Position numbers and translations under genes: made by a program | Shown: positions 1 through 64,000 of the stretch, one piece after another | How positions within the stretch are numbered: position 1 is the stretch's first letter | Layout of the letters: every line of letters starts with the position of its first letter | Source: Euzebya tangerina | GTDB taxonomy: Bacteria > Actinomycetota > Nitriliruptoria > Euzebyales > Euzebyaceae | Direction of reading: 5' to 3' | DNA length: 64,000 nt | Assembly: GCF_003074135.1 (NCBI RefSeq) | Contig: NZ_PPDK01000001.1 | Location: 1,116,001-1,180,000, forward strand | Notes under the pieces: model-generated | What the model saw: only the letters and a program-made list of their open reading frames with translations | Told to the model about the DNA's origin: nothing | Database searches by the model: none

Positions 1-1216
1 TCAGCATGAACTCGTCCCCGCCCCACCGGCCCACGATGTCACCGGCACGGGTGAGGCGTTGCAGGCCCGTGGCCACGGCACGGATGACCTCATCACCCAC
101 GTCGTGACCGAGTTGGTCGTTGATCGGCTTGAAGTCGTCGATGTCGATGAAGAGGACGGCCACGCCGGCGCCATCGGCAGCGGCGGCCGCCACCGCCTCG
201 GCCAGCGAGGCCTCGAGCTGTCGTCGGTTCGCGATGCCGGTGAGACCGTCGTGCATCGCCAACTGCCGGTAGGCCTCACGCTCCTGCAGGAGGGCTGACT
301 CCAGCTCACGACGTCGCACCAGGTCGGCGATCAGTCGGCCGAGTACGGTGGTCATCTCGACACTGGTCGCGTCGAAGGCGTCACGGTCATCGAAGTTGTC
401 GAGGCTGAGGAAGGCCCGCGGCTCACCGCCGATGAACACCGGCGACGAGACGTTCGACTCGATCTCTCGGATCCGACCGACCTCGATCATCCAGGTCTCC
501 TGATCGGGCGGGAGGGGCATCTCCGAGACCGATCGGTTGATCGCAGCTTCGGGCGTGTCGACGTCACGGAACATCATGTTCTCGTAGAGGCAGCGCTGCT
601 GGAGTCCCGCGAGGTCGAAGCCGCGGGCTGCCACGAAGTGGTACTCGTCGGTCCCCTCCTTGTTGAGCAGGATGCTGCCCGCCTGGGCGCCCGGAACGAC
701 GGCGACGGCACGGTCGATCAGCGCGTCGAAGAAGGCGTCGTCATCGATCAGCGAGTGGGAGAGTTCGCTCAGCTCCAGCAGCGCCGTCCGGAAGGCCCGC
801 TGCTGGGGGTACGTCGCGCCGGAGGCTGACTCCGCCGGGTCCGTGAGTTGGACCACGACGGTCCCGTCCGGGACGCGGCCGGCATGCATGGTCGCGACAT
901 CGGTCACACCGGGCCACAGCGCAACGTCACGACGGCGGATCGTGGGTGCTGTGGCGTGAACGGCGTCCCCCAGCGCCGCTTGCACGACGACCCGTGAGTC
1001 GGCGTTGACCAGGTCCGAGAACCGTTGCCCCTCGAGGCTTCCGGCGCTGTCGCCGAGGATGTCCTCGGCCGCGATGTTCGCGGTCAGGATCAGACCCTCC
1101 GCATCCAGGACCACTCCGGCGACGGGCGCATGGTGAAAGGCCAACGCGAGCCCAGCATCCTGGGCACGAGGTCGAACCGGGTCGATCGTGCTGGCCATCA
1201 CCTCGGTGATCGGCAC
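1..1216 (-). CDS. GGDEF diguanylate cyclase with PAS-like and GAF-like sensor domains (C-terminus cut by window edge)
   Basis: Reading leftward, the frame gives at least 405 residues and runs off the left edge. The C-terminal part seen here is a GGDEF domain: a DGLTGIANRR entry motif, an FIDIDDFKPINDQLGH stretch and the signature GGDEF inside GRWGGDEFML. This predicts synthesis of cyclic di-GMP from two GTP. The first ~110 residues look like a PAS domain (FHHAPVAGVVLDAEG...), followed by a GAF-like region (about 150-300) and a short helical linker. No membrane segment is visible, so a cytoplasmic sensor is likely. An in-frame stop at 1238-1240 limits the start to GTG 1216, GTG 1201 or ATG 1198; none has a clear ribosome site. 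It lies 32 bases downstream of the NAD kinase and is probably cotranscribed with it. Family call strong, ligand unknown. Confidence 0.85.
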   Translation of the reverse strand, partial: MPITEVMASTIDPVRPRAQDAGLALAFHHAPVAGVVLDAEGLILTANIAAEDILGDSAGSLEGQRFSDLVNADSRVVVQAALGDAVHATAPTIRRRDVALWPGVTDVATMHAGRVPDGTVVVQLTDPAESASGATYPQQRAFRTALLELSELSHSLIDDDAFFDALIDRAVAVVPGAQAGSILLNKEGTDEYHFVAARGFDLAGLQQRCLYENMMFRDVDTPEAAINRSVSEMPLPPDQETWMIEVGRIREIESNVSSPVFIGGEPRAFLSLDNFDDRDAFDATSVEMTTVLGRLIADLVRRRELESALLQEREAYRQLAMHDGLTGIANRRQLEASLAEAVAAAAADGAGVAVLFIDIDDFKPINDQLGHDVGDEVIRAVATGLQRLTRAGDIVGRWGGDEFML

Positions 1217-1248
1217 GCCCCGGACCGAGGTTGAGCGTTACTGGCGGA

Positions 1249-2031
1249 TCAGCCGAAGCTGAACTGCTCGGTGAGGATGCGCTCCTCGAGGTTGTGGTCG
1301 GCGTCGAACAGCATCCGGACCTCGGCCTCGGGGTCCTCGGCGATCTCCACGCTGATCACGTTGCGGGCTTCGTTGTGGTCGGCCACGGCGCTCACCGGTC
1401 GCTTCCACCGCTCGATCACCTCGACACGGATGTGGGCGGCGGCAGGCAACAGGGCGCCGCGCCAGCGTCGCGGGCGGAACGGACTGATCGGGGTCAGGGC
1501 CAGCATCGGCGAGCCGATCGGGATGATCGGACCGTTGGCCGACAGGTTGTAGGCCGTCGACCCGGCAGCCGTCGCGACGATGATCCCGTCGCAGATGAGC
1601 TCATCCATCCGCTCGCGGCCGTTGATCAGGATGCGAAGCTTCGCCGCCTGGCGCTCCTGCCGCAGCATCGAGACCTCGTTGAACGCGACGGCCTCCAAGC
1701 GGGCCCCGCCCTCGGACTCAGCCGTCATCTTCAGGGGTCGCAGGGGCTGCAGATGAGCCTGCGCGACACGCTCGGGCAGCGAATCCGCGTCGTAGGCGTT
1801 CATCAGGAAGCCGATCGTGCCCCGGTTCATCCCGAACATCGGTGTGCCCAGGCCCATGTAGCGGTGCATGGACTCGAGCATGAACCCGTCCCCACCCAGC
1901 GGGATGATCACATCGGCCTCGTCCGGGTCGTGATTGCCGTATCGATCCGTCAGCTGACGACGGGCGGTCTGCGCCGACGAGCTGCTGGAGGCGACGAAGG
2001 CAAACCGGGCTGGGGCAGGGGCTGGGGGCAC
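1249..2031 (-). CDS. nadK: NAD kinase, alphaproteobacterial-type
   Basis: The 260-residue product should phosphorylate NAD to NADP in the cytoplasm. It has the GGDG nucleotide-binding motif ([11 protein letters not shown]), a YGMNRG-like loop ([13 protein letters not shown]), the NE/S motif (FNEVSMLRQ) and the conserved [13 protein letters not shown] segment. The segment around [15 protein letters not shown] and the ending DERILTEQF-like ([12 protein letters not shown]) recall the short NAD kinases of Rhizobiales and Rhodobacterales rather than the longer actinobacterial PpnK enzymes; this is from memory of the families. The start was placed at GTG 2031 because homology begins just after it (RFAFVASSS); the open frame extends upstream to 2157 without recognisable sequence. 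It is followed by the GGDEF gene on the same strand. Confidence 0.85.
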
Positions 2032-2171
2032 GCGTCCAGCCTGCCAGACCCGGGCCAACCAGGTCAGTTGAGTTGGCCTCGTTGTCGGTGGCTGGGTGCC
2101 ACTTCGACTACATTGCGTTTGGCGCGGACGGCTGCCGGGGTCCGGGTGTCGACACAAGCAGGTGAGCGGGC

Positions 2172-2468
2172 GTGGAGAACAACACCATCAAGGACATCGT
2201 GGCCGCAGCCCTCGGTGTCCTGGCGCTGGCTCTGGGGGTCGGTGCCATCCGGGGGGTGCTCGTTCCCGTCGACGGCGTCCAGCCCAGCAACCTGCCGTTT
2301 ATGGCCGTGACCGGCCTCATCAGCGGCGTCGCCGGCCTCTACATCGGGCCCATGCGCGGCCGGTTCGGGCGCCAGGTCGCCGTCATCGGGACCGGGGTTG
2401 CCCTGATCGGCATCGCGGTGTTCGGTGGCTCGATCGCCCTCGAATTGATCCTCGAGGCTGGGAGCTAG
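2172..2468 (+). CDS. small membrane protein, unknown function
   Basis: A 98-residue protein, GTG start preceded by an AGGTGAG ribosome-site-like stretch. Three hydrophobic segments are visible (about residues 7-30, 42-60 and 68-92), so it is an integral membrane protein with little soluble part. A positively charged loop ([10 protein letters not shown]) separates the second and third segments. No family was recognised. It is divergent from the NAD kinase and convergent with the CWB2/G8 gene. Confidence 0.6.
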
Positions 2469-2577
2469 CGCGAGTTCAGCCCCCTGGGCCGTGCTTCTTG
2501 GTCGCTCGCGCCGAGTCGCCGGCCTCCGAGCCGGTGGGATTCTCGGCCGGCTGCGCGAGCTCAGCCCCCTGGGCCGT
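2468..2577. repeat. 25-bp direct repeat at the end of the CWB2/G8 gene
   Basis: Positions 2468-2492 and 2553-2577 match at 24 of 25 bases (core TTCAGCCCCCTGGGCCGT versus CTCAGCCCCCTGGGCCGT), 85 bases apart. The right copy contains the stop codon of the CWB2/G8 gene and the left copy carries an equivalent stop just beyond it, so the end of the gene appears to have been partly duplicated. Confidence 0.7.
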
Positions 2578-5500
2578 CGTTGCCGCAGAACTCCGCCGCA
2601 CACACCTCGATGCGCTGGTAGCGACCGTCTTCCTCGAAGTCGTCCAGGTTGTGCCGCAGCCGGATGACGGAGCCGTCGAAGCTGAAGTTCGCGTCCGCTG
2701 AGATCTCGTGCCACCGGCCCCAGCCGTCGTAGGCGTGCGCCTCAGCGTGCGGCCAGGGGATCTCGAGGTCCACGAAGCCCTCCTCCCGACCGGACAGGAT
2801 GATCTCCAGGTGGCCGCTGTGCGGCGTCGCGGAGGACACCGCATAGGCGCGGTCCATCAGGACGTCGCCCTCCGCTGTCTCGCCAGGATCAGGATCACCG
2901 AACGCTGCGGAGAAGCCATCGCTGCGCGTCAGCGTCGCACCGCTTATCCCGCCGTTCATGTCGACGATCTTCAGCCAGGCCAGCCGGTTCTGCGGCGCGC
3001 AGGCGTGGGCGCCGAACTCCTCCCGCCAGGTGCAGCTCGGCTCGTAGACCAGCGGGTGGTTGCTTGCGAGCACCGCGGGTGCGCCGGAGATCGAGCCGTC
3101 GGCATCCCGGATCGCGGCTGAACGATTGTCCGGGCCGTCCTCGGGGTCGTCCGGTCTGGTGATCTGGAGGCGGTTGGCGTTCAGGAACGACGCACCGGTC
3201 ACCACGGAGATCTCGTTGCGGTCGTTGGCGATGAACTCCATCGCGAGGCCCTGGCGCATCCAGTCCCGCGGGCGCTGCCCGAAGTTGATGAACTGGACGT
3301 CGCTGATCTCGCTGCGCTGGTGGTAGAAGCCGACGCCGGTCAGACGCCACGGCACGTCACCCGAGTCGTTCAGGGTGCTGCCGACGACCGTCGAGTCGCG
3401 CAGGGCCGCACGCAGGCCGAGGAAGCCGATCCCGTTGCCCGACAGCATGGTGTCGTGCAGTTCGGTGCCTTCGATCCACGCGCCGAAGCTCCCGTTCTTG
3501 TAGGAGGTGTTGCCCGTCATGATGGCGGGCTCCGGCGGGAAGTAGTCCTCGACGAAGATGCCGACGCCGTTCTTGAAGCCGTCGTCGTCGCTCGAGTGGG
3601 CGACGTTGCCGTCGAAGGTGCCGAAGGGCAGCGAGCGGATGTCGAGCTCGACGCCCTCGCTGTCCCCGGTCGGCGCCTCGGGCAGGTCGTACCAGAAGCC
3701 TGCCGACTCCGAGCCCGCAGCGACGTTCTCAGTGAAGTGGTTGGAGGGGTTGGAGATCCAGTAGGTGGCCGGGGTGAGGTCGGACTCGAGCAGGGCCAGG
3801 CCCTCCTCCGGCGCACGGGTCGTCAGGCCCAGGTTGCAGTGGAAGGTGTTGCCGGTCTCGACCCCGTCCTCGAAGAAGAAGCAGTGGCCGATCGTGTCGT
3901 AGCCGATGGTCTCCTGCAGGTCGACGTGGTGGGTGCCGTGGACCGTCACGCAGCGGTTGAAGCTGTGGTGCACCGCGGCGCCGTGGATGTAGGAGCCGCT
4001 TGCGCTGTCCATCATGTGGAAGTGGATGGGGTAGCGGGCCAGTTCGCCCACCTGACCCAGGCCGGTGAACTCCGCACCGCTGATGCGGCCGACGGAGCCG
4101 TGGAAGATCTGCACGTGACCGCCGCGTTGCTGCTCACGGGCCTCGGGCGTGGACGTGACCACGATGTTGCGCGACAGCGAACCGACCTCGGCGAACTGCT
4201 CGACGGTCTCTCCGCCGACCTGCTCGGCCTGACCCCAGTGGATGTGCTCCAGCGGCCGGTCGAGCGTGACGGTGGTGCCGTCGATGGCGGTGACGATCCG
4301 CTCCTCGGCCTCCTCGAAGTTGAGGCTGGTGGCGGCGATGACGATCCGGTCGCCCACGCTCCAGCCGGGCGCCTCCTCCAGTTGGATCTGGGTGGTTCCG
4401 GCCCCTGCCGTCGCCGCCAGACGGGTCCAGGTGTGGGTCGGCGACTGTCCGTGGATGTCCAGGGTCCCACCTTGGACGGCGATCGGGCCCTCGCCGGCGC
4501 CCAGGATGTCATCGCCGGGCTGGGGATCGAGGATCACGGTGACGTCGCTGGTCAGCGGCGCCTCCTCGGTGCCGAGCGCCAGACGGCCGGTGACCGTGAT
4601 CCACTCGACCTCGATCGTCATGTCGATGTCGTCGGCGACCAGCAACCCGTCGATCTGGATCCCCTCGAGGGCGGGTGGGTCGACGTCGAGGAGGACGGCC
4701 CGGTCGCGTGGGATGGTGACGACGTCGCCGGCTGCCGGGACGGTGCCGCCCCAGGTCGCGGGATCCGACCACGGGGTCGCGGCGCTGATCGGTGGTGCGG
4801 TGTTGCGGGCGGGGACAGCTGGCGGGCGGTCCAGGCTGGCGACGGGTGTGGCGCCGGGGTCGGTCTCCTCGGACTCGGCGCCGGGCAGTTCACCGGTCTC
4901 GACCGTCGCGGCAACGTCCTCGGAGATGACGGCCGTGCCGCCGACCAGGTGGGCGTTGGCGGCCCAACCGCGCTGCCCGTTGATGAAGGTCAAGGTGGCA
5001 GGGGAGTGCTCCATGGATGCTGGGTCGGTCAGCACCAGGACCCCGCCCATCTTGGCGACGGCGGGCCCGGCGACCAGGGCATCCGGCCAGCTGCGTCCCG
5101 ACGCGACCCAGATGCGCGAGGTGTAGCCGAACTCGTCCAGGCCTTCACGGGCAACGGCGACGCCGGTGTCGTAGCGGCCGTCCCCGGCCACGCGATCAAT
5201 CTCCTCGCTGGTCAGCTCGTCGGCTTCGGCGGCGACGTCAGCACTCACGGCTGCCTCGCCACCCACGACGGTGACCTGGGTGATCCCGTTGCGGGTGATG
5301 GCCTCACCGGTGGCGGCCGGGAACGCGTCGACCTCGGTCATCAGGACCGGCATCTGCTCGGTTGCGGCCCACGCGGAGGCCGTCAGCGCATCGGGCCAGC
5401 CGCGGGCGTCGTCGGGGTGCATGCCCTCGACCAGCAGGGCCTGGGTCGTGCCGGACTCGGCCACGACGGCGTCGGCGATCGCGGCGTACGTGGTCCAGGC

Positions 5501-5974
5501 GTCCGTGCCGCGGATGCGCTCCACGGTGACGCCGAGGCCCTCGATCGTGTCCGTGACGGCATCGGAGAGATCGCCGAGGACCACCGCCGTGGTGGGCGCA
5601 AGCCGCTGGATCTCACCCTCCGTGAACTGGTCCATTGCGTCGGTGTTGGACAGCAGAACGGGCGCGTCGAGCACGGCCGCCAGCGGTGCGCCGGCCAGGG
5701 CATCGCCGTAGGCGTCAGCCCGGGCGATCACCACGGTGTCGGCCCCCTCCGGATAGGCCAGAAGCGAGACCTGTGCCGCGGTCTCGGTCCGCGACGCACC
5801 CGCGTGGCGGGTGACGGTCATCGGCTCCTCCTGGGCCTGTACCGGCGGCAGGAGCGTCACGAGCAGCGACACCGCCAGGAACAGGGAGGCGAGCGCACGA
5901 GCGGCGGTCGGCGGGCGGGACAGAGCGATCGCAGAAGTCACGGAGTGTGATGTCGGCAGGTACACGTAGAACAT
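2561..5974 (-). CDS. secreted cell-wall-binding (CWB2) protein with G8 domain and beta-helix
   Basis: About 1137 residues. A long signal peptide (hydrophobic LFLAVSLLVTLLPP, then AQA-type end near residue 48) is followed by three CWB2 repeats (about 50-370), recognised by ITR-like openings, the ARADAYGDALAGAPLA motif and VVLGDLSDAV/VVGGEAAVS segments; CWB2 triplets attach proteins to cell-wall polymers. Next comes a G8 domain (about 390-510: TPWSDPATWGG, AGDVVTIPRD), then a right-handed parallel beta-helix with many His/Asn turns (HFHMMDSASG, HHSFNRCVTVHGTHH), as in the CEMIP/TMEM2 and fibrocystin-like family. A polysaccharide-binding or -cleaving surface role is an inference. ATG 5974 was preferred because GGAAG lies 6-10 bases upstream; ATG 5992 is also in frame. 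Confidence 0.85.
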   Translation of the reverse strand: MFYVYLPTSHSVTSAIALSRPPTAARALASLFLAVSLLVTLLPPVQAQEEPMTVTRHAGASRTETAAQVSLLAYPEGADTVVIARADAYGDALAGAPLAAVLDAPVLLSNTDAMDQFTEGEIQRLAPTTAVVLGDLSDAVTDTIEGLGVTVERIRGTDAWTTYAAIADAVVAESGTTQALLVEGMHPDDARGWPDALTASAWAATEQMPVLMTEVDAFPAATGEAITRNGITQVTVVGGEAAVSADVAAEADELTSEEIDRVAGDGRYDTGVAVAREGLDEFGYTSRIWVASGRSWPDALVAGPAVAKMGGVLVLTDPASMEHSPATLTFINGQRGWAANAHLVGGTAVISEDVAATVETGELPGAESEETDPGATPVASLDRPPAVPARNTAPPISAATPWSDPATWGGTVPAAGDVVTIPRDRAVLLDVDPPALEGIQIDGLLVADDIDMTIEVEWITVTGRLALGTEEAPLTSDVTVILDPQPGDDILGAGEGPIAVQGGTLDIHGQSPTHTWTRLAATAGAGTTQIQLEEAPGWSVGDRIVIAATSLNFEEAEERIVTAIDGTTVTLDRPLEHIHWGQAEQVGGETVEQFAEVGSLSRNIVVTSTPEAREQQRGGHVQIFHGSVGRISGAEFTGLGQVGELARYPIHFHMMDSASGSYIHGAAVHHSFNRCVTVHGTHHVDLQETIGYDTIGHCFFFEDGVETGNTFHCNLGLTTRAPEEGLALLESDLTPATYWISNPSNHFTENVAAGSESAGFWYDLPEAPTGDSEGVELDIRSLPFGTFDGNVAHSSDDDGFKNGVGIFVEDYFPPEPAIMTGNTSYKNGSFGAWIEGTELHDTMLSGNGIGFLGLRAALRDSTVVGSTLNDSGDVPWRLTGVGFYHQRSEISDVQFINFGQRPRDWMRQGLAMEFIANDRNEISVVTGASFLNANRLQITRPDDPEDGPDNRSAAIRDADGSISGAPAVLASNHPLVYEPSCTWREEFGAHACAPQNRLAWLKIVDMNGGISGATLTRSDGFSAAFGDPDPGETAEGDVLMDRAYAVSSATPHSGHLEIILSGREEGFVDLEIPWPHAEAHAYDGWGRWHEISADANFSFDGSVIRLRHNLDDFEEDGRYQRIEVCAAEFCGNDGPGG

Positions 5975-6029
5975 TGAGTGCTTCCGGCGCATCGGTCAGG
6001 TGTCTGTTCGGACGGGGTACTGTGCGCGC

Positions 6030-6317
6030 ATGGTTCTCGAGGTTGCGCTGATCGACGTCACGCCGGGTGCACAGGCTGATTTCACTGTCGCCTACCGCGA
6101 AGCCCGTGCGCAGGTGGCGGCGGCGGACGGGGTCGGGCCCATCCGGATGACCCAGGGGGTGGAGACGCCGACGCGCTTCGTGCTGCTCATCGAGTGGCCA
6201 TCCGTCGAGGCCCACCAGGCGTTCCGGGACAGCGAGGCCTTCGCTGAGTGGCGGCGGCTGATCGGTCCGTTCTTCGCCGGGCCACCACACGTCGAGCACT
6301 TCGTCGACGTCGAGTAG
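6030..6317 (+). CDS. ABM-superfamily (antibiotic biosynthesis monooxygenase-like) protein
   Basis: A 95-residue dimeric alpha/beta ferredoxin-like protein of the ABM type: an opening beta strand (VLEVALIDV), a helix (FTVAYREARAQVAA), then a strand-helix pattern ending in LLIEWPSVEAHQAFRDSEAFAEWRRLIGPFF. Members degrade small oxidisable molecules or have unknown roles; no substrate can be read from the sequence. ATG 6030 was preferred to an in-frame GTG at 6000 because the domain begins immediately after it. It is divergent from the CWB2/G8 gene. Confidence 0.75.
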   Translation: MVLEVALIDVTPGAQADFTVAYREARAQVAAADGVGPIRMTQGVETPTRFVLLIEWPSVEAHQAFRDSEAFAEWRRLIGPFFAGPPHVEHFVDVE

Positions 6318-6373
6318 ACCGGGGGTGGTTCGACCCACGTCCGCGTTGGGCCCGCGTAGACTCACCAGCCACC

Positions 6374-7291
6374 ATGGAACTCAGTCCCGGACTCGTCGGC
6401 ACCCTGTTGGTGGTCTCGATCCTGCTCTCCGGCGCGGCGTTGATCGCCGGCATCATGGCTGTTCAGGCGCAGCGCAAGGTCACTCGCACCTACGGCCGGT
6501 TCGCCCGTGGGCGACGCGAGGACGTGGTGACGCTGCTCGAGATGCACATGGACGAGGTGAAGCGCCTGCAGCGGCTGGTCCGCTCCCAGCAGGCCTACGC
6601 GCGGCAGTTGCGCGGTGTCCTCAGCCGATCCCTCAGCCGCATCGGGACGGTCCGCTACGACGCCTTCGACGACATGGGCGGACGTCTGAGCTTCTCCATC
6701 GCCCTGCTCGACGAACACGGTGACGGCAGTGTCATCACCGCCATGAACGGTCGGGTCCAGACCCGGACCTACGCCAAGCCGGTCACCGGTGGCTCCTCCA
6801 GCCACAACCTCAGCGAGGAGGAGGTCCAGGCGATCGCCCAGGCCATGGACGGTGGCGCGAGGCGTGCCGCGGAGGTGGCAGCGGCCTTGCCGATTCCCGA
6901 CGAGCACTTGTTGGAGGGCGAGCAGGCTGATGAGGTGCCCGCTGCGGCCGTCGGCGCCCCGCCCGCCCCGGAGCAGGTGGCAGCCGCGTCCGAGGTCGGT
7001 GAGCACGCTGGCCCGCCCCGGCGATCCGCTACGCCCGGGCCGGACGATCCACTCGAGCGGGATGTGCCGGAGGAGGCCGCAGTCGAGCAACCCGCCCTGC
7101 AGGGCGCTGGCCTCACTCCGCGGCGGCGCCAGTCGGTGGTGCCGACCGACTTCAACCCCGCGGACCGCCCACGCCCAGCGGCAGAACCCGCAGCCGGTGA
7201 GCCGCTGCCACCGGCAGACGCGCTGCCGTCGACGGGAATGCCCGCCGATCAGGCAAGCCAGGCTGCTCAGACGGAGCAGGCCGAGGCGTGA
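6374..7291 (+). CDS. DUF4446 membrane-anchored protein
   Basis: A 305-residue protein. One N-terminal membrane segment (about 5-32: GLVGTLLVVSILLSGAALIAGIMA) is followed by a basic helix-rich stretch and the conserved core of the DUF4446 family (GTVRYDAFDDMGGRLSFSIALLDEHGDGSVITAMNGR), usually found near parB or pheA-serS loci. Residues after about 165 form a long Pro/Ala/Glu-rich tail unlike the core family, which is normally about 150-180 residues. Function unknown. The stop overlaps the GTG start of pheA, so the two are cotranscribed. The open frame reaches 6248, but ATG 6374 directly precedes the membrane segment. Confidence 0.8.
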   Translation: MELSPGLVGTLLVVSILLSGAALIAGIMAVQAQRKVTRTYGRFARGRREDVVTLLEMHMDEVKRLQRLVRSQQAYARQLRGVLSRSLSRIGTVRYDAFDDMGGRLSFSIALLDEHGDGSVITAMNGRVQTRTYAKPVTGGSSSHNLSEEEVQAIAQAMDGGARRAAEVAAALPIPDEHLLEGEQADEVPAAAVGAPPAPEQVAAASEVGEHAGPPRRSATPGPDDPLERDVPEEAAVEQPALQGAGLTPRRRQSVVPTDFNPADRPRPAAEPAAGEPLPPADALPSTGMPADQASQAAQTEQAEA

Positions 7292-8214
7292 GGCTGCCGG
7301 ACACGCCCGTGGCCTTCCTGGGTCCGGAGGGCACCTTCACCGCGCTCGCCGCCAGCGCAGCAGCGCCTGACCGCTCCCGTCTGCCGCTGACGACGATCCC
7401 GGACGTGGTGGACGTGGTCCGCAGCGGCGAGGTGCAGATCGGGGTCGTGCCGATCGAGAACTCCATCGAGGGTGCGGTCAATCTGACCCTGGACACGTTG
7501 GCGTTCGGCGACCCCGGGGTGTACATCCGCAGCGAGATCACCGTCCCGATCACGATGAACCTGCTGGCGCGCCCGGGTGTGGAACTGGACACCCTGAAGG
7601 AGGTCCGATCACACGTCATGGCCATCCCGCAGTGTCGGGAGTGGCTCAACACCAACCTGCCGGACATCCACCTGCGAACCACCGCGTCAACTGCTCGTGC
7701 GGCGGAGGAGGCGGCCGAGAGCGACGGCACGATCGCGGCACTCGGCACCACGATGGCGGCCGAGCGCTTCGGGCTCGACGTGCTGGTCCCTGACATCCAC
7801 GACTTCGACGGCAACACCACCCGCTTCGTCTCGCTGGGCAGGCGCATGACCGGCCCGACCGGAGCCGACAAGACCTCGATGGTCATCTTCCTGGGCGAGG
7901 ACCGCCCGGGCCTGCTGATGCAGGTGCTCGACGAGTTCGCCTCTCGCGGCATCAACCTCGTCAAGATCGAGTCACGGCCGACGAAGCAGAAGCTCGGCGA
8001 GTACTGCATGTTCATCGACGCGCACGGGCACATCACCGAGGCGCGGATGGCCGAGGCGCTGCGCTCCGTCCACCGGCACGTCGACGAGGTCAAGATCCTG
8101 GGCAGCTACGCGCGGGCCGACGGCGTGGAGGATGCCAAGGAGTTGGCCGACTCGGAGGACGCCTACGCCGGGGCGGGCCTGTGGTTTCGGCAACTGCTGG
8201 ACCGCATCGAGTAG
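7288..8214 (+). CDS. pheA: prephenate dehydratase
   Basis: A 308-residue enzyme that converts prephenate to phenylpyruvate in phenylalanine synthesis. The PDT domain (about 5-190) opens with FLGPEGTFT and contains PIENSIEGAV and the DNTTRF-like catalytic motif (DGNTTRFVSLG). A C-terminal ACT domain (about 200-275) has the GALL/ESRP regulatory region (RPGLLMQVLDEFASRGINLVKIESRP), predicting feedback inhibition by phenylalanine. No chorismate mutase domain is present. The GTG start overlaps the stop of the DUF4446 gene. Confidence 0.95.
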   Translation: MRLPDTPVAFLGPEGTFTALAASAAAPDRSRLPLTTIPDVVDVVRSGEVQIGVVPIENSIEGAVNLTLDTLAFGDPGVYIRSEITVPITMNLLARPGVELDTLKEVRSHVMAIPQCREWLNTNLPDIHLRTTASTARAAEEAAESDGTIAALGTTMAAERFGLDVLVPDIHDFDGNTTRFVSLGRRMTGPTGADKTSMVIFLGEDRPGLLMQVLDEFASRGINLVKIESRPTKQKLGEYCMFIDAHGHITEARMAEALRSVHRHVDEVKILGSYARADGVEDAKELADSEDAYAGAGLWFRQLLDRIE

Positions 8215-8303
8215 GTCGACGAGGCCGCCGCGGCGCCCAAGAACCACCCGGCCGATCAGACCAGTTGCTCTGACCTGCGGATACGGGCACGATGTAGCCC
8301 TAC

Positions 8304-9710
8304 ATGCGCGAGAGTTCTGGTGCCATCCGGCGCCGACTTCCCCGGCTGCTCGCTGCACTCGTCAGTCTTGTCCTGTCGTTTGCTCTGTTGCCACTGGTCG
8401 TCGGCGGGCCGGCCCATGCGCAGTCGGTGGACGATCTTCGTGCTGAGCAGGAAGAGGCCGAGCGGGCCGCAGAGGAGGCACGCGACGCCCAGGCCGGTGT
8501 CGAAGCCGACCTGGAGGAGGCCGAGGAGCAACGCGATGCGGTCGCCGAGGAACTCACGGCAGCCACGGCCGCCGTCGACGCGATCCTCACCCGTGTCGAT
8601 GCCGTCACCGCAGAGCAGACCGCCCTCCGCGCCGATGTTGCGGAGCTGACCGAAGAGGCCGAGGAGGTCCGCGCCTCACTGGCCGGCCAGATCCGCCAGC
8701 TGTACATGCAGGGCGCCGCCGAGGATCTGGTGCTGGCCCTGGACGTGGGTGCTGCCGCCGATGTCAGCAGCCGGTCCCACTACCTCACCGCCTTGTCGCG
8801 GTCCGAGACCGCCAACCTCGAAGAGCTCACGGTCGTCACCACCACACTCGAAGGACGTCAGCGGCAGCTGGTTGCCGTCGACGAGCAGCTCGCGGAGTTG
8901 CGTGCCGACGCCGAGGAGACCCAGCAGGAGCTGGACCGGCAGCTCTTCCTCGCTGCTGGTGTGGCCGATGACGTCGCGGAAGAGCTGGCCGCTGCCGAGG
9001 CGAATGCTCGCGCGCGAGCCAACGAGGCCGACCAGGCAGCGGCTGCCGTCGATCAGGCGGTCGAGGCTGAGCGTCAGGCAGCCATCGCCGCGGCGGAGGA
9101 GGCGGCTCGCCGGGCGGAGGAGGCCGCGGCCGCCGCGGCCGCTGCTGCGTCTCGGGAGTTCGCCGCTGCCGACGACGGCGACGGGCCAGACGTCGTGGAG
9201 GCCCCCGATGGCGCAGCGGACGGTGGGTCAGACGGTGGGTCGGAGGGTTCGGACAGCTCAGGGGAGCCGGCCCCGGACGTCGCGGCAGCTCCGGCGCCCA
9301 CGACTGGCAGCGGAGGCATGGTCTGTCCCCAGGACAACCCGCGATCCTTCACCGACACCTGGGGTGCCCCGCGGTCCGGTGGACGGACCCACAAGGGCAC
9401 CGACGTCTTCGGGACCAGGGGCGGTGACGTGTTCGCCATCACCTCCGGCACCGTCACCCGCACCAGCGTCGGCGGGCTGGCTGGGCTGTTCCTGATCCTG
9501 CGCGGTGACGATGGCAACGACTACTGGTACATCCACCTGCAGGACTTCGTCGCCTCCCAGGGCGACCGGGTCTCGGCGGGCCAGCTGATCGCCCACAACG
9601 GCGACACCGGCAATGCGCGTGGCACGACGCCACACATCCACTTCGAGCTGCATCCTGGCGGTGGCGCGGCGGTGAACCCCTACCCGCTGCTGGCGGGCCT
9701 CTGTCTGTAG
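8304..9710 (+). CDS. secreted coiled-coil M23 (LytM) peptidase
   Basis: A 468-residue exported protein. After an N-terminal signal sequence (LLAALVSLVLSFALLPLVVG, cleavage near AHAQ) comes a long Glu/Ala/Arg coiled coil (about 40-290), then a Gly/Ser/Asp/Pro-rich linker, then an M23 peptidase domain at about 335-468. The zinc motifs are present: HKGTD (first His and Asp) and HIHFE (HxH), so the site looks intact, unlike the degenerate EnvC or NlpD relatives. By analogy with EnvC-like and RipA-associated hydrolases it may cut peptidoglycan cross-links during division; that is inference. Eleven bases separate it from the MscS gene. Confidence 0.9.
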   Translation: MRESSGAIRRRLPRLLAALVSLVLSFALLPLVVGGPAHAQSVDDLRAEQEEAERAAEEARDAQAGVEADLEEAEEQRDAVAEELTAATAAVDAILTRVDAVTAEQTALRADVAELTEEAEEVRASLAGQIRQLYMQGAAEDLVLALDVGAAADVSSRSHYLTALSRSETANLEELTVVTTTLEGRQRQLVAVDEQLAELRADAEETQQELDRQLFLAAGVADDVAEELAAAEANARARANEADQAAAAVDQAVEAERQAAIAAAEEAARRAEEAAAAAAAAASREFAAADDGDGPDVVEAPDGAADGGSDGGSEGSDSSGEPAPDVAAAPAPTTGSGGMVCPQDNPRSFTDTWGAPRSGGRTHKGTDVFGTRGGDVFAITSGTVTRTSVGGLAGLFLILRGDDGNDYWYIHLQDFVASQGDRVSAGQLIAHNGDTGNARGTTPHIHFELHPGGGAAVNPYPLLAGLCL

Positions 9711-9721
9711 CCTTGCGGGCG

Positions 9722-10663
9722 ATGAACATCCTTCTCGCCCAGTCCGAAGGGCCGTCCGTCGACCTGGAGGGCGCCGTCGACATCGACCAGGCCCCGACCA
9801 ACCTCGAAGAGGCCGTCGACGTCGTCGTGACGAAGGTCGGAGAGCTGTGGACCGGCCTGCTGCTCAGCCTGCCGATCATCCTGATCGGCCTGGTGATCTT
9901 CGCGATCCTCCTGGTGATCGTGTTGACCGTGGCGCGGACCTTCCGACGTGGCATCTCCCGAGCGGGCGTCGAGCCCACCGTGGCCGGCCTCCTCCACCGC
10001 ATCGTCCGGACCGGCTTGATCTTCGGTGCGCTGCTGTTCGCCCTCTCCATCACCGGAGTCCGGGTGGGGGCGGTGCTCGGCGCCCTGGCGGTCCTCGGGT
10101 TCGTCGTCGGGCTGGCCGTTCAGGGGATCCTGGAGAACTTCGTCGCGGGTGTGATCCTGCTGATCAGGCAGCCCTTCAAGATCGGTGATCAGATCATCAG
10201 CGGCGACTACGAGGGCACGGTCAAGGAGATCGACTTCCGCGTCACCCGGCTGGTGGCCTACGACGGCACCCTGAACCTGGTGCCCAACTCCGACGTGTAC
10301 GGCACCCCGATCATCAACCTCACCCGGCGGGGGAAGCGACGGACCACGGTGGGGATCGGCGTGGACTACCGCGATGACCAGGACCAGGCGCGAGAGGTGC
10401 TGCTGGAGGCCTTGAGATCGGTCGATGGGGTCATGGAGGATCCGGCCCCGCAGGCCCTGCTGAGCGAGTTGGGTGACTCCAGCGTGAACTTCGAGCTGCG
10501 CTACTGGACGGCGCCGGACATCGCGACTGTCGTCGTCGTCCGGGACCGGGTCCTCTCGGCCGCCAAGCGGGCGGTGGACGAGGCTGGCCTGACGATTCCC
10601 TGGCCGATCCGGACCCTGATCGTGGATGGGGACTCGCAGATCCAGGTGGGGCAGCGACCATGA
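9722..10663 (+). CDS. small-conductance mechanosensitive channel, MscS family
   Basis: A 313-residue membrane protein. A short extracytoplasmic N-terminus precedes three membrane segments (about 45-72, 90-118 and 115-140). The pore-lining helix region GAVLGALAVLGFVVGLAVQGILENFVAG is followed by the MscS beta domain motif (PFKIGDQIISGDYEGTVKEIDFRVTRL, then VPNSDVYGTPIIN). The channel should open under membrane tension to release solutes on hypo-osmotic shock. ATG 9722 was chosen over an in-frame TTG at 9713. Its stop overlaps the serS start (ATGA). Confidence 0.92.
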   Translation: MNILLAQSEGPSVDLEGAVDIDQAPTNLEEAVDVVVTKVGELWTGLLLSLPIILIGLVIFAILLVIVLTVARTFRRGISRAGVEPTVAGLLHRIVRTGLIFGALLFALSITGVRVGAVLGALAVLGFVVGLAVQGILENFVAGVILLIRQPFKIGDQIISGDYEGTVKEIDFRVTRLVAYDGTLNLVPNSDVYGTPIINLTRRGKRRTTVGIGVDYRDDQDQAREVLLEALRSVDGVMEDPAPQALLSELGDSSVNFELRYWTAPDIATVVVVRDRVLSAAKRAVDEAGLTIPWPIRTLIVDGDSQIQVGQRP

Positions 10664-11922
10664 TCGACCTCAAGGCCCTGCGCAAGAACCCCGACGACTT
10701 CCGCGGTCCCCTCGCCCGTCGGGGCATCACCGAGGACATGATCACCGAACTCCTCGGCTTCGATGCACAGCGGCGCGCCCTGATGACCCAGGCCCAGGAG
10801 CTGCGCGCCGAGCAGAAGCAGTTCGGCCGCAAGATCGGTCAGGCCGGCCCCGAGGACCGGCCCGCCCTGATCGAGGAGTCCGGCACCTTCAGCGCCCGCA
10901 TCGACGCGCTCGAGGAGCAGGAGAAGGCCATCGAAGCGCAGCAGCAGGCGATGCTGCTGGCCATCCCGAACCTCCCTCATCCGGCGGCGCCCGACGGCGA
11001 TGATGACGACGATGCCGTCGAGCTGAGCCAGTTCGGCACCAAGCCGACGTTCGACTTCGACGCGAAGGACCACGTCGCGCTGGGCGAGCGGTTGGGCATC
11101 CTCGACGTCGAGCGGGCGGTCAAGGTGTCGGGCAGCCGGTTCGCGTTCCTGCTCGGCGACGCCGTGTTCCTCGAGTTCGCGCTCGTCCGATACGCCCTCG
11201 ACGTCATCGCCGGCCACGGCCACAAGCCGGTCATCCTGCCCTCGCTGACCCGTGAGGAGGCCCTCTTCGGGACCGCCTTCCTGCCAGGCAGCGCCGAGCA
11301 GATCTACCAGGTCCCGCAGGACGATCTATACCTCGTGGGCACGTCGGAGGTGCCGTTGGCGGGGATGCACGCCGATGAGATCTTCGAGGCCGCGGACCTG
11401 CCGCTGCGTTACGGCGGCTTCTCCACCTGCTTCCGCCGCGAGGCCGGCACGTACGGCAAGGACACCGCCGGCATCTTCCGAGTGCACCAGTTCGACAAGG
11501 TCGAGATGTTCAGCTGGACCACGCCAGAGCAGTCCGAAGCCGAGCACGCGCGGATCCGTGGCATCCAGACCGAGATCCTCCAGGGGCTCGAACTGCACGG
11601 CCGGGTGGTCGACATCCCCGTCGGCGACCTCGGCGACTCAGCCCAGCGCAAGTTCGACCACGAGGTGTGGCTGCCCGGACAGGGCCGCTATCGCGAGCTG
11701 ACCAGTGCGTCCAACTGCACCGACTATCAGGCCCGGCGCCTGCAGGCGCGGTACCGCGTCGAGGAGGGCACGAGGACGGTCCACACCCTGAACGGCACCG
11801 CCTGTGCGGTCGGCCGCACCATCATCGCGGTGCTCGAGACCCATCAGCAGGCCGACGGGTCCGTGCTCCTCCCCGAGGTCCTGCACGGCTACATGGGCGC
11901 CGAGCGCATCACCGCCGCCTGA
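10660..11922 (+). CDS. serS: serine--tRNA ligase
   Basis: A 420-residue class II synthetase that charges tRNA-Ser with serine. An N-terminal coiled-coil arm (about 30-105), which contacts the long variable arm of tRNA-Ser, is followed by the catalytic core: TSEVPLAG, motif 2 with FRREAGTYGKDTAGIFRVHQF (arginine and ATP contacts), and motif 3 with GTACAVGRTIIAVLETHQ. The length is normal for the family. The order pheA ... serS is common in actinobacteria. Two tRNA-Ser genes lie elsewhere in the window. Confidence 0.97.
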   Translation: MIDLKALRKNPDDFRGPLARRGITEDMITELLGFDAQRRALMTQAQELRAEQKQFGRKIGQAGPEDRPALIEESGTFSARIDALEEQEKAIEAQQQAMLLAIPNLPHPAAPDGDDDDDAVELSQFGTKPTFDFDAKDHVALGERLGILDVERAVKVSGSRFAFLLGDAVFLEFALVRYALDVIAGHGHKPVILPSLTREEALFGTAFLPGSAEQIYQVPQDDLYLVGTSEVPLAGMHADEIFEAADLPLRYGGFSTCFRREAGTYGKDTAGIFRVHQFDKVEMFSWTTPEQSEAEHARIRGIQTEILQGLELHGRVVDIPVGDLGDSAQRKFDHEVWLPGQGRYRELTSASNCTDYQARRLQARYRVEEGTRTVHTLNGTACAVGRTIIAVLETHQQADGSVLLPEVLHGYMGAERITAA

Positions 11923-11940
11923 GGTCTTCGCCTCGTCGCT

Positions 11941-13095
11941 CTACAGCCCCATCGAGCGGCCCACGATCTCCTTCATGATCTCCGTCGTGCCGCCGTAGAT
12001 CGTCTGGGCGCGGGAGTCGACGTAAGCCCGCGAGATCGGGTACTCGGTCATGAAGCCGTACCCGCCGTGCAGCTGGAGACACCGGTCGATGACCTTCAGC
12101 TGCATCTCCGTCGTCCACCACTTGGCCATGGCAGCGTGTTCGATCGACAGCGCTCCCGCGGCGTGCTCGTCGAGGCAGCGGTCGATGAACGTCCGCGCGA
12201 GCTCGATCTCGGTCCGCAGCTCGGCCATCACGAAGCGGCTGTTCTGGAACGAGCCGATCGCCCGGTTGAACGCGGTCCTGGTGGTGATGTACGCGTGCGT
12301 CTCCTCGAACGCCGCCTCGGCTGCTGCGACGGCGCTGGTGGCGATGGAGAGGCGCTCCTGCGGCAGGTTGCCGACCAGGTACGCAAATCCCGCCCCCTCC
12401 TCGCCGAGCAGGTTCTCAGCGGGTACCCGGCAGTCGTCGAAGAACAGCTCGGAGGTGTCCTGGGCCTTCATGCCCATCTTGTCAAGGTTCCGGCCGCGCT
12501 GGAAGCCGGGAGTGTCCGCGTCGATCAGCAGCAACGACAGGCCCTTGTGGGGGTCCTCTCCCGTGCGGACGACGGTGATGACCACGTCGGCCATCTGCCC
12601 GTTGGAGATGAAGATCTTCGAGCCGTTCACCACGTACTCGTCGCCGTCGCGGACCGCACGGGTCTGGATGCCGGAGAGGTCCGAGCCGGTCCCGGGCTCT
12701 GACATCGCAATGGCGGTGATGCACTCGCCGGTGACCATCTTCGGCAGGTAGGTCTTCTTCTGGACGTCGGTGGTGTACTCCAGGAAGTAGGGCAGGTTGA
12801 TGTCGGTGTGCACGCTGAAGCCGGGACCACTGGCGCCAACGCGGATCAGTTCCTCGTTGACGATGGCGTTGTACCGGAAGTCCTCGACCCCGACCCCGCC
12901 GTACTCCTCTGGAACCGCCATGCACAGCAGCCCGGTCTCGCCAGCCTTCAGCCACACCTCGCGGGACACCTGACCGTCGGCGGCCCACTGCTCGTTGTGG
13001 GGCGCCACCTCTCGCTCGCAGAACGTCCGGACGGTCTGGCGGAACATGTCGTGCTGCTCATCGAAGCCGGTGCGGGGGAGCCAGGTGATGGTCAT
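11941..13095 (-). CDS. acyl-CoA dehydrogenase (long-chain/isovaleryl-type)
   Basis: A 384-residue FAD enzyme that oxidises acyl-CoA to enoyl-CoA. The family signatures are clear: MSEPGTGSDLSGIQTRA and a C-terminal LQLHGGYGFMTEYPISRAYVDSR stretch. The usual catalytic Glu of the medium-chain enzymes is replaced by Gly in IYGGTTEIMKEIVGR, and a Glu is instead found in LPQERLSIA. This is the arrangement of long-chain and isovaleryl-CoA dehydrogenases, so the base is expected there. ATG 13095 was preferred to an upstream in-frame start at 13143 because the domain begins with it. It is convergent with serS and divergent from the PemK-like gene. Confidence 0.92.
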   Translation of the reverse strand: MTITWLPRTGFDEQHDMFRQTVRTFCEREVAPHNEQWAADGQVSREVWLKAGETGLLCMAVPEEYGGVGVEDFRYNAIVNEELIRVGASGPGFSVHTDINLPYFLEYTTDVQKKTYLPKMVTGECITAIAMSEPGTGSDLSGIQTRAVRDGDEYVVNGSKIFISNGQMADVVITVVRTGEDPHKGLSLLLIDADTPGFQRGRNLDKMGMKAQDTSELFFDDCRVPAENLLGEEGAGFAYLVGNLPQERLSIATSAVAAAEAAFEETHAYITTRTAFNRAIGSFQNSRFVMAELRTEIELARTFIDRCLDEHAAGALSIEHAAMAKWWTTEMQLKVIDRCLQLHGGYGFMTEYPISRAYVDSRAQTIYGGTTEIMKEIVGRSMGL

Positions 13096-13158
13096 GTCGC
13101 AGAGCGTACGTGCGCCCGATCTCGGTTCCCAAGCCCGTCCCACCTACGATCAGGTGCC

Positions 13159-13683
13159 ATGGCAGGTCGGTCCTCACTCAGGCGGCTCGCGCTCGACGTG
13201 CTCGGCAAGGTCGTGCGGTCGGCCCTCGGCAGTCGTGACTCCGCCCGTACGACGGCAGCCCATCGGCCCGACGCGACGACCCAGAAGCCACCCCGTCGCG
13301 ATGCACGCCGTGGGGAGATGCAGACGGCACAGGCGCGGCCTCGGATCGCCTACGCCCCGGTGCGCGACGACGACGCCGATCCGGGTGAGATCGTGTGGGC
13401 GTGGGTGCCCTACGAGGACGATCCGTCGCAGGGCAAGGACCGGCCGCTCCTCGTCATCGGCCACATCGAGGACGACGTGGCCGCGCTGGCGCTGACCTCA
13501 CGCGAACACGCCGACCGCCACCACCACCCGCTCGGCTCCGGACCGTGGGACCGGCAGGGACGACCGTCGTGGATCAAGTTGGACCGGCTCCTGCGCTTGG
13601 ATTCGGACGAGATCCGCCGTGAGGGCGCGATCCTCGACGAGCGCAGGTTCCGCGAGGTCGTTCGGGCCTGGGAGCGCTACTAG
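13159..13683 (+). CDS. PemK/MazF-like protein without a partner antitoxin
   Basis: A 174-residue protein. A basic, low-complexity N-terminus (about 1-60) precedes a PemK/MazF-fold domain (about 65-174): GEIVWAWVPYEDDPSQGKDRPLLVIG followed by the SH3-like strands and GRPSWIKLDRLLRLDSDEI. Classical PemK proteins are endoribonucleases encoded beside a small antitoxin; none is adjacent here, and such stand-alone copies are common in actinobacteria, so toxin activity is uncertain. Its TAG stop overlaps the TAG stop of the convergent MFS gene within CTAG (13680-13683). Confidence 0.75.
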   Translation: MAGRSSLRRLALDVLGKVVRSALGSRDSARTTAAHRPDATTQKPPRRDARRGEMQTAQARPRIAYAPVRDDDADPGEIVWAWVPYEDDPSQGKDRPLLVIGHIEDDVAALALTSREHADRHHHPLGSGPWDRQGRPSWIKLDRLLRLDSDEIRREGAILDERRFREVVRAWERY

Positions 13684-14909
13684 GCGGCGCCCGGCGCGAT
13701 CACCCGGTTGCGCGCGGACGCCAGCCCCGCCGCCGTCATCGCCACGTTCACCGCCAGCAGCAGGATCAGCGGCACCGTCCAGCCACCGGTCCACTCGCTG
13801 ATCGCACCCCACAGGATCGGCCCGGCGGCGCTGATCAGGTACCCCCAGGTCTGTGCCATGCCCGACATGGCGGCCGCATCCGCCGTGGTCTCGGTTCGCA
13901 GTGCGAAGAAGGAGAGGGCGAGTGCCAGCAGACCCCCGGCTCCAGCCCCCAGGGCGAAGGCACTCAGCGGCGTCAGCGCGGTGCCGGGCACCAACAACGT
14001 CACCACGCCCAGCAGGCTGGCCGCGCAGGCAGCGGCCGTACTCCGACGTTGGTCCTCCCGACCGCGGTGCAGCAGGGGGAAGGCGAGAACGCCGACCAAC
14101 CCACCGGCGTTGAACACCGAGATCAGCGTCCCCGCCTGCAGTTCCGTCAGTCCCTTCGAGATGAGGATGTCGGAGAGCCACGCCAACGTGATGTAGAAGG
14201 CCGCCGACTGCAGGCCCATGAACGCGGTGATCTGCCAGGCCAGGGGACTGCGGTAGAGCTCACGCGTGCTCATGCCCTCCGTGGACCGGGTGGGGGCAGG
14301 GGTTGCGGGGGTGCGCCGCTCGTCGAGCAGGACCGAGACGCCGACGACGATCGCTCCCAGTCCGGCCGGGACCGCCCAGATGCCGGCGGACAACTCCCAG
14401 CTGAACGCATCGGCCAGCGGCACCGCAACGGCGGCTGCGGCGGTTGCGGCGAGCACGAGCACCGCGGTGTAGGCCGTGGACAGCTGGCTGACCCGGTCGG
14501 GGAAGACCGACTTGATCAGGGCGGGCAGCAGCACGTTGCCGATGGCGATCGCGATGCCCAGACCGACTGTCCCGACCACCAGCCAACCGAACCCGCCGGC
14601 TGATCGCAGCGCAACGGAGGCGGCCAGCAGCACCAGCGATGCCCCCAGTGACCGACCGATCCCGATGCGTCTGCCGAGTCCGGCGGCCAGCGGTGACACC
14701 AGACCGAAGGCCAGCACCGGGATCGTGCCGATCAGACCCAGGCCGATGTTGGAGGCACCGAGGTCCGCCCGGATGATCGGCACCAACGGCCCGACGACGT
14801 TGATCGCCGTCCGCAGGTTGAAGGCCACGGCCATGACGCCGGCCAGAACCAGCAGGCGGCCGGCGAGCGGGCGCGGACGGGTCAGCATCGCAGCGGGGTT
14901 CGGCTCCAC
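13680..14909 (-). CDS. MFS transporter, CynX/NimT (cyanate/nitroimidazole) type
   Basis: A 409-residue protein with about 12 membrane segments. The opening AVAFNLRTAINVVGPLVPIIRADLG and a charge-bearing GLGRRIGIGRS loop between segments 2 and 3 match the CynX/NimT branch (COG2807) of the major facilitator superfamily. Substrates in this branch are small anions or drugs and cannot be chosen from the sequence. The start at GTG 14909 has a weak GGGGCG upstream; ATG 14888 is an alternative. Confidence 0.85.
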   Translation of the reverse strand: MEPNPAAMLTRPRPLAGRLLVLAGVMAVAFNLRTAINVVGPLVPIIRADLGASNIGLGLIGTIPVLAFGLVSPLAAGLGRRIGIGRSLGASLVLLAASVALRSAGGFGWLVVGTVGLGIAIAIGNVLLPALIKSVFPDRVSQLSTAYTAVLVLAATAAAAVAVPLADAFSWELSAGIWAVPAGLGAIVVGVSVLLDERRTPATPAPTRSTEGMSTRELYRSPLAWQITAFMGLQSAAFYITLAWLSDILISKGLTELQAGTLISVFNAGGLVGVLAFPLLHRGREDQRRSTAAACAASLLGVVTLLVPGTALTPLSAFALGAGAGGLLALALSFFALRTETTADAAAMSGMAQTWGYLISAAGPILWGAISEWTGGWTVPLILLLAVNVAMTAAGLASARNRVIAPGAA

Positions 14910-14979
14910 AACCGCCCCAGGGTAGTGGTCTGTCTCTCACATGACGCGCGTTGCCGCGGGCCCTCTATCGTGGGCCGTC

Positions 14980-16695
14980 ATGACCAATGACGCCCTGGTG
15001 GCGAGCCTCGGCAGTCTGCGCGATGCGCTGCGGTCGGCTGCGCTGGTCCTGCCGCTCGACGGGCTCGAGGAGGCGACGGCGACGCGGGACGAGGCCGTCG
15101 CGCAGATCGAGGACTACCTGCTGCCGCGTCTGGCCGACATCGACGCCCCGCTCCTGGCCGTCCTGGGTGGCTCGACCGGCGCTGGCAAGTCGACGCTGAC
15201 CAACTCGCTGGTCGGGGAGGAGGTGACGACGGCCGGTGTTCTGCGGCCGACGACCCGTGCGCCGGTCCTGGTCCATCATCCCGACGACGAGGCGTGGTTC
15301 ATGGGCGAGGGGGTGCTGCCGGATGTTCCCCGCTCCACCGGCGCTCAACCCGCGGAGGGAGACTCCCATGGGCTCGGAGCGGGCCCCACCTCGGCGCTCC
15401 ACCTGGTCCCCTCAGCTTCGCTCCCTGTAGGCCTGGCGCTGCTCGACTCGCCGGACATCGACTCGGTCGAGACCGCCAACCATGAACTGGCAGCCCAGCT
15501 CCTGGGCGCAGCAGACCTCTGGATGTTCGTCACCACGGCCGCCCGGTACGCCGACGCGGTCCCCTGGGAGGTGCTGGCCAAGGCGGCTGAGCGGGCGGCC
15601 GCCGTGGCGCTGATCGTCAACCGGATCCCGCCTGATGGGGACGCGGTGCGGATGATCTCGGAGGACGTCCGGCGCATGCTCGATGCCAAGGGCCTGGGGA
15701 GCGCGACGCTGTTCGCGCTGCAGGAGGTCCCCCTCATCGATGGTCGGCTGACCGGCGGTGAGACCGCGATCCGCAACTGGCTGGGGGAGTTGGTGGCAGA
15801 CGCCGAAGCACGTGCCGCGGTCGTCCGCGGGACCGTCCAGGGCGCGGTGGCATCGCTCGAACCTCGCGCACGGCGTGTCGCCGAGGCGGTGACCCAGCAG
15901 GCGCAGGCCGTTGACGCCCTGCGGCAGGCATCCCGAACCCGTGCGCGCTCAGCGATCACCCACGTCGACGCCCAACTCGGTTCGGGCGTCCTGCTACGTG
16001 GCGAGGTCCTGGATCGATTCCGGGAGCAGGTCGGGACGGCCGCGTGGATGGACAGCCTGCAACGTGGTGTCGGGCGGATCCGTGACCGCATCACCTCGCT
16101 CTTCACCGGCGACACCCCCGTGGTGGAGGCCGCCCGCGGCCGCCTGCAGGACAACCTGGTGAGCCTGATCGACGACGCCGTCGCCACCTCCGTCGAGCAG
16201 GCCGTCGGCGACTGGCGTGGCCTGCCAGGGGGCACGCACGCCCTGCGGTCCTTCCCGGGCTACCGGATGGCGCCCGATCGGATCGCGGACCTGGTCGATC
16301 GCTGGCAGGACGAGGTGATCGGCCTGGTCCGGAGCAAGGCCGAGGGCAAGGTCGCCACCGCCCGCTGGGCCTCCCTGGGTGTCAACGGCGCTGGCGTGGC
16401 CCTGATGACCTTTCTGTTCGCCTCGACCGGTGGGCTGACCGGCGGTGAGGTCGCCGTCGCCGGTGGGACGGCTGCGGTGTCCCAGGCGCTGCTGACCGCG
16501 GTCCTCGGCGAGCAGGCGGTCCGCGACCTGACATCCTCGGCTCGGCGCGGTCTCCTGGCCGTCGTGAGCGAGATCGCCGAGGCCGCACACACCGATCTCA
16601 GGGGGGCGCTCGACGACATCCCGGACGCGGACCTGGCCGACACGCTGACGGCCACCGCAGGTCAGGTGGCCTCGTCCGGGCGAGGCGGCCGATGA
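14980..16695 (+). CDS. dynamin-like/YfjP-type GTPase, first of a pair
   Basis: A 571-residue GTPase. The P-loop GGSTGAGKST (about 64-73) and LDSPDIDSVE (G3, DxxG variant) are clear; the G4 motif is degenerate (NRIPP where NKxD is usual). Helical regions follow, with two hydrophobic segments near the C-terminus (about 455-510). Such paired GTPases in actinobacteria include DynA/DynB of Streptomyces sporulation septa and IniA/IniC of mycobacteria, so a membrane-remodelling role is possible but not shown. ATG 14980 was taken as the start; the frame opens at 14941. It overlaps the next GTPase by ATGA. Confidence 0.8.
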   Translation: MTNDALVASLGSLRDALRSAALVLPLDGLEEATATRDEAVAQIEDYLLPRLADIDAPLLAVLGGSTGAGKSTLTNSLVGEEVTTAGVLRPTTRAPVLVHHPDDEAWFMGEGVLPDVPRSTGAQPAEGDSHGLGAGPTSALHLVPSASLPVGLALLDSPDIDSVETANHELAAQLLGAADLWMFVTTAARYADAVPWEVLAKAAERAAAVALIVNRIPPDGDAVRMISEDVRRMLDAKGLGSATLFALQEVPLIDGRLTGGETAIRNWLGELVADAEARAAVVRGTVQGAVASLEPRARRVAEAVTQQAQAVDALRQASRTRARSAITHVDAQLGSGVLLRGEVLDRFREQVGTAAWMDSLQRGVGRIRDRITSLFTGDTPVVEAARGRLQDNLVSLIDDAVATSVEQAVGDWRGLPGGTHALRSFPGYRMAPDRIADLVDRWQDEVIGLVRSKAEGKVATARWASLGVNGAGVALMTFLFASTGGLTGGEVAVAGGTAAVSQALLTAVLGEQAVRDLTSSARRGLLAVVSEIAEAAHTDLRGALDDIPDADLADTLTATAGQVASSGRGGR

Positions 16696-18245
16696 GCACG
16701 TCCATCGGCCGCCGACTCGACGCCTTGGAAGATGCGGCGACGCTGATCAGGCGACACGACCTCGGCGGCTCCGCGGCGGCCGACGACACCGACGCGCTGA
16801 TCGCCCGTGCTCGCACCCGCATCCGGCACGGCACCGACCACACCGTGGTGGCGCTGGTCGGCTCGACAGGATCGGGGAAGTCATCGCTGCTCAACGCCCT
16901 GGCCGAGCAGGAGGTGGCCCGCACCAGCGTCACGCGCCCCACCACCTCGGTGACGCAGGGCGTCACGTTCGGCCTGCCTGCCGACGGCCTGCTGGACTCG
17001 ATCGGCGTCTCCCGCCGGCACCATCTGGCCGAGGTCCCGGACCACCTGAGCGGACTGGTGCTGCTGGACCTGCCCGACTTCGACTCGGTGCAGCGAGACC
17101 ACCGCCTCGAGGTGGACCGTCTGATCAGGTTGGTCGACCTGATGATCTGGGTCACGGATCCGCAGAAGTACGCCGACGACGCACTGCATCGGCAGTACCT
17201 GCAGCCGCTGTCCACCCACGCGGAGGTGATGCAGGTCGTCCTCAACAAGACCGACACCCTGACCGACGAGCAGCTGGCAGCCTGCCACGCCCATCTCGAC
17301 CAGCTGCTGGACGAGGACGGCTTGGCCGACCTGAGCCCGGTCCCGGCGTCGACGGTCACCCAGGGCGGTGTCGAGGAGGTGCGGGGGATCCTGGCCGCCG
17401 AGGTCACAGCCAAGGAGGTCGCGCTCCAGCGGATCAGCGCCGACATCGACGGCGAAGCGGCGCGACTGGCCGCCTTGGCTGACCGATCCGGTGCGTCGGA
17501 GGCGAGCCAGTCGACCCGCATCGTCGACGGGCTGGCCACAGCGGCGGGAGTCGACATCATCGCTGGCGTGATCGCGGCTCAGTACCAGCGGGATGCCGTG
17601 CTCTCGACCGGGTGGCCCCCGCTGCGGTTCGTGCGTCGCATCCGACGGTCGCCCGTCGGCCGCCTCGAGACGACCGCAGAGAACCCGGTGGCTGGTGCAG
17701 AGGTCAGCCGGACGCTGCGCCAAGCAGGCGCGGCCATCGAGTCCCACGTCGGGAGCGCCTGGGGACAGGCGGCCCAGCTGGACCTGCGCGAGAAGATCCA
17801 GCCGGTGACGCAGGCACTCGACACCAGGATCAGCCGGCGCGTTCAGGCCATGCGCCAGCCGCCACCCTGGTGGCGGGCCGTCAGCGGCCTGCAGACGGCG
17901 TTGATCGGCGTGGCCGTGATCGGGTTGTTCTGGCTGGTCGGGTTGGCGCTGGCCGAGTCCCTGCTCCTCATCGATGTCGCCGAGTTCACCCCGAGGATCC
18001 GCGGTGTTGCCGTCCCGACGGCCCTGCTGCTCGGGGGCGGTGTGCTGGGCCTGGTCGTGGCAACACTCAGCCGGCTGCTGGCCTCGGTCCTGGGGCGGCG
18101 CCATGCCCGCACGGCGGTCAAGCGGTTGCGGGACGACGTGGCGGCCGTCGCGCACGAGCACGTCATCGCGCCGCTCGAGACGCTGCTCGCCGACGCTGAG
18201 CAACTCGACGAACTGCTCGATGTCGCCCGCAGCCGAGTGGGATGA
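16692..18245 (+). CDS. membrane-anchored GTPase, second of a pair
   Basis: A 517-residue GTPase with canonical motifs: P-loop GSTGSGKSS (about 57-65), LDLPDFDSVQ (G3) and LNKTDTLTDEQ (G4 NKTD). This partner therefore keeps the guanine-specificity motif that the upstream protein lacks. Two membrane segments (about 400-430 and 445-475: TALIGVAVIGLFWLVGLALA and ALLLGGGVLGLVVATL) lie before a C-terminal helical tail. The two GTPases are translationally coupled and probably form a heteromeric membrane complex. It overlaps the following gene by ATGA. Confidence 0.85.
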   Translation: MSTSIGRRLDALEDAATLIRRHDLGGSAAADDTDALIARARTRIRHGTDHTVVALVGSTGSGKSSLLNALAEQEVARTSVTRPTTSVTQGVTFGLPADGLLDSIGVSRRHHLAEVPDHLSGLVLLDLPDFDSVQRDHRLEVDRLIRLVDLMIWVTDPQKYADDALHRQYLQPLSTHAEVMQVVLNKTDTLTDEQLAACHAHLDQLLDEDGLADLSPVPASTVTQGGVEEVRGILAAEVTAKEVALQRISADIDGEAARLAALADRSGASEASQSTRIVDGLATAAGVDIIAGVIAAQYQRDAVLSTGWPPLRFVRRIRRSPVGRLETTAENPVAGAEVSRTLRQAGAAIESHVGSAWGQAAQLDLREKIQPVTQALDTRISRRVQAMRQPPPWWRAVSGLQTALIGVAVIGLFWLVGLALAESLLLIDVAEFTPRIRGVAVPTALLLGGGVLGLVVATLSRLLASVLGRRHARTAVKRLRDDVAAVAHEHVIAPLETLLADAEQLDELLDVARSRVG

Positions 18246-19144
18246 GCACGCCCGCGAGCTTCGACGCGGTGATCATGGTCGACTACTCGGCCAAGCAGAC
18301 CGTCGGCCGCCGGGGCGGGGAGCAGGACGGCCTGTGGCTCGCTGCGGGTGGCGCAGCCATACCCGGTGCACCAGGCCCGAGGCCGTTCCGGACCCGCCTC
18401 GACCTGCAGGCACACCTCGAGCAGGCGCTGGCCGGCCACATCGAGTCAGGCCATCGGGTTCTGCTGGGCCTTGACTTCTGCTTCGGCTTCCCCAGCGGCA
18501 CGGCAAGTGCACTTGGTGCCCGTGCAGGCGAACCAGCCTGGTCGTGGATGTGGCAGACGCTCGGGGCGGCGATCACCGACACCGCCGATGCAGCCAACAA
18601 CCGCTTCGACGTCGCTGGCGCCTTGAACCAGCGGGTCGGTCACGGGGCAGGGCCGTTCTGGGGACACCCGCCGAGCATGACGATCCCGGACCTGGCGCCG
18701 ACGAAGCCGCCGTATCCCAGCAGCGGCCTGGTGGAGTGGCGACTGGTCGAGCGAACCCTCCAGTGGCGTGGTGCTGTCCCCAAGTCCTGTTGGCAGCTGT
18801 CGGGCGCCGGATCGGTCGGTGGCCAGAGCTTGGTCGGCATCGCGATGCTGGACCGCATGCGGCGCGGCGGCTTGGCCACCGCGTGGGATCACGGCGCCGT
18901 CGCCGTCTGGCCGTTCCAAGCGTGGTCGGACGCGCAGGTCGTGGTGGCTGAGGTCTACCCCAGCCTGGTCGATCCGTCTGGGCCGCCGACGCTGGTCCAC
19001 GATGCCCGGCAGGTCCTCGGACTGGTGGGCTGGGCGATCGACCGGCAGCACGATGTCCGATCGCTCCTCGCTGCGCCCCTCGAACTCGAAGACCCCACGG
19101 TCATCGGGGAGGAGGGGTGGATCCTCGGCGTTCCGGCCAGCTGA
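18242..19144 (+). CDS. conserved protein of unknown function (VDYSA/EVYPS family)
   Basis: A 300-residue soluble protein. An opening beta strand, FDAVIMVDYSAK, and the later motifs LLGLDFCFGFP, NNRFDVAGALNQ, GPFWGH, CWQLSGAGSVGGQSLVGI, VAVWPFQ and VVVAEVYPSLV match a family that is often mislabelled as molybdopterin-guanine-dinucleotide synthesis protein in alphaproteobacteria. The Asp-bearing first strand and the distal Glu-containing strand suggest an RNase H/DUF429-like fold; that is inference. It is translationally coupled to the GTPase pair, which is the only functional hint. Confidence 0.7.
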   Translation: MSTPASFDAVIMVDYSAKQTVGRRGGEQDGLWLAAGGAAIPGAPGPRPFRTRLDLQAHLEQALAGHIESGHRVLLGLDFCFGFPSGTASALGARAGEPAWSWMWQTLGAAITDTADAANNRFDVAGALNQRVGHGAGPFWGHPPSMTIPDLAPTKPPYPSSGLVEWRLVERTLQWRGAVPKSCWQLSGAGSVGGQSLVGIAMLDRMRRGGLATAWDHGAVAVWPFQAWSDAQVVVAEVYPSLVDPSGPPTLVHDARQVLGLVGWAIDRQHDVRSLLAAPLELEDPTVIGEEGWILGVPAS

Positions 19145-19227
19145 CCCGGCGACTCGTGGGGTGCCGCCTCATGGTCCGAAGTGGAGGCAGTCTGGCCCAG
19201 GCGAGCTCGAGCTCTGGAGACAGACAG

Positions 19228-19252
19228 GAGCCCCGCCGCGGGGACGGGGCTC
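19228..19252. terminator. bidirectional hairpin terminator
   Basis: GAGCCCCG (19228-19235) pairs perfectly with CGGGGCTC (19245-19252) around a 9-base loop, between two convergent genes. No U-tract follows on either strand. Confidence 0.55.
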
Positions 19253-19270
19253 TGCTGAGAGGGATGGTGG

Positions 19271-19399
19271 CTACTCGGTTGCTTCGATGGCGTCGTCGGC
19301 AGGTGCATCGGCGTCGTCATCGGTTCCTGAGTCGCTGCACGCAACGGCGCTGAGTGCCAGCAGTCCGGCCAACGCAGCGGCGGTGAGTCTGTTTCGCAT
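19271..19399 (-). CDS. very small lipoprotein (42 residues)
   Basis: A short gene with an AAGGAAG ribosome site placed correctly before ATG 19399. The product has a basic start (MRNRLT), a hydrophobic stretch (AAALAGLLALSAVA) and a lipobox-like AVAC, so the Cys at about residue 21 would be lipidated and the mature part is only about 22 residues, mostly Asp/Ala/Glu. No family was recognised. A hairpin terminator lies just downstream. Read as the C-terminal part of a long open frame it would be meaningless; the ribosome site and signal peptide decide the start. Confidence 0.7.
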   Translation of the reverse strand: MRNRLTAAALAGLLALSAVACSDSGTDDDADAPADDAIEATE

Positions 19400-19592
19400 T
19401 GGGTGTTCTTCCTTCGTCGTGACGAATCGGACGCCAACACCATGACGCATATGTGACGGAGGCACCTCGGACGACCGGACAGCCTCAGAGTTTCCACAGA
19501 AACCGCTCAACGATGCCTCAAGGTGCGCTCGCATCGTGTTGGGTGTCGCCGGAAGAACCGGCACCACCTCTACCGACAAGGACACGATCACC

Positions 19593-20093
19593 ATGGAAAC
19601 CAGTGCCGAATCAACCAGTACCACCACAACCCGCCCGTCCTTCATCACGTTGGCCTTGGCTGTCGGGCTGGCGGCGATCCTGACCGGCGCCTTGTTCCTC
19701 AGCCCCATCGGGCTCGCCACCGCGCAGGAGTCCGAGGAGGACACAACCGAAGACACCGCCCCAGCCGACGAGGACAGTTCAGGCTTCGGAGACCTGCCGG
19801 ACGAGGAGCGGGAGGAGCGCCGTGAGGAGCGCCAGGAGCGCCGCGAGGAACGTGAGGCTGCGCGGGAGGACGCGCTCCAGCTGTTCGCCGACGAGCTCGG
19901 CGTGAGCGTCGAGGAGGTCGAGGCCGCCGGCCTTGCCGTCCTCGAGAGCATCCTCGACGAGAAGGTCGCCGAGGATCGGATCACCCAGACGATGGCCGAT
20001 GAGATCCTCGAGCGGGCGGAGGAGCGCGGCGGAATCCCCTTCGTGGGTGCCCGTGGCCCGGGCGGTCACGGCGGTGGCCCCTTCGGCCGCTAG
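19593..20093 (+). CDS. secreted Glu/Arg-rich protein, unknown
   Basis: A 166-residue exported protein. A Thr/Ser-rich N-terminus and membrane segment (FITLALAVGLAAILTGALFL) end near ATAQE, a likely signal-peptidase site. The mature part is acidic, then a highly charged helix (EEREERREERQERREEREAAREDALQLF), a small alpha-helical domain and a Gly/His-rich tail (GPGGHGGGPFGR). This could be a metal- or stress-related periplasmic helix protein, but no family was recognised. ATG 19593 follows AAGGA by about 8 bases. The same-strand terminator lies at 20138-20163. Confidence 0.65.
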   Translation: METSAESTSTTTTRPSFITLALAVGLAAILTGALFLSPIGLATAQESEEDTTEDTAPADEDSSGFGDLPDEEREERREERQERREEREAAREDALQLFADELGVSVEEVEAAGLAVLESILDEKVAEDRITQTMADEILERAEERGGIPFVGARGPGGHGGGPFGR

Positions 20094-20137
20094 TCGAACT
20101 CTGACAGCCACATCGCCACGAACCTGACCCACCGCCC

Positions 20138-20163
20138 CCCCTCGCCGTTCCTCCGGCGAGGGG
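20138..20163. terminator. hairpin terminator between convergent genes
   Basis: CCCCTCGCC (20138-20146) pairs with GGCGAGGGG (20155-20163) around an 8-base loop, 45 bases after the stop of the secreted Glu/Arg-rich gene. Confidence 0.6.
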
Positions 20164-20193
20164 TTGGCACGTTGGCCGGGCGTTGGCCTGAGT

Positions 20194-20214
20194 GGGGCCT
20201 CCCCCATAGGCCCC
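20194..20214. terminator. second hairpin, at the end of the leftward gene
   Basis: GGGGCCT (20194-20200) pairs with AGGCCCC (20208-20214) around a 7-base loop, immediately after the stop of the leftward gene ending at 20216. Confidence 0.45.
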
Positions 20215-20215
20215 C

Positions 20216-20656
20216 TCAGATCGAGTCGAACAGTTCCTCGGTGGCCTGGAGCAGGTGGTGGAGCGTTGCCAGTCCGTAAGCGTCGACGGCCTGCTCGGCG
20301 TCGAAGGAGTGCTGCTCCTCCCCGTCGGAGGTGACACACCGCCAGGTCCCGTCCCCCAGCAGGGTGAGGCTGACGAAGCGCGCTGCCAGACGGTCCCGCA
20401 ACTGGTCCTCGCGCGGCAGCCAGATGACCTCGCCGTGCTCGATGGCGTCCAGCGCCCACTCGGGTGTCCCGTTGAAGGCGATCACCGGGCCGGCCGGTGT
20501 CTGACGTTGCTGCACGGTCATGTGGGAGATCGTGAACAGCTCGTCGTCCAGCAACCGGTCGGGGATGACGAACTGGTCGGCCTCAGCCGGCCGCCAGATC
20601 AAGCCCGCGTCGCGGAGGCGGCGGGCCAACGAGACGTCGATCAGTTGCTCGAACAC
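20216..20656 (-). CDS. conserved actinobacterial protein often labelled CpaE-like
   Basis: A 146-residue soluble protein. The features DAGLIWRPAEADQFVIPDR, a DDELFTISHMTV strand, FNGTPEWALDAI and WLPREDQLRDRL are typical of a small actinobacterial family that databases often call pilus assembly protein CpaE, although it lacks the P-loop ATPase of true CpaE. Function unknown. GTG start at 20656. No pilus genes are near. Confidence 0.65.
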   Translation of the reverse strand: MFEQLIDVSLARRLRDAGLIWRPAEADQFVIPDRLLDDELFTISHMTVQQRQTPAGPVIAFNGTPEWALDAIEHGEVIWLPREDQLRDRLAARFVSLTLLGDGTWRCVTSDGEEQHSFDAEQAVDAYGLATLHHLLQATEELFDSI

Positions 20657-20690
20657 GCGGCAATGCTGCCACGTCGTGGACGGTCACAGG

Positions 20691-20942
20691 TCAGGTGGCA
20701 GAGGTGTCGCGCGACTCCACGACGCCGATGAGGATGACGGCCGTGATGATGGCCACGATCGTCCCCAGGATGTTGAGTTCGAAGATGCCGCCGGTGCCGA
20801 GCAGCGAGGCGATCGTGCCGCCGACGACGGCGCCAACCACACCGAGCAGCAGAGTCCCCAGGATGCTGAGGTTCTGCTTGCCCGGCTTGAAGAGGCGAGC
20901 AAGTGCGCCGATGACGAGCCCTGAGACGATGAATCCGATCAT
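20691..20942 (-). CDS. GlsB/YeaQ/YmgE family stress membrane protein
   Basis: An 83-residue integral membrane protein with three hydrophobic segments. The family pattern is clear: GLVIGALARLFKPGKQ at the start, LGVVGAVVGG in the middle and a C-terminal AIITAVILIG segment. Members are general-stress membrane proteins once called transglycosylase-associated. ATG 20942 is preceded by a GGAAAGGAAG-like ribosome site. Confidence 0.9.
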   Translation of the reverse strand: MIGFIVSGLVIGALARLFKPGKQNLSILGTLLLGVVGAVVGGTIASLLGTGGIFELNILGTIVAIITAVILIGVVESRDTSAT

Positions 20943-20984
20943 GTGTCTTCCTTTCCCTACGTTGAGGACGGGGTAACTGGCCGG

Positions 20985-21818
20985 TCAGGCAACGTCTCGA
21001 CGGTTGAAGGCGGCGGCACCGGCCAGCAACAGGACGAGGAGGTAGCCGAACAGGACCGCCGTTGCGTGTCCGCCGTCCACCAGGGCACCCCCGGGCGGGG
21101 TCAACGACTCCGGCGCGCTGGCGTTCTGAACAGCGGTGGCCAAGGCCCCGGAGTTGACGCCCGGCAGGAACTCGGCGATTGACTCGACGATGCTCGATGC
21201 CCCAGCGAAGCCGGCGAAGAGTGACTCGACCACCAGGACGTAGACCAGGCCCAGCCCGATGGCCAGGGCGGTCCCTCGCAGGAACAGGGCTGCCGTGGCG
21301 CCGATGACGATCGCCACAGACAGGATCAGCCAGCCAGCCGCCAGGCCCCGGACGATCTCGCCCGTCGGCGGCCACACCAGGGTTTCGTCCAACAAGCTTC
21401 CGAACAGCGCGGCACCGGCCGCGGATACGCCGAGGGCTGTTGTGGTCATGATGAAGGACTGGACCAGCAGTGCGCCGATCCGACCGACGTGGACCTGGAG
21501 TCGCGTCGGACTCTGGATGAGCAGGTTCCCGACGGTGCCCCAGCCGTACTCCGATCCGACGGACAGGGCTCCGAAGATCAGGGCCAGGGCAAACCCGAAG
21601 ATGGAGAAGCCGCTGATGGCATTGGCGACGAACTGGTCAGGCAGGATCGAGGCGACGATGCCCTCCTGCACGTCAGGCGGGAGGCCGTCGGTGTTGCGGA
21701 ACAGGTAGTTGGCCAGGTAGCCGAAGAGGAAGGTCAGCAGCGGCCAGACCAGGTGGATGACCGTCAGACCCGTGCGCTTGCGCATCTTGGTCAGCTCGGC
21801 GGTCAGGATGCCGGTCAT
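20985..21818 (-). CDS. ABC-2 type transporter permease
   Basis: A 277-residue membrane protein with about six hydrophobic segments and the ABC-2 layout: a cytoplasmic N-terminus (ILTAELTKMRKRTG), a large first external loop and a GSEYGWGTVGNLLIQSPTR segment after the second membrane helix, typical of bacteriocin- or drug-type exporters. It is translationally coupled (ATGA) to the ATPase upstream and completes an exporter. Substrate unknown. Confidence 0.88.
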   Translation of the reverse strand: MTGILTAELTKMRKRTGLTVIHLVWPLLTFLFGYLANYLFRNTDGLPPDVQEGIVASILPDQFVANAISGFSIFGFALALIFGALSVGSEYGWGTVGNLLIQSPTRLQVHVGRIGALLVQSFIMTTTALGVSAAGAALFGSLLDETLVWPPTGEIVRGLAAGWLILSVAIVIGATAALFLRGTALAIGLGLVYVLVVESLFAGFAGASSIVESIAEFLPGVNSGALATAVQNASAPESLTPPGGALVDGGHATAVLFGYLLVLLLAGAAAFNRRDVA

Positions 21819-22807
21819 GGGGTCACCGCTCCCTGGTCGGACGACTGCGGGTTCGTGGGGTGGGCGCCAACGGGCTGGGCGGTGCCGTCGCCCAAGGCAT
21901 CCGCAGTTCCGGTGAGGTTGAGGAAGACGTCCTCGAGCGACTCCTCGTGGGTGCGGAGCTCGCTGACGGCGACCCCAGCCTCAACCAGAGCGCGGTTCAG
22001 GTCGGCGGCGCGGTCGGCATCCCCGGCGATCCGGATGATGTCGCCTCGGCTGGTGATGTCGGTCGGCGCGACGATCCGTCCCAGGACCTCGATGGCTTGC
22101 GCCGTCGGGGTGGCGCGGATCTGGATGGTGGCGGCGCCGCGCAGTTCAGCGACGGTGCCCTCCGCCAGCAGTCGCCCACCCTCGATCACGCCGACCCGAT
22201 CGCAGACCTGCTCGACCTCGCCCAGGAGGTGGCTGGACAGGACGACCGTCCGCTCGCCTTGGGCCAGCCCGCGGATGAAGCTGCGCATGGTGGCCATGCC
22301 CTGGGGGTCCAGACCATTGGTCGGCTCGTCCAGGATCAGCAGGGCTGGGGATTTCAGCAGGGTGCTGGCCACGCCGAGACGCTGCCGCATCCCCATCGAG
22401 TAGCCGCCGACCTTCTCGTCAGCCCGTTCGGTGAGTCCGACCTCGGCCAGGGTCTCCTGGATGCGACTGGCCGGCGCTCCGGCGTAGCGGGCCAGTACGG
22501 CGAGGTTGGCCCGGCCGGTCAGATAGGGGTAGAAGGTCGGTGCCTCGACCAGCGCCCCGAGCTGGGCCAGACCCGCCGGGTGGCCAGGCTCGTGTCCCAT
22601 CACGGTGGCCGTTCCCGACGTCGGCCGGATCAGGCCCAGCAGCATCCGCATGGTGGTCGTCTTGCCGGCACCGTTGCGTCCCAGGAAGCCATAGACCTCT
22701 CCCGGGCGCACGGAGAGGTCCAGCCCGTCGACGGCGGCGACCGAGCCGTAGTGCTTGGTCAACCCCTGCGTCCGTATCACCAGGTCGTCACTCGCGGCGT
22801 GATCCAT
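21815..22807 (-). CDS. ABC transporter ATP-binding protein
   Basis: A 330-residue ATPase partner of the permease. Walker A GRNGAGKTT, the ABC signature SMGMRQRLGVA, Walker B LLILDEPTNGLD and the switch His (SSHLLGEVE) are all intact. The DrrA/CcmA-like C-terminal extension is present. ATG 22807 was chosen; GTG 22816 is in frame just upstream. The likely role is export of a lipid, drug or peptide, with the substrate unknown. Confidence 0.92.
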   Translation of the reverse strand: MDHAASDDLVIRTQGLTKHYGSVAAVDGLDLSVRPGEVYGFLGRNGAGKTTTMRMLLGLIRPTSGTATVMGHEPGHPAGLAQLGALVEAPTFYPYLTGRANLAVLARYAGAPASRIQETLAEVGLTERADEKVGGYSMGMRQRLGVASTLLKSPALLILDEPTNGLDPQGMATMRSFIRGLAQGERTVVLSSHLLGEVEQVCDRVGVIEGGRLLAEGTVAELRGAATIQIRATPTAQAIEVLGRIVAPTDITSRGDIIRIAGDADRAADLNRALVEAGVAVSELRTHEESLEDVFLNLTGTADALGDGTAQPVGAHPTNPQSSDQGAVTP

Positions 22808-22882
22808 CGGGATCACCGTGGCATCCAGCTTCCTGGGATGCAATGGGGGATGACCCCTACATCGCTCGGACGAGAGGACGGG

Positions 22883-23746
22883 TCAGTTGCCCTCGATCAG
22901 CTCCGCCACGAGGCGGACGATGGCGGAGGCGTGGTCCTCCTGGAGGAAGTGCTTGCCCGGCACCTGGTGGACCTGCCCGACGTCGGCGACCCGCCTGGCG
23001 GTCAGCGCGTGAGGATCGAAGGGGAGCGCAGGATCTCGTTCGCCCCAGATGACCTGCCGCTTGGGGACGGAGCGGATGGCGGCCTGGTACTCGGCCGACT
23101 TGAGGGGTGTCCGTTCGAAGCCCTTCATGATCCGGAGGAAGGCCCGGCCGCCGTCGTCGCTGATGAGCAGGTGGCGATAGGCGGCGAGCTCGGCGGCCGA
23201 GACGGCGCTGCGGTCGGCCACACCCTGCAGGCGCATCAGCTGGACGAACAGCCAATCGGTCATCGAGCCCAGCCAGACCCGGTCGATGCCGCGGTGGAAG
23301 AAGGGGCGCATGACCCACGGCGGAGTGAAGGCTCCAGGGTCGGTGATGGTGTTGAGGATGGTGAGGGAGGCGACCCGCTCCGGCAGGTGGTCGATCATCT
23401 CGAAGGTGACCGGGCCGCCGATGTCATGGGCGACCAGGTGGACCCGGTCGAGGTCGAGCGCATCGATCGCGGCAGCCGACCAGCGGCCCAGGCCGGACCA
23501 GGTGTAGTCGAACGCGCCAGGTCGCTCGGCCAGACCCAGACCGGGCAGGTCGAAGGCGATCCCGCGAAGCCCGTGTCGGGCCAGCTCCATGACCACCTTC
23601 CGGTAGAGGTAGGAAGAGGCGGGGACGCCGTGCATGCAGACGACGGCCTCGCCCTCCCCGTGGTCGCGCACGAACGTGCGGGTCCCCCGCACCACGAGGT
23701 GACGTCCGGCTCGCTCGTGGGCCGTGATGTGGTCGGCGACCTGCAT
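22883..23746 (-). CDS. alpha/beta hydrolase, haloalkane dehalogenase/epoxide hydrolase-like
   Basis: A 287-residue hydrolase. HGVPASSYLYRK supplies the oxyanion-hole HG, and the nucleophile elbow is AHDIGG, so the nucleophile is Asp rather than Ser, as in haloalkane dehalogenases and epoxide hydrolases. The acid probably lies in the GERDPALPF segment and the catalytic His in GKHFLQEDHA. Cytoplasmic, no signal peptide. Which of the two reactions it performs cannot be decided. ATG 23746 was taken; the frame opens at 23812. Confidence 0.85.
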   Translation of the reverse strand: MQVADHITAHERAGRHLVVRGTRTFVRDHGEGEAVVCMHGVPASSYLYRKVVMELARHGLRGIAFDLPGLGLAERPGAFDYTWSGLGRWSAAAIDALDLDRVHLVAHDIGGPVTFEMIDHLPERVASLTILNTITDPGAFTPPWVMRPFFHRGIDRVWLGSMTDWLFVQLMRLQGVADRSAVSAAELAAYRHLLISDDGGRAFLRIMKGFERTPLKSAEYQAAIRSVPKRQVIWGERDPALPFDPHALTARRVADVGQVHQVPGKHFLQEDHASAIVRLVAELIEGN

Positions 23747-23824
23747 GGTGCTCACGGTACCGAGGCGATGGTGTCGTCCACCACTGCAAACCCGGGGACC
23801 CCGCCGGTACACTCTCGCCCCCTG

Positions 23825-23913
23825 GGAGACGTCGCATAGTACGGCCTAGTGCGCTTCACTGCTAATGAAGTTGGGTGTAACAGCCCTCGAGGGTTCGAAT
23901 CCCTCCGTCTCCG
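23825..23913 (+). tRNA. tRNA-Ser (anticodon GCT)
   Basis: Acceptor GGAGACG (23825-23831) pairs with CGTCTCC (23906-23912), followed by discriminator G. An anticodon stem CTTCA/TGAAG encloses CTGCTAA, so the anticodon is GCT (reads AGC/AGU). A long variable arm and the GGTTCGAATCC T-loop are visible. CCA is not encoded. A TACACT element sits 12-17 bases upstream. Confidence 0.95.
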
Positions 23914-24024
23914 CGCGAGCGCCCGGCGGGCGTCCTGCCCCCTTTCGAACCCCCGGGTGCGGCAGTCGGTCCAGAGGTTCGATCATGACACCCGCATCCG
24001 CCCTCACCAGCGTAATCTGACCCC

Positions 24025-24378
24025 ATGACCCTCAGGTGGGAGCAGCTTGTCGTCCAGGCGCTGGACCCGTCGACGCTGGGCCGCTGGTGGTGTGAGGTGC
24101 TCGACTGGGTGGTCGTGAACGACGACCCGCTGGAGTTCGAGATCCGACTGTCGGCGGATCAGACGCCGGGGCTCCTCTTCCTCCAGGTCAGCAGCCCGAA
24201 GCGTGCTCAGAATCGGCTCCACCTGGACTTCCGCCCGGATGACCAGGCGCAGGAGGTCGAGCGGATCCTGTCGCTCGGCGCGCAGGTCGCCGACGTGGGG
24301 CAGGGCGAGGCCTCCTGGCGCGTGCTGCTGGACCCGGAGGGCAACGAGTTCTGCGTCCTCAGCTCAGGCGGCTCCTAG
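24025..24378 (+). CDS. VOC (glyoxalase-like) family protein
   Basis: A 117-residue single-domain vicinal oxygen chelate protein. The pattern DPSTLGRWWCEVLDW, RLHLDFRPDD and VLLDPEGNEFCVL is that of the Glyoxalase_6 group common in actinobacteria. His in RLHLDF and Glu in GNEFCVL are the usual metal ligands, but the substrate of this group is not known. It ends just before a strong terminator. Confidence 0.85.
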   Translation: MTLRWEQLVVQALDPSTLGRWWCEVLDWVVVNDDPLEFEIRLSADQTPGLLFLQVSSPKRAQNRLHLDFRPDDQAQEVERILSLGAQVADVGQGEASWRVLLDPEGNEFCVLSSGGS

Positions 24379-24411
24379 ACGCGCCGGTCCCCGGGCTGGC
24401 CCCGGCCTGGC

Positions 24412-24450
24412 GGGTGGACTTCCCACCCGTGAGGGCTGGGAAGTCCACCC
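24412..24450. terminator. strong bidirectional hairpin terminator
   Basis: GGGTGGACTTCCCA (24412-24425) pairs with TGGGAAGTCCACCC (24437-24450), a perfect 14-bp stem with an 11-base loop, between the convergent VOC and CWB2 genes. Confidence 0.85.
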
Positions 24451-24465
24451 ACCCCCTGGCCAGGC

Positions 24466-27093
24466 TCAGCAGGGCTGCGCGAGATCCGTTGCAACGTCGG
24501 CCGAGGTCGTCGCCGTCGGCGAGACCACCAGGGTGGGGAGGCGGTCGCCGCCAGGACAGGTCGCCGCCGCCGTCTCGGCCTGCAGGCGGTCGAGCTCGAT
24601 CAGCAGCAGTGGCCAGTTGAGGTCGGCGGACAGGCCGGCCGCGGCCAGGGTGTAGGCCCAGCCATCATCGGACCCGCCGGGGGCCAGGATGTGACCGGCC
24701 GGCACCGCAGGCCACAGCTCCGCACTGACTGCTGCTGCCGTCGCGAACCGGTTCGGCCCCTCCACGCGGGAGTCGGCCCCCAGCCCGTCGGCTGCCGCCT
24801 GACTGACCGCGGCCGCACCGCCGACCACCACCACGTCCGTCGAGGGGTGTCCCTGCAGCCAGGCCGCCGTGGCGGGGTGGGCACTGGCTGTCTGGGTCAG
24901 CAGGATCGGCTGGCCGGTCGCGGCCGCCCAGCCACCGGAAGCCACCGCGTCGGCCCATGCCGCAGTGGGGTTGTCGGCCGGCGCGTCGGCTCGGGCGACC
25001 ACGGCCATCTGGGGCTGCCCGAAGAGGCTGGCTGCCTGGTCCGCAATCGCCACCGCGGTCTCGACCCGTGAGGGTCCTGCCAACCGAATGGGGGTGTACC
25101 CCGCCGCCTGCAGCGACTGGGAGACCGCGGGCGAGATGGCCGTCTCACCGCCCAGCAGGAACACGGTTCCGGAGCCGGCCAGCAACCGGTCGATCTCATC
25201 CCGGGTGCGCGGGTCCAGCGTGCCGGTCGGCGTGTACAGCAGCGGACCGTCACCGGTCAGCACCGCCCCTGTCAGGCTGTCGGCGAACACGTCGTTGCGG
25301 GAGAGCACCACGATGCTGGCCCCACCGGTGGGGAACCGCTCGTTCGAGATCTGCACGGCGGCCTCGATGGGCTCGCCGATCGGAGGTGGGGGGATGGTCC
25401 CGGTCGCTGGCGAGTCGAAGTCTGCGCCATCCACCTGGACCTGGAGCGGTGTCAGCCCGGTGGCGGTGAGTGCGACCGTCGTGGTCAGGGTCCCAGCGGC
25501 CTCGACGACGCCTGGTTGACAGTCGACGCCACCCGTCACCGCAACGCAGCCATCCCCGGTCGCGGTCCCGGCGCCATCCAAGCGGACCTCGACCGGGCCA
25601 GCCGTACCGGCCATCAGCCCGGTGTTGGTTATCGTGATCTCGACCTGCCCGTCGGCCACAGCCGCGGTGCCGGAGAGGACGGCGATCGGCGTGACGGTCA
25701 CCGTGACCGTCGCCGTCGTCACCTGACCCTCGTCATCCACAGCGGTCACGGTCACGCTGTACTGACCAGGCTGCAGCCCGTCGGCGTCGAAGGTGGCGGT
25801 CTGACCCATCACGTCGGTGACCTCGTCGCCGTCGAGGTCCCAGAACAGCTCCACGGGTCCACCGTCGGGGTCGGTGGCCGTCGCGCTCAACTCGACCGAA
25901 TCGTCCTGCTCCACCTCGGCCGCGGCGGCGACGTCGATGACCGGGGGTTCGGTGCCGTTGCAGAACCGGCTGGTGCAGACCAGGACCTTCAGGTCATCGT
26001 TCGTCGAGTCCTGGTAGCTGATGACCGGGTGGCCGGCTGGCGTGAGCGCGATCGACGGGTGGTCGCCCACCTCACCGACCGTGTCGGGGAATTGCGGCTG
26101 GGGCGTGTCGCTGCAATCGGGTTGCAGGCAACGGAGGACCGCCAGGTCCCGCTGGTTCCCCTCGGTGTAGGTGATCGCCGGAAGGCGTCCCCCCTCCAGA
26201 GCGATCTCGGGGGTGTAGAACGAGGTGACCCCCGAGCCCGTGACCACGGGCTGGGCGGTCTGGGCGCCGCTGCAATCGGACGTGGTGCAGGCCACCAGGC
26301 GAAGTTCGGCGCCGCGGACGTACGCGACGACCGGGTTGCCATCCTCGTCGAGGGCCATCGTGGGGGAGTGGCTGTTCTCCGACTCGACGGTCTCCGTCTG
26401 CTGCGGGCCGGTGCAGTTGGGGTTGGTGCAGTGGACCAGCTGGATGCCGCCGCGAGCGAACGCGACCACGGGATTGCCGGAGGCGTCCAACTCGACCCAG
26501 GGCGTGTAGGCCACGCCGGCAGTGGTGATCGGCCGGGGCTGCTGTGACCCGGTGCAGCTCCGGTTCGTGCAGTGCACCAGCTGGATCGTCTCCGCATCGT
26601 TGTCGCGGTAGGCGATCACGGGGTTGTCGTCGGCGTCGAGGACCAGGGAGGGCGTGGATCCGACGTCGCCGTCACTGTCGACCGCCACGCCCGTCTGTGC
26701 CCCGGAGCAGTCGAGGGTGTCGCACCGAACGAGTCGCAGGTCGTCGTTAGCGGAGTCTCGGTGCGCGATGACCGGGTGGCCGTCGCTGTCCAGCGCCAGC
26801 GACAGGGTGAATCCCGAATTGCCGACCGTCTCGACCGTCTGGGGTGTTTGCTGACCGCTGCAGGACGGGTTGGTGCAGCGGATCAGCTTCAGGTTGCCGT
26901 TGGTCCCGTCGTAGTAGGCGATGACGGGATGACCCTGCTCATCCAGGGCCACCGAGGAGTAGTTGCCGACGATTCCGGCGGTGTCGAGTGTCCTGATCGA
27001 GTCCGCCGCCACTGGCGAGGCCGTCACGACGACGGCCAGTACCAGCATGCCAACGAGAAACCACCAGTGTCGTACCGTGCCACAACTGCTCAT
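24466..27093 (-). CDS. secreted CWB2 protein with seven-repeat propeller-like domain and PKD domain
   Basis: An 875-residue exported protein. The signal segment (WWFLVGMLVLAVVVTASP) ends near VAAD. Seven repeats follow (about 30-360), each with a S-x-ALD...GHPVIAY(Y/R)D...L-x-LVRC pattern and a Cx4C pair (such as CTNPSC); this suggests a seven-bladed beta-propeller with one disulfide per repeat. A PKD-type domain (about 375-460: DPDGGPVELFWDLDGD), a CARDB-like strand domain and three C-terminal CWB2 repeats (about 590-875: SRNDVFADSLTGA, VVGGAAAVS) complete it. Likely cell-wall attached and ligand-binding; the ligand is unknown. ATG 27093 follows AGAGGACAG; the frame opens at 27192. Confidence 0.85.
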   Translation of the reverse strand: MSSCGTVRHWWFLVGMLVLAVVVTASPVAADSIRTLDTAGIVGNYSSVALDEQGHPVIAYYDGTNGNLKLIRCTNPSCSGQQTPQTVETVGNSGFTLSLALDSDGHPVIAHRDSANDDLRLVRCDTLDCSGAQTGVAVDSDGDVGSTPSLVLDADDNPVIAYRDNDAETIQLVHCTNRSCTGSQQPRPITTAGVAYTPWVELDASGNPVVAFARGGIQLVHCTNPNCTGPQQTETVESENSHSPTMALDEDGNPVVAYVRGAELRLVACTTSDCSGAQTAQPVVTGSGVTSFYTPEIALEGGRLPAITYTEGNQRDLAVLRCLQPDCSDTPQPQFPDTVGEVGDHPSIALTPAGHPVISYQDSTNDDLKVLVCTSRFCNGTEPPVIDVAAAAEVEQDDSVELSATATDPDGGPVELFWDLDGDEVTDVMGQTATFDADGLQPGQYSVTVTAVDDEGQVTTATVTVTVTPIAVLSGTAAVADGQVEITITNTGLMAGTAGPVEVRLDGAGTATGDGCVAVTGGVDCQPGVVEAAGTLTTTVALTATGLTPLQVQVDGADFDSPATGTIPPPPIGEPIEAAVQISNERFPTGGASIVVLSRNDVFADSLTGAVLTGDGPLLYTPTGTLDPRTRDEIDRLLAGSGTVFLLGGETAISPAVSQSLQAAGYTPIRLAGPSRVETAVAIADQAASLFGQPQMAVVARADAPADNPTAAWADAVASGGWAAATGQPILLTQTASAHPATAAWLQGHPSTDVVVVGGAAAVSQAAADGLGADSRVEGPNRFATAAAVSAELWPAVPAGHILAPGGSDDGWAYTLAAAGLSADLNWPLLLIELDRLQAETAAATCPGGDRLPTLVVSPTATTSADVATDLAQPC

Positions 27094-27221
27094 GAGACTG
27101 TCCTCTGCGCCGGTCAGGACGGTCCGTACCCGTGCCTGATCACCTGCGAGACGGATGGCGAGGGGTGCCTGATACGTGACGCCCTGTTGCACGACCGACC
27201 TGACGGCAAACTGGGGTGGTC

Positions 27222-28337
27222 ATGATGACCGCTACGGCTGTGAGCCCCGTACTCACTGACGCGGAGATCACCTTCGTCCTGCCCGACCCTGACCGGCGGT
27301 ATCAGGAGGTGACGCTGTATCAGGAGCTCCAGCGTCCGCGCGAGAGCCCGGTTGCAACGTGGGCCGACGGGGAGTGGCGCGCTCGGCTGCCGCGAGTCGA
27401 TCAGGCCCCCAAGGGACCGAAGCGGATGGAGTACGCATTCGTCGTCACCCACCCCGACGGCGGCAAGGAGTTCATCACCGATCCTGGCAATCCGGTCGTC
27501 GCGGATGGCCCCTTCGGCGCGAAGTCGGTGCTGCAGTTCCCCACCTACCAGCCCCCGGCATGGCTGCAGGCCGAGGCGCCGGCAGGCGGATTCGGCCACA
27601 TCGAGTGGAGCGAGATCCCCCTCTCCCGCTACAGGTCGGCCGTGACCTGCGGCGTCTGGACCCCGGCCGGTCACAACCGAGACGACGAACTCCCACTGCT
27701 GCTGGTCCACGACGGCCCCGAGTTCGACGAGCTCAGCCGTCTAACCCACCTGCTGGCACTGGCCGTGGCCGAGGGGCGGATCCCCCCGATGCGTGCGGCC
27801 CTGCTCGCGCCGGTGCCGAACCGACGCAACGAGACCTACTCCGCCTCGGCCCACTACGCCGACGCCCTGGCAACCCGGGTGGTCCCCCACCTCGACCATC
27901 ACGCCCCCAGCCCAGCCGACGACCGCCCAGCCGTCATGGGCGCAAGCCTCGGTGCCCTGGCGGCCCTCCACGCGGCCCACCGCCACCCCGCCACGTTCGG
28001 CGACCTCGTCCTGCTCTCCGGCAGCTACTTCCGCATGCGGTCGGACCATCAGGAGCGTGGGTTCGCCCACTTCAACCGGATCTCCCGCTTCGTGGGCCGG
28101 GTCGCGACCGGACGCGCGACGCTGCCGGTGAGGACGATCGCGATCAGCGTGGGAACCGTGGAGGAGAACTACGTCAACAACCAGATCATGGCCAGCGGCC
28201 TGGAGGCTGCCGGCCACGACGTGCGGTTGACGACCTTCGCAGACGGCCACACCTATACGGCCTGGCGGGACGCGCTCGACCCGGTCCTGCTCGACGTCCT
28301 GGCTGACGGGATGAGTGCACGACGCAGCACCCTGTAG
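27222..28337 (+). CDS. enterochelin-esterase-like alpha/beta hydrolase
   Basis: A 371-residue protein. An N-terminal immunoglobulin-like segment (EITFVLPDPDRRYQEVTLY...EYAFVV) is followed by a hydrolase domain of the Fes/esterase D type. VHDGPEFDEL supplies the oxyanion region, and the nucleophile is Ser in GASLGALAALHAAHR; the His is probably in DGHTYTAWR. No signal peptide, so it acts in the cytoplasm. It opens a rightward run with a second esterase and an ATP-grasp enzyme. ATG 27222 was chosen from several start codons within nine bases. Confidence 0.85.
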   Translation: MMTATAVSPVLTDAEITFVLPDPDRRYQEVTLYQELQRPRESPVATWADGEWRARLPRVDQAPKGPKRMEYAFVVTHPDGGKEFITDPGNPVVADGPFGAKSVLQFPTYQPPAWLQAEAPAGGFGHIEWSEIPLSRYRSAVTCGVWTPAGHNRDDELPLLLVHDGPEFDELSRLTHLLALAVAEGRIPPMRAALLAPVPNRRNETYSASAHYADALATRVVPHLDHHAPSPADDRPAVMGASLGALAALHAAHRHPATFGDLVLLSGSYFRMRSDHQERGFAHFNRISRFVGRVATGRATLPVRTIAISVGTVEENYVNNQIMASGLEAAGHDVRLTTFADGHTYTAWRDALDPVLLDVLADGMSARRSTL

Positions 28338-28362
28338 GACCAGCAAAGTGTAGAACTCCAGC

Positions 28363-29115
28363 ATGAACCAGCGAGAGCCGCGCCGCGTGTCCATCGACGC
28401 GCCGAGCATCGGAGGAGCTGGCCAGGTCTGGGCCTACGGACACTACGGCCGTCCCGTCCTGGCCTTCCCGTCCCAGCAGGGCGAGGTCTGGGACTTCGGC
28501 AACAACGGGATGGTGGACGCCATCGGCTGGCTGATCGACGAGGGCCGGATCAAGCTGTACTGCGTGGAGTCCTTCGATGGGGCCAGCTGGTTCGACGACT
28601 CCATCCCGTTCGAGGAGCGCGCTCATCGCCACAACGCCTACGTGGGTTGGATCTACGACCGCGTGGCCCCCGCGATCGCCGGGGACGCCGGCGGACGGCA
28701 GGACATCATCGCCACCGGGTGCAGCTTCGGCGCCTACCATGCCGTCAACGCCACCCTCCAACGGCCTGACTTCTTCCCCATCGGCTTGGGCCTGTCCGGG
28801 GTCTACGACATCCGCACCATCGGTGCCTGGGGTGAGCAGGGCCAGGCGGTCTACTTCGCCAACCCCGTCGACTACGTCGCCAACCTGCATGGCGACCACC
28901 TCGACTGGTTGCGGGGCAACAGCCATCCGGTCCTCGTGGTCGGCCAGGGCCAGTGGGAGGACACCACTGGGGCCCTCGAGTCCACCACGTCCTTCGGTCA
29001 GCTCTGCCGTGACAAGGGCCTGAACGTCGAGGTCGACCTGTGGGGTCACGACATCCCGCACGACTGGCCGTCATGGCGCAGGATGCTGGCCCACCACCTC
29101 CCCCGATTCTGCTAG
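28363..29115 (+). CDS. esterase-superfamily hydrolase (COG4947-like)
   Basis: A 250-residue alpha/beta hydrolase. The nucleophile elbow is GCSFGAYHA (Ser), preceded by GRPVLAFPSQQGEVWDFGNNGMV and VESFDGASWFD, features of the COG4947 esterase/lipase group. The His is in WGHDIPHDWPSWRR. This group is commonly encoded beside ATP-grasp enzymes. Cytoplasmic. It follows the first esterase after 25 bases and precedes the ATP-grasp gene by 11 bases, so the three are probably one transcript. Confidence 0.85.
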   Translation: MNQREPRRVSIDAPSIGGAGQVWAYGHYGRPVLAFPSQQGEVWDFGNNGMVDAIGWLIDEGRIKLYCVESFDGASWFDDSIPFEERAHRHNAYVGWIYDRVAPAIAGDAGGRQDIIATGCSFGAYHAVNATLQRPDFFPIGLGLSGVYDIRTIGAWGEQGQAVYFANPVDYVANLHGDHLDWLRGNSHPVLVVGQGQWEDTTGALESTTSFGQLCRDKGLNVEVDLWGHDIPHDWPSWRRMLAHHLPRFC

Positions 29116-29126
29116 ACCCTCTACTC

Positions 29127-30374
29127 ATGGCGAATCAGCTCATCGGACTGTTGCTCGGCACCGAAGAGGACTGGCCGGCGATGTTCGAGCGCATATTCGC
29201 CGAGCTGGACCTCGCCATCGAGCACGGCGGCGAGACCCACACGTTCGAGGTCGAGCGGATCACGATCGAGCCGTTCGACCTGCGGAGCGTCCCCGACTAC
29301 GACCTGGTCGTCGACCGGCTGGCCCACTGGTACTACCAGCCCCGCGAGTGGCTGAAGAAGGTCGCGTTGATGGACGACGTGTACCTGATGAACAACCCGT
29401 TCACCTTTCAGTCGATGGAGAAGCACTCCGCCTACTGCATGCTGATGCGCCTGGGGCTGAAGGTCCCCGACACCTGGCTGGTGCCGACCAAGGAGCCGGT
29501 CGACAACGAGCGGTACGCCTACACGGCTGCCAAGTACAACACGATGTTCGACCTCGAACAGGTCGCCGAGAACATCGGCTACCCGCTCTTCATGAAGCCC
29601 TTCGACGGTGGCGCCTGGGTGGGCGTCAGCCGGATCACCTCTCCCGAGCAGTTGCACCAGGCCTACGACGAGTCGGGGCAACGGCTCATGCACCTGCAGG
29701 CGTCGGTGGAGGGGTTCGATGCCTTCGCCCGGAGCCTCACCATCGGCCCCGAGACGATGGTCATGCGGTTCGACCCCGACAAGCCGATGCACGAGCGGTA
29801 CCAGGTCGACCACGGCTTCCTGTCCGCGCGGGCGGGGGAGGAGGTGCTCGCGATATCCCGGCTGGTCAATGCGCTGTTCCGCTGGGAGTTCAACAGCTGC
29901 GAGTGCCTGGTCCGCGGGGCAGACGTCCAGCCGATCGACTACGCCAACGCCTGCCCTGACGTGTCGCTCATCAGCCTGGGCTACTACTTCCCGTGGGCCA
30001 TCTCGCGGCTCGTCAAGTGGGCCGTGTACTGCACGGTGACCGGTCGCAAGATGCGCGTGAGCCTGGACCTGCAGCCGTGGTTCGAGGTCGCGGACGACGA
30101 GTCGTTGTCCTACCAGGACAAGCTGGCCGAGTACGACCGGCTGTCCCGGGAGTACTTCGAGGCTGAGGCATACCAGGCCTTCTGCGACGAACACCTGTCA
30201 CAGGTGGACGACGTGACGCACGGCATCGTCACCTCCGCGTGGTTCGACGGCTTGCTGGTCGACACGGTCACGCGCACCTTCCCCGAGTACGAGCACGACG
30301 AGATGATCGCCCGTTACCGCGGCCTGTCGGGCGCCTGGGCCGCCGATCAGTCGGCGACGTCCACGGCCCCGTAG
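29127..30374 (+). CDS. ATP-grasp family ligase
   Basis: A 415-residue enzyme of the ATP-grasp fold, which usually joins a carboxylate to an amine or thiol using ATP. Seen motifs: LMKPFDGGAWVGVS-like (FMKPFDGGAWVGVS; ATP-binding Lys and Gly-rich loop), and the metal-binding pair in WEFNSCECLVRGADVQPIDYANACPDVSL (Glu, Asn). A unique N-terminal half carries YYQPREWLKKV and YLMNNPFTFQSMEKH. The substrate cannot be named. ATG 29127 was chosen because the frame upstream (29040) overlaps the esterase gene. Confidence 0.85.
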   Translation: MANQLIGLLLGTEEDWPAMFERIFAELDLAIEHGGETHTFEVERITIEPFDLRSVPDYDLVVDRLAHWYYQPREWLKKVALMDDVYLMNNPFTFQSMEKHSAYCMLMRLGLKVPDTWLVPTKEPVDNERYAYTAAKYNTMFDLEQVAENIGYPLFMKPFDGGAWVGVSRITSPEQLHQAYDESGQRLMHLQASVEGFDAFARSLTIGPETMVMRFDPDKPMHERYQVDHGFLSARAGEEVLAISRLVNALFRWEFNSCECLVRGADVQPIDYANACPDVSLISLGYYFPWAISRLVKWAVYCTVTGRKMRVSLDLQPWFEVADDESLSYQDKLAEYDRLSREYFEAEAYQAFCDEHLSQVDDVTHGIVTSAWFDGLLVDTVTRTFPEYEHDEMIARYRGLSGAWAADQSATSTAP

Positions 30375-30417
30375 GCCCACAAGCCGTCACGACCTGGGTC
30401 CAGGTTCGGATTGGACC

Positions 30418-33400
30418 TCACGGGACTGAGGCGACCTTCCGTGTCGCCACCACCTCACCGTCCCGCAGGCCGGTGATCATCAGCGTCTCCTGTTCGGTCT
30501 CGCCGAGTGCCACCTCGACCGGGGTGCCCGCGGTGGTCGCTCCGGCATGGATGGTCCGGGCACCGACCTCGACCTGGAGGTGATCGATCCCGGTCGTGTG
30601 GACGGTCAGCCGGGTGTCGGTCCTGCTGGCGGTGAGTGCCACGGCCGTTCGTGTGACGGCATCCAAGGCGGCCACGGCTCCTCCGATGAGGTCGACGTTG
30701 TCCTCCAGCAGGTCGCGCCTGGTCAGGTGATGCCGGATGTCCGGCACCACGCCGAGATCCTCCACGACCTCGCCCTCGTGGTCGCCCACCCGAAGGGTCC
30801 GTCGGACCGAGACGTTGAACGACGCCCCGCCAGGGAGTCGCTGGAACGGGTTGTCGGATCTATCAGCGCCACCGAGCAGCCACAGCAGGTGGTGGGACCA
30901 GACGTTGGCGCCTCCGGCTCCGGTGGTGTCGGCGGTGCCGATGACCGGGCCGATCCCGTGGTCCTGGAACCCCGCGGCGAAGATGTCGGTGGCGCTGTAG
31001 CACAGCGCATCCACGATGAGCACCGCGGGGCCGTAGTAGCGCTGTCCCAGTCCGTTGGCGAAGTCCTCCGGTGTGATCGAGTGGCCCCGTGAGTAGGCCG
31101 CACCTGTGGCCGTGGCCTGCTCGACCGAGGCCAGCCACGGCCCGAGGTCCAGCTCGGACACCGCTGCGGAGGGGGCATTGCGGCGACACAGCTCCGCAAC
31201 CAGTTCGGTGGCGGCGAACTGCGTCGGTTCCGGCCGCACCGGCTTGGACGTGAGCGTCTGCAACAGGCCCTCGGCGGCGAAGATGTGTCCGCCGCTGTTG
31301 CCGCGCACGTCGATCACGAGTCCGGCCCCGGGAAGCTGTTCGGCGAGGCGGATGAACTCGTCCACGAAGCCTGCTGGGTCCTCGGTCTGGAACGTGAAGA
31401 TCCGGATGTAGCCGTACCTGCCGTTGGGTCCGATCCGCTTGGCCCGGAAGACCTGGGGCAGCCGGGAGTCCAGCGGGTCGGCCTCGTCCGCGGGCGCCGC
31501 ACCGGACCCAGCAGCCAAGGCTGCCAAGGGGGCGTACAACTGCTTCTTCATCTCGTTGACCCGGTCGGTCTGGATGTCAAAGCCTCTGGCCGTGTCGGCC
31601 AGCGCCGCCGTGAGCTCGGGATCCGGTCGGTGATCACCCGCTGGCTCCACGCCGGTGTCCGGCGTCCAGATGAGCCAGTCGTGACGGAGTTCGCGCCGAA
31701 CTCCATCGGAACCGACGTAGGTCAGCGTGATCCAGTCAGCCAGCGGCGGCAGGGTTCGCACCAGCGGCCGGGTGGTCAGCGCCGCCAGACCGCGGGCGTG
31801 TCGGGCCGCGGCGTTGCTGCCCGCCTGCCGCCGGGCGTTGTCAGCGATCGCGCGGTCGATCGGCATGCCGTTCCAGTGGGTCACCTCGACCCCGGGGACG
31901 AACGCCGGATGGTCGGCCAGATCTCCAGCCGTTCGTGAGACCAGGTAGCGGCGTTGCTGCGCCCCGTCGTGGTACTCCTCGATCAGGAACGGCACGAAGG
32001 CGATCCGCTGGGCGTAGGGCTCGGGGAGCAGGTACGTCGTGTGGAGGTCCCGCAGCGAGGAGAACACCTCGATCATCTCTGCGTGGAAGGCCCGGTCGTC
32101 ACCGGGAAGGCTGACGGGGTCGCCCGCGGCCGACCGAAGCCGGTAGTCCAGCAGTCGCAGCCGCTGCACGGGGTCGACGGCGTGCATCGAGCGCTTGAAG
32201 TCCAGGTGGACGTACACGCCGTCCAGGAGCTGCTGGGCCGCCGCGACCAACCGTCGTCGGGCCGCTACGTCCAGCACACCGGTCTGGTCGTCCAGGACGA
32301 CCACGTCCGCCTGCGGCTCGCCTCTGGGTCGCAGCGTTCCGCGCTCGGAGGGAGGGACGGGATCCTGCCCGTACAGCTCCGGCAGATGGTCCTTGACGAA
32401 CTCCGGCAGGTTGCCCTGCCGGGCGATCAGCGGCAGGAAGTCGGGGTCGTCGGCCACGGTGAGGGGGTCCAGACGGAGCGGCGTGACGATCTGGCTGAGC
32501 GGCACCGCGGCCGCGACGGGGGAGACGTCGGCATGGGCGGCAAGTGGTCGCAGCGCGTCCTCTTCGCCGGCCTCATGGTCGAGGTCGAGCACCCAGCGGT
32601 CGGTGGCACCATCGACGGTGGCCAGGGCGCCGTTCAGGGCAGAGCTGCCACGCTCCAGCTCAGCGGCGACGGTCGGCAGGTTGGCCAGGCCCTCCAGCAG
32701 CCGGTCTCGAGCCTCGGTGAGGCTGAGGTCGGCCACCAGGGGGTGGCTGGCGGCGTGGCTGATGTTCAGTCGACGGCTCCGTCCACCGACGGTGAAGCGC
32801 TCCAGACCGTCGATGCCTCGCATGAGGTTGTAGGTGCCGTAGCGACGCACGCCGTTGATGACCACCAGGTCGATGTCGGTCTCGAGGGCCTGGATGAGGC
32901 CGAGGTGCGGATCCCGGGTGGTGTCACCCACGACCAGCAGGTCGGCCCGCTTGCCCGCCTCGATCGCCCCCAGCTGGCCACCCCAGTTCACGATCTGGGC
33001 TGCGTCCCGGGTGGCCATGGCCACCAGGTCCCGGGGGGTCAGGGCACCGCCGAGGGCGTGCTGACTGACCACGTGGGCCGCCTTCAGCTCACCCAGCAGG
33101 TTCTTGCTGCCCGTCGGCGACCAGTCCGAGCCGAGGCCCATGGCAACCCCGGCCCGACGTGCCCGAACGACGTCGGTGGTGCTGCCGTAGAGCAGCAGGT
33201 TGCTGAGCGGTGACCACACGATCCGGCCGCCTCGGGAGCTCATGGTGTCGAAGTTGCGCCCCCGGAGCCCGGTGCTGTGGATCCCCACCAGCGCATCGTT
33301 GATGGCCCAGCGCCGACCCTCCACTCGCAGTCGTTGGAAGTGGCGGTTCGCGGTGTCGTCCACCCCCTCGGCCAGGTGCAGCAGGAAGGTGTGGCCCCGA

Positions 33401-33990
33401 TCGGCGGCGTGTTCGATCCGCTCGCGGAACCGGCCCGCGTTCGTCACATCGGCCACGCGGGTCGTTGCCTCCGGCAGGTCTGGATCGTCGGTCTGCTCGA
33501 CGTTGCGGACGATCCCGCGGTAGTAGGCCGGGACCTGGTTGAAGCTGAGCAGCCGGATGCCCTGGCTGGTGGTCACGCCCGCCAGCAAGGCCTTGGCCTC
33601 GACGTACCGGATGATGGCCTGCAGGTACCCCTCGGCGCGACCGAGCACCCGCATCGGCCCGCTGACCAGCGTCTTGTACTCGGAGTGGCCGGGCCACTGG
33701 CCCCGGTTGGTGAACAGGCGGGGCACGTCCCACAGGCGCAGGATGTTGTAGGCCATGTGGTTGTGCAGCTCGATCAGCCCGGGGTAGATCGTGCCGCGGG
33801 AGCGGATCTGGCGCGCCCCGCGGAACTCGTCGGGAGCCGGCTGCTCGGCAGAGCGGACCGCGACGATGCGACCGGCGTCGATGTAGACAACGCCGTCCTC
33901 GATGACATCGTCGGCCGCGTTCATGGTGACGACGCGGCCGCACAGCGACCAGCGCTCACCAGCCAGCGGATCGATCGCGGTGTCGGTCAT
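30418..33990 (-). CDS. amidohydrolase fused to an S41 C-terminal-processing-type peptidase
   Basis: A 1190-residue two-enzyme protein. Residues 1-~430 form a metal-dependent amidohydrolase: H76-N-H78 in IELHNHMAYN, His in LLHLAEG, His in GIHSTGL and Asp in LGSDWSPTGSKN, as in the chlorohydrolase/guanine deaminase group. Residues ~450-1130 hold a spacer and an S41 peptidase (NGRYGYIRIFTF, GLVIDVRGNSGG) with the Ser at about 999 in DALCYSATDIFAAG. The last ~70 residues look like a small beta domain. No signal peptide, which is unusual for S41. A GGGAG ribosome site precedes ATG 33990. It is followed upstream by the UDG-like gene ten bases away, so both share a transcript. Confidence 0.85.
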   Translation of the reverse strand: MTDTAIDPLAGERWSLCGRVVTMNAADDVIEDGVVYIDAGRIVAVRSAEQPAPDEFRGARQIRSRGTIYPGLIELHNHMAYNILRLWDVPRLFTNRGQWPGHSEYKTLVSGPMRVLGRAEGYLQAIIRYVEAKALLAGVTTSQGIRLLSFNQVPAYYRGIVRNVEQTDDPDLPEATTRVADVTNAGRFRERIEHAADRGHTFLLHLAEGVDDTANRHFQRLRVEGRRWAINDALVGIHSTGLRGRNFDTMSSRGGRIVWSPLSNLLLYGSTTDVVRARRAGVAMGLGSDWSPTGSKNLLGELKAAHVVSQHALGGALTPRDLVAMATRDAAQIVNWGGQLGAIEAGKRADLLVVGDTTRDPHLGLIQALETDIDLVVINGVRRYGTYNLMRGIDGLERFTVGGRSRRLNISHAASHPLVADLSLTEARDRLLEGLANLPTVAAELERGSSALNGALATVDGATDRWVLDLDHEAGEEDALRPLAAHADVSPVAAAVPLSQIVTPLRLDPLTVADDPDFLPLIARQGNLPEFVKDHLPELYGQDPVPPSERGTLRPRGEPQADVVVLDDQTGVLDVAARRRLVAAAQQLLDGVYVHLDFKRSMHAVDPVQRLRLLDYRLRSAAGDPVSLPGDDRAFHAEMIEVFSSLRDLHTTYLLPEPYAQRIAFVPFLIEEYHDGAQQRRYLVSRTAGDLADHPAFVPGVEVTHWNGMPIDRAIADNARRQAGSNAAARHARGLAALTTRPLVRTLPPLADWITLTYVGSDGVRRELRHDWLIWTPDTGVEPAGDHRPDPELTAALADTARGFDIQTDRVNEMKKQLYAPLAALAAGSGAAPADEADPLDSRLPQVFRAKRIGPNGRYGYIRIFTFQTEDPAGFVDEFIRLAEQLPGAGLVIDVRGNSGGHIFAAEGLLQTLTSKPVRPEPTQFAATELVAELCRRNAPSAAVSELDLGPWLASVEQATATGAAYSRGHSITPEDFANGLGQRYYGPAVLIVDALCYSATDIFAAGFQDHGIGPVIGTADTTGAGGANVWSHHLLWLLGGADRSDNPFQRLPGGASFNVSVRRTLRVGDHEGEVVEDLGVVPDIRHHLTRRDLLEDNVDLIGGAVAALDAVTRTAVALTASRTDTRLTVHTTGIDHLQVEVGARTIHAGATTAGTPVEVALGETEQETLMITGLRDGEVVATRKVASVP

Positions 33991-34000
33991 GGGATCTCCC

Positions 34001-35821
34001 TCAGCTCACGGTCCGCAGGCGATCGGCCGCCATCCGCTCGGCCGGTGAGAGCGGCTCTGGGTCGAGTTGGTCAACCCAACGCGGGAGCAGCAGCTTGTAG
34101 TAGTCGGGTGACGGGCTGCCGTCTTGGCGTCCGCGGGCCGCTCGGTCGCCGCACGTTCCCCGCCACCGAGGTGTGCCATAGGGGAGATCCCAGCGCGGGA
34201 TCTGGCCGCGCCTGCCGTCGTAGCGGAATGACGCGGGCGCATCGGTGGCCGTGCCAAGCGACTCGATCGCCGCAAGTGTCCCGTGCCAGCTGGCCAGCCA
34301 GTTGCGCTGGCCGTACGCCTTCATCGACACCACCGGCACGCCGGCCGGCGCGACGTGGTCGATCAGCCGCCCTGATGCTGGTCCGACGGCGAGGATCGCG
34401 CCGAGGTCGGGGCTGACCGTGGACACCTCCGCCAAAATCAGGTGGTAGATGGCGCGAACGCGGTCGTCGTCGATGATCGCTCGGATAGCTGCAGCACGTA
34501 GATCGTCGGTGTCGACCGGCAGCACCCGGAGGATCAGGTAGCTGCGGTCGATGCCCATGGCCTCCAGGAATGGCTGCAGGTGCTGACCGGCGTCACCGCT
34601 CAGCGCCCGGCCACTGAACAGGTCATCGTGCCCGTGCTGGTCGGCGAGGACGACGACCTTGGCCCCCCGGGGCCGCCCCCGGTGGACGGCGCCGTATCCG
34701 AGGGAGGGGTGTGCGGTGGCGCCGAGGGCCGTGAAGTCCGGCCACGGGTGCCCGGGCTCGCCACCCATGAACAGGCGGGCGAACCGGCTGCCGGGGCCGC
34801 GGTCGTAGTCCCCGTAGTTCCCGACCGCCGGCTCGTAGGGGACGTCCCCCGGGTCATCGCGGTACCCCTCGTCATCGCCCCCGCCCGCGCCGAAGGGATA
34901 GGAGACCTGCTGGCCCCGGTTGTTGTACGTCCCGTCGGCCGAGAACAGCTGGATGGATCGCTGCCCGTCCTTCCGGTTGCTCGATGTGCCGCCTCGCCCA
35001 AGTCGCCAGGTGGTGCCGAGGGGCAGGTCTCGGAACGGGATCGGGGCGCTGCGGTAGCGGTACGTCGATGCTGGTCGGGGTTGCCCATCAGGGTCGGGTG
35101 GGAGCCAGGTCGAGTCAATCTCCCGCCACTGCTCGATCTGTCCCAGCGCCCTGGTGAAGTCGGTGATCACCGCTCTGGCCGAGCCGGCCGCGGCCGCCCC
35201 GGGGTGGATCACGCCGAGCAGGCGGGTTATCGGACCCAGAACGGTCCCGTCCGCCTCGTGCAGCCGTGACGGGCGTCCGTGTCCGCCGTGATGCTCGAGC
35301 CAGGACACCGCGGTCTCCTCGGCAGCGGTGCCGACGGCGATGACCAGGTGGACCTGGTTGCGCGCCAGGACGTAGTCGAGGATCGCGGTCCGCTGCTGAA
35401 CGATCGGACTGGCCGGATCCTGACCGAGCGCGCGGATGCCCGGCTCGCTGTACTGCCCGAAGATCGGATAGAGGAACGTGTTGAGGAACAGGTAGGACCG
35501 CGTGATGCCGATGTGGTTCAGGAGGTACTGCATCCTGGCGCCGGTGCCGCCGGTGAACGAGCGTCCGGACAGCGACTCATCCTGGGCCCCCTCCTGCCCG
35601 ATGATGAGAACCCGGACATCGTCATCCGTCAACCGACCTCGGTAGTGCATGGGCCCGAAGTGCCAGCGGAACTTCTCGCGGCCGAGGACGGCCTTGCCCA
35701 GTCCCCGGTAGTTCGGGGTCTGGGCGAACAGCCGCGGCCACCGCCGGTTCCGGGCCGGCCCGGGATCGTACTCCCAGGGCTGACCCCGCCCCTCCCAGTA
35801 CTGGCTGTAGGTCGCTTCCAT
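34001..35821 (-). CDS. tandem uracil-DNA-glycosylase-like protein
   Basis: A 606-residue protein with two halves of the UDG fold. The first (about 65-230) has VLIIGQEGAQDESLSGRSF (compare the GEAPG...GRPF motif of family 4 enzymes), GGTGARMQYLLNHIGITRSYLFLN and an IHPGAA motif resembling the catalytic HP loop. The second half (about 390-520) repeats VVVLADQHGHDDLFSGRALSG and GIDRSYLILRVLPVD but lacks an HP motif. Almost no Cys is present, so the iron-sulfur cluster of family 4 is absent. Enzyme activity on DNA is therefore doubtful; a base- or nucleoside-like ligand pocket is possible. It is cotranscribed with the amidohydrolase/S41 gene. Confidence 0.75.
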   Translation of the reverse strand: MEATYSQYWEGRGQPWEYDPGPARNRRWPRLFAQTPNYRGLGKAVLGREKFRWHFGPMHYRGRLTDDDVRVLIIGQEGAQDESLSGRSFTGGTGARMQYLLNHIGITRSYLFLNTFLYPIFGQYSEPGIRALGQDPASPIVQQRTAILDYVLARNQVHLVIAVGTAAEETAVSWLEHHGGHGRPSRLHEADGTVLGPITRLLGVIHPGAAAAGSARAVITDFTRALGQIEQWREIDSTWLPPDPDGQPRPASTYRYRSAPIPFRDLPLGTTWRLGRGGTSSNRKDGQRSIQLFSADGTYNNRGQQVSYPFGAGGGDDEGYRDDPGDVPYEPAVGNYGDYDRGPGSRFARLFMGGEPGHPWPDFTALGATAHPSLGYGAVHRGRPRGAKVVVLADQHGHDDLFSGRALSGDAGQHLQPFLEAMGIDRSYLILRVLPVDTDDLRAAAIRAIIDDDRVRAIYHLILAEVSTVSPDLGAILAVGPASGRLIDHVAPAGVPVVSMKAYGQRNWLASWHGTLAAIESLGTATDAPASFRYDGRRGQIPRWDLPYGTPRWRGTCGDRAARGRQDGSPSPDYYKLLLPRWVDQLDPEPLSPAERMAADRLRTVS

Positions 35822-35960
35822 CGTTGCCTCACCTCACGCTCACGAGGTAAGAGTCAGACCGGGAGGCGCTGATACGCCTCGGTGGGCAGCAGGCATGTCG
35901 TATCACCGAACCCGTCAGCTTCCTCTTCCTCATGTGTGACCATCACCGACAGGAGCCGCC

Positions 35961-37094
35961 ATGGCCAGCCATCACGATCTCGAGCCCGTCGAGCCGCGGG
36001 AGGCATTCGAGGAGGACACGCTCGACGCCCGCTACTCCCAGGCCGCGGTGCTGCTCTCCGTCGGTGCGGCGGTGTCCGGCGTCACCGACATGGTCCCCAC
36101 CCACGAGTCCTTCGCGATGCCGGACCTGCATCCGCTGGCTGGCACCGGACCGGTGCCCCTCCCTGATGCGGTCGCAGAACTCGACGTCGCACCGCATGAC
36201 TACCTGACCGGTCAGATCGGCCGAATCCCATCCGACGAGGCGGCTCGGCTGACCCGCAACCTCTTCGACGGCCCCGGTCGTGGGGTGGCGGTCAACACCG
36301 CGGCCGCGCTGGTGGAAGCCGGGATGCACAACACCTCACCGCTGGTCCGGGCGGCGGCAGCAACCGCAGCCCTGGACACCACAGGGCCACGAGAGGACGT
36401 CATCGCCGAGTTGGAGGAGGCAGCACAGGCCCGCGACACCGACACCCGTGAGCTGGCCCGGACCGGCTTGTACCGCGCCAACCCGCGGCACCCGCTGCTG
36501 GACCGGTACGTGGTCAACCGGCCAGAGGTCTCCACCCGACGGCGGCGGTCGAACACAGCGGTGCTCAGTCACGGCACCTGGGCGGCTCGCAGCCGCTGGT
36601 GGCGGCCCGGCGGGGACTTCTACACCTACCTGGACGGCCTGACCCCGCCGCTGCACGTGCACGACGAGAGCTACATGTGGTCGGGCGCCTACTCTGCCGC
36701 CGCACGCGACCTGGCCGCCGACGACTTGGTCGACTGGGTGGCCGCCCAGGGTCTGGACCGACCCGACTTCTTCGCCCACTCCCACGGCGCCACAGTGGGG
36801 AACCTGGCCACGCAGCGGGGCCTCCGTCTTGGCCGCCTCGTCGTGATGGGGCTGCCCGTTCACAGTGCTTGGCTGCCCGACCTGGCACAGGTCGACCAGT
36901 TGATCGACGTCCGGGTTCGGGCGGACCTGGTCATCCTGGCTGATCGCGGTGGTCAACGTCTGCCGGCGTCGCGTCGGGCCGACGACCGCGTGATCGAGCG
37001 GCGCCACGGCTGGTTCAGCCACGCCTCCACCCACGAGCCCGCCTACTGGGCTCGGCACGACATCCCTTCGTCGCTGCTGGTGCCCGTTCCGTGA
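35961..37094 (+). CDS. alpha/beta-hydrolase-like protein with HEAT-like N-terminus
   Basis: A 377-residue protein. The first ~185 residues are helical and repeat-like (LTRNLFDGPGRGVAVNTAAALVEAG, SPLVRAAAATAALD), resembling HEAT-type helices. The rest is hydrolase-like: SHGTWA near the oxyanion region, AHSHGATVGN as a nucleophile elbow (Ser) and a C-terminal HGWFSHASTHEP with candidate His. ACAGGAG precedes ATG 35961. It is divergent from the UDG-like gene and is followed by a tiny HEAT-like gene. Confidence 0.75.
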   Translation: MASHHDLEPVEPREAFEEDTLDARYSQAAVLLSVGAAVSGVTDMVPTHESFAMPDLHPLAGTGPVPLPDAVAELDVAPHDYLTGQIGRIPSDEAARLTRNLFDGPGRGVAVNTAAALVEAGMHNTSPLVRAAAATAALDTTGPREDVIAELEEAAQARDTDTRELARTGLYRANPRHPLLDRYVVNRPEVSTRRRRSNTAVLSHGTWAARSRWWRPGGDFYTYLDGLTPPLHVHDESYMWSGAYSAAARDLAADDLVDWVAAQGLDRPDFFAHSHGATVGNLATQRGLRLGRLVVMGLPVHSAWLPDLAQVDQLIDVRVRADLVILADRGGQRLPASRRADDRVIERRHGWFSHASTHEPAYWARHDIPSSLLVPVP

Positions 37095-37121
37095 TGTGGC
37101 AGGTGGGGCTAGCGTGGCCCC

Positions 37122-37469
37122 ATGGGAACGCTGGCCACCGCAGCCACGCTCGGGACCGGCCTGGTCTGGCTGGCCACCGGGTCCGACCGGGCGGGGAGGC
37201 GTCTGGTCGACGTGGCCACCAGCGAGGAGGAGGACGGTTCCCTGGTGGCGGTGATGATGCTGACCCGAGGTGGCGACCGGGCGGTCCCGCTGCTCGAGCG
37301 TGCCGCCCGTGGCGGTGAACCGGACCTCGCGACGGTTCTGTTGGGGATCGGCAGTGACCAGGCCGGGGAGGCGCTCGGCAGCCTGGCTCGCAGTGACGAC
37401 CCCGCGGTGGCCCGGGCCGGTGCGGCTGCGCTGCACCAGCTCGAGCGTGCCCGTGACCGGCCCGGCTGA
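37122..37469 (+). CDS. small HEAT-like protein
   Basis: A 115-residue protein. Residues 40-110 form two or three short helical repeats (VPLLERAARGGEPDLATVLLGIGSD, ALGSLARSDDPAVARAGAAAL) of HEAT type, which often mediate protein contacts. It starts 27 bases after the hydrolase-like gene, whose N-terminal half also looks HEAT-like, so the two products may interact. No enzyme motif. Confidence 0.65.
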   Translation: MGTLATAATLGTGLVWLATGSDRAGRRLVDVATSEEEDGSLVAVMMLTRGGDRAVPLLERAARGGEPDLATVLLGIGSDQAGEALGSLARSDDPAVARAGAAALHQLERARDRPG

Positions 37470-37514
37470 GCGCGGGTCGGGATTGCGGAGGAGCGACTAC
37501 ACTCGCCGCTCCCT

Positions 37515-37601
37515 GGAGACGTGCCCGAGCGGACGAAGGGACTTGTCTTGAAAACAAGCGAGCGTGCAAGCGTTCCGTGGGTTCGAATCCCACCGTCTCC
37601 G
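37515..37601 (+). tRNA. tRNA-Ser (anticodon TGA)
   Basis: Acceptor GGAGACG (37515-37521) pairs with CGTCTCC (37594-37600), then discriminator G. The anticodon stem CTTGT/ACAAG encloses CTTGAAA (anticodon TGA, reads UCA and related codons). A long variable arm and GGTTCGAATCC are present. A TACACT element lies 12-17 bases upstream, as for the other tRNA-Ser. Confidence 0.95.
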
Positions 37602-37829
37602 CTGTAGCGAAGTGGCCGCCGAACTTCGGGTTTGGCTCTTGTCGGCGGGTCTGCTCACCGGCTTGTAGCCGTTTCGGAGCCACTAGAACCACGGGGGTCC
37701 TCGACGGTGGTCGATCGGTGTGGCGACCGAAGCTGTCGGAGTTGGTGGTCTGTCAGGCGGCCCCGGCCTCGTGTCGGTGCACGACTTGGACAGTTGGAGA
37801 GCCGTCGTGACCCGCTCAATCCGAATTCC

Positions 37830-37844
37830 TTGACGGCACGTCAA
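37830..37844. promoter_or_regulatory. inverted repeat, probable TetR operator
   Basis: TTGAC-N5-GTCAA, 22 bases before the ATG of the three-gene operon that ends in a TetR gene. It also supplies a -35-like TTGACG. A second, weaker dyad AAC-N5-GTT lies at 37850-37860. Confidence 0.5.
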
Positions 37845-37865
37845 ACAATAACGTACGGTTGGTTC

Positions 37866-38486
37866 ATGACATCAGGGACAGCAACCGATGCCGAAGTGCC
37901 ATCGCTCGAGATCGGGCGGCGCTCCCCACCGGTCCGCACAGCGGTGCTCGGGACCGTGGCCGCGACATGGACGGCGGTGGCGCTGGACCAGCCGTTCGGG
38001 CTGCGCGGGACCTTCGACCGCGCGGCCACTGCCGACGGCAGTCTGGCTGGTGCTGAGTTGTGGGCCTATCCGCTGCCGGACGTGCTCGCCGGCGTGGGAG
38101 CGGCGGTCGCGCTCGTGGTCGTGGTGCGGAGGTCCGGCATCAGCAACCGGTGGCGCGCCGCCGGGATGGGTGCAGGCGCGGCGATCGGTTGGCTCGGCGG
38201 CGTGATCATGGTGACCTCGCTGGCAATTGGCCTGATCGGCGCCGCGGGCGTGGCTGCCGGGCGCGTGGTCGACGGGGCCGGGTTGGTGCTGACGGCCGGG
38301 CTCGCCATCGTGCTGATGGTGGGCCGTAGGCGAGCAACCGGCGGGACATCGGTGGCGTGGTCTGCTGCGTTTGCGGCCGTCGTCGTCGTGGGGCTTGGGT
38401 CGATCGGCCTCGGTCATGTCCCCGCCCTCGGCACGGTCTTGGTCGTCGGCCTCTGGCAGCAGCTCAGCGACGCGGTGGCACCGTGA
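37866..38486 (+). CDS. multi-pass membrane protein of TetR/amine-oxidase operon
   Basis: A 206-residue protein with about five hydrophobic segments, a short N-terminal tail and no recognised family. It begins an operon with the amine oxidase and TetR genes, all overlapping by GTGA, so it probably serves the same process, perhaps as a membrane partner of the oxidase. The frame opens at 37632 but ATG 37866 follows the operator and starts the plausible protein. Confidence 0.6.
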   Translation: MTSGTATDAEVPSLEIGRRSPPVRTAVLGTVAATWTAVALDQPFGLRGTFDRAATADGSLAGAELWAYPLPDVLAGVGAAVALVVVVRRSGISNRWRAAGMGAGAAIGWLGGVIMVTSLAIGLIGAAGVAAGRVVDGAGLVLTAGLAIVLMVGRRRATGGTSVAWSAAFAAVVVVGLGSIGLGHVPALGTVLVVGLWQQLSDAVAP

Positions 38487-39883
38487 ACCGCCGGGAGTTC
38501 CTCGCGCTCGGCGGGGCGGCCGCGACGGCCGGCATCGGCTGGTTCGCCCGAGCAGGCGCCCGGCCGCCCGACCTGTCCGGACGCCCAGTCGGCCGGCGGG
38601 CGCTGCGGGTCGCCGTCCTCGGCGCTGGCGTCGCGGGGATGACGGCGGCGTCGGAGCTGTCGAGGGCGGGACACCGCGTCCGGGTGTATGAGGCTCGCGA
38701 CCGGATCGGCGGTCGGGTGTGGACCGACCACCGGATGGGCGTCCCGGTGGATCTCGGCGCAGCATGGATGCACGGTCGCAACCCCCTCTTCCACCGTCTC
38801 GTCGACGCCGGCGAGCAGTTCGCCGACGAGACCGACTTCGAGTCGCTGTCGTTCGTCGACGTCGACGGCACGCGGCTTGAGGAGACCGCGGTGCTCCGAA
38901 GCGGCCTGCGATCGGTCGCGGTCGAGCGGATGCTGGCCAGCTTGAGCGCCACTGCCGACATCCCCGACGTCTCGGTGGCGGCCGCGCTCGACCGGATCGG
39001 CGCGGCGCACGGGTTAGCCGGGCGTGACGCCCGCATGGATGACTTCATCCACTACGTGATCTGGCACCAGACCTTCGCGATCGATCCCGGCCTGCTGAGC
39101 GCCCGCCAACTCGGCCGATACCACGACTACTCGGGGCCGGAGTTCGTTCCCGAGCGAGGCATGGAGGCCGTCTTCGACCTGCTCGACCCCGACGTCGACG
39201 TCCGCCTGAACACACCCGTGGAGGCGGTCCGGCTATCCGCCGATGGCGTTGAGATCCAGACCGCGATCGGTGTCGACCGGTTCGACCGGTGCGTCTGCGC
39301 CATCCCGCTCGGGGTGCTGCAGACCGGTACCCCGGTCTTCGAACCCGGACTGCCAGCCGAGGTCCGCCGGGCCACCGAACGGCTCGTGGTCGGCGACTTC
39401 TACAAGCTGGTGCTGCGATTCCCAGAGGTGTTCTGGCACGCTGAGACCGACTTCACCGCCATCCTGGCGGAGGCCGGACGATGGGGGGACGGACGCCACA
39501 GCGCCTTCATGCACTACGACCACGTCCACGGCGAACCCATCCTGATCATGGTGGCCGGCACCCACTTCGCGGTGCAGCTGGAACGCGCCGGCACGCACCA
39601 CGCCACTCGTGAGGCCATGCGCCGACTCCGCCTGGCCTACGGTCCTGACATCCCCGACCCTGTCGATTCGATGGCCACCACCTGGCGCTCCGACCCTTGG
39701 AGCAATGGGGCCTACACCAACTACGGGGTCGGTGCGACCGCCGAGGATGTCCGGGCCTTCAGTCGCCTGCACAGCGGCCGCATCACCTTCGCCGGTGAGC
39801 ACACGTCCGAACAGGTCTCCTCCAGCGTCCACGGGGCCTTCGAGTCAGGCCGACGCGCGGCCGTCACGATCGCCGCGTCGTGA
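38483..39883 (+). CDS. flavin amine oxidase (monoamine/polyamine oxidase type)
   Basis: A 466-residue FAD enzyme. The N-terminus MNRREFLALGGAAATAG is a twin-arginine signal (RREFL), so export with bound FAD is likely. The dinucleotide motif is VAVLGAGVAGMTAASELSRAGHRVRVYEARDRIGGRVW, which contains the GxGxxG and the GGR flavin loop. C-terminal FAGEHTSEQVSSSVHGAFESGRRA is the second flavin-contact region typical of monoamine and polyamine oxidases. Oxidises an amine to an aldehyde plus ammonia and peroxide; substrate unknown. GTG start overlaps the previous stop. Confidence 0.88.
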   Translation: MNRREFLALGGAAATAGIGWFARAGARPPDLSGRPVGRRALRVAVLGAGVAGMTAASELSRAGHRVRVYEARDRIGGRVWTDHRMGVPVDLGAAWMHGRNPLFHRLVDAGEQFADETDFESLSFVDVDGTRLEETAVLRSGLRSVAVERMLASLSATADIPDVSVAAALDRIGAAHGLAGRDARMDDFIHYVIWHQTFAIDPGLLSARQLGRYHDYSGPEFVPERGMEAVFDLLDPDVDVRLNTPVEAVRLSADGVEIQTAIGVDRFDRCVCAIPLGVLQTGTPVFEPGLPAEVRRATERLVVGDFYKLVLRFPEVFWHAETDFTAILAEAGRWGDGRHSAFMHYDHVHGEPILIMVAGTHFAVQLERAGTHHATREAMRRLRLAYGPDIPDPVDSMATTWRSDPWSNGAYTNYGVGATAEDVRAFSRLHSGRITFAGEHTSEQVSSSVHGAFESGRRAAVTIAAS

Positions 39884-40467
39884 CCGACACCAGCCGGACA
39901 CGGTCGGTCGGACGGCCCAGTGTCGTCGAGGAACGCCGGGCCCAGATCATCGATGCCTTCATCGATCTCGTGGGCGAATCGCAGTCGGTCGATGTCTCCG
40001 TCGTCGACGTCGCCCGTCGGGCCGGCGTCGCCCGCACCGCGGTCGCCCACTTCATCGGTGACCGGCAGGCATTGCTGGCCGCGGCGGTCGCCGAACTCCA
40101 GGACCGCTATCAGCGGACCCTGGACCTGGCGCTTGGCCCCGACCCCTCTCCCGACACCTACATCGACGTGCTGTTCTCCGCGGACTGGGCGTTGCAGCGG
40201 GACAACGACGACCGCGCCTTCGACACCATCGTCGCCCATGCCAGAGGCGAGGACTCGTCACGCCAGGTCGTGCGTGCCACCTTCCAGCACTTCCTCGACG
40301 CCCTCACCGACTCCATCGCCGCTCACCACCCGAGCCTCGACGACCCCCGGGGGCGGGCCTGGGCCATCATCTGCCTCTCGGAGTTCACCATCACCCTGCT
40401 CGAACTCGGATTCGACGCAGACGACAACCGCAGAGCCCGCACCGCTGCTCGACGGCTCCTCACCTGA
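39880..40467 (+). CDS. TetR family transcriptional regulator
   Basis: A 195-residue repressor-type protein. The helix-turn-helix is at about 25-70 (AQIIDAFIDLVGE, VDVARRAGVARTAVAHFIGDRQALLAAAV). The remainder is the ligand-binding helical core. The GTG start overlaps the amine oxidase stop, so it very probably autoregulates the operon through the dyad at 37830-37844. Confidence 0.9.
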   Translation: MTDTSRTRSVGRPSVVEERRAQIIDAFIDLVGESQSVDVSVVDVARRAGVARTAVAHFIGDRQALLAAAVAELQDRYQRTLDLALGPDPSPDTYIDVLFSADWALQRDNDDRAFDTIVAHARGEDSSRQVVRATFQHFLDALTDSIAAHHPSLDDPRGRAWAIICLSEFTITLLELGFDADDNRRARTAARRLLT

Positions 40468-40483
40468 CGGCCAGGCGGCAGGG

Positions 40484-41662
40484 TCAGGGCCTCGGCGCAC
40501 CGGTCGCCTCAAGGCGGCAGGCGAGGAGCAAGGCGAACAGGTCGGGTGTCGAGCGCGGGTCCATGCCGGTCAACTCGAGAATGCGCTTCAGTCGGTAGTG
40601 GACTGTGTTCGCGTGGATCGACAGGGCGCGAGCCGTCTGACCTGCTGACATGTCGTTCGCGACGTAGGCGATGATGGTCTCGCGCAGAGCGTCGTGTCCG
40701 GCCAGTGGCTGCTGGCAGCGTTCTGCAAGCCAGGCGTGCAGATCGTCGTCGATGGTCGACGCCACCATGTCCGCCACCAGGTCGCGGTAGCGGACCAGCG
40801 GGCGGGTGCTGGTCTTGGTGACCGCCAGCGCGCGGAGGGCCTGCCGGCACGAAACGCCGGAGGTGGTGATCTCGCTGCTGGGTTCGCCGACGGCCATCCG
40901 CGGCTGGATCTCGGCATGGCCGTGGACCACCGTGCGGAGGCGGTCCATGTCCGCCTCGTCGAGTGCGGCGGGAACCAGCACGACCTTGGCGTCGCGTGCC
41001 GCCCCGATGACGATACGACCAGTGGCCGACGAGCCCAGCGCACCGATGAGGTCGCGCTGGATTGACGACGTCGCGCCGACCCCCCGCGTCGCCCCCAGCA
41101 CCACCGCAATCGCGGTGTACGGAGACGCTGGCTCGCAGCCGAGGGATTCGGCAAGTGTGAGGATCTGACGCGAACTCAACTCACCGAAGGCGAGTCCCGA
41201 GATCAACTGCGTCGAGAGACTGTCGCGGTGTGCGGATAGCTCACGTTCCGTCGCGTGGTACCCGTCGATGGCGGCGGCCGCCAGTTCGTCCAGTGCCCGG
41301 AGCATGCGCCGCATCCCCTCCTGGGCATCCCGAGCAGGCACATCCTGTGCCTCGGCGTGAAAGGCACGTGTCAGGACCCGCTCGGCGTTGCGGTAGGAGA
41401 AGATGATGGACTCAAGCGCCAGACCCTGTCGGGCGCGTCGAGTACCGAGCTCGTAGGCGTGGCGGAGCGCCTCCAGACTGACCTGGTCATCGACGATTCC
41501 GGATATGACGGCGTCAACGGTCTGCTTGACCCGTTCCGTCAGCTCCCCAGCCTCGAGGTAGTGGCGGTCGTACCCCGAGACCTGTTCCCAGACGAGCGCG
41601 ACGACGTGAGCGGAGAGCGCCGTGGATCGGGCCTCAAGGCCTTTCGTGATTTGTGTGAACAT
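40484..41662 (-). CDS. PucR family transcriptional regulator
   Basis: A 392-residue regulator. An N-terminal helical sensing region (about 10-160: ALRHAYELGTRRARQGLALESIIFSYRNAERVL) and a central GGDEF-like, non-catalytic region precede a C-terminal helix-turn-helix of the PucR/CdaR type (about 325-385: LRETIIAYVANDMSAGQTARALSIHANTVHYRLKRILELTG). PucR proteins usually activate genes for purine, sugar-acid or amine use. It is divergent from the seven-gene LLM/ABC operon, which is its likely target. ATG 41662 was preferred; GTG 41680 is in frame. Confidence 0.88.
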   Translation of the reverse strand: MFTQITKGLEARSTALSAHVVALVWEQVSGYDRHYLEAGELTERVKQTVDAVISGIVDDQVSLEALRHAYELGTRRARQGLALESIIFSYRNAERVLTRAFHAEAQDVPARDAQEGMRRMLRALDELAAAAIDGYHATERELSAHRDSLSTQLISGLAFGELSSRQILTLAESLGCEPASPYTAIAVVLGATRGVGATSSIQRDLIGALGSSATGRIVIGAARDAKVVLVPAALDEADMDRLRTVVHGHAEIQPRMAVGEPSSEITTSGVSCRQALRALAVTKTSTRPLVRYRDLVADMVASTIDDDLHAWLAERCQQPLAGHDALRETIIAYVANDMSAGQTARALSIHANTVHYRLKRILELTGMDPRSTPDLFALLLACRLEATGAPRP

Positions 41663-41684
41663 CACAAGTTTGGGTGACACAGTC

Positions 41685-41697
41685 TTGGTTTGACCAA
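41685..41697. promoter_or_regulatory. dyad upstream of the LLM/ABC operon, possible PucR site
   Basis: TTGGT-TTG-ACCAA, a perfect 5-bp dyad. It ends three bases before the -35-like TAGACC of the rightward promoter, the usual place for an activator. Confidence 0.4.
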
Positions 41698-41700
41698 CGG

Positions 41701-41729
41701 TAGACCACCTCTTTGGCGATCTCTACTAT
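41701..41729 (+). promoter_or_regulatory. promoter of the LLM/ABC operon
   Basis: TAGACC (41701-41706), a 17-base spacer and TACTAT (41724-41729), with a leader of about 90 bases before ATG 41826. Confidence 0.45.
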
Positions 41730-41825
41730 CGAAATCAACAAGTGGCGTCCTGCCGATGTGTGGGCGTTCCAGCCACGGAACGGCCCGATAGGGCACGTCA
41801 AGGGCACTCGACGAAGAGGCACTCG

Positions 41826-42836
41826 ATGGTTCGGTTCGGACCCGCGGTACCCACAGCGACCGAAGGAATGATGTACCCGGTGCCGTACGCGACACCGGCT
41901 GAGGCGGTCGAGATCGCCGTCCGAGCCGAGGCGCTCGGGTTTGAGTCCATTTGGGCGAACGACCACCTGTCGACGCAGGCGTACGTCCGGGCGGAGTTCG
42001 ATGATCCGCCGCGCTTTCTGGACCCCCTCGGGTACCTCGCCTTCGTCGGCGCGCGGACGACGCATCTCCGTCTGGCGACCTGCATCCTCGTCCTCCCCTT
42101 CCGTCACCCCGTGGTCGCAGCAAAGCAGCTGGCGACGATCGACCAGTTGTCAGGGGGACGTCTGGTCGTCGGTGTCGGCATCGGCGCCTACCGAGAGGAG
42201 TTCGAGTCCCTCCGTCCTGATGTGAAGCTGCACCGCGGCGACTATGCCGAAGAGGCAATCCAGAGCCTCCAGCAACTGTTCACGGAGCGCCGTGCCGGCT
42301 TCGAAGGCGAGTACATCACCTTCGACGACGTCGAGAGCTTCCCCAAGCCACTTCAGACGCCCCTCCCGATCCTCTCCGGCGGCAACGGCGCGGGCTCGAA
42401 GGACCGGGCCGCCCGACTTGGACACGGTTGGCTCCCGGCGTGCCTGTCTCCACGGGAGGTCGCCGACGGGGTGGCAACGATCCACGAGACCGCTGCGACC
42501 GTGGGCCGTCGTCTGCCCGAGGACTTCGAGGTCGCCGTACAGCTCGGTGTCAGCATGGCCGACACGCAGGAGGAGGCCGAGGCGCGGTTCCGGGCGTCGC
42601 AGGTGTACGCACATCTCGAGTCCCTGTCGGGCACGACCCTCAAGGGGCAACAGGACGGCAGCCTTTTTGGACGCAACCTGATCGGCACACCCGGGCAGAT
42701 CCTCGAGCAGATCGAGGCCTACCGGGAGTCTGGCGTTGACACCTTCGCGGGGTTGCTGTTCGCCTGCGACACCGTGGAGGAGACGCTCGACGCGATGCAG
42801 CGATTCAGCGACCACGTCGTGGCCGAGTACGCATGA
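41826..42836 (+). CDS. LLM-class flavin-dependent oxidoreductase (1)
   Basis: A 336-residue TIM-barrel enzyme of the luciferase-like monooxygenase family, probably using F420 or FMN. Seen: AEALGFESIWANDHL, LRLATCILVLPFRHP (the strand with the family's non-prolyl cis bond region), LSGGRLVVGVGIGAYREEF and LSGGNGAGSKDRAARLGHGWLP. AAGAG precedes ATG 41826. First gene of the PucR-linked operon; substrate unknown, probably the imported compound. Confidence 0.88.
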   Translation: MVRFGPAVPTATEGMMYPVPYATPAEAVEIAVRAEALGFESIWANDHLSTQAYVRAEFDDPPRFLDPLGYLAFVGARTTHLRLATCILVLPFRHPVVAAKQLATIDQLSGGRLVVGVGIGAYREEFESLRPDVKLHRGDYAEEAIQSLQQLFTERRAGFEGEYITFDDVESFPKPLQTPLPILSGGNGAGSKDRAARLGHGWLPACLSPREVADGVATIHETAATVGRRLPEDFEVAVQLGVSMADTQEEAEARFRASQVYAHLESLSGTTLKGQQDGSLFGRNLIGTPGQILEQIEAYRESGVDTFAGLLFACDTVEETLDAMQRFSDHVVAEYA

Positions 42837-43822
42837 AGCTCGCCTTCGCACTGTCCGGTAGCCGGAACGCCGCGACCGCGGTCGAGGTTGCGAGGACCGT
42901 CGAGGCCGCGGGCTTAGACGAGGTCTGGGTCACTGAGGACTACTGCGAGCGCGGCGCCTTCTCTCTCGCGGGGGCCCTGCTGGCGACCACGTCGAGGGTC
43001 GCGGTCGGCATCGGGGTCGTCAACCCGTGGACGCGCCACCCCATGCTCACCGCGATGGAAGCCGGATGCCTCAACGAGCTCGCGCCTGGGCGACTGCTCC
43101 TGGGGCTCGGTGCGTCGAATCCTCACTGGATGGACCACCAGTTGGGCATCCCCTTCGAGCAGCCACTCACCCGACTGCGTGAATCGGTCGAGATCCTCCG
43201 ACTGGCACTGTCCGGCGAGCCCGTGGTGCACGAGGGAACCGCGCAGTCGATCGATACCCAGCTGAGCTTCTCACCTGGGACGCCCCCGATCATCCTGGGG
43301 GTCAAGGGCCCCAAGGCGTTGGCGCTCGCCGGTGCCGTCGCCGATGGCGTGCTGTTGTCCGTGCTCTCCTCGCCGCAGTACGTCCGGTGGGCGCAGCAGC
43401 AACTGGGCTCGCGGCAAGACCTTGCACTCGCCAGCTACATCGCCGTACGAATCGGCGACGACCGCCATGCCGTACGCGAGCGGACACGGCCCTTCGTCGC
43501 CAAGTTCCTCGGTGTCCACGGGGTTCACCCGATCACCGAGCAGGCCGGCATCCCGCCGGAGCTGGCGCAGCAGTTCCGACAGGGCTGGCAAGCGGGGACG
43601 CCACGCAGCGACCTGGTCACCGACCAGATCCTCGACACCGTGGCGATCGCCGGTGATCGCGATGACGTGGCCGCCGGCCTCCGCCGCTTCGCCGACGCGG
43701 GGCTCGCCACGGCCGTCATCCACGAGGAGGTCACCCAGGACCAGACACGGATGCTCGATCAGGTGCAGGCAGCAGCCGTCGACGCCGGCCTGAGCCCCGG
43801 AGCAGGAGTCGTGGCGTCATGA
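42833..43822 (+). CDS. LLM-class flavin-dependent oxidoreductase (2)
   Basis: A 329-residue member of the same family as its neighbour but only distantly alike: FALSGSRNAATAVEVARTVEAAGLDEVWVTEDYCE, VAVGIGVVNPWTRHPML, LAPGRLLLGLGASN and GVKGPKALALAGAVADGVLLS. This is the methylene-H4MPT-reductase-like branch, often F420-dependent. ATGA overlap with the first LLM gene and with the ABC ATPase gene. The pair may act in sequence or form a complex. Confidence 0.88.
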   Translation: MKLAFALSGSRNAATAVEVARTVEAAGLDEVWVTEDYCERGAFSLAGALLATTSRVAVGIGVVNPWTRHPMLTAMEAGCLNELAPGRLLLGLGASNPHWMDHQLGIPFEQPLTRLRESVEILRLALSGEPVVHEGTAQSIDTQLSFSPGTPPIILGVKGPKALALAGAVADGVLLSVLSSPQYVRWAQQQLGSRQDLALASYIAVRIGDDRHAVRERTRPFVAKFLGVHGVHPITEQAGIPPELAQQFRQGWQAGTPRSDLVTDQILDTVAIAGDRDDVAAGLRRFADAGLATAVIHEEVTQDQTRMLDQVQAAAVDAGLSPGAGVVAS

Positions 43823-44664
43823 CCTACACCACAGGTGCCCACCGGCCGCGTCCACATGCCCACATCGAGGTGATGAGGGCCACGAAGATCTACCTGAAGC
43901 CGGACGGCGGCCGGGTCGTGGCGGTGGGCGACCTCGACCTCTCGGTGAGGCAGGGCAACTTCGTCGCCATCGTCGGCAGCTCCGGTTGTGGCAAGTCGAC
44001 GCTGCTCAAGCTGATCGCCGGGCTCATCACGCCAGACCGCGGGACGATCACGATCGGGTCGCAGCCGGCAGCGGAGGGCCGCCGAGACGTGGGCATCCTC
44101 CTCCAGACCCCGACGTTGTTGCCGTGGAAGAACGTGCTGGCCAATGTGCTGCTGCCCTATGAGATACGCAAGGAGAAGAGCCCGGAACTGAAGGAACTGG
44201 CGCTCTCGACGCTGGATACCGTCGGGCTCGGCGGGTTCGCGAGGAACTATCCGTGGCAGCTGTCCGGGGGCATGCAACAACGGGTGGCGCTGGCGCGACT
44301 GCTCGTCGCCAAGCCCGAGGTGGCGCTGCTCGACGAACCGTTCGGGGCCCTCGACGAGATCACGAGGGAAGCGCTGAACCTGGAGTTGCGCGACCTGCAC
44401 AACCGCATCGGATCGACGACGGTCCTGATCACGCACTCGGTCGAGGAGGCGGCCTTCCTCGCCGATGAGGTGGTGGTCATGGCCGGCTCCCCGGGCCGGG
44501 TCGTCGGCACGGTCGCCGTCGACCTGCCGAGCCAGCGGGGGTCGGAGCTCCTGCGGGCGGACGCGCTGCACGCAGCGATCGCTGACGCTCGACAACTCCT
44601 CGAAGCCGTGCCGTCACCGCACGAGGCCCAGGCCGGCAGACGAACGAAGGTGTCCAACCCGTGA
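43819..44664 (+). CDS. ABC transporter ATP-binding protein, NitT/TauT type
   Basis: A 281-residue ATPase with Walker A GSSGCGKST, Q-loop LLQTPTLLPWKNVLANV, signature LSGGMQQRVALARLL, Walker B VALLDEPFGALD and switch His (ITHSVEEAAFLAD). The LLPWKNV segment is typical of nitrate/sulfonate/taurine-type importers. It energises the permease encoded next (overlap GTGA). Confidence 0.93.
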   Translation: MTYTTGAHRPRPHAHIEVMRATKIYLKPDGGRVVAVGDLDLSVRQGNFVAIVGSSGCGKSTLLKLIAGLITPDRGTITIGSQPAAEGRRDVGILLQTPTLLPWKNVLANVLLPYEIRKEKSPELKELALSTLDTVGLGGFARNYPWQLSGGMQQRVALARLLVAKPEVALLDEPFGALDEITREALNLELRDLHNRIGSTTVLITHSVEEAAFLADEVVVMAGSPGRVVGTVAVDLPSQRGSELLRADALHAAIADARQLLEAVPSPHEAQAGRRTKVSNP

Positions 44665-45518
44665 CCGACGTCCAGATGACCCCTGCGATCCGGGGCTCCG
44701 AGCCGGACAGTGATTCGGAGGAGGTCGTGTCGGCCCCGCGCAGGGGTTCGCGACTGCTGGGCTTCCTCAAGCAACTCGCCCTCCCGGCCGCCTTCGGCCT
44801 GGTGGTGCTCGTCGCCTGGGAGGTGCTGGTCCGGGTCGATGTGCTGGATCCGATCATCTTCCCAGCCCCCACGTCGATCCTGTCCCGTTGGGGCGAACTC
44901 GCGCAGGAGCCCTTCTACTGGGAGGCCGTCCGCATCACCAGCGTCGAAGCGGCGTTGGGCTTCTTCCTCGGTTCCTTCACGGGCTTCGCGATCGGGGCGC
45001 TCTGCACCATCTTCACCTCCGTCCGGCAGACCATCTACCCGTGGGTCATCGGCTTCCAGAACACGCCGAAGATCGCGCTGGCGCCGGTGTTCGCCACATG
45101 GTTCGGCTTCGGCATGACGTCCAAGGTCGTGCTGGCCGCAACGATCTGCTTCTTCCCGTTGGTCATCTCGACGATCGTCGGACTTGACGCCGTCGACCGC
45201 GACAACCGCCTGATCTTCCGGTCATTCGGTGCCAGCCGGACCCAGATGTTCTGGAAGCTCGTGGTGCCGTCCGCCCTCCCGGTGATCTTCTCCGCCGTCA
45301 AGCACGCGCTCACCCTCGCCGTGATCGGCGCCGTCGTCGCCGAGTTCGTCTCCGGCAGTCAGGGCCTCGGCGTGCTGGTGAAGGACTTCAACTTCCGCCT
45401 CGACATCGCGGCGGCCTTCGCCATGATCGCCTCGCTGGGGCTCCTGGGGCTGGTCATGTACGGGGCAGTTGCGTACGCGGACAAGAAGATCGTGTTCTGG
45501 CGGGACACGTCCAACTAG
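44661..45518 (+). CDS. ABC transporter permease, NitT/TauT type
   Basis: A 285-residue permease with an N-terminal cytoplasmic tail and about six membrane segments. The EAA loop region DAVDRDNRLIFRSFGASRTQMFWKLVVPSALPVIFSAVK identifies it as the SsuC/TauC type. It pairs with the adjacent ATPase and the binding protein. GTG start overlapping the ATPase stop. Confidence 0.92.
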   Translation: MTDVQMTPAIRGSEPDSDSEEVVSAPRRGSRLLGFLKQLALPAAFGLVVLVAWEVLVRVDVLDPIIFPAPTSILSRWGELAQEPFYWEAVRITSVEAALGFFLGSFTGFAIGALCTIFTSVRQTIYPWVIGFQNTPKIALAPVFATWFGFGMTSKVVLAATICFFPLVISTIVGLDAVDRDNRLIFRSFGASRTQMFWKLVVPSALPVIFSAVKHALTLAVIGAVVAEFVSGSQGLGVLVKDFNFRLDIAAAFAMIASLGLLGLVMYGAVAYADKKIVFWRDTSN

Positions 45519-45596
45519 CAGCCCATTCGCCGAACCAGCCAACCACCCCCCACGACCTCGAGCCGGACAGCAAGCGACCGTGATCGGAGAAGCAAC

Positions 45597-46757
45597 ATGA
45601 AAACTCGCGTACTAGCGCTGGCCACGCTCCTCGTCCTCGTACTTGCCGCGTGCGGAGGTGACGACGCGGGGACGACGAGCGCCGAGGAGCCAGAAGCGGA
45701 GGCGGAGGCCACGAGCGCCGAGGAACCCGCGGAGGAGCCCGAAGAGGCGGAGCCAGACGAGGCTGAGCCAGAGGAGGAGGCCACGAGCGCCGAGGAGCCT
45801 GAGGAGGAGGCCGAGGAGGAGCCGGCGGCCTCAGGTGACGAGGCACCGGAGGAGGTGCTCTTCCTGAACCCGGCAGCGAACGATCTCCTGTACGGCTTCG
45901 GCCTCATCTCCGCGGACCGCGGTCTGGATCAGGAACTCGGCGTCTCGCTGCAGGTCGAGTCCACTGGCGGGTCCGGCTTCGCCACCCAGCAGCTCGTCGC
46001 GGGCAACGCACCATTCGGTTCGCCCGTCGCTCCCGATGTGTTCCTGGCGAACGAACAGGGTGCGGACCTGCGCTTCCTCGGCTGCCAACACCAGACCAAC
46101 ATCTTCGTCGTCACCGTCCCGGAGGACTCGGAGATCCAGTCGATAGAGGAACTGGAGGGTCGACCCATTGGCGTCACCGAACTCGGCGGCGGAGAGTTCC
46201 CGACCCTGCGGGGCGCACTGGGATCGGTCGGGCTGAGTGAGGAGGACGTCGAGGTCATCCCGATCGGCACTGGTGGTCCCCAGACCCTCCGAGCCATCGA
46301 AGACGGCACGGTGGAAGCGTTCACCGGATCGTTCGTGGACGTCGCGTTCCTCGGCGTTGCGGGCCTGGAACTCCGTGACATCACCCCCGAGGCCGTGGGC
46401 GACGTACCGGGTGCCTGCCTGGTCGGCTCCCAGGAGGCGATCGATGCTGACCCGGAGCGTGCCCAGGCGGTCACCGAGCTGTGGCGTGAGTCGATCCGAC
46501 TGGCCGCGGAGGAGCCTGACGAGATCTTCGACATGCTCTGTGGTGAGGTTCCAGAGCAGTGCGAGCCGGAGGAGAGTGCACGAGCGCTGTTCGACGCCAA
46601 CAACTCCCTGGCCCAGCCGTCCCCGGACGCGGAGATCGGCGTCGTGTCGGTGGAGGCATTGCAGCGGCTGTCGGACTTCATGGTCGAAGTCGGCCTCATC
46701 GAGGAGGCGCCGGAGGATGTGAGCGACTACATCTCAGAGTTCGCCATGACGGGCTAG
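45597..46757 (+). CDS. substrate-binding lipoprotein, NitT/TauT type
   Basis: A 386-residue lipoprotein: signal ALATLLVLVLAACGG with the lipobox Cys at about residue 19, then a very acidic linker of about 60 residues with three TSAEEP repeats, then a periplasmic-binding domain (about 90-386) of the NMT1/SsuA type (LLYGFGLISADRGLDQELGVSLQVESTGG...LEGRPIGVTELGGGEFPTLRGAL, EAFTGSFVDVAFL). The linker should raise the binding domain from the membrane. GGAGAAG precedes ATG 45597. Confidence 0.9.
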   Translation: MKTRVLALATLLVLVLAACGGDDAGTTSAEEPEAEAEATSAEEPAEEPEEAEPDEAEPEEEATSAEEPEEEAEEEPAASGDEAPEEVLFLNPAANDLLYGFGLISADRGLDQELGVSLQVESTGGSGFATQQLVAGNAPFGSPVAPDVFLANEQGADLRFLGCQHQTNIFVVTVPEDSEIQSIEELEGRPIGVTELGGGEFPTLRGALGSVGLSEEDVEVIPIGTGGPQTLRAIEDGTVEAFTGSFVDVAFLGVAGLELRDITPEAVGDVPGACLVGSQEAIDADPERAQAVTELWRESIRLAAEEPDEIFDMLCGEVPEQCEPEESARALFDANNSLAQPSPDAEIGVVSVEALQRLSDFMVEVGLIEEAPEDVSDYISEFAMTG

Positions 46758-46767
46758 CTCAGGGCTG

Positions 46768-46797
46768 CCTCACCCGAACGCCGGTCGTTCGGTGAGG
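46768..46797 (+). terminator. hairpin between binding-protein and M24 genes
   Basis: CCTCACCCGAACG (46768-46780) pairs with CGTTCGGTGAGG (46786-46797), with one bulged base. It may limit read-through or protect the upstream transcript in the same operon. Confidence 0.5.
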
Positions 46798-46933
46798 TGG
46801 CCTGCATCGCCGGGGTGGATGGGCCGGCCCACCCGGGCGCGGAAGTCCGAGCTTCAGCCAGAGCCGGCTCGGGCAGGTCGCGGTTGTGTGACCTCGCCCT
46901 CCGACACCAACACCACGGAGAGGGAGATCACCC

Positions 46934-48112
46934 ATGATGGTCTTTGACGATGACCTTGTTCAGTCCAGACGCGATCGCCTGCTGGAGGCGGTCGAGGCGG
47001 CGCCGTTCGACGCCTTCGTCGCGGTCAGCAACGCCAACGTGGCCCATGCAAGCGGCTACCGCAGCGTTGCCGCGGAGATCTTCGGCCGGCAAGCGCTGCG
47101 AGCCGTGGTCACGCCGGACCGTGTCGTTGTCGTCGGGCTGTGCGCGGACGGCGGTCCTGCGCTCGAGGCCGGGATCGTCCCGGACGACTTCGTCCCCTAC
47201 GGCCGGTTCTACTTCACCTCCCACGAGGGCCATCCGGCGAGTGAATTCGCCGACCAGCACGCCGACGTGGATGACGCGTTGGCGGAGGCCTTGCGACGCG
47301 CTGGTGTCCTGGGGGGACGGCTCGGCGTGGATGACTCTGCGGGTGTGGATCTCCGTGGGACCCTCCAGGCCGTCGCGCCCGACGCCGACGTCACGAGTGC
47401 CTCTGACTGGGCCTATGCGGTACGGGCGAAGAAGCTGCCGGCCGAGATCGCCCGTCTGCGTGAGGCCGCGAGGCTGGCCGAGTCAGGCATCGATGCGGCC
47501 CTCGACGTCGCAGAGGAGGGTATGACGGAACGCGAGATCGCTGCCGTCGTGGCCGACACGATGGTGGCCGGCGGCGGCCATCCACGGTTCATCGTCGCGA
47601 CCGCCGGAGAGCGCTCGGCGTTGGCCGATGCGCACGTCAGCGACCGCCCGTGGAAGGGTGGTGAGTTGTTGCGCTTCGACGTCGGTTGCACGATCGACGG
47701 GTACTGGTCGGACATGGCTCGAACCGCCGTACTCGGCGAACCCGACGCGACCCAGGTCAGTCGCTACGACGCACTCCTCGCGGGTGAACAGGCTGAGCTC
47801 GACCGCATTCGCCCCGGCGTGCCTGCTCGGGAGCTGTTCGACATCGCCATGGACACCGTGCGGCGTCGCGGGCTGCCGGGCTACCGCCGGCACCACTGCG
47901 GCCACGGCATCGGCTCTGAGGTCTATGAACCTCCGATCGTCAGTCCTGACTTCGACACGGAGGTCGAGGCCGGGATGACGTTCTGTCTGGAGACGCCGTA
48001 CTACGAGATGGAGTGGGGTGGGATGATGGTCGAGGACACCATCGTCGTCACCGAGGACGGGTACGAACGGCTCACGGTCTCCGATCGCTCCTTGCGCGTT
48101 GTCGGGGTCTGA
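46934..48112 (+). CDS. M24-family metallohydrolase (Xaa-Pro peptidase/creatinase-like)
   Basis: A 392-residue pita-bread-fold enzyme. All five metal ligands can be found: Asp in RFDVGCTIDGYW and a second Asp in WSDMAR, His in HHCGHGIGSEV, Glu in CLETPYYE and Glu in VEDTIVV. An N-terminal creatinase-like domain (about 1-160) precedes it. M24 enzymes include prolidases, creatinase and ectoine hydrolase, all cleaving C-N bonds; its place in a transport operon fits a catabolic hydrolase. GGAGAGGGAG precedes ATG 46934. Confidence 0.88.
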   Translation: MMVFDDDLVQSRRDRLLEAVEAAPFDAFVAVSNANVAHASGYRSVAAEIFGRQALRAVVTPDRVVVVGLCADGGPALEAGIVPDDFVPYGRFYFTSHEGHPASEFADQHADVDDALAEALRRAGVLGGRLGVDDSAGVDLRGTLQAVAPDADVTSASDWAYAVRAKKLPAEIARLREAARLAESGIDAALDVAEEGMTEREIAAVVADTMVAGGGHPRFIVATAGERSALADAHVSDRPWKGGELLRFDVGCTIDGYWSDMARTAVLGEPDATQVSRYDALLAGEQAELDRIRPGVPARELFDIAMDTVRRRGLPGYRRHHCGHGIGSEVYEPPIVSPDFDTEVEAGMTFCLETPYYEMEWGGMMVEDTIVVTEDGYERLTVSDRSLRVVGV

Positions 48113-48113
48113 C

Positions 48114-49358
48114 GTGCGGAGTGCCTACGCCGGACATCTCGCCTGTCTTCGGTGCACTGCCACTGCGGACGAGTCCGCCGCCTTCGAACGATGCAAGTCC
48201 TGTCTCGTTCAGGGCGTCGCCGCGAACTTCATGCCGGTCTACGACCCTGACCGACTCGCGAGGGCAGACGTGGTCGACCAGCCGGGCATCTTCCGGTACC
48301 GCCAGTTCCTGCCCGTCGGCGACGACGTGGCACCCGTGAGCCGCGGCGAGGGACGAACGCCGCTGCTGAGACTGGACAACGTGGCTTCCCGCCTCGGGGT
48401 ACAGCGCTTGTATCTCAAGGACGAGTCCCAGAACCCGACCTGGTCCTACAAGGACCGGTTGGCGGCGGTGGCGGTGACCAAGGCTCGCGAGCTCGGCGCC
48501 CAGACGATCGTGGTGTCCAGCACGGGGAACCATGGAGCCGCCGCCGCCGCATACGGGGCGACCGCCGGGATCGAGTGCGTGGCCCTGACGATCGTGACGG
48601 TGCCTGAAACCATGAAGGTGCTCATGCAGTCGTTTGGTGCCACGGTTGCTGCGTGTCGCACCGGCCCGGATCGTTGGACGCTCATGGCGCAGGGGGTGGC
48701 GGAGCGGGGATGGATCCCGATGTCGGGGTTCCACGACCCGCCATCAGGCTCGAATCCCTTCGGCGTCGACGGCTACAAGACCATTGCCTACGAGCTGGTC
48801 AAGGACCTCGGCACGGCACCCGACGTCGTCGTGGTGCCCACGGCCTACGGCGATGGGCTGATCGGCATCCAACGGGGCTTCGAGGACCTGCGGTCGACGG
48901 GGCGGACGAGCCGCGTTCCACGCCTCATGGCCGCGGAACCACTCGGCTCATACGCACGCGCGCTCGAGAACGGGCTCGAGACGCCGGTGCCCGTCCCCTT
49001 CGCGATGTCGGTGGCCTTCTCGACCGCCACGCCGATCGGGACCTACCAGGGGCTCGAGGCTCTCCGGCGATCCAGTGGCGGAGCCGTCGAACTCCGCGAC
49101 GACGAGGAGATAATGCAGATGCAGCTCCTTGCAGCGCGGACCGAGGGTCTGTATGCGGAGGCGGCGAGCGCGCTGGGGTTGGCGGCGGTCCCGCGGTTGG
49201 TGGCGAACGGCGTGATCGCCGACGACGAGCTGGTGGTGGTCATCGGAAGCTCGACCGGATTGAAGGACGTCGGCGAGACGGCCAACCATCTTGCTCAGGT
49301 TCCGGTCGTCGATCCGGACCTGGCCAGCTTGGATACGGTCCTGGCACCCACGACCTGA
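48114..49358 (+). CDS. threonine-synthase-like PLP enzyme
   Basis: A 414-residue fold-type II PLP enzyme. The N-terminus has four Cys as Cx2C-x11-Cx2C (CLRC...CKSC), a zinc-ribbon-like start as in some threonine synthases. The PLP Lys lies in NPTWSYKDRLAA, followed by VVSSTGNHGAAAAAYGATAG, and the C-terminal VIGSSTGLKD holds the phosphate-binding turn. Placement after an M24 hydrolase resembles ectoine-degradation clusters, though this protein is longer than EutB. GTG 48114 was chosen right after the M24 stop; TTG 48099 is possible. Confidence 0.85.
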   Translation: MRSAYAGHLACLRCTATADESAAFERCKSCLVQGVAANFMPVYDPDRLARADVVDQPGIFRYRQFLPVGDDVAPVSRGEGRTPLLRLDNVASRLGVQRLYLKDESQNPTWSYKDRLAAVAVTKARELGAQTIVVSSTGNHGAAAAAYGATAGIECVALTIVTVPETMKVLMQSFGATVAACRTGPDRWTLMAQGVAERGWIPMSGFHDPPSGSNPFGVDGYKTIAYELVKDLGTAPDVVVVPTAYGDGLIGIQRGFEDLRSTGRTSRVPRLMAAEPLGSYARALENGLETPVPVPFAMSVAFSTATPIGTYQGLEALRRSSGGAVELRDDEEIMQMQLLAARTEGLYAEAASALGLAAVPRLVANGVIADDELVVVIGSSTGLKDVGETANHLAQVPVVDPDLASLDTVLAPTT

Positions 49359-49464
49359 GCTGAGCGGTGGGGGACCCGCCTACTCATGGAGCCGTCACAC
49401 GGCCTGCCCGACCTCGGGGCGGCTTGCTGGTTAGGTCCCGCCGGCGACGCCATCATGGCTGACG

Positions 49465-50070
49465 ATGCTCTTCCCCGAGGCGCTGCACGACGGCATCCGA
49501 GACGGCTCGGTCACCGTCGCGATTCGGCGGTGGGCCCGCCCGACGGTGCAGGCCGGCGGCACCCTGCTCACGCCCGCCGGACTGCTCACCATCGACGCCG
49601 TCGAACCCATCGCCCTCGACGATGTCACTCCGGAGGACGCCCGCCGGGCGGGCGCCCGCTCGGTCGAGGAGCTCCTGGCGGACCTACGGGAGGGCGAGGA
49701 CCGCATGCTGTATCGCATCCGATTCCACCGGGCGTCCGATGACCCACGAATCGCGCTACGGGAACAGGAGGAGCTGTCCGGAGCGGACGTCGCCGACATC
49801 GATGCGCAACTCGATCGCTGGGACGCTGCCAGCAGGACCGGCCCATGGACGGCAGACCTGCTCCGGGCGATCGCGCAGGGTCCGGAGACGCCGTCGCGGG
49901 TGCTCGCTGAGCGCCTCGAGATCGACCAGTCGCGCCTCAAGCGACGCGTCCGCCAGTTGAAGGGGCTGGGGCTGACGGAGAGCCTCGGAACTGGCTACCG
50001 GCTGGCCGCCCGTGGTGTCGCGTACCGGGCGGCCACGGACCGCAGCCGACCGTCCGCCAGTCAGAACTAA
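49465..50070 (+). CDS. ASCH-domain protein with C-terminal winged helix
   Basis: A 201-residue protein. Residues 1-115 form an ASCH domain (MLFPEALHDGIRDGSVTVAIRRWARPTVQAGGTLLTPAGLL), a fold linked to RNA or nucleotide binding. Residues 130-195 form a winged helix (VLAERLEIDQSRLKRRVRQLKGLGLTESLGTGYRLAARG). This fusion suggests a nucleic-acid-binding regulator; the target is unknown. Confidence 0.8.
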   Translation: MLFPEALHDGIRDGSVTVAIRRWARPTVQAGGTLLTPAGLLTIDAVEPIALDDVTPEDARRAGARSVEELLADLREGEDRMLYRIRFHRASDDPRIALREQEELSGADVADIDAQLDRWDAASRTGPWTADLLRAIAQGPETPSRVLAERLEIDQSRLKRRVRQLKGLGLTESLGTGYRLAARGVAYRAATDRSRPSASQN

Positions 50071-50112
50071 CCGAGCGGGCGGAGTCGTCGTCTGGGAGGC
50101 TGGCATCCAGCC

Positions 50113-50187
50113 TCATCGGTGAGCCGCGAGGAAGACCCGCATGGCTTCGTCTGCACAGGCGTCGAGCTCTTCATCCGCCCAGGTGCG
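50113..50187 (-). pseudogene. possible TetR C-terminal remnant
   Basis: The last ~24 codons before a stop at 50113 end in DACADEAMRVFLAAHR, resembling the C-terminal helix of TetR regulators that sit beside drug exporters. No helix-turn-helix is found upstream. Weak. Confidence 0.35.
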
Positions 50188-50211
50188 GCCCGGCCGAGCC
50201 ATCGCCTCGTC

Positions 50212-50368
50212 GGGCGGGGTCAAGACGACGACGATCGTCGATGCCATGCGCGCACTTCTCGCGGCTGAGCCCGTCGGCGGGGACCTGTGGGTCGCCATCG
50301 CGTGGTGCTCTGGCATCGCGGCCGCCGCCGCCCTCACGGCCACTCGGCTCTTCCGACGACGGGCCTGA
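50212..50368 (+). pseudogene. remnant of a DrrB-like ABC-2 permease (C-terminus)
   Basis: The rightward frame ending at TGA 50368 encodes TTTIVDAMRALLAAEPVGGD then LWVAIAWCSGI and LTATRLFRRRA, which match the C-terminal end of DrrB-type drug exporter permeases. No upstream part of the gene exists, and the fragment overlaps the 3' end of the frameshifted MFS gene on the opposite strand. Confidence 0.6.
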
Positions 50369-51185
50369 TGGGGCCTCGGCCTGCTCGAGGTCCGCTCGCG
50401 GACTGATCCGCCAGGCGAGCAGTCCGGCCGCCACGGCGACGGCCGCTCCGAACGCCATGGCAATGTTCATACCGTTGACGAAGGCGGCTCTCGCGCCGGC
50501 AATCATGGCATCAGCGCCAGGGGGGCCAGCGACCGCGGCGAGCGCGCCGCCGAGGGTGTCACCACTCTGGCCGAGCGCCGCCGGCACGATCTCGACGATC
50601 CGGTGACGGAAGACCGCAGCACCGATGCTGCCCAGGACCGCCAGGCCCAGCGCTCCGCCCAACTCCGCCGCCGTCTCCGAGATTCCCGAGGCGGCCCCTG
50701 TGTCCTCCGGCGGCGCAGAGGCCACGATCAACTCGGTCACGATCGTCACGGTTGGAGCCACCGACAGACCGAGGAGCACCGAAGCGGCCACGATCACGCC
50801 CAGGCCATCGGCAGGACTGGCTCCGAGTACCAGGAGGAGCGCCAGAGCTGTTGCTGACATGGTGATCGCCAGCGCCGGACCGGGTGCAAGACGCCGCAGC
50901 GGATGGACCACGATGGTCGACCCGACCACGAACGCCGCCGACGAGGGCAGCGTCCACACTCCTGCGGCCGCAGGCCCCAACCCAAGGACGAGTTGGAGGT
51001 ACTGCGCGAAGTACAGCGTGAAGCCCAGCAGCACGAAGACTGCCGTGGACTTCACCACCAGCGCGAGGCGGAAACGCTTCGCACGGAAGAGGGCGAGGTC
51101 GATGAGCGGCGCAGGGGTGCGCCGTTGCCGGCGGATGAAGGCCGCGCCGAGCCCGACTCCGGCAAGGAGGAGAACCGACGCGACC

Positions 51186-51218
51186 GGGCTCAAGGGGCTC
51201 GGCAAGCCCCTTGAGCCC
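51186..51218. repeat. perfect inverted repeat inside the broken MFS gene
   Basis: GGGCTCAAGGGGCT (51186-51199) and AGCCCCTTGAGCCC (51205-51218) are perfect inverse complements, separated by five bases, at the second frame change. Confidence 0.8.
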
Positions 51219-51887
51219 GGCGACGGCCGCGAGGACCGTCCCGAGCAGGAGAACGGCGCCGAGCAGATCGGGTCGCCCTGCCGCGGCGTCGCGCTGCTCT
51301 GGGAGGATCCGCGGACCGAGCACGACGAGCATCGCCATCGCCGGGACACCGAGGAGCAACGCCGACCCCCACCAGAAGCGCTCCAGCACCAGACCGCCCA
51401 GCAGTGGACCAACCGCCGAACCGGCGGAGAAGCTGGCCACCCAGATCCCAATCGCGGTGGCCCGCCGGCGCGGCGGTGAACAACGCAAAGAGCAGCGACA
51501 GCGTGGCGGGTGCGATGGTCGCACCGGCCAGACCGAGGGCGGCCCGCGCCGCGATGAGCTGGCTGGGCGTGGTCGCGAGGGCCGCGAGAATGGAGCAGAT
51601 GGCAAAGCCGGCGGCACCGTCGTGCAGCAGCCGCCGACGTCCGTATCGGTCACCAAGCACGCCCATCAGAATCAGCGTGGCGGCGACGACGAGTCCGTAC
51701 ACGTCGAGGATCCACAGCAGCTCCGTCGCGGTCGGCTGGAGGTCGGCGGTGATCGCCGGGACCGCAAGGTGCAGGATCGTGAAGTCCATGGCGTACACGA
51801 CGGTTGCCAGTGAGAGCACCGCCAGTCCAACCCAGGCCCGACGGGTCGTGGGCTGATCGGCCGACTCGACAGCCCTGACGGCGTCGG

Positions 51888-52376
51888 TCACGACGGAGTG
51901 TCCAGCTGGATGTGACCGACCAGTGCGTCGAGCCAGTCTGCCGTGCCCTGCTTCCGCCACTCCGGCGCCTCCATGCCGTCCAGGAACGTCGCGTGCTCCG
52001 TCAAGGACAGCGTCGTGCCACCAGCAAAGGGCTCGAGGAGGACCGTGGTCAGGGCCGCCGTCGCCAGACGCCCGCCCGATCGCAGCTGTGAGGACCAGAT
52101 CAGCCGCCGCCCTTCGACCACGTCCAAGTAGATGACGCTGAACTCCACCTCGGCACCCTCGACGTCAGCGAGGAGGCGCTCGGTCCCGCCAGGGCGAACA
52201 TCCAGATCGTAGGCTTTGGCCGTCGGGGCGAACCAGCGCCGTTTCCGCTCGGGATCGGTCCACGCGCTCCACACCGATCGGAGCTCTGCGGCGAGACGGC
52301 GCTCGTACACCTCAGTTGCGTGGAGCACGCCAGCATCGTGGGTGGCGGTCGCGAAGTGGGGTTCTTGAGTGGTCAT
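51888..52376 (-). CDS. SRPBCC (AHSA1-like) protein
   Basis: A 162-residue START/Bet v1-like domain: VWSAWTDPERKRRWFAP, DLDVRPGGTERL, and the C-terminal long helix TADWLDALVGHI. Such proteins bind small hydrophobic ligands and are commonly cotranscribed with an ArsR regulator. ATGA overlap with the ArsR gene upstream and GTGA overlap with the broken MFS gene downstream. Confidence 0.88.
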   Translation of the reverse strand: MTTQEPHFATATHDAGVLHATEVYERRLAAELRSVWSAWTDPERKRRWFAPTAKAYDLDVRPGGTERLLADVEGAEVEFSVIYLDVVEGRRLIWSSQLRSGGRLATAALTTVLLEPFAGGTTLSLTEHATFLDGMEAPEWRKQGTADWLDALVGHIQLDTPS

Positions 52377-52753
52377 CGGTTGGTCTCCTCTTCGGTCGTT
52401 CGGTCACTGGGCAGGGCGTCAGGTCGAGAGCCCGCGGTCGGCTCGGCCAGCAGATCCTCGAGGCCGTCGAGGCGTCGCTCCCACGACGTGCGCTGATCCG
52501 CGAGCCACCCCTCGAGGCCTCGGACGCGATCGGCCACCAGCGCGCAGGTTCGCGTGCGCCCGACCTTCTGGCTGCTGATGAGTCCGGCGTCCTCCAACAC
52601 CGTGAGGTGCTGCATCACGGCGGAGAGCGTCATGTCGAAGGGCGCGGCGAGCTCACCCACGGACGCAGGGCCTCGTGTGAGCCGGCTCAAGATCGTGCGG
52701 CGCGTGGGATCAGCGAGTGCCTTGAAGCCGCCGTCCAGCTCATAGTCAAGCAT
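52373..52753 (-). CDS. ArsR family repressor (1)
   Basis: A 126-residue winged-helix protein: GFKALADPTRRTILSRLTRGPASVGELAAPFDMTLSAVMQHLTVLEDAGLISSQKVGRTRTCAL, the standard ArsR fold without the metal-binding Cys motif. The ATG at 52753 is placed by the promoter: the transcript is predicted to start at the start codon itself. Probably represses its own operon (ArsR, SRPBCC, MFS) through the two sites at 52743-52801. Confidence 0.88.
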   Translation of the reverse strand: MLDYELDGGFKALADPTRRTILSRLTRGPASVGELAAPFDMTLSAVMQHLTVLEDAGLISSQKVGRTRTCALVADRVRGLEGWLADQRTSWERRLDGLEDLLAEPTAGSRPDALPSDRTTEEETNR

Positions 52754-52801
52754 ATGCTTAACTGTAGCCTCGCCGTTGAATTTAGTCAAGCAAACGCTTA
52801 A
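52743..52801 (-). promoter_or_regulatory. leaderless promoter with two ArsR operators
   Basis: Leftward: TTGACT (52789-52784), 17-base spacer, TACAGT (52766-52761), then seven bases to ATG 52753, so the mRNA should have no leader. Two direct copies of TAGTCAAGCATATGCTTAA (52743-52761) and TAGTCAAGCAAACGCTTAA (52783-52801), 17 of 19 identical and exactly 40 bases apart, each carry the dyad AAGC..GCTT. One covers the -10 region and start codon, the other the -35. Confidence 0.75.
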
Positions 52802-52871
52802 GTGTTGGCCCTTCCCGGCGGACGAGACGCTCCGGGGGGCCAGATGGCCCCCCGGCGCCCAGAATGAACTC

Positions 52872-53684
52872 ATGCAACCTTCGTCCGGGGTCGATCAGCC
52901 AGAGTCCCTGCTTGCTGCCTACGATCAGCAGCTGCGGGGCGAGGCCGAAACGCCGAGTGCCGTCTCGGTCGCCCGCTTCGGTCCGCTCCGGCTCGTCACA
53001 TTTCGAGGGGGCCGGGGTTTCGTGACCTACCGCGACCTGGGCGGTGCCGACGAGCGAGGCGTCGCTGGCCTCGTCGCCGCCGCCCTGGACCACTTCACGG
53101 CCAACCCGGCAATAAGCCGGGTCGAGTGGAAGACCCGTGGCCACGACACCGCACCCGGTCTCGACGAGGCACTTCACGCGCACGGATTCGTGGCCGGCGA
53201 GACCGAGTCCATCATGATCGGCACGGCGGAGGTTCTGGACGTGTCAGTCCCGCTGCCGCAGGGCGTCACCTTGCGGAGGATCACCCAGGAAGCGGACGTT
53301 CGCCGCATGTGCGTGATGGACGGGCAGGTGTTCGGTGATGACGAGCAGCAGATAGAGGTCATGGTCGACGCGTTGCTGCACCGCCAGTCGATTGACCCGC
53401 TGATGGAGTTGTGGGTCGCGGAGTTCGAGGACGAGGTGATCGGTGCCGGGCGACTGGAGCCGGTCCCGAACACCGACTTCTCTGGCATCTGGGGTGGCGC
53501 GGTGGTCCCGGAGTGGCGCCATCGAGGCATCTACCGCGCACTCACAGCTGCCCGCGCCAGGTCCGCGCTCCAGCGAGGGCACCACCTCATCCACAGCGAC
53601 TCGACCGCGCACTCGCGACCGATCCTCCAACGTTCGGGGCTCATCTGCGTGTCCACCACCACCCCCTACGACTGGCGGCGGTAG
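52872..53684 (+). CDS. GNAT family acetyltransferase
   Basis: A 270-residue protein. The N-terminal half is degenerate; the C-terminal half (about 130-265) is a GNAT domain with LWVAEFEDEVIGAGRLEPV, then the acetyl-CoA loop VVPEWRHRGIYRALTAARARSA (RxxGxx pattern) and a HSDSTAHSRPILQRSGL end typical of the family. Substrate unknown. ATG 52872 was chosen; the frame opens at 52776. Confidence 0.85.
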   Translation: MQPSSGVDQPESLLAAYDQQLRGEAETPSAVSVARFGPLRLVTFRGGRGFVTYRDLGGADERGVAGLVAAALDHFTANPAISRVEWKTRGHDTAPGLDEALHAHGFVAGETESIMIGTAEVLDVSVPLPQGVTLRRITQEADVRRMCVMDGQVFGDDEQQIEVMVDALLHRQSIDPLMELWVAEFEDEVIGAGRLEPVPNTDFSGIWGGAVVPEWRHRGIYRALTAARARSALQRGHHLIHSDSTAHSRPILQRSGLICVSTTTPYDWRR

Positions 53685-53720
53685 CCGGCTCGCCAGCACG
53701 ACCCGAGTGAACCGATTCGG

Positions 53721-54176
53721 CTACCCGGCCCGTTCCTGGTCCAGCAATCGGGTGGCTATCGCTAGCAGGCGGGGCTGGAGGCCCTCGAGTTCGGTCAGCA
53801 CGTCGTGATCGATGCGGGCTGCGACAGCGCCCGCCTCATCGAGAGCGGCTTCGCCGGCCGGCGTGAGCAGCAACTCCGCACGCCGCCCGCGTCCTCCGTC
53901 GTTGCCCTGGATCACGAGGCTCCGGTCTCGAAGATCGGCGATGGTGTCGTGCATCGTCGAGACCCCGACGCGGGCGCGGGCAGCGAGATCGGTCACACTG
54001 ATGCCGGGGTCACGGCGGAGGTGGCCCAGCGCTCCCAGGTGGCGCAGGGTCAGGCGACCGGGTTCCAGCGCTCGCTCCAGCCGTCGCGTCAGCAGCCGAC
54101 CGATTCCGATGAGCGCGAAGGTCGACGTCAGCCCGAGTCGTGGGTCCTCCTCCGGCGGGGGTGGTGGCGCGGCCAT
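53721..54176 (-). CDS. MarR family transcriptional regulator
   Basis: A 151-residue winged-helix protein: LTLRHLGALGHLRRDPGISVTDLAARARVGVSTMHDTIADLRDRSLVIQGNDGGRGRRAELLLTPAG, with the winged-helix wing near GGRGRRAEL. ATG 54176 is placed where the conserved fold begins, after a Pro-rich start. It is divergent from two small membrane-protein genes across the dyad at 54217-54237. Confidence 0.88.
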   Translation of the reverse strand: MAAPPPPPEEDPRLGLTSTFALIGIGRLLTRRLERALEPGRLTLRHLGALGHLRRDPGISVTDLAARARVGVSTMHDTIADLRDRSLVIQGNDGGRGRRAELLLTPAGEAALDEAGAVAARIDHDVLTELEGLQPRLLAIATRLLDQERAG

Positions 54177-54216
54177 GCCCGCAGACGGTATCGCGACGGG
54201 TGAGCGCTCCGTCAGG

Positions 54217-54237
54217 AGTTTTCGGTTGCCGAAAACT
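54217..54237. promoter_or_regulatory. MarR operator
   Basis: AGTTTTCGG-TTG-CCGAAAACT, a perfect 9-bp inverted repeat in the 78-base gap between the divergent MarR and membrane-protein genes. Confidence 0.7.
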
Positions 54238-54254
54238 TTGCTACCGTTGGGCAG

Positions 54255-54569
54255 ATGCTGCCCCGCGTTGTTGACCTCGTGCCGATCGATCGGCGGCGAG
54301 CCGAACTGCGATCGATGCTCCGACCACTGGCGCTCCTGGATCTGGTCCTCCTCGTGTCGCTGCTCGGCGCGAGTCGACTGGGACCTGACGCCGCAGTCTC
54401 GGTGCTCGGCCCGCTGCACGGTGCCGGCTACGTCGTGCTCGTCGGTCTGGTGCTGTACGGCGCCACGACGCGGCTGTGGGGCTGGTGGGTCGTCGCCCTC
54501 GTGGCGCTCAGCGGCGGTGCGGCGGGCGCTCTGGTCGCCGAGCGGTGGCTCGCGCGGCGGGCGACCTGA
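54255..54569 (+). CDS. small membrane protein next to MarR
   Basis: A 104-residue protein with three hydrophobic segments (about 25-40, 52-70 and 74-96) and no recognised family. Its stop overlaps the ATG of the next gene (TGATG), so both are made together and probably answer to the MarR regulator. Confidence 0.65.
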   Translation: MLPRVVDLVPIDRRRAELRSMLRPLALLDLVLLVSLLGASRLGPDAAVSVLGPLHGAGYVVLVGLVLYGATTRLWGWWVVALVALSGGAAGALVAERWLARRAT

Positions 54570-55006
54570 TGTACCTGCTGTCGGTCACGGTCCACGTGCT
54601 CAGTGCCGTGACGGCGTTTGGTGCGGTGTTCGCGCTGCCGGTCATGCGCCGCGGCGCCGCTGACGTGCCGACCGCCGTCCAGACCGAACTCGCGCTGGTC
54701 CGGCGTGTCGTGACGCCCGCGATGACGGGATCGTTGCTGACAGGCCTGTATCAGGTGGCGACCGGTCCCTTCGGCTTCGGTCAGGTGTGGGTGACTGCCA
54801 CGTTGGCCCTGCTCTTCGGGCAGTTCGCCATCGCGGGATCAGGGGTCACGCGGGATGCCAAGCGTGCCCTCGCCGCGTTCAGCGAAGGCCGAATCGAGGA
54901 GGCCCACGCGGCCTGGTTCCGCCTGACGGGCTGGTGGGTCATCATCGGATTCCTGGCCGTCTTGGCCGTCGGGTTCATGGTGGCCAAGCCGGCCTTCGGG
55001 GACTGA
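54569..55006 (+). CDS. DUF2269-like integral membrane protein
   Basis: A 145-residue protein with four hydrophobic segments, starting YLLSVTVHVLSAVTAFGAVFALPV and ending WWVIIGFLAVLAVGFMVAKP. The pattern of a conserved His in the first segment and the layout resemble DUF2269 membrane proteins; this is a moderate match only. Coupled to the preceding gene. Confidence 0.6.
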   Translation: MYLLSVTVHVLSAVTAFGAVFALPVMRRGAADVPTAVQTELALVRRVVTPAMTGSLLTGLYQVATGPFGFGQVWVTATLALLFGQFAIAGSGVTRDAKRALAAFSEGRIEEAHAAWFRLTGWWVIIGFLAVLAVGFMVAKPAFGD

Positions 55007-55105
55007 CCGGCTGCCCCGACCTCTCCCGTTCACGGACATCGACGCTGCGCCTGATCGATGGGAAGCTCCCGGTCCAGGACGGGCGGACCCGAGCTTGCTT
55101 GACGT

Positions 55106-56485
55106 CTAGCGCCGAGCAGGACGGTCGAGATGGTGGCGGAGTGTGGCTGCGAAGCCGTCGGGCTCGCCGGGTGGTTGGCCGTACTCGCCGCCCATGAATC
55201 CGTTGTGGCCGCCGGGGAAGACCACGAGGTCAGCGCCCAGCGCGGCGGCGACCTGCGTTGAGGTGCGGCCGGTGAGCGTGTCGCCGGTTTCCGCGCCGAC
55301 CCCGATCACGACTCGCGTCGGGGCGGCAGCGATGGCAGCGAAGTCCAAGACGTGGTGTGGCACGCCCGTCTGGTCTTGTGACAGCAGCGGATCGTTGCGG
55401 CTGCCGTCGTCTTCGGCCGGCATGCCGAAGGTCGCCGGATCAGGTGCCGGTCGGCTGGCCCACTCGGCGTCGAAGGGCCCCTCGTGCATGGTCATGGCGA
55501 TGAAGTGGGCCATGCCGGTAGCCCAGCCGTGACGCTGGTAGGTGTCGTGGACCGCGAGCCAGGCTGCTCCGGCGGCCTCTGCGTCCTCCAGCACGGCAAG
55601 CGTTGGTGGTTCGTGGGCGATCAGGGTGGCCACATCATTAGGGTGCCGGGCGAGGAGTTCCAGGGCGGTCACGGCTCCGCCGCTGCTGGCGAAGACATCG
55701 ATGGGACGTTCGCCCAGCTGATCGCGGATGACGTCCAGCAGGGCGTGGAGATCGGCGACGTTCTGCTCCACCAGAGGCTGGTCTGTCGGGCCACCGGAGC
55801 TGCGTTCGATTCCGCGGGGGTCGAAAGTGATGGTGGTGCGATCGGTGAATCGGCCGACCTGGCTGGCGAAGCCGGCCGCGCCCATCGGGTAGCCGACCAT
55901 GACCAGGACCGGCTGATCGGAGGTGTCGGCGGGCTGCAGGTCCCAGACGATCCTCGCCCCGGGCACCTCGAGGTGCCGGGCAGCAACGGTCGTTGCGTCC
56001 GCCGCGAGGATTGCGTCGATCTGCCCCACAGCTGCTGTTAGCCCCTCCTCCATACCCATGGCCAGGATCTGCTCCATCGATGCGAGATCCGGAAAGGAGG
56101 TCTGGATGATCATGCGGGTCCGACCCTCGGCGAGGTCGCTGATCACGAGTTGCACGGTGTTGCGGGGCATGTCGTCGTTCGGTCGTCCGTCGGGGTGGGC
56201 GAACCCGTCGCGGATCACCAGCCCCCGGGGCGGATCGACCTCCTCGACGTCCCAGTAGCCGTGGAAGCGATCGCCCTCCGGGCCCGACATGTGGTACTCC
56301 ACACGCCCGCCCGGGCGAAGGTCGTGGGTGGTCATGGTCGCGGGATACCCCGGTGGCCCCCACCATCGCTCCAGCTGGCGAGGGTCGGCCCACAGCTGCC
56401 ACACACGCTCGACTGAGGCGTCGAACTCCGCCTGCAACGTCAGCGTCAAGCCATCTGGATCTGAGTGGACGGCGGTCACGGTCAC
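55106..56485 (-). CDS. SRPBCC domain fused to an alpha/beta hydrolase
   Basis: A 459-residue fusion. Residues 1-~160 are an AHSA1/SRPBCC domain (FDASVERVWQLWADPRQLERWWGPPGYPA, DLRPGGRVEYHM). Residues ~175-459 are an alpha/beta hydrolase: VMVGYPMGAAGFASQV, TFDPRGIERSSGG (the DxRG turn), a nucleophile elbow FASSGGAVTALELLARH and a C-terminal FPGGHNGFMGGE with the candidate His. Ligand-binding and hydrolysis in one chain is unusual. GTG start overlapping the ArsR stop; the pair is regulated together. Confidence 0.88.
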   Translation of the reverse strand: MTVTAVHSDPDGLTLTLQAEFDASVERVWQLWADPRQLERWWGPPGYPATMTTHDLRPGGRVEYHMSGPEGDRFHGYWDVEEVDPPRGLVIRDGFAHPDGRPNDDMPRNTVQLVISDLAEGRTRMIIQTSFPDLASMEQILAMGMEEGLTAAVGQIDAILAADATTVAARHLEVPGARIVWDLQPADTSDQPVLVMVGYPMGAAGFASQVGRFTDRTTITFDPRGIERSSGGPTDQPLVEQNVADLHALLDVIRDQLGERPIDVFASSGGAVTALELLARHPNDVATLIAHEPPTLAVLEDAEAAGAAWLAVHDTYQRHGWATGMAHFIAMTMHEGPFDAEWASRPAPDPATFGMPAEDDGSRNDPLLSQDQTGVPHHVLDFAAIAAAPTRVVIGVGAETGDTLTGRTSTQVAAALGADLVVFPGGHNGFMGGEYGQPPGEPDGFAATLRHHLDRPARR

Positions 56486-56838
56486 GGTTGATCTCCCTCG
56501 TGCGTCACATCGGAGCTCTCATCGGCCAGTACAGCGGTCATCCGGTCGACCCGGTCTCGCCACATCGACTCGTAGCGCTGGAGCAGCCGGCGAACGATCC
56601 GCAGGCCCTCTCGGTCGGCGCGGATGACCTTGCGGCGGCCATCGCGCTGCTTGGTGATGAGGCCGGCGTCCTCGAGCACCGCGACGTGCTTTTGGACCGC
56701 CGCAAAGCTCATGGGGTAGTGCGCGGCCAACTCGCTGATTCCCTCGCGGCCATCGACGGATCGCCGCAGGATGTCTCGTCGCGTGGCATCGGCCAAGGCG
56801 TGGAACATGCGGTCGAAGTCAGGGGGAGCGAGGTGCAC
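56482..56838 (-). CDS. ArsR family repressor (2)
   Basis: A 118-residue winged-helix protein: MFHALADATRRDILRRSVDGREGISELAAHYPMSFAAVQKHVAVLEDAGLITKQRDGRRKVIRAD. It is the PadR/ArsR-like type commonly paired with SRPBCC proteins. GTG 56838 follows its promoter directly (leaderless). It should repress its own operon through the 20-bp palindrome just upstream. Confidence 0.88.
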   Translation of the reverse strand: MHLAPPDFDRMFHALADATRRDILRRSVDGREGISELAAHYPMSFAAVQKHVAVLEDAGLITKQRDGRRKVIRADREGLRIVRRLLQRYESMWRDRVDRMTAVLADESSDVTHEGDQP

Positions 56839-56840
56839 TT

Positions 56841-56873
56841 ATACAACCATATGGTTGTATGAAGATAAGTCAA
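56841..56873 (-). promoter_or_regulatory. leaderless promoter overlapped by a perfect palindrome
   Basis: Leftward: TTGACT (56873-56868), 16-base spacer, TATGGT (56851-56846), seven bases, GTG 56838. The perfect 20-bp palindrome ATACAACCATATGGTTGTAT (56841-56860) covers the -10 element and should be the ArsR site. Confidence 0.75.
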
Positions 56874-56894
56874 GACCCGGCCTCGATCGTCCAC

Positions 56895-56926
56895 TTGCAC
56901 CTGACCCTGGGTCAGGTGGCCTAATC
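56895..56926 (+). promoter_or_regulatory. MerR-type promoter with long spacer and dyad
   Basis: TTGCAC (56895-56900), 19-base spacer, CCTAAT (56920-56925), then ATG 56932 six bases later. Within the spacer CACCTGACC (56898-56906) pairs with GGTCAGGTG (56910-56918), a 9-bp dyad, as expected of a MerR-activated promoter. Confidence 0.7.
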
Positions 56927-56931
56927 GTGTC

Positions 56932-57801
56932 ATGTACTCCATCGGACAGTTCGCCCAGCTCGGCCAGGTCAGCGTGCGAGCCCTACGGATCTACGACGAC
57001 CGTGGGCTGCTGGGTCCGGCCGAGGTCGACAGGTGGAGCGGTCATCGCCGCTACACCGCACACCAGTTGGCTGATCTCAACCGCATCCTGGCCCTCAAGG
57101 ATCTCGGTCTGACGCTCAGCGAGATCGCCAGCCTGTTGAGCGAGCCGCCCAGTGCGGAAGAGCTCACCGGGATGCTCCGCCTCCGCCGGCAGGAGGTCGC
57201 CCGGTCAGCGGAGGCTGAGCAGCGCCGGCTAGCTCGAGTGGAGGCCTCCATCGCTCTGCTCTCCGCGGCGCCAGACCTGGACGAGCTTGGCGACCACGTC
57301 GTGGTCAAGTCAGTGCCAGACCGGAGGATGGCCAGTCTCCAGGGCACCGCGGCCGACTTCGACGACAATCTTCCGGGCCTCTTCGAGCAGCTGTACGGCG
57401 ACATCTTCGGAGCGCTGGAGGAGGAGGGCGTCCGCAGTGCCGGTCCTCACACCTCCTGGTACGAGGAGCTTCCCGACGGTCGACTGGCTGTCCATGCGGG
57501 TGTGCCGGTCGAGGACGCTGCCGAGGTCGGCGGATTGGCAACCAGGACGCTACCCGGAGCGCCCCGTGTCGCGACGTGTATGCATCGCGGACCGCTGTCG
57601 GAGGCGTGTGACGGCTACCGCCGGCTGCAGCGGTGGCTTGCGACGGTCGGTGAGACGCCACGTGGCCTCAGCCGCGAGGTCCATCTCGACGCCGTCGGCC
57701 CACCCGAGGACTGGATCACCGAGTTGCAGTTCGTCCTCCCACCCATGTCCGGCTCGGTCCAACCGGCCGAGCCGACCTCCACCACCGAAATCGAGGCATG
57801 A
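56932..57801 (+). CDS. MerR family regulator with GyrI-like effector domain
   Basis: A 289-residue regulator. The N-terminal DNA-binding part is YSIGQFAQLGQVSVRALRIYDDRGLLGPAEVDRWSGHRRYTAHQLADLNRILALKDLGLTLSEIASLL. A coiled coil (about 75-105) leads to a GyrI/BmrR-like ligand-binding domain (about 110-275: TSWYEELPDGRLAVHAGVPV). It should sense a small molecule and activate its own leaderless promoter. ATGA overlap with the transglutaminase-like gene. Confidence 0.92.
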   Translation: MYSIGQFAQLGQVSVRALRIYDDRGLLGPAEVDRWSGHRRYTAHQLADLNRILALKDLGLTLSEIASLLSEPPSAEELTGMLRLRRQEVARSAEAEQRRLARVEASIALLSAAPDLDELGDHVVVKSVPDRRMASLQGTAADFDDNLPGLFEQLYGDIFGALEEEGVRSAGPHTSWYEELPDGRLAVHAGVPVEDAAEVGGLATRTLPGAPRVATCMHRGPLSEACDGYRRLQRWLATVGETPRGLSREVHLDAVGPPEDWITELQFVLPPMSGSVQPAEPTSTTEIEA

Positions 57802-58670
57802 CCATGCTCACCCCGACCCCACTCTCAGCGAACCCCATCACCGACCTCAGTTCGGTTCCCTCGCACGCCCTTGCGGGCCTACCGTCGGCCCCGCGCGAAC
57901 TTCTGAGCGTGCCAGGTCCCCTGCTGATCCACGAGTTCCTGGCCGCCGACGTCTACGGCGTGACCGACCTCTCGCTCGCGGAGGAGGAGCTGGCAACGAG
58001 AACCGCGTCCGGGCTCATCGCCCGGATCATGGCGAGACGAGACGCCCCGCTGGTCGACGCCCGGGGGCCGGCCGACCGGGTCATCGGCAACTGCCGGCAG
58101 TACGCGGTGATCGGCGTCGCCCTGCTCCGACGCGAGGGGATCGAGGCCCGTGTGCGTGGGGGCTTCGCGGCCTACCTCGGCGAGGGATGGAACGACCACT
58201 GGATCGTGGAGTACCGCTCGGGACCCACCGATCAGTGGATCCGCGCCGACGCGATGATCGATCCGACACTGCGCGAGTTGTTCGGCCTTGACTTCGATCG
58301 ACTGGATCTGCCCCCTGATGCCTTCTTGACGGGGAGCGAGGCGTGGACCCGATGCCGACAGGGTGAGGAGGCTCCCGACCGCTTCGGCATCGGCGAGCTG
58401 AAGGGCGCGTGGTTCGTGGCGTGCAACACTGTCCGTGATCTGGTGTCCATGACGGGCACCGAGGTTCACGTCTGGGACACCTGGGGGGTTGTCGACAACT
58501 GGGTCGACACCGTCCTCGACGACGAGGATCAGCTGCTGGTCGACCGGGTGGCCGCCGCGGTGCTGTCGGAGGACATCGAGCAGATCCGCCGACTCACCTC
58601 GGACCCTCGTCTGGCGATCCCCCAGATCATCACGAGCCATCGGAGCGGCGCTCAGGAGGCGCTGTGGTGA
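57798..58670 (+). CDS. transglutaminase-like domain protein
   Basis: A 290-residue cytoplasmic protein. The transglutaminase-like triad is visible: Cys in GNCRQYAVIGVALLRREGIEARVRGGFA, His in WNDHWIVEY and Asp in IRADAMIDP. The papain-like fold in such stand-alone proteins is usually a protease or amidase. It sits between a MerR regulator and an ABM protein, all overlapping, so the operon answers one signal. Substrate unknown. Confidence 0.85.
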   Translation: MTMLTPTPLSANPITDLSSVPSHALAGLPSAPRELLSVPGPLLIHEFLAADVYGVTDLSLAEEELATRTASGLIARIMARRDAPLVDARGPADRVIGNCRQYAVIGVALLRREGIEARVRGGFAAYLGEGWNDHWIVEYRSGPTDQWIRADAMIDPTLRELFGLDFDRLDLPPDAFLTGSEAWTRCRQGEEAPDRFGIGELKGAWFVACNTVRDLVSMTGTEVHVWDTWGVVDNWVDTVLDDEDQLLVDRVAAAVLSEDIEQIRRLTSDPRLAIPQIITSHRSGAQEALW

Positions 58671-58963
58671 GCACCTCCATCGTGGTTGCCGGGTGGCTGC
58701 TCGTCGAAGCAGCCGAACGCGACGAGTATCTCGCCGCTTGCGTGTCAGTCGTCGAACAGGCTCGGCTCGCACAGGGCTGCCTCGACTTCTCCATCAGCGC
58801 CGACCTGCTCGACCCGGGCCGCGTCAACATCTACGAGCGCTGGGCCGGCCAGGCCGACCTGACGGCCTTCCGTGGTGAGGGTCCGAGCAGCGATGTGGCC
58901 AGCGCGGTCCTCGAGGCCGAGGTGCAGGAGTTCCGCGCAGCCGATCTCATGGCCGACAGTTGA
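58667..58963 (+). CDS. ABM-superfamily monooxygenase-like protein
   Basis: A 98-residue protein of the ABM fold: IVVAGWLLVEAAERDEYLAACVSVVEQARLAQGCLDFSISADLLDPGRVNIYERWAGQADLTAF. This is the quinol monooxygenase YgiN-like type. GTG 58667 overlaps the transglutaminase stop (GTGA). A strong terminator follows. Confidence 0.85.
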   Translation: MSTSIVVAGWLLVEAAERDEYLAACVSVVEQARLAQGCLDFSISADLLDPGRVNIYERWAGQADLTAFRGEGPSSDVASAVLEAEVQEFRAADLMADS

Positions 58964-58976
58964 GCATCAGGACCGT

Positions 58977-59011
58977 CAACAGCCCCCGCGGGAGTCTCGC
59001 GGGGGCTGTTG
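58977..59011. terminator. strong bidirectional hairpin terminator
   Basis: CAACAGCCCCCGCG (58977-58990) pairs perfectly with CGCGGGGGCTGTTG (58998-59011), a 14-bp stem with a 7-base loop, between convergent genes. Confidence 0.88.
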
Positions 59012-59028
59012 CGTCGAGCCGAGACGTG

Positions 59029-62000
59029 TCAGGGCTCGAGGATTGTCTCCGCTGCCGCGCAGGCGGTTTCGTCGGCCGCGCAGACCACGGGCGGAGCGGG
59101 ATCGGTCACGGCTTGGACCTCTCCCAGGAACTCGGTGCTGGGGTCGGGGAGGTCCTGACCGTTGGCCAGGACGACCGGTGCGTTGTTGCGGTCCGCATAC
59201 CCAGCCAACGTGAAGCCTGCGGCCCACGCGTCCTCGTCCCAACCCTCGAGCAGCACCACGCTGTCGGGGCGGTTGGAGTCCACGAAGCCACGCGCACTGG
59301 CGATGGCCACCGCGGTCGCGGAGCGGTCATCGCCGGCCCAGCGCTGGACGGTGATGCCCAGCTCGGTCAACTCCTCGAGGACGGAGTCGGCCACGGCGGC
59401 GGGACCACCGACCACCAGGAGCGTGGTGATCGACGACTGCTCCAGGTAGGCCCGGGTGGTGGCCGTCAGCCGCTCGGTCTCGGTCAGCAGGATCGGGTAC
59501 TCGAAGTCCGACGCCAGCGCACCGGCAGCCAGCGAGTCGGCGAACGCCGTGCTCGGGTTCGAGCCATCGGGCAGGCCATAGGCCCGGGCCAGGATCGCGG
59601 TGTCGGCCGTGGGGAAGAGCTCGGCGATGGCGATCGCCGTCTCCACGCGGGTCGGACCGAAGGTCCGGTCCACCTCATACCCCAGGTCGATCAGTTCGTC
59701 CTCGATGGCCATCGGCACGGCCGCCGTGCCACCAAGGATGCGCACGTTCGTCGCGCCCAGGCGTTCCATCTCCGCCGCGACCTCGTCTTCCAGGCCTGAC
59801 CGGTCCGTCAGCAGCAGCGGTGCGTCGGGTTGCAGCACGCCCGAAGCCAGCGAGTCCGCGAAGATGTCATCGTTGGCGAGGAGCACGTTCGCCGTATCCG
59901 TCGCGCTGTCAGGCGTCAGCCCGTCGGGGAAGCTCAGCTGCGAGCTGAGCACCGAGGTGTCGGAGTTGTCGCCCGGCGGCCCGGGGATCGGGGCACCCCG
60001 TTCATCATCGTTGGTGATGGTTCCGAGGCCCTCGCCATCGGTGATCACGGCGGCGCCGGTCGCGTCCGACAGCGTGACGGTGAAGGTCTCGTCGTCCTCC
60101 ACGACGTCGTCGCCGATCACCGTCACCTCGACGGCTGTGGCGGTCTCTCCCGCGGGGATCTCCGCGGTCTGGTCCAGCGGTTCATAGTCAGCGTCGACGT
60201 CTGCGGTCCCATCGCTGGTCGTCACCTGGACCGTGACCGGTGTGGCCTGCGCCTCGGACAGCGAGATCGTGAAGACAGCGGGTGTGGTCTCGTTCTCGGC
60301 GCCTTCTGCCACCGTGACGTCATCGATGGACACGTCTGCCGGCGCGGCGACCGTGATCGTGAAGGTCTGGACCGGCGAGGTGTCGTCGCCGCCGTTCGCC
60401 GTGCCGCCGTCATCGGTGGCGACCACGGTCACGGTGGCCGACCCGGCCACCCCCGCCGAGGTGAAGGTCAGCGTGCCACCGCCGTCGATCGACGGCAGCA
60501 CATCGAAGAGGCCGTCATTGTCGGTCGTGACGCCGAAGGTGACGACCTGGGCGGCCTCGTCAGCCCCGCCACCGGGTGTCGCCGTCGAGTGGTCGGCAAC
60601 GGTCTGGGCACCGGCATCGATCGCCACACCCTGGTCGTCGCCGACGGTCAGGACCGGTGCGTCGTTGACCGGCGTGACCGTGATGAGGAAGGTCACCGCG
60701 TCGGCGGTGTCGTCGCCGCCGTTCGCCGTACCGCCGTCATCGGAGAGCGTCACCGTGACGGTGGCCTGTCCATTGACATCGGCGACCGGTGTGAAGGTCA
60801 GTGCACCCGTCGAATCGATGGCTGGGGCCACCGCGAACAGGTCGTCGTCGTCCGTGGAGACGTCATAGGTCAGCGTCTGGCCGTCCTCGTCGTCGCCGCC
60901 GCCGGGGTCCGCTTGGATGGCTGGGGCGACCGTCTGTGCGCCGGCATCCTCGAGGATGGTCTGGTCGGCAGGTGGCACCTGGACGACCGGTTCGTCGTTG
61001 ACGGCGCTCACCGTGATGGTGGCCGTGGCTTGGGTCTGGGCCGGCGGTGCACCGTCGTCGGTGGCGGTGATGGTGACCGTCGAGGTGCCGTTGGCGTCGG
61101 CCGCCGGTGTGTAGGTCAACTCTCCGGATCCGTCCACGGCAGGCGCCACGTCGAACAGCGCGGGGTTCGTGGAGGCCACGGTCACCGTGACGGTCTGGCC
61201 GGCCTCGTCGGCGCCCGGTCCCGGGGTGGTGGTCACGAAGCCGGGGACGGCCTGCGGGCCAGCGTCCTCGTCGACCGCCGGGTCCGCGCCGAGCGTGAGG
61301 GTCGGCGGACTGTTGATCGCGGTGACGGTGATCGTGAAGGTGGCGTCGGCGGTGTCGTCGCCGCCGTTTGCAGTCCCGCCGTCATCGGTCAGGGTGACGG
61401 TGACCGTCGCCGTGCCGTTGACGTCGGCGGCCGGCGTGTAGGTCAGCGTGCCAGCACCGTCGATGGAGGGCTGAACCGCGAACAGGGCGTTAGTGTCGTT
61501 GGTCACGGTGAGCGTGACGGTCTGGCCGGCTTCGTCGGCCCCACCACCCGGCGCCGCCGAGGCGAAGTCGGCGACGCTCTGCGCCCCGGCGTTCTCGTCG
61601 ACCGTCTGGTCGTCGTCCTGCGGATCGATCACGAAGATGGGCTCGTCATTCACCGCGTTCACGGTGATGGTGAAGGTGCGGTCCGGGCCGGTGTCGTCAC
61701 CACCGTTGGCCGTGCCGCCGTCGTCGCTGGCCGTCACCGTGACGGTCGCTGAGCCATTGGCGTTGGCCGCCGGTGTGTAGGTCAACGTGCCACCAGCCGT
61801 GATCGCGGGCTGGGAGCTGAACAGGCCGTTGTTGGTGTTGGAGACGGCCAGCGTGACGGTCTGCCCCGCCTCGTCGGCGCCGCCGCCGGTGGACGTGACG
61901 GCGAAGCCGGCGACTGTCTGGGTACCAGGGTCTTCGTTCACGGTCTCGTCGGGACCGAGGGTCACGTCGGGTTCGTCGTTGATCGGCGTGATGGTGATGT

Positions 62001-64000
62001 CGAACGTGACGGTGGGGGCGGTGTCGTCGCCGCCGTTGGCCGTGCCGCCGTCGTCGCTGAGGACCACGGACACCGTTGCGGTGCCGGCCGCGTCGGCGGC
62101 CGGGGTGTAGGTCAGCTCGCCGGATGCGCTGATCGCTGGCTGGGCGGTGAACAGGCCGTTGTTGTCGTTGCTGAGGCCGTAGGAGATCGTCTGACCGGAC
62201 TCGTTGGCCGGGCCTGGTGAGGCGGCGGCGAAGGTTGCGACCGTCTGTGCACCGGCATCCTCCAGGACCGTCTGGTCGTCCCCGGCCGGGCTGGTCGTGA
62301 AGCTCGGCTCGTCGTTGACGGCCGTGACGGTGATGGTGAAGGTGCGGTCGGGCCCGGTGTCATCGCCGCCGTTTGCCGTGCCGCCGTCGTCGCTGGCGGT
62401 CACGGTGACGGTGGAGGTGCCGTTGGCGTTGGCCGCCGGGGTGTACGTCAGTTGTCCGGTGCCGTCGATGGCAGGATCCGCGACGAAGAGGCCGGCGTTG
62501 GTGTTGGAGACCGCCAGGTCGACGGTCTGGCCGGCTTCGTCGGTGCCGCCTCCGGTGGAGGTGGTGGCGAAGCCTGCAACGGTCTGGGCACCAGCGTCCT
62601 CGTTCACGGTCTGGTTGGCGCCCAGCGTGACGTCCGGCTCGTCGTTGACGGGGGTGACGTCCAGCGTGATGGTGCCGGTCACGGCAGCCGCGCCGTCCTC
62701 GCCGCCGTCGGCGATGTTCACGGATGCGGTTGTGTCGGTCCCATTGTTGGCTGCGGGGGTGAAGGCGACACCAGCCAGGGCGGTGTTCACCTCGGCCACG
62801 GTGCCGGAGATGGTCCACACACCGGTGCCGGCGGTGTAGGTCGCCCCGTCGTTCGCGGTGAACGCCCCGGTGGCGGTGTTGGCCAGTGTGATGGTGGCGG
62901 TGATCTGCTCACCGGCGTCGGGATCGGTGACCACGATGTTGGTGATGGCCGCCGAGGCGTCATCCTCGGTGTAGGACACGGTCTGAGTGGTGTTGGTGGC
63001 CGTTGGTGCCGTGTTCGGGGGGACTCCGGTCAACCGGTAGAGCTCGCGGTCGGTGGGGGTGGCTTCGCGGGCGTTGAGGTAGAGGTCGCCGTTCAGGATG
63101 GGGAGGTTCTCGGTTTGGATGAGGGGGAAGCCGTCGTCGTTGCCGTTGAGGTTGGCCACGATGTTGAAGGCGCCGTTGGTGCCGTCGGTCTCGTCGTAGA
63201 CGAACAGTTCGCGGCCGACGTTGGATTCCATGACGGCGTAGAGGCTGCCGGCGTGGACGAACAGGTCGGTGAGGTTGGAGTCGGCGCCGCCGCTTGGTGG
63301 GGCGTTGTTGGTGATCTGACCGAAGGTGTCGGTGGCCGGGTCGTAGACGATGGGCTCGTCTTGTTCAGGGTCGGGGCCGAGACCGGCCTCGAAGTAGAGC
63401 TTGCCGTCGAAGGCGGTGAACAGGCCTGGTCGGGCGTTGCCGTCCGGGTTGATCTCGGCGACCTTCTCGAGGACGCCGGCTGCGGTGAGCCGGTACAGCT
63501 CGCGGTCCTGCGGGTCTGCTTCGCGGACGCTCATGTAGAGGTCGCCGTCGATGGTCTGGCTGGTGTCGATGGAGGTGGGGAAGCCGTCCCCGTTGCCGTT
63601 GATGTTGGCCACGATGTTGAAGGCGCCGTTGGTGCCGTCGGTCTCGTCGTAGACGAACAGTTCGCGGCCGACGTTGGATTCCATGACGGCGTAGAGGCTG
63701 CCGGCGTGGACGAACAGGTCGGTGAGGTTGGAGTCGTTGCCGGCCAGTGGGGCGTTGTTGGTGATCTGTCCGACGGTGTTTGCGACGGGGTCGTAGACGA
63801 AGGGTTCCTCGTTCTCGGCGGCGTCGTCGGAGGCTTCGAAGTACAGCTTGCCGTCGAAGACGGTGAGCAGGTTGGGGTCGCCGCTGCCGGCGTTGTTGAT
63901 CTCGATGACCTTCTCCAGCACACCGGCTGCAGTCAGCCGGTAGAGCTCGCGGTCGGTGGGGGTGGCTTCCCGGGCGTTGAGGTAGAGGTCGCCGTTCAGG
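59029..64000 (-). CDS. giant CWB2 surface protein with tandem repeats (N-terminus cut by window edge)
   Basis: At least 1656 residues. In order: ELYRLTAAGVLEKV-type repeats of about 151 residues (63.0-64.0 kb), a cadherin-like segment (62.65-63.0 kb: ATNTTQTVSYTEDDAS), seven tandem repeats of 105-112 residues opening with VNDEP (60.35-62.65 kb: QTVNEDAGAQTVAGFA...TYTPAANANGTSTVTVTASDDGG), a Calx-beta domain (60.0-60.34 kb: VAEGAENETTPAVFTISLSEA...DDETFTVTLSD) and three C-terminal CWB2 repeats (59.03-59.96 kb: ANDDIFADSLASGVLQ, ILGGTAAVP, VVGGPAAVADS). Likely wall-attached and adhesive; calcium binding in the Calx-beta part is inferred. The frame runs off the right edge. Confidence 0.9.
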   Translation of the reverse strand, partial: LNGDLYLNAREATPTDRELYRLTAAGVLEKVIEINNAGSGDPNLLTVFDGKLYFEASDDAAENEEPFVYDPVANTVGQITNNAPLAGNDSNLTDLFVHAGSLYAVMESNVGRELFVYDETDGTNGAFNIVANINGNGDGFPTSIDTSQTIDGDLYMSVREADPQDRELYRLTAAGVLEKVAEINPDGNARPGLFTAFDGKLYFEAGLGPDPEQDEPIVYDPATDTFGQITNNAPPSGGADSNLTDLFVHAGSLYAVMESNVGRELFVYDETDGTNGAFNIVANLNGNDDGFPLIQTENLPILNGDLYLNAREATPTDRELYRLTGVPPNTAPTATNTTQTVSYTEDDASAAITNIVVTDPDAGEQITATITLANTATGAFTANDGATYTAGTGVWTISGTVAEVNTALAGVAFTPAANNGTDTTASVNIADGGEDGAAAVTGTITLDVTPVNDEPDVTLGANQTVNEDAGAQTVAGFATTSTGGGTDEAGQTVDLAVSNTNAGLFVADPAIDGTGQLTYTPAANANGTSTVTVTASDDGGTANGGDDTGPDRTFTITVTAVNDEPSFTTSPAGDDQTVLEDAGAQTVATFAAASPGPANESGQTISYGLSNDNNGLFTAQPAISASGELTYTPAADAAGTATVSVVLSDDGGTANGGDDTAPTVTFDITITPINDEPDVTLGPDETVNEDPGTQTVAGFAVTSTGGGADEAGQTVTLAVSNTNNGLFSSQPAITAGGTLTYTPAANANGSATVTVTASDDGGTANGGDDTGPDRTFTITVNAVNDEPIFVIDPQDDDQTVDENAGAQSVADFASAAPGGGADEAGQTVTLTVTNDTNALFAVQPSIDGAGTLTYTPAADVNGTATVTVTLTDDGGTANGGDDTADATFTITVTAINSPPTLTLGADPAVDEDAGPQAVPGFVTTTPGPGADEAGQTVTVTVASTNPALFDVAPAVDGSGELTYTPAADANGTSTVTITATDDGAPPAQTQATATITVSAVNDEPVVQVPPADQTILEDAGAQTVAPAIQADPGGGDDEDGQTLTYDVSTDDDDLFAVAPAIDSTGALTFTPVADVNGQATVTVTLSDDGGTANGGDDTADAVTFLITVTPVNDAPVLTVGDDQGVAIDAGAQTVADHSTATPGGGADEAAQVVTFGVTTDNDGLFDVLPSIDGGGTLTFTSAGVAGSATVTVVATDDGGTANGGDDTSPVQTFTITVAAPADVSIDDVTVAEGAENETTPAVFTISLSEAQATPVTVQVTTSDGTADVDADYEPLDQTAEIPAGETATAVEVTVIGDDVVEDDETFTVTLSDATGAAVITDGEGLGTITNDDERGAPIPGPPGDNSDTSVLSSQLSFPDGLTPDSATDTANVLLANDDIFADSLASGVLQPDAPLLLTDRSGLEDEVAAEMERLGATNVRILGGTAAVPMAIEDELIDLGYEVDRTFGPTRVETAIAIAELFPTADTAILARAYGLPDGSNPSTAFADSLAAGALASDFEYPILLTETERLTATTRAYLEQSSITTLLVVGGPAAVADSVLEELTELGITVQRWAGDDRSATAVAIASARGFVDSNRPDSVVLLEGWDEDAWAAGFTLAGYADRNNAPVVLANGQDLPDPSTEFLGEVQAVTDPAPPVVCAADETACAAAETILEP
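60661..62650. repeat. tandem 315-336-bp units encoding cadherin-like repeats
   Basis: The VND(E/A)P-type opening recurs at 60661, 60994, 61309, 61645, 61975, 62311 and 62641, giving units of 333, 315, 336, 330, 336 and 330 bases. Confidence 0.85.
63151..63736. repeat. 133-bp perfect direct repeat within the giant CWB2 gene
   Basis: Positions 63151-63283 and 63604-63736 are identical (offset 453 bases). A further unit begins near 63937, 903 bases from its match at 63034. Confidence 0.9.

Follow-up and report, generated by a model that had tools for sequence, protein, structure and literature searches.

The window (the whole stretch of DNA analysed here, 64,000 nucleotides in length) is a piece of one contig in a 4.78-Mb actinobacterial assembly and contains a block of seven adjacent genes lying on both strands (Table 1). 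All seven open reading frames have the codon GC3 profile expected of genuine genes, and this profile, the domain searches and the coordinates bore out the genes and domains listed in an earlier note on this DNA, as well as its remark that the block holds no transporter gene. That note had read the seven genes as a single system. We refer below to est1, est2 and the ATP-grasp gene as module A (27216–30374), and to the genes of the UDG-superfamily protein and the amidohydrolase–S41 fusion as module B (30418–35821).

Table 1. Genes of the block, with positions in the window, strand and main sequence features
Gene	Position	Strand	Features
est1 (module A)	27222..28337 (alternative start 27216)	+	Fes-like alpha/beta-hydrolase, PF00756 E 3.6e-16; catalytic S244, H345
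est2 (module A)	28363..29115	+	divergent alpha/beta-hydrolase; catalytic S121, H233
ATP-grasp ligase (module A)	29127..30374	+	separate family, ~415 aa
amidohydrolase–S41 fusion (module B)	30418..33990	-	PF01979 E 1.2e-13; PF03572 E 1.8e-17
UDG-superfamily tandem protein (module B)	34001..35821	-	PF03167 E 2.6e-12
hyd	35961..37094	+	alpha/beta-hydrolase-like; weak HEAT match 0.022; AHSHG motif
small HEAT-like protein	37122..37469	+	weak HEAT match 0.0011

Module A is a widespread and conserved actinobacterial operon. Orthologues of its ATP-grasp ligase (55–72% identity) were present in 14 of 60 related genomes, a count that excludes short weak matches, and a GTDB-based contig collection yielded 393 relatives, from which 80 loci were retained. 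Among 100 ATP-grasp loci, est1 lay nearby in 88, est2 in 63 and all three genes together in 62, usually sharing a strand, with est1 first, est2 next and ATP-grasp last; many Actinoplanes had est1 and the ATP-grasp gene alone. Alignment of the 14 orthologues placed the start of the ATP-grasp gene at 29127, 11 bases past est2, and no ATP-grasp copies were found on plasmids. The catalytic Ser and His were invariant in 73 sequences of est1 and in 56 of est2; in the latter homologues acidic residues were conserved along with Ser121 and His233, and Pfam matches of est2 were weak throughout (S9, esterase). Additional ATP-grasp genes resembling L-amino-acid ligases were seen nearby in 8/100 loci, one of which (L196) adjoins glycogen genes, and several of these eight also had second copies of both hydrolases.

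A Foldseek search on the predicted structure (mean pLDDT 72) confirmed the ATP-grasp fold, with D-Ala-D-Ala ligases as the closest matches and L-amino-acid ligase and ArgX also among them. The module A protein shares the fold and ATP-binding core of D-Ala-D-Ala and L-amino-acid ligases, but its sequence matches to them are short and it belongs to a distinct two-esterase operon, whose gene partners also differ from those of a graspetide cluster; identity as a D-Ala-D-Ala ligase was rejected at 25 bits (NCBIfam curated cut-offs of at least 243). Similarly, est1 has the esterase core of enterochelin esterase Fes, the match spanning its C-terminal 280 residues, but identity as Fes was rejected at 79.3 bits (NF007758, curated cut-off 222), and we noticed no siderophore genes nearby. 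The natural reading is a pathway that forms an amide or a peptide, and our best interpretation of module A is that an amide metabolite is made or trimmed by its enzymes. In this prediction, the ATP-grasp ligase links a carboxylate with an amine (or hydroxyl), and both serine hydrolases would activate, trim or hydrolyse its product. The esterase–esterase–ATP-grasp operon represents a common actinobacterial pathway, for which our literature search returned neither a product nor a description; it returned no description of module B either.

Module B is best read as a rare, patchy and mobile pair, in which the UDG gene is followed by that of the amidohydrolase, with or without S41. We found the amidohydrolase in 7/396 actinobacterial genomes and the UDG protein in 6/396, plus a weaker match in a seventh (G410). 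Both occupied the same seven genomes, which span five families (automatic labels f1, f3, f4, f15 and f17), and a coincidence of two sets of seven drawn at random from 396 would have a probability of 3e-15, a figure that is too small given shared ancestry. The two genes were adjacent in 7/7 genomes; UDG precedes the amidohydrolase on one strand in 6/7 and is divergent from it in G086. The S41 peptidase is fused to the amidohydrolase in G044 as in the window; G045 encodes it separately and G099 on another contig, and beside the pair of G015 we found none. The UDG–amidohydrolase pair also stands alone in several actinobacteria. The amidohydrolase tree had too many open forks for transfers to be dated. 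A phage origin of module B was rejected, since the amidohydrolase had no match in phage records or viral contigs, and no BdiUng-type UDG copies were found on plasmids.

The UDG protein of the window is, unlike BdiUng, a tandem duplication, with a second UDG-like domain in its C-terminal half. Its nearest solved relative is BdiUng of Bradyrhizobium diazoefficiens (Blr0248, PDB 5gn2), recovered at 2e-66 in a UDG-family profile search; the G099 homologue aligned with BdiUng over its full length (E 2.1e-104), and the N-terminal domain of the window protein matched it at E 5.6e-18. Motif A, which carries the catalytic Asp, reads GQDPA in BdiUng and in the G099 and G086 proteins, whereas it reads GQEGA in the tandem protein of the window and in three near homologues. 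Thus, the window protein resembles 5gn2 in sequence and fold and departs from it at motif A, and for this reason we call it BdiUng-related rather than a member of that family; with GQEGA it may bind rather than cut, its activity being uncertain. The predicted function of such a BdiUng-related glycosylase is binding to unusual bases in DNA (uracil-, hydroxymethyluracil- or xanthine-like) or their excision.

In the fusion protein, the amidohydrolase part covers approximately residues 1–545 and the S41 part approximately residues 546–1190, with S999 as the catalytic residue. The deaminase-type ligands H76, H78, H205, E208, H238 and D289 were invariant in ten aligned amidohydrolases and form the pattern HxH...HxxE...H...D, the established signature of the guanine/cytosine-deaminase branch of the superfamily. 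The nearest solved relatives were atrazine chlorohydrolase and guanine/8-oxoguanine deaminases (profile matches 1e-18 to 1e-29). The module B enzyme shares this signature with guanine/8-oxoguanine deaminases and AtzA-type enzymes, but it differs from them in an extra C-terminal region and in the S41 fusion, and all its NCBIfam matches fall far under the curated cut-offs; identity as guanine deaminase TIGR02967 was rejected at 75 bits (cut-off 375). The S41 domain scored 63.8 bits against a PF03572 cut-off of 24, and S999 and the DxRGNxGG core were near-invariant. The guanine-deaminase-type amidohydrolase would deaminate a freed base or a related nucleotide, and proteolysis would come from the S41 part, which is fused in the window but separate or absent in other genomes. 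Chemically, a glycosylase and a neighbouring base-deaminase-type enzyme make a coherent pair that may act in sequence, and we hold nucleobase chemistry for module B with moderate confidence. To our knowledge, no member of the UDG and amidohydrolase families besides BdiUng has been assayed.

The surroundings of module B relatives bear on its role. In G015 (locus L044), genes for a subtilase, an alpha/beta-hydrolase, a small protein, a caspase, the UDG protein and the amidohydrolase follow each other in one orientation, spaced by -4 to ~50 nt, and the caspase was supported by PF00656 (7.5e-15) and by the PADLOC caspase model (5.7e-7). This operon recalls EACC1-caspase, a two-gene conflict system (PMC7159879), in that a small protein is encoded 5' of the caspase gene, alongside genes for further enzymes. 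The small protein has one hydrophobic stretch of membrane type and no Pfam match even at E 10, hence none to EACC1, so that its naming as EACC1 is a guess from position; moreover, the likeness is limited to G015, the only one of the seven module B genomes with a caspase gene in the operon, and does not extend to the window. G410 has a subtilase gene near module B. On proteobacterial plasmids, amidohydrolase relatives adjoin AbiH, helicase or restriction genes in Rhizobium and S. fredii, and DptH and nuclease genes in Massilia, these defence neighbours being raw sightings in about four records. A Variovorax plasmid operon combines S41, P460-like, amidohydrolase and UDG genes; its UDG gave no profile match of weight to that of the window and is family-1-like. 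Within the window block there was neither a caspase nor a recognised defence gene, and none of the six window proteins scanned with PADLOC matched a model.

Recent work reports phage defence by DNA glycosylases that excise bases, among them the Brig3-BapA operon, which combines a DNA glycosylase with a hydrolase, BapA, that removes glucose from a DNA base (PMC13160076). Module B has a comparable gene pairing, a predicted DNA glycosylase with a hydrolase in one operon, but its partner is a base-deaminase-type amidohydrolase rather than a glucose-removing enzyme. Because of the caspase and small-protein operon of G015 and the amidohydrolase relatives in plasmid defence islands, an effector role in a biological-conflict (immunity) system appears the most likely one for module B, and we propose it tentatively, as a little short of an even call. 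What was observed directly is gene content, co-occurrence, adjacency and active-site conservation, from which catalysis, substrates and an immune role are inferred. The defence-like response guessed at in the earlier note thus gains some support for module B alone, with a different chemistry, directed at nucleobases and involving no ATP-grasp product. A fully specified version, in which the UDG protein would excise modified bases from the DNA of an invader, deamination of the released base or a related nucleotide by the amidohydrolase would serve as a further effector or signal step, and S41 or a caspase would act as trigger, is unlikely. A strict and mobile association between a glycosylase and a base-deaminase-type enzyme, joined in some cases by proteases, would point to a wider class of nucleobase-directed immunity, for which the UDG–amidohydrolase pair offers a ready two-gene test set.

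Alternatively, module B might be housekeeping, a repair glycosylase and a salvage deaminase clearing oxidised or deaminated bases and taking no part in immunity. A published description gives BdiUng-like enzymes a broad specificity, possibly extending to U derivatives, hypoxanthine and xanthine (PMC8307549), and guanine and 8-oxoguanine deaminases are among the nearest relatives of the amidohydrolase; such a function is hard to reconcile with a presence as patchy as 7/396 genomes, with the mobile and defence regions that surround its relatives on plasmids, and with protease fusion and linkage to caspase and subtilases, and we consider it rather unlikely. Slightly less probable still, the amidohydrolase family could belong to secondary-metabolite or catabolic clusters of hydrolases and oxidases, with the UDG protein and proteases recruited for self-protection or scavenging. 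This would suit Azospirillum p5 and R. johnstonii pRlX3, where the amidohydrolase sits among GMC oxidoreductase, S8 and P460-like or unknown genes, p5 having GDPD, HAD and M4 genes as well and a family-1-like UDG ~7 kb from the amidohydrolase. However, we saw no biosynthetic core enzyme, gene content varies between clusters, and the pair occurs on its own in the actinobacteria mentioned above.

Combinations of est1, est2 and ATP-grasp without module B genes were found in the 80 loci of the contig collection and in the 14 relatives; 99/100 ATP-grasp loci lacked the other genes of the window, and module B was without adjacent esterases in 6/6 other genomes. The earlier note had named co-occurrence of at least four of the seven genes in distant genomes as support for a functional unit, and relatives in which the genes do not travel together as its refutation. 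No locus except the window had four, and for the most part the genes did not travel together, one exception being G099 with 3/7. A seven-gene unit was rejected on these neighbourhood data.

G099, a distant actinobacterium, was the one genome outside the window in which A and B genes were close: the UDG, amidohydrolase, mechanosensitive-channel and ATP-grasp genes lie within ~5 kb (L130), without est1 or est2. G086, which is related, has a homologue of this channel gene next to est1–est2–ATP-grasp and carries the UDG–amidohydrolase pair on a different contig. The G099 layout would fit a resident ATP-grasp locus beside which module B inserted while est1–est2 were lost, as a single case indistinguishable from chance, and because A and B were found adjacent in no other genome a link between them is possible but weak. 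The ATP-grasp gene was over-represented in module B genomes (4/7 vs 27/396 overall; Fisher p 5e-4, or 4.5e-3 without the window), in a test that ignores shared ancestry. Modules A and B share the class in which they are enriched, and the over-representation is confounded by phylogeny. One pathway in which most or even all seven genes make and remove an amide-linked metabolite, as the earlier note suggested, and which the G099 cluster and this over-representation would favour, is therefore very improbable against the absence of module B from 99/100 ATP-grasp loci and of est1 and est2 from G099, the three genomes with B and no ATP-grasp match (G015, G044, G410), the two with ATP-grasp and B on separate contigs (G045, G086) and the opposite strands of the two modules. 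Modules A and B are, with high confidence, separate.

The remaining two genes are orphans, assigned to neither module. In hyd, which had no Pfam match above cut-off, a nucleophile-type AHSHG motif was spotted by eye; it has no relatives in 60 related genomes and no homology to the alpha/beta-hydrolase of the G015 operon. The small HEAT-like gene directly follows it on the same strand, and the two have no counterpart in relatives. Overall, we regard it as an evenly balanced proposition that two independent modules, an amide-type operon (A) and a conflict-associated nucleobase pair (B), have come to lie side by side in the block by chance or at a hot spot, together with two orphan genes. The block sits between tRNA-Ser(GCT) and tRNA-Ser(TGA), between which no integration scars were found, only the expected similarity of tRNA 3' ends. 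In a genome of the same genus these two tRNA-Ser genes lie 2.2 kb apart and a phage-type integrase adjoins tRNA-Ser(TGA), which makes an integration hot spot at this site plausible.

The block is flanked by two tRNA-Ser genes, and in the same-genus genome G001 the corresponding pair is separated by 2.2 kb, with a phage-type integrase adjoining tRNA-Ser(TGA). A CWB2 protein is also found at tRNA-Ser(GCT) in G001, but it differs from the one adjoining the block in the window. Elsewhere in the window, the gene that comes after the dynamin-family pair had no match in Pfam.

Features of the window and of the compared loci
Feature	Location	Coordinates
Two side-by-side dynamin-family GTPase genes, then a third gene	window	14941-19144
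tRNA-Ser genes flanking the block	window	23825-23914; 37515-37602
Large protein adjoining the block; carries PKD and CWB2 cell-wall-binding domains	window	24466-27192
Phage-type integrase	L201 (G001)	4283-5590
Conservon-like set and UDG	L130 (G099)	9624-13967
Plasmid clusters of large fused hydrolases	L144; L150	6153-17932; 6800-25190
Variovorax-type UDG and next gene	L151 (S. meliloti plasmid)	9019-11475
Extended module A relative	L196	3-13748

In the distant actinobacterium G099, a conservon-like set (kinase-like, roadblock, DUF742, ATP/GTP-binding) precedes the UDG gene and shares its strand. The Variovorax-type UDG occurs widely among S. meliloti plasmids and, on the one examined, is immediately followed by a gene annotated as choline dehydrogenase.

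The two plasmid clusters (S8-S41; HAD-M28-M36; GMC, GDPD, HAD-hemerythrin, M4) have unknown proteins in common, and no description of such clusters was found in the literature searched. The extended module A relative encodes three L-amino-acid-ligase-like ATP-grasps, an esterase, an alpha/beta-hydrolase and an ATP-grasp, and interspersed among these are genes of glycogen type (GlgC-like, alpha-amylase family with CBM48, GH57).
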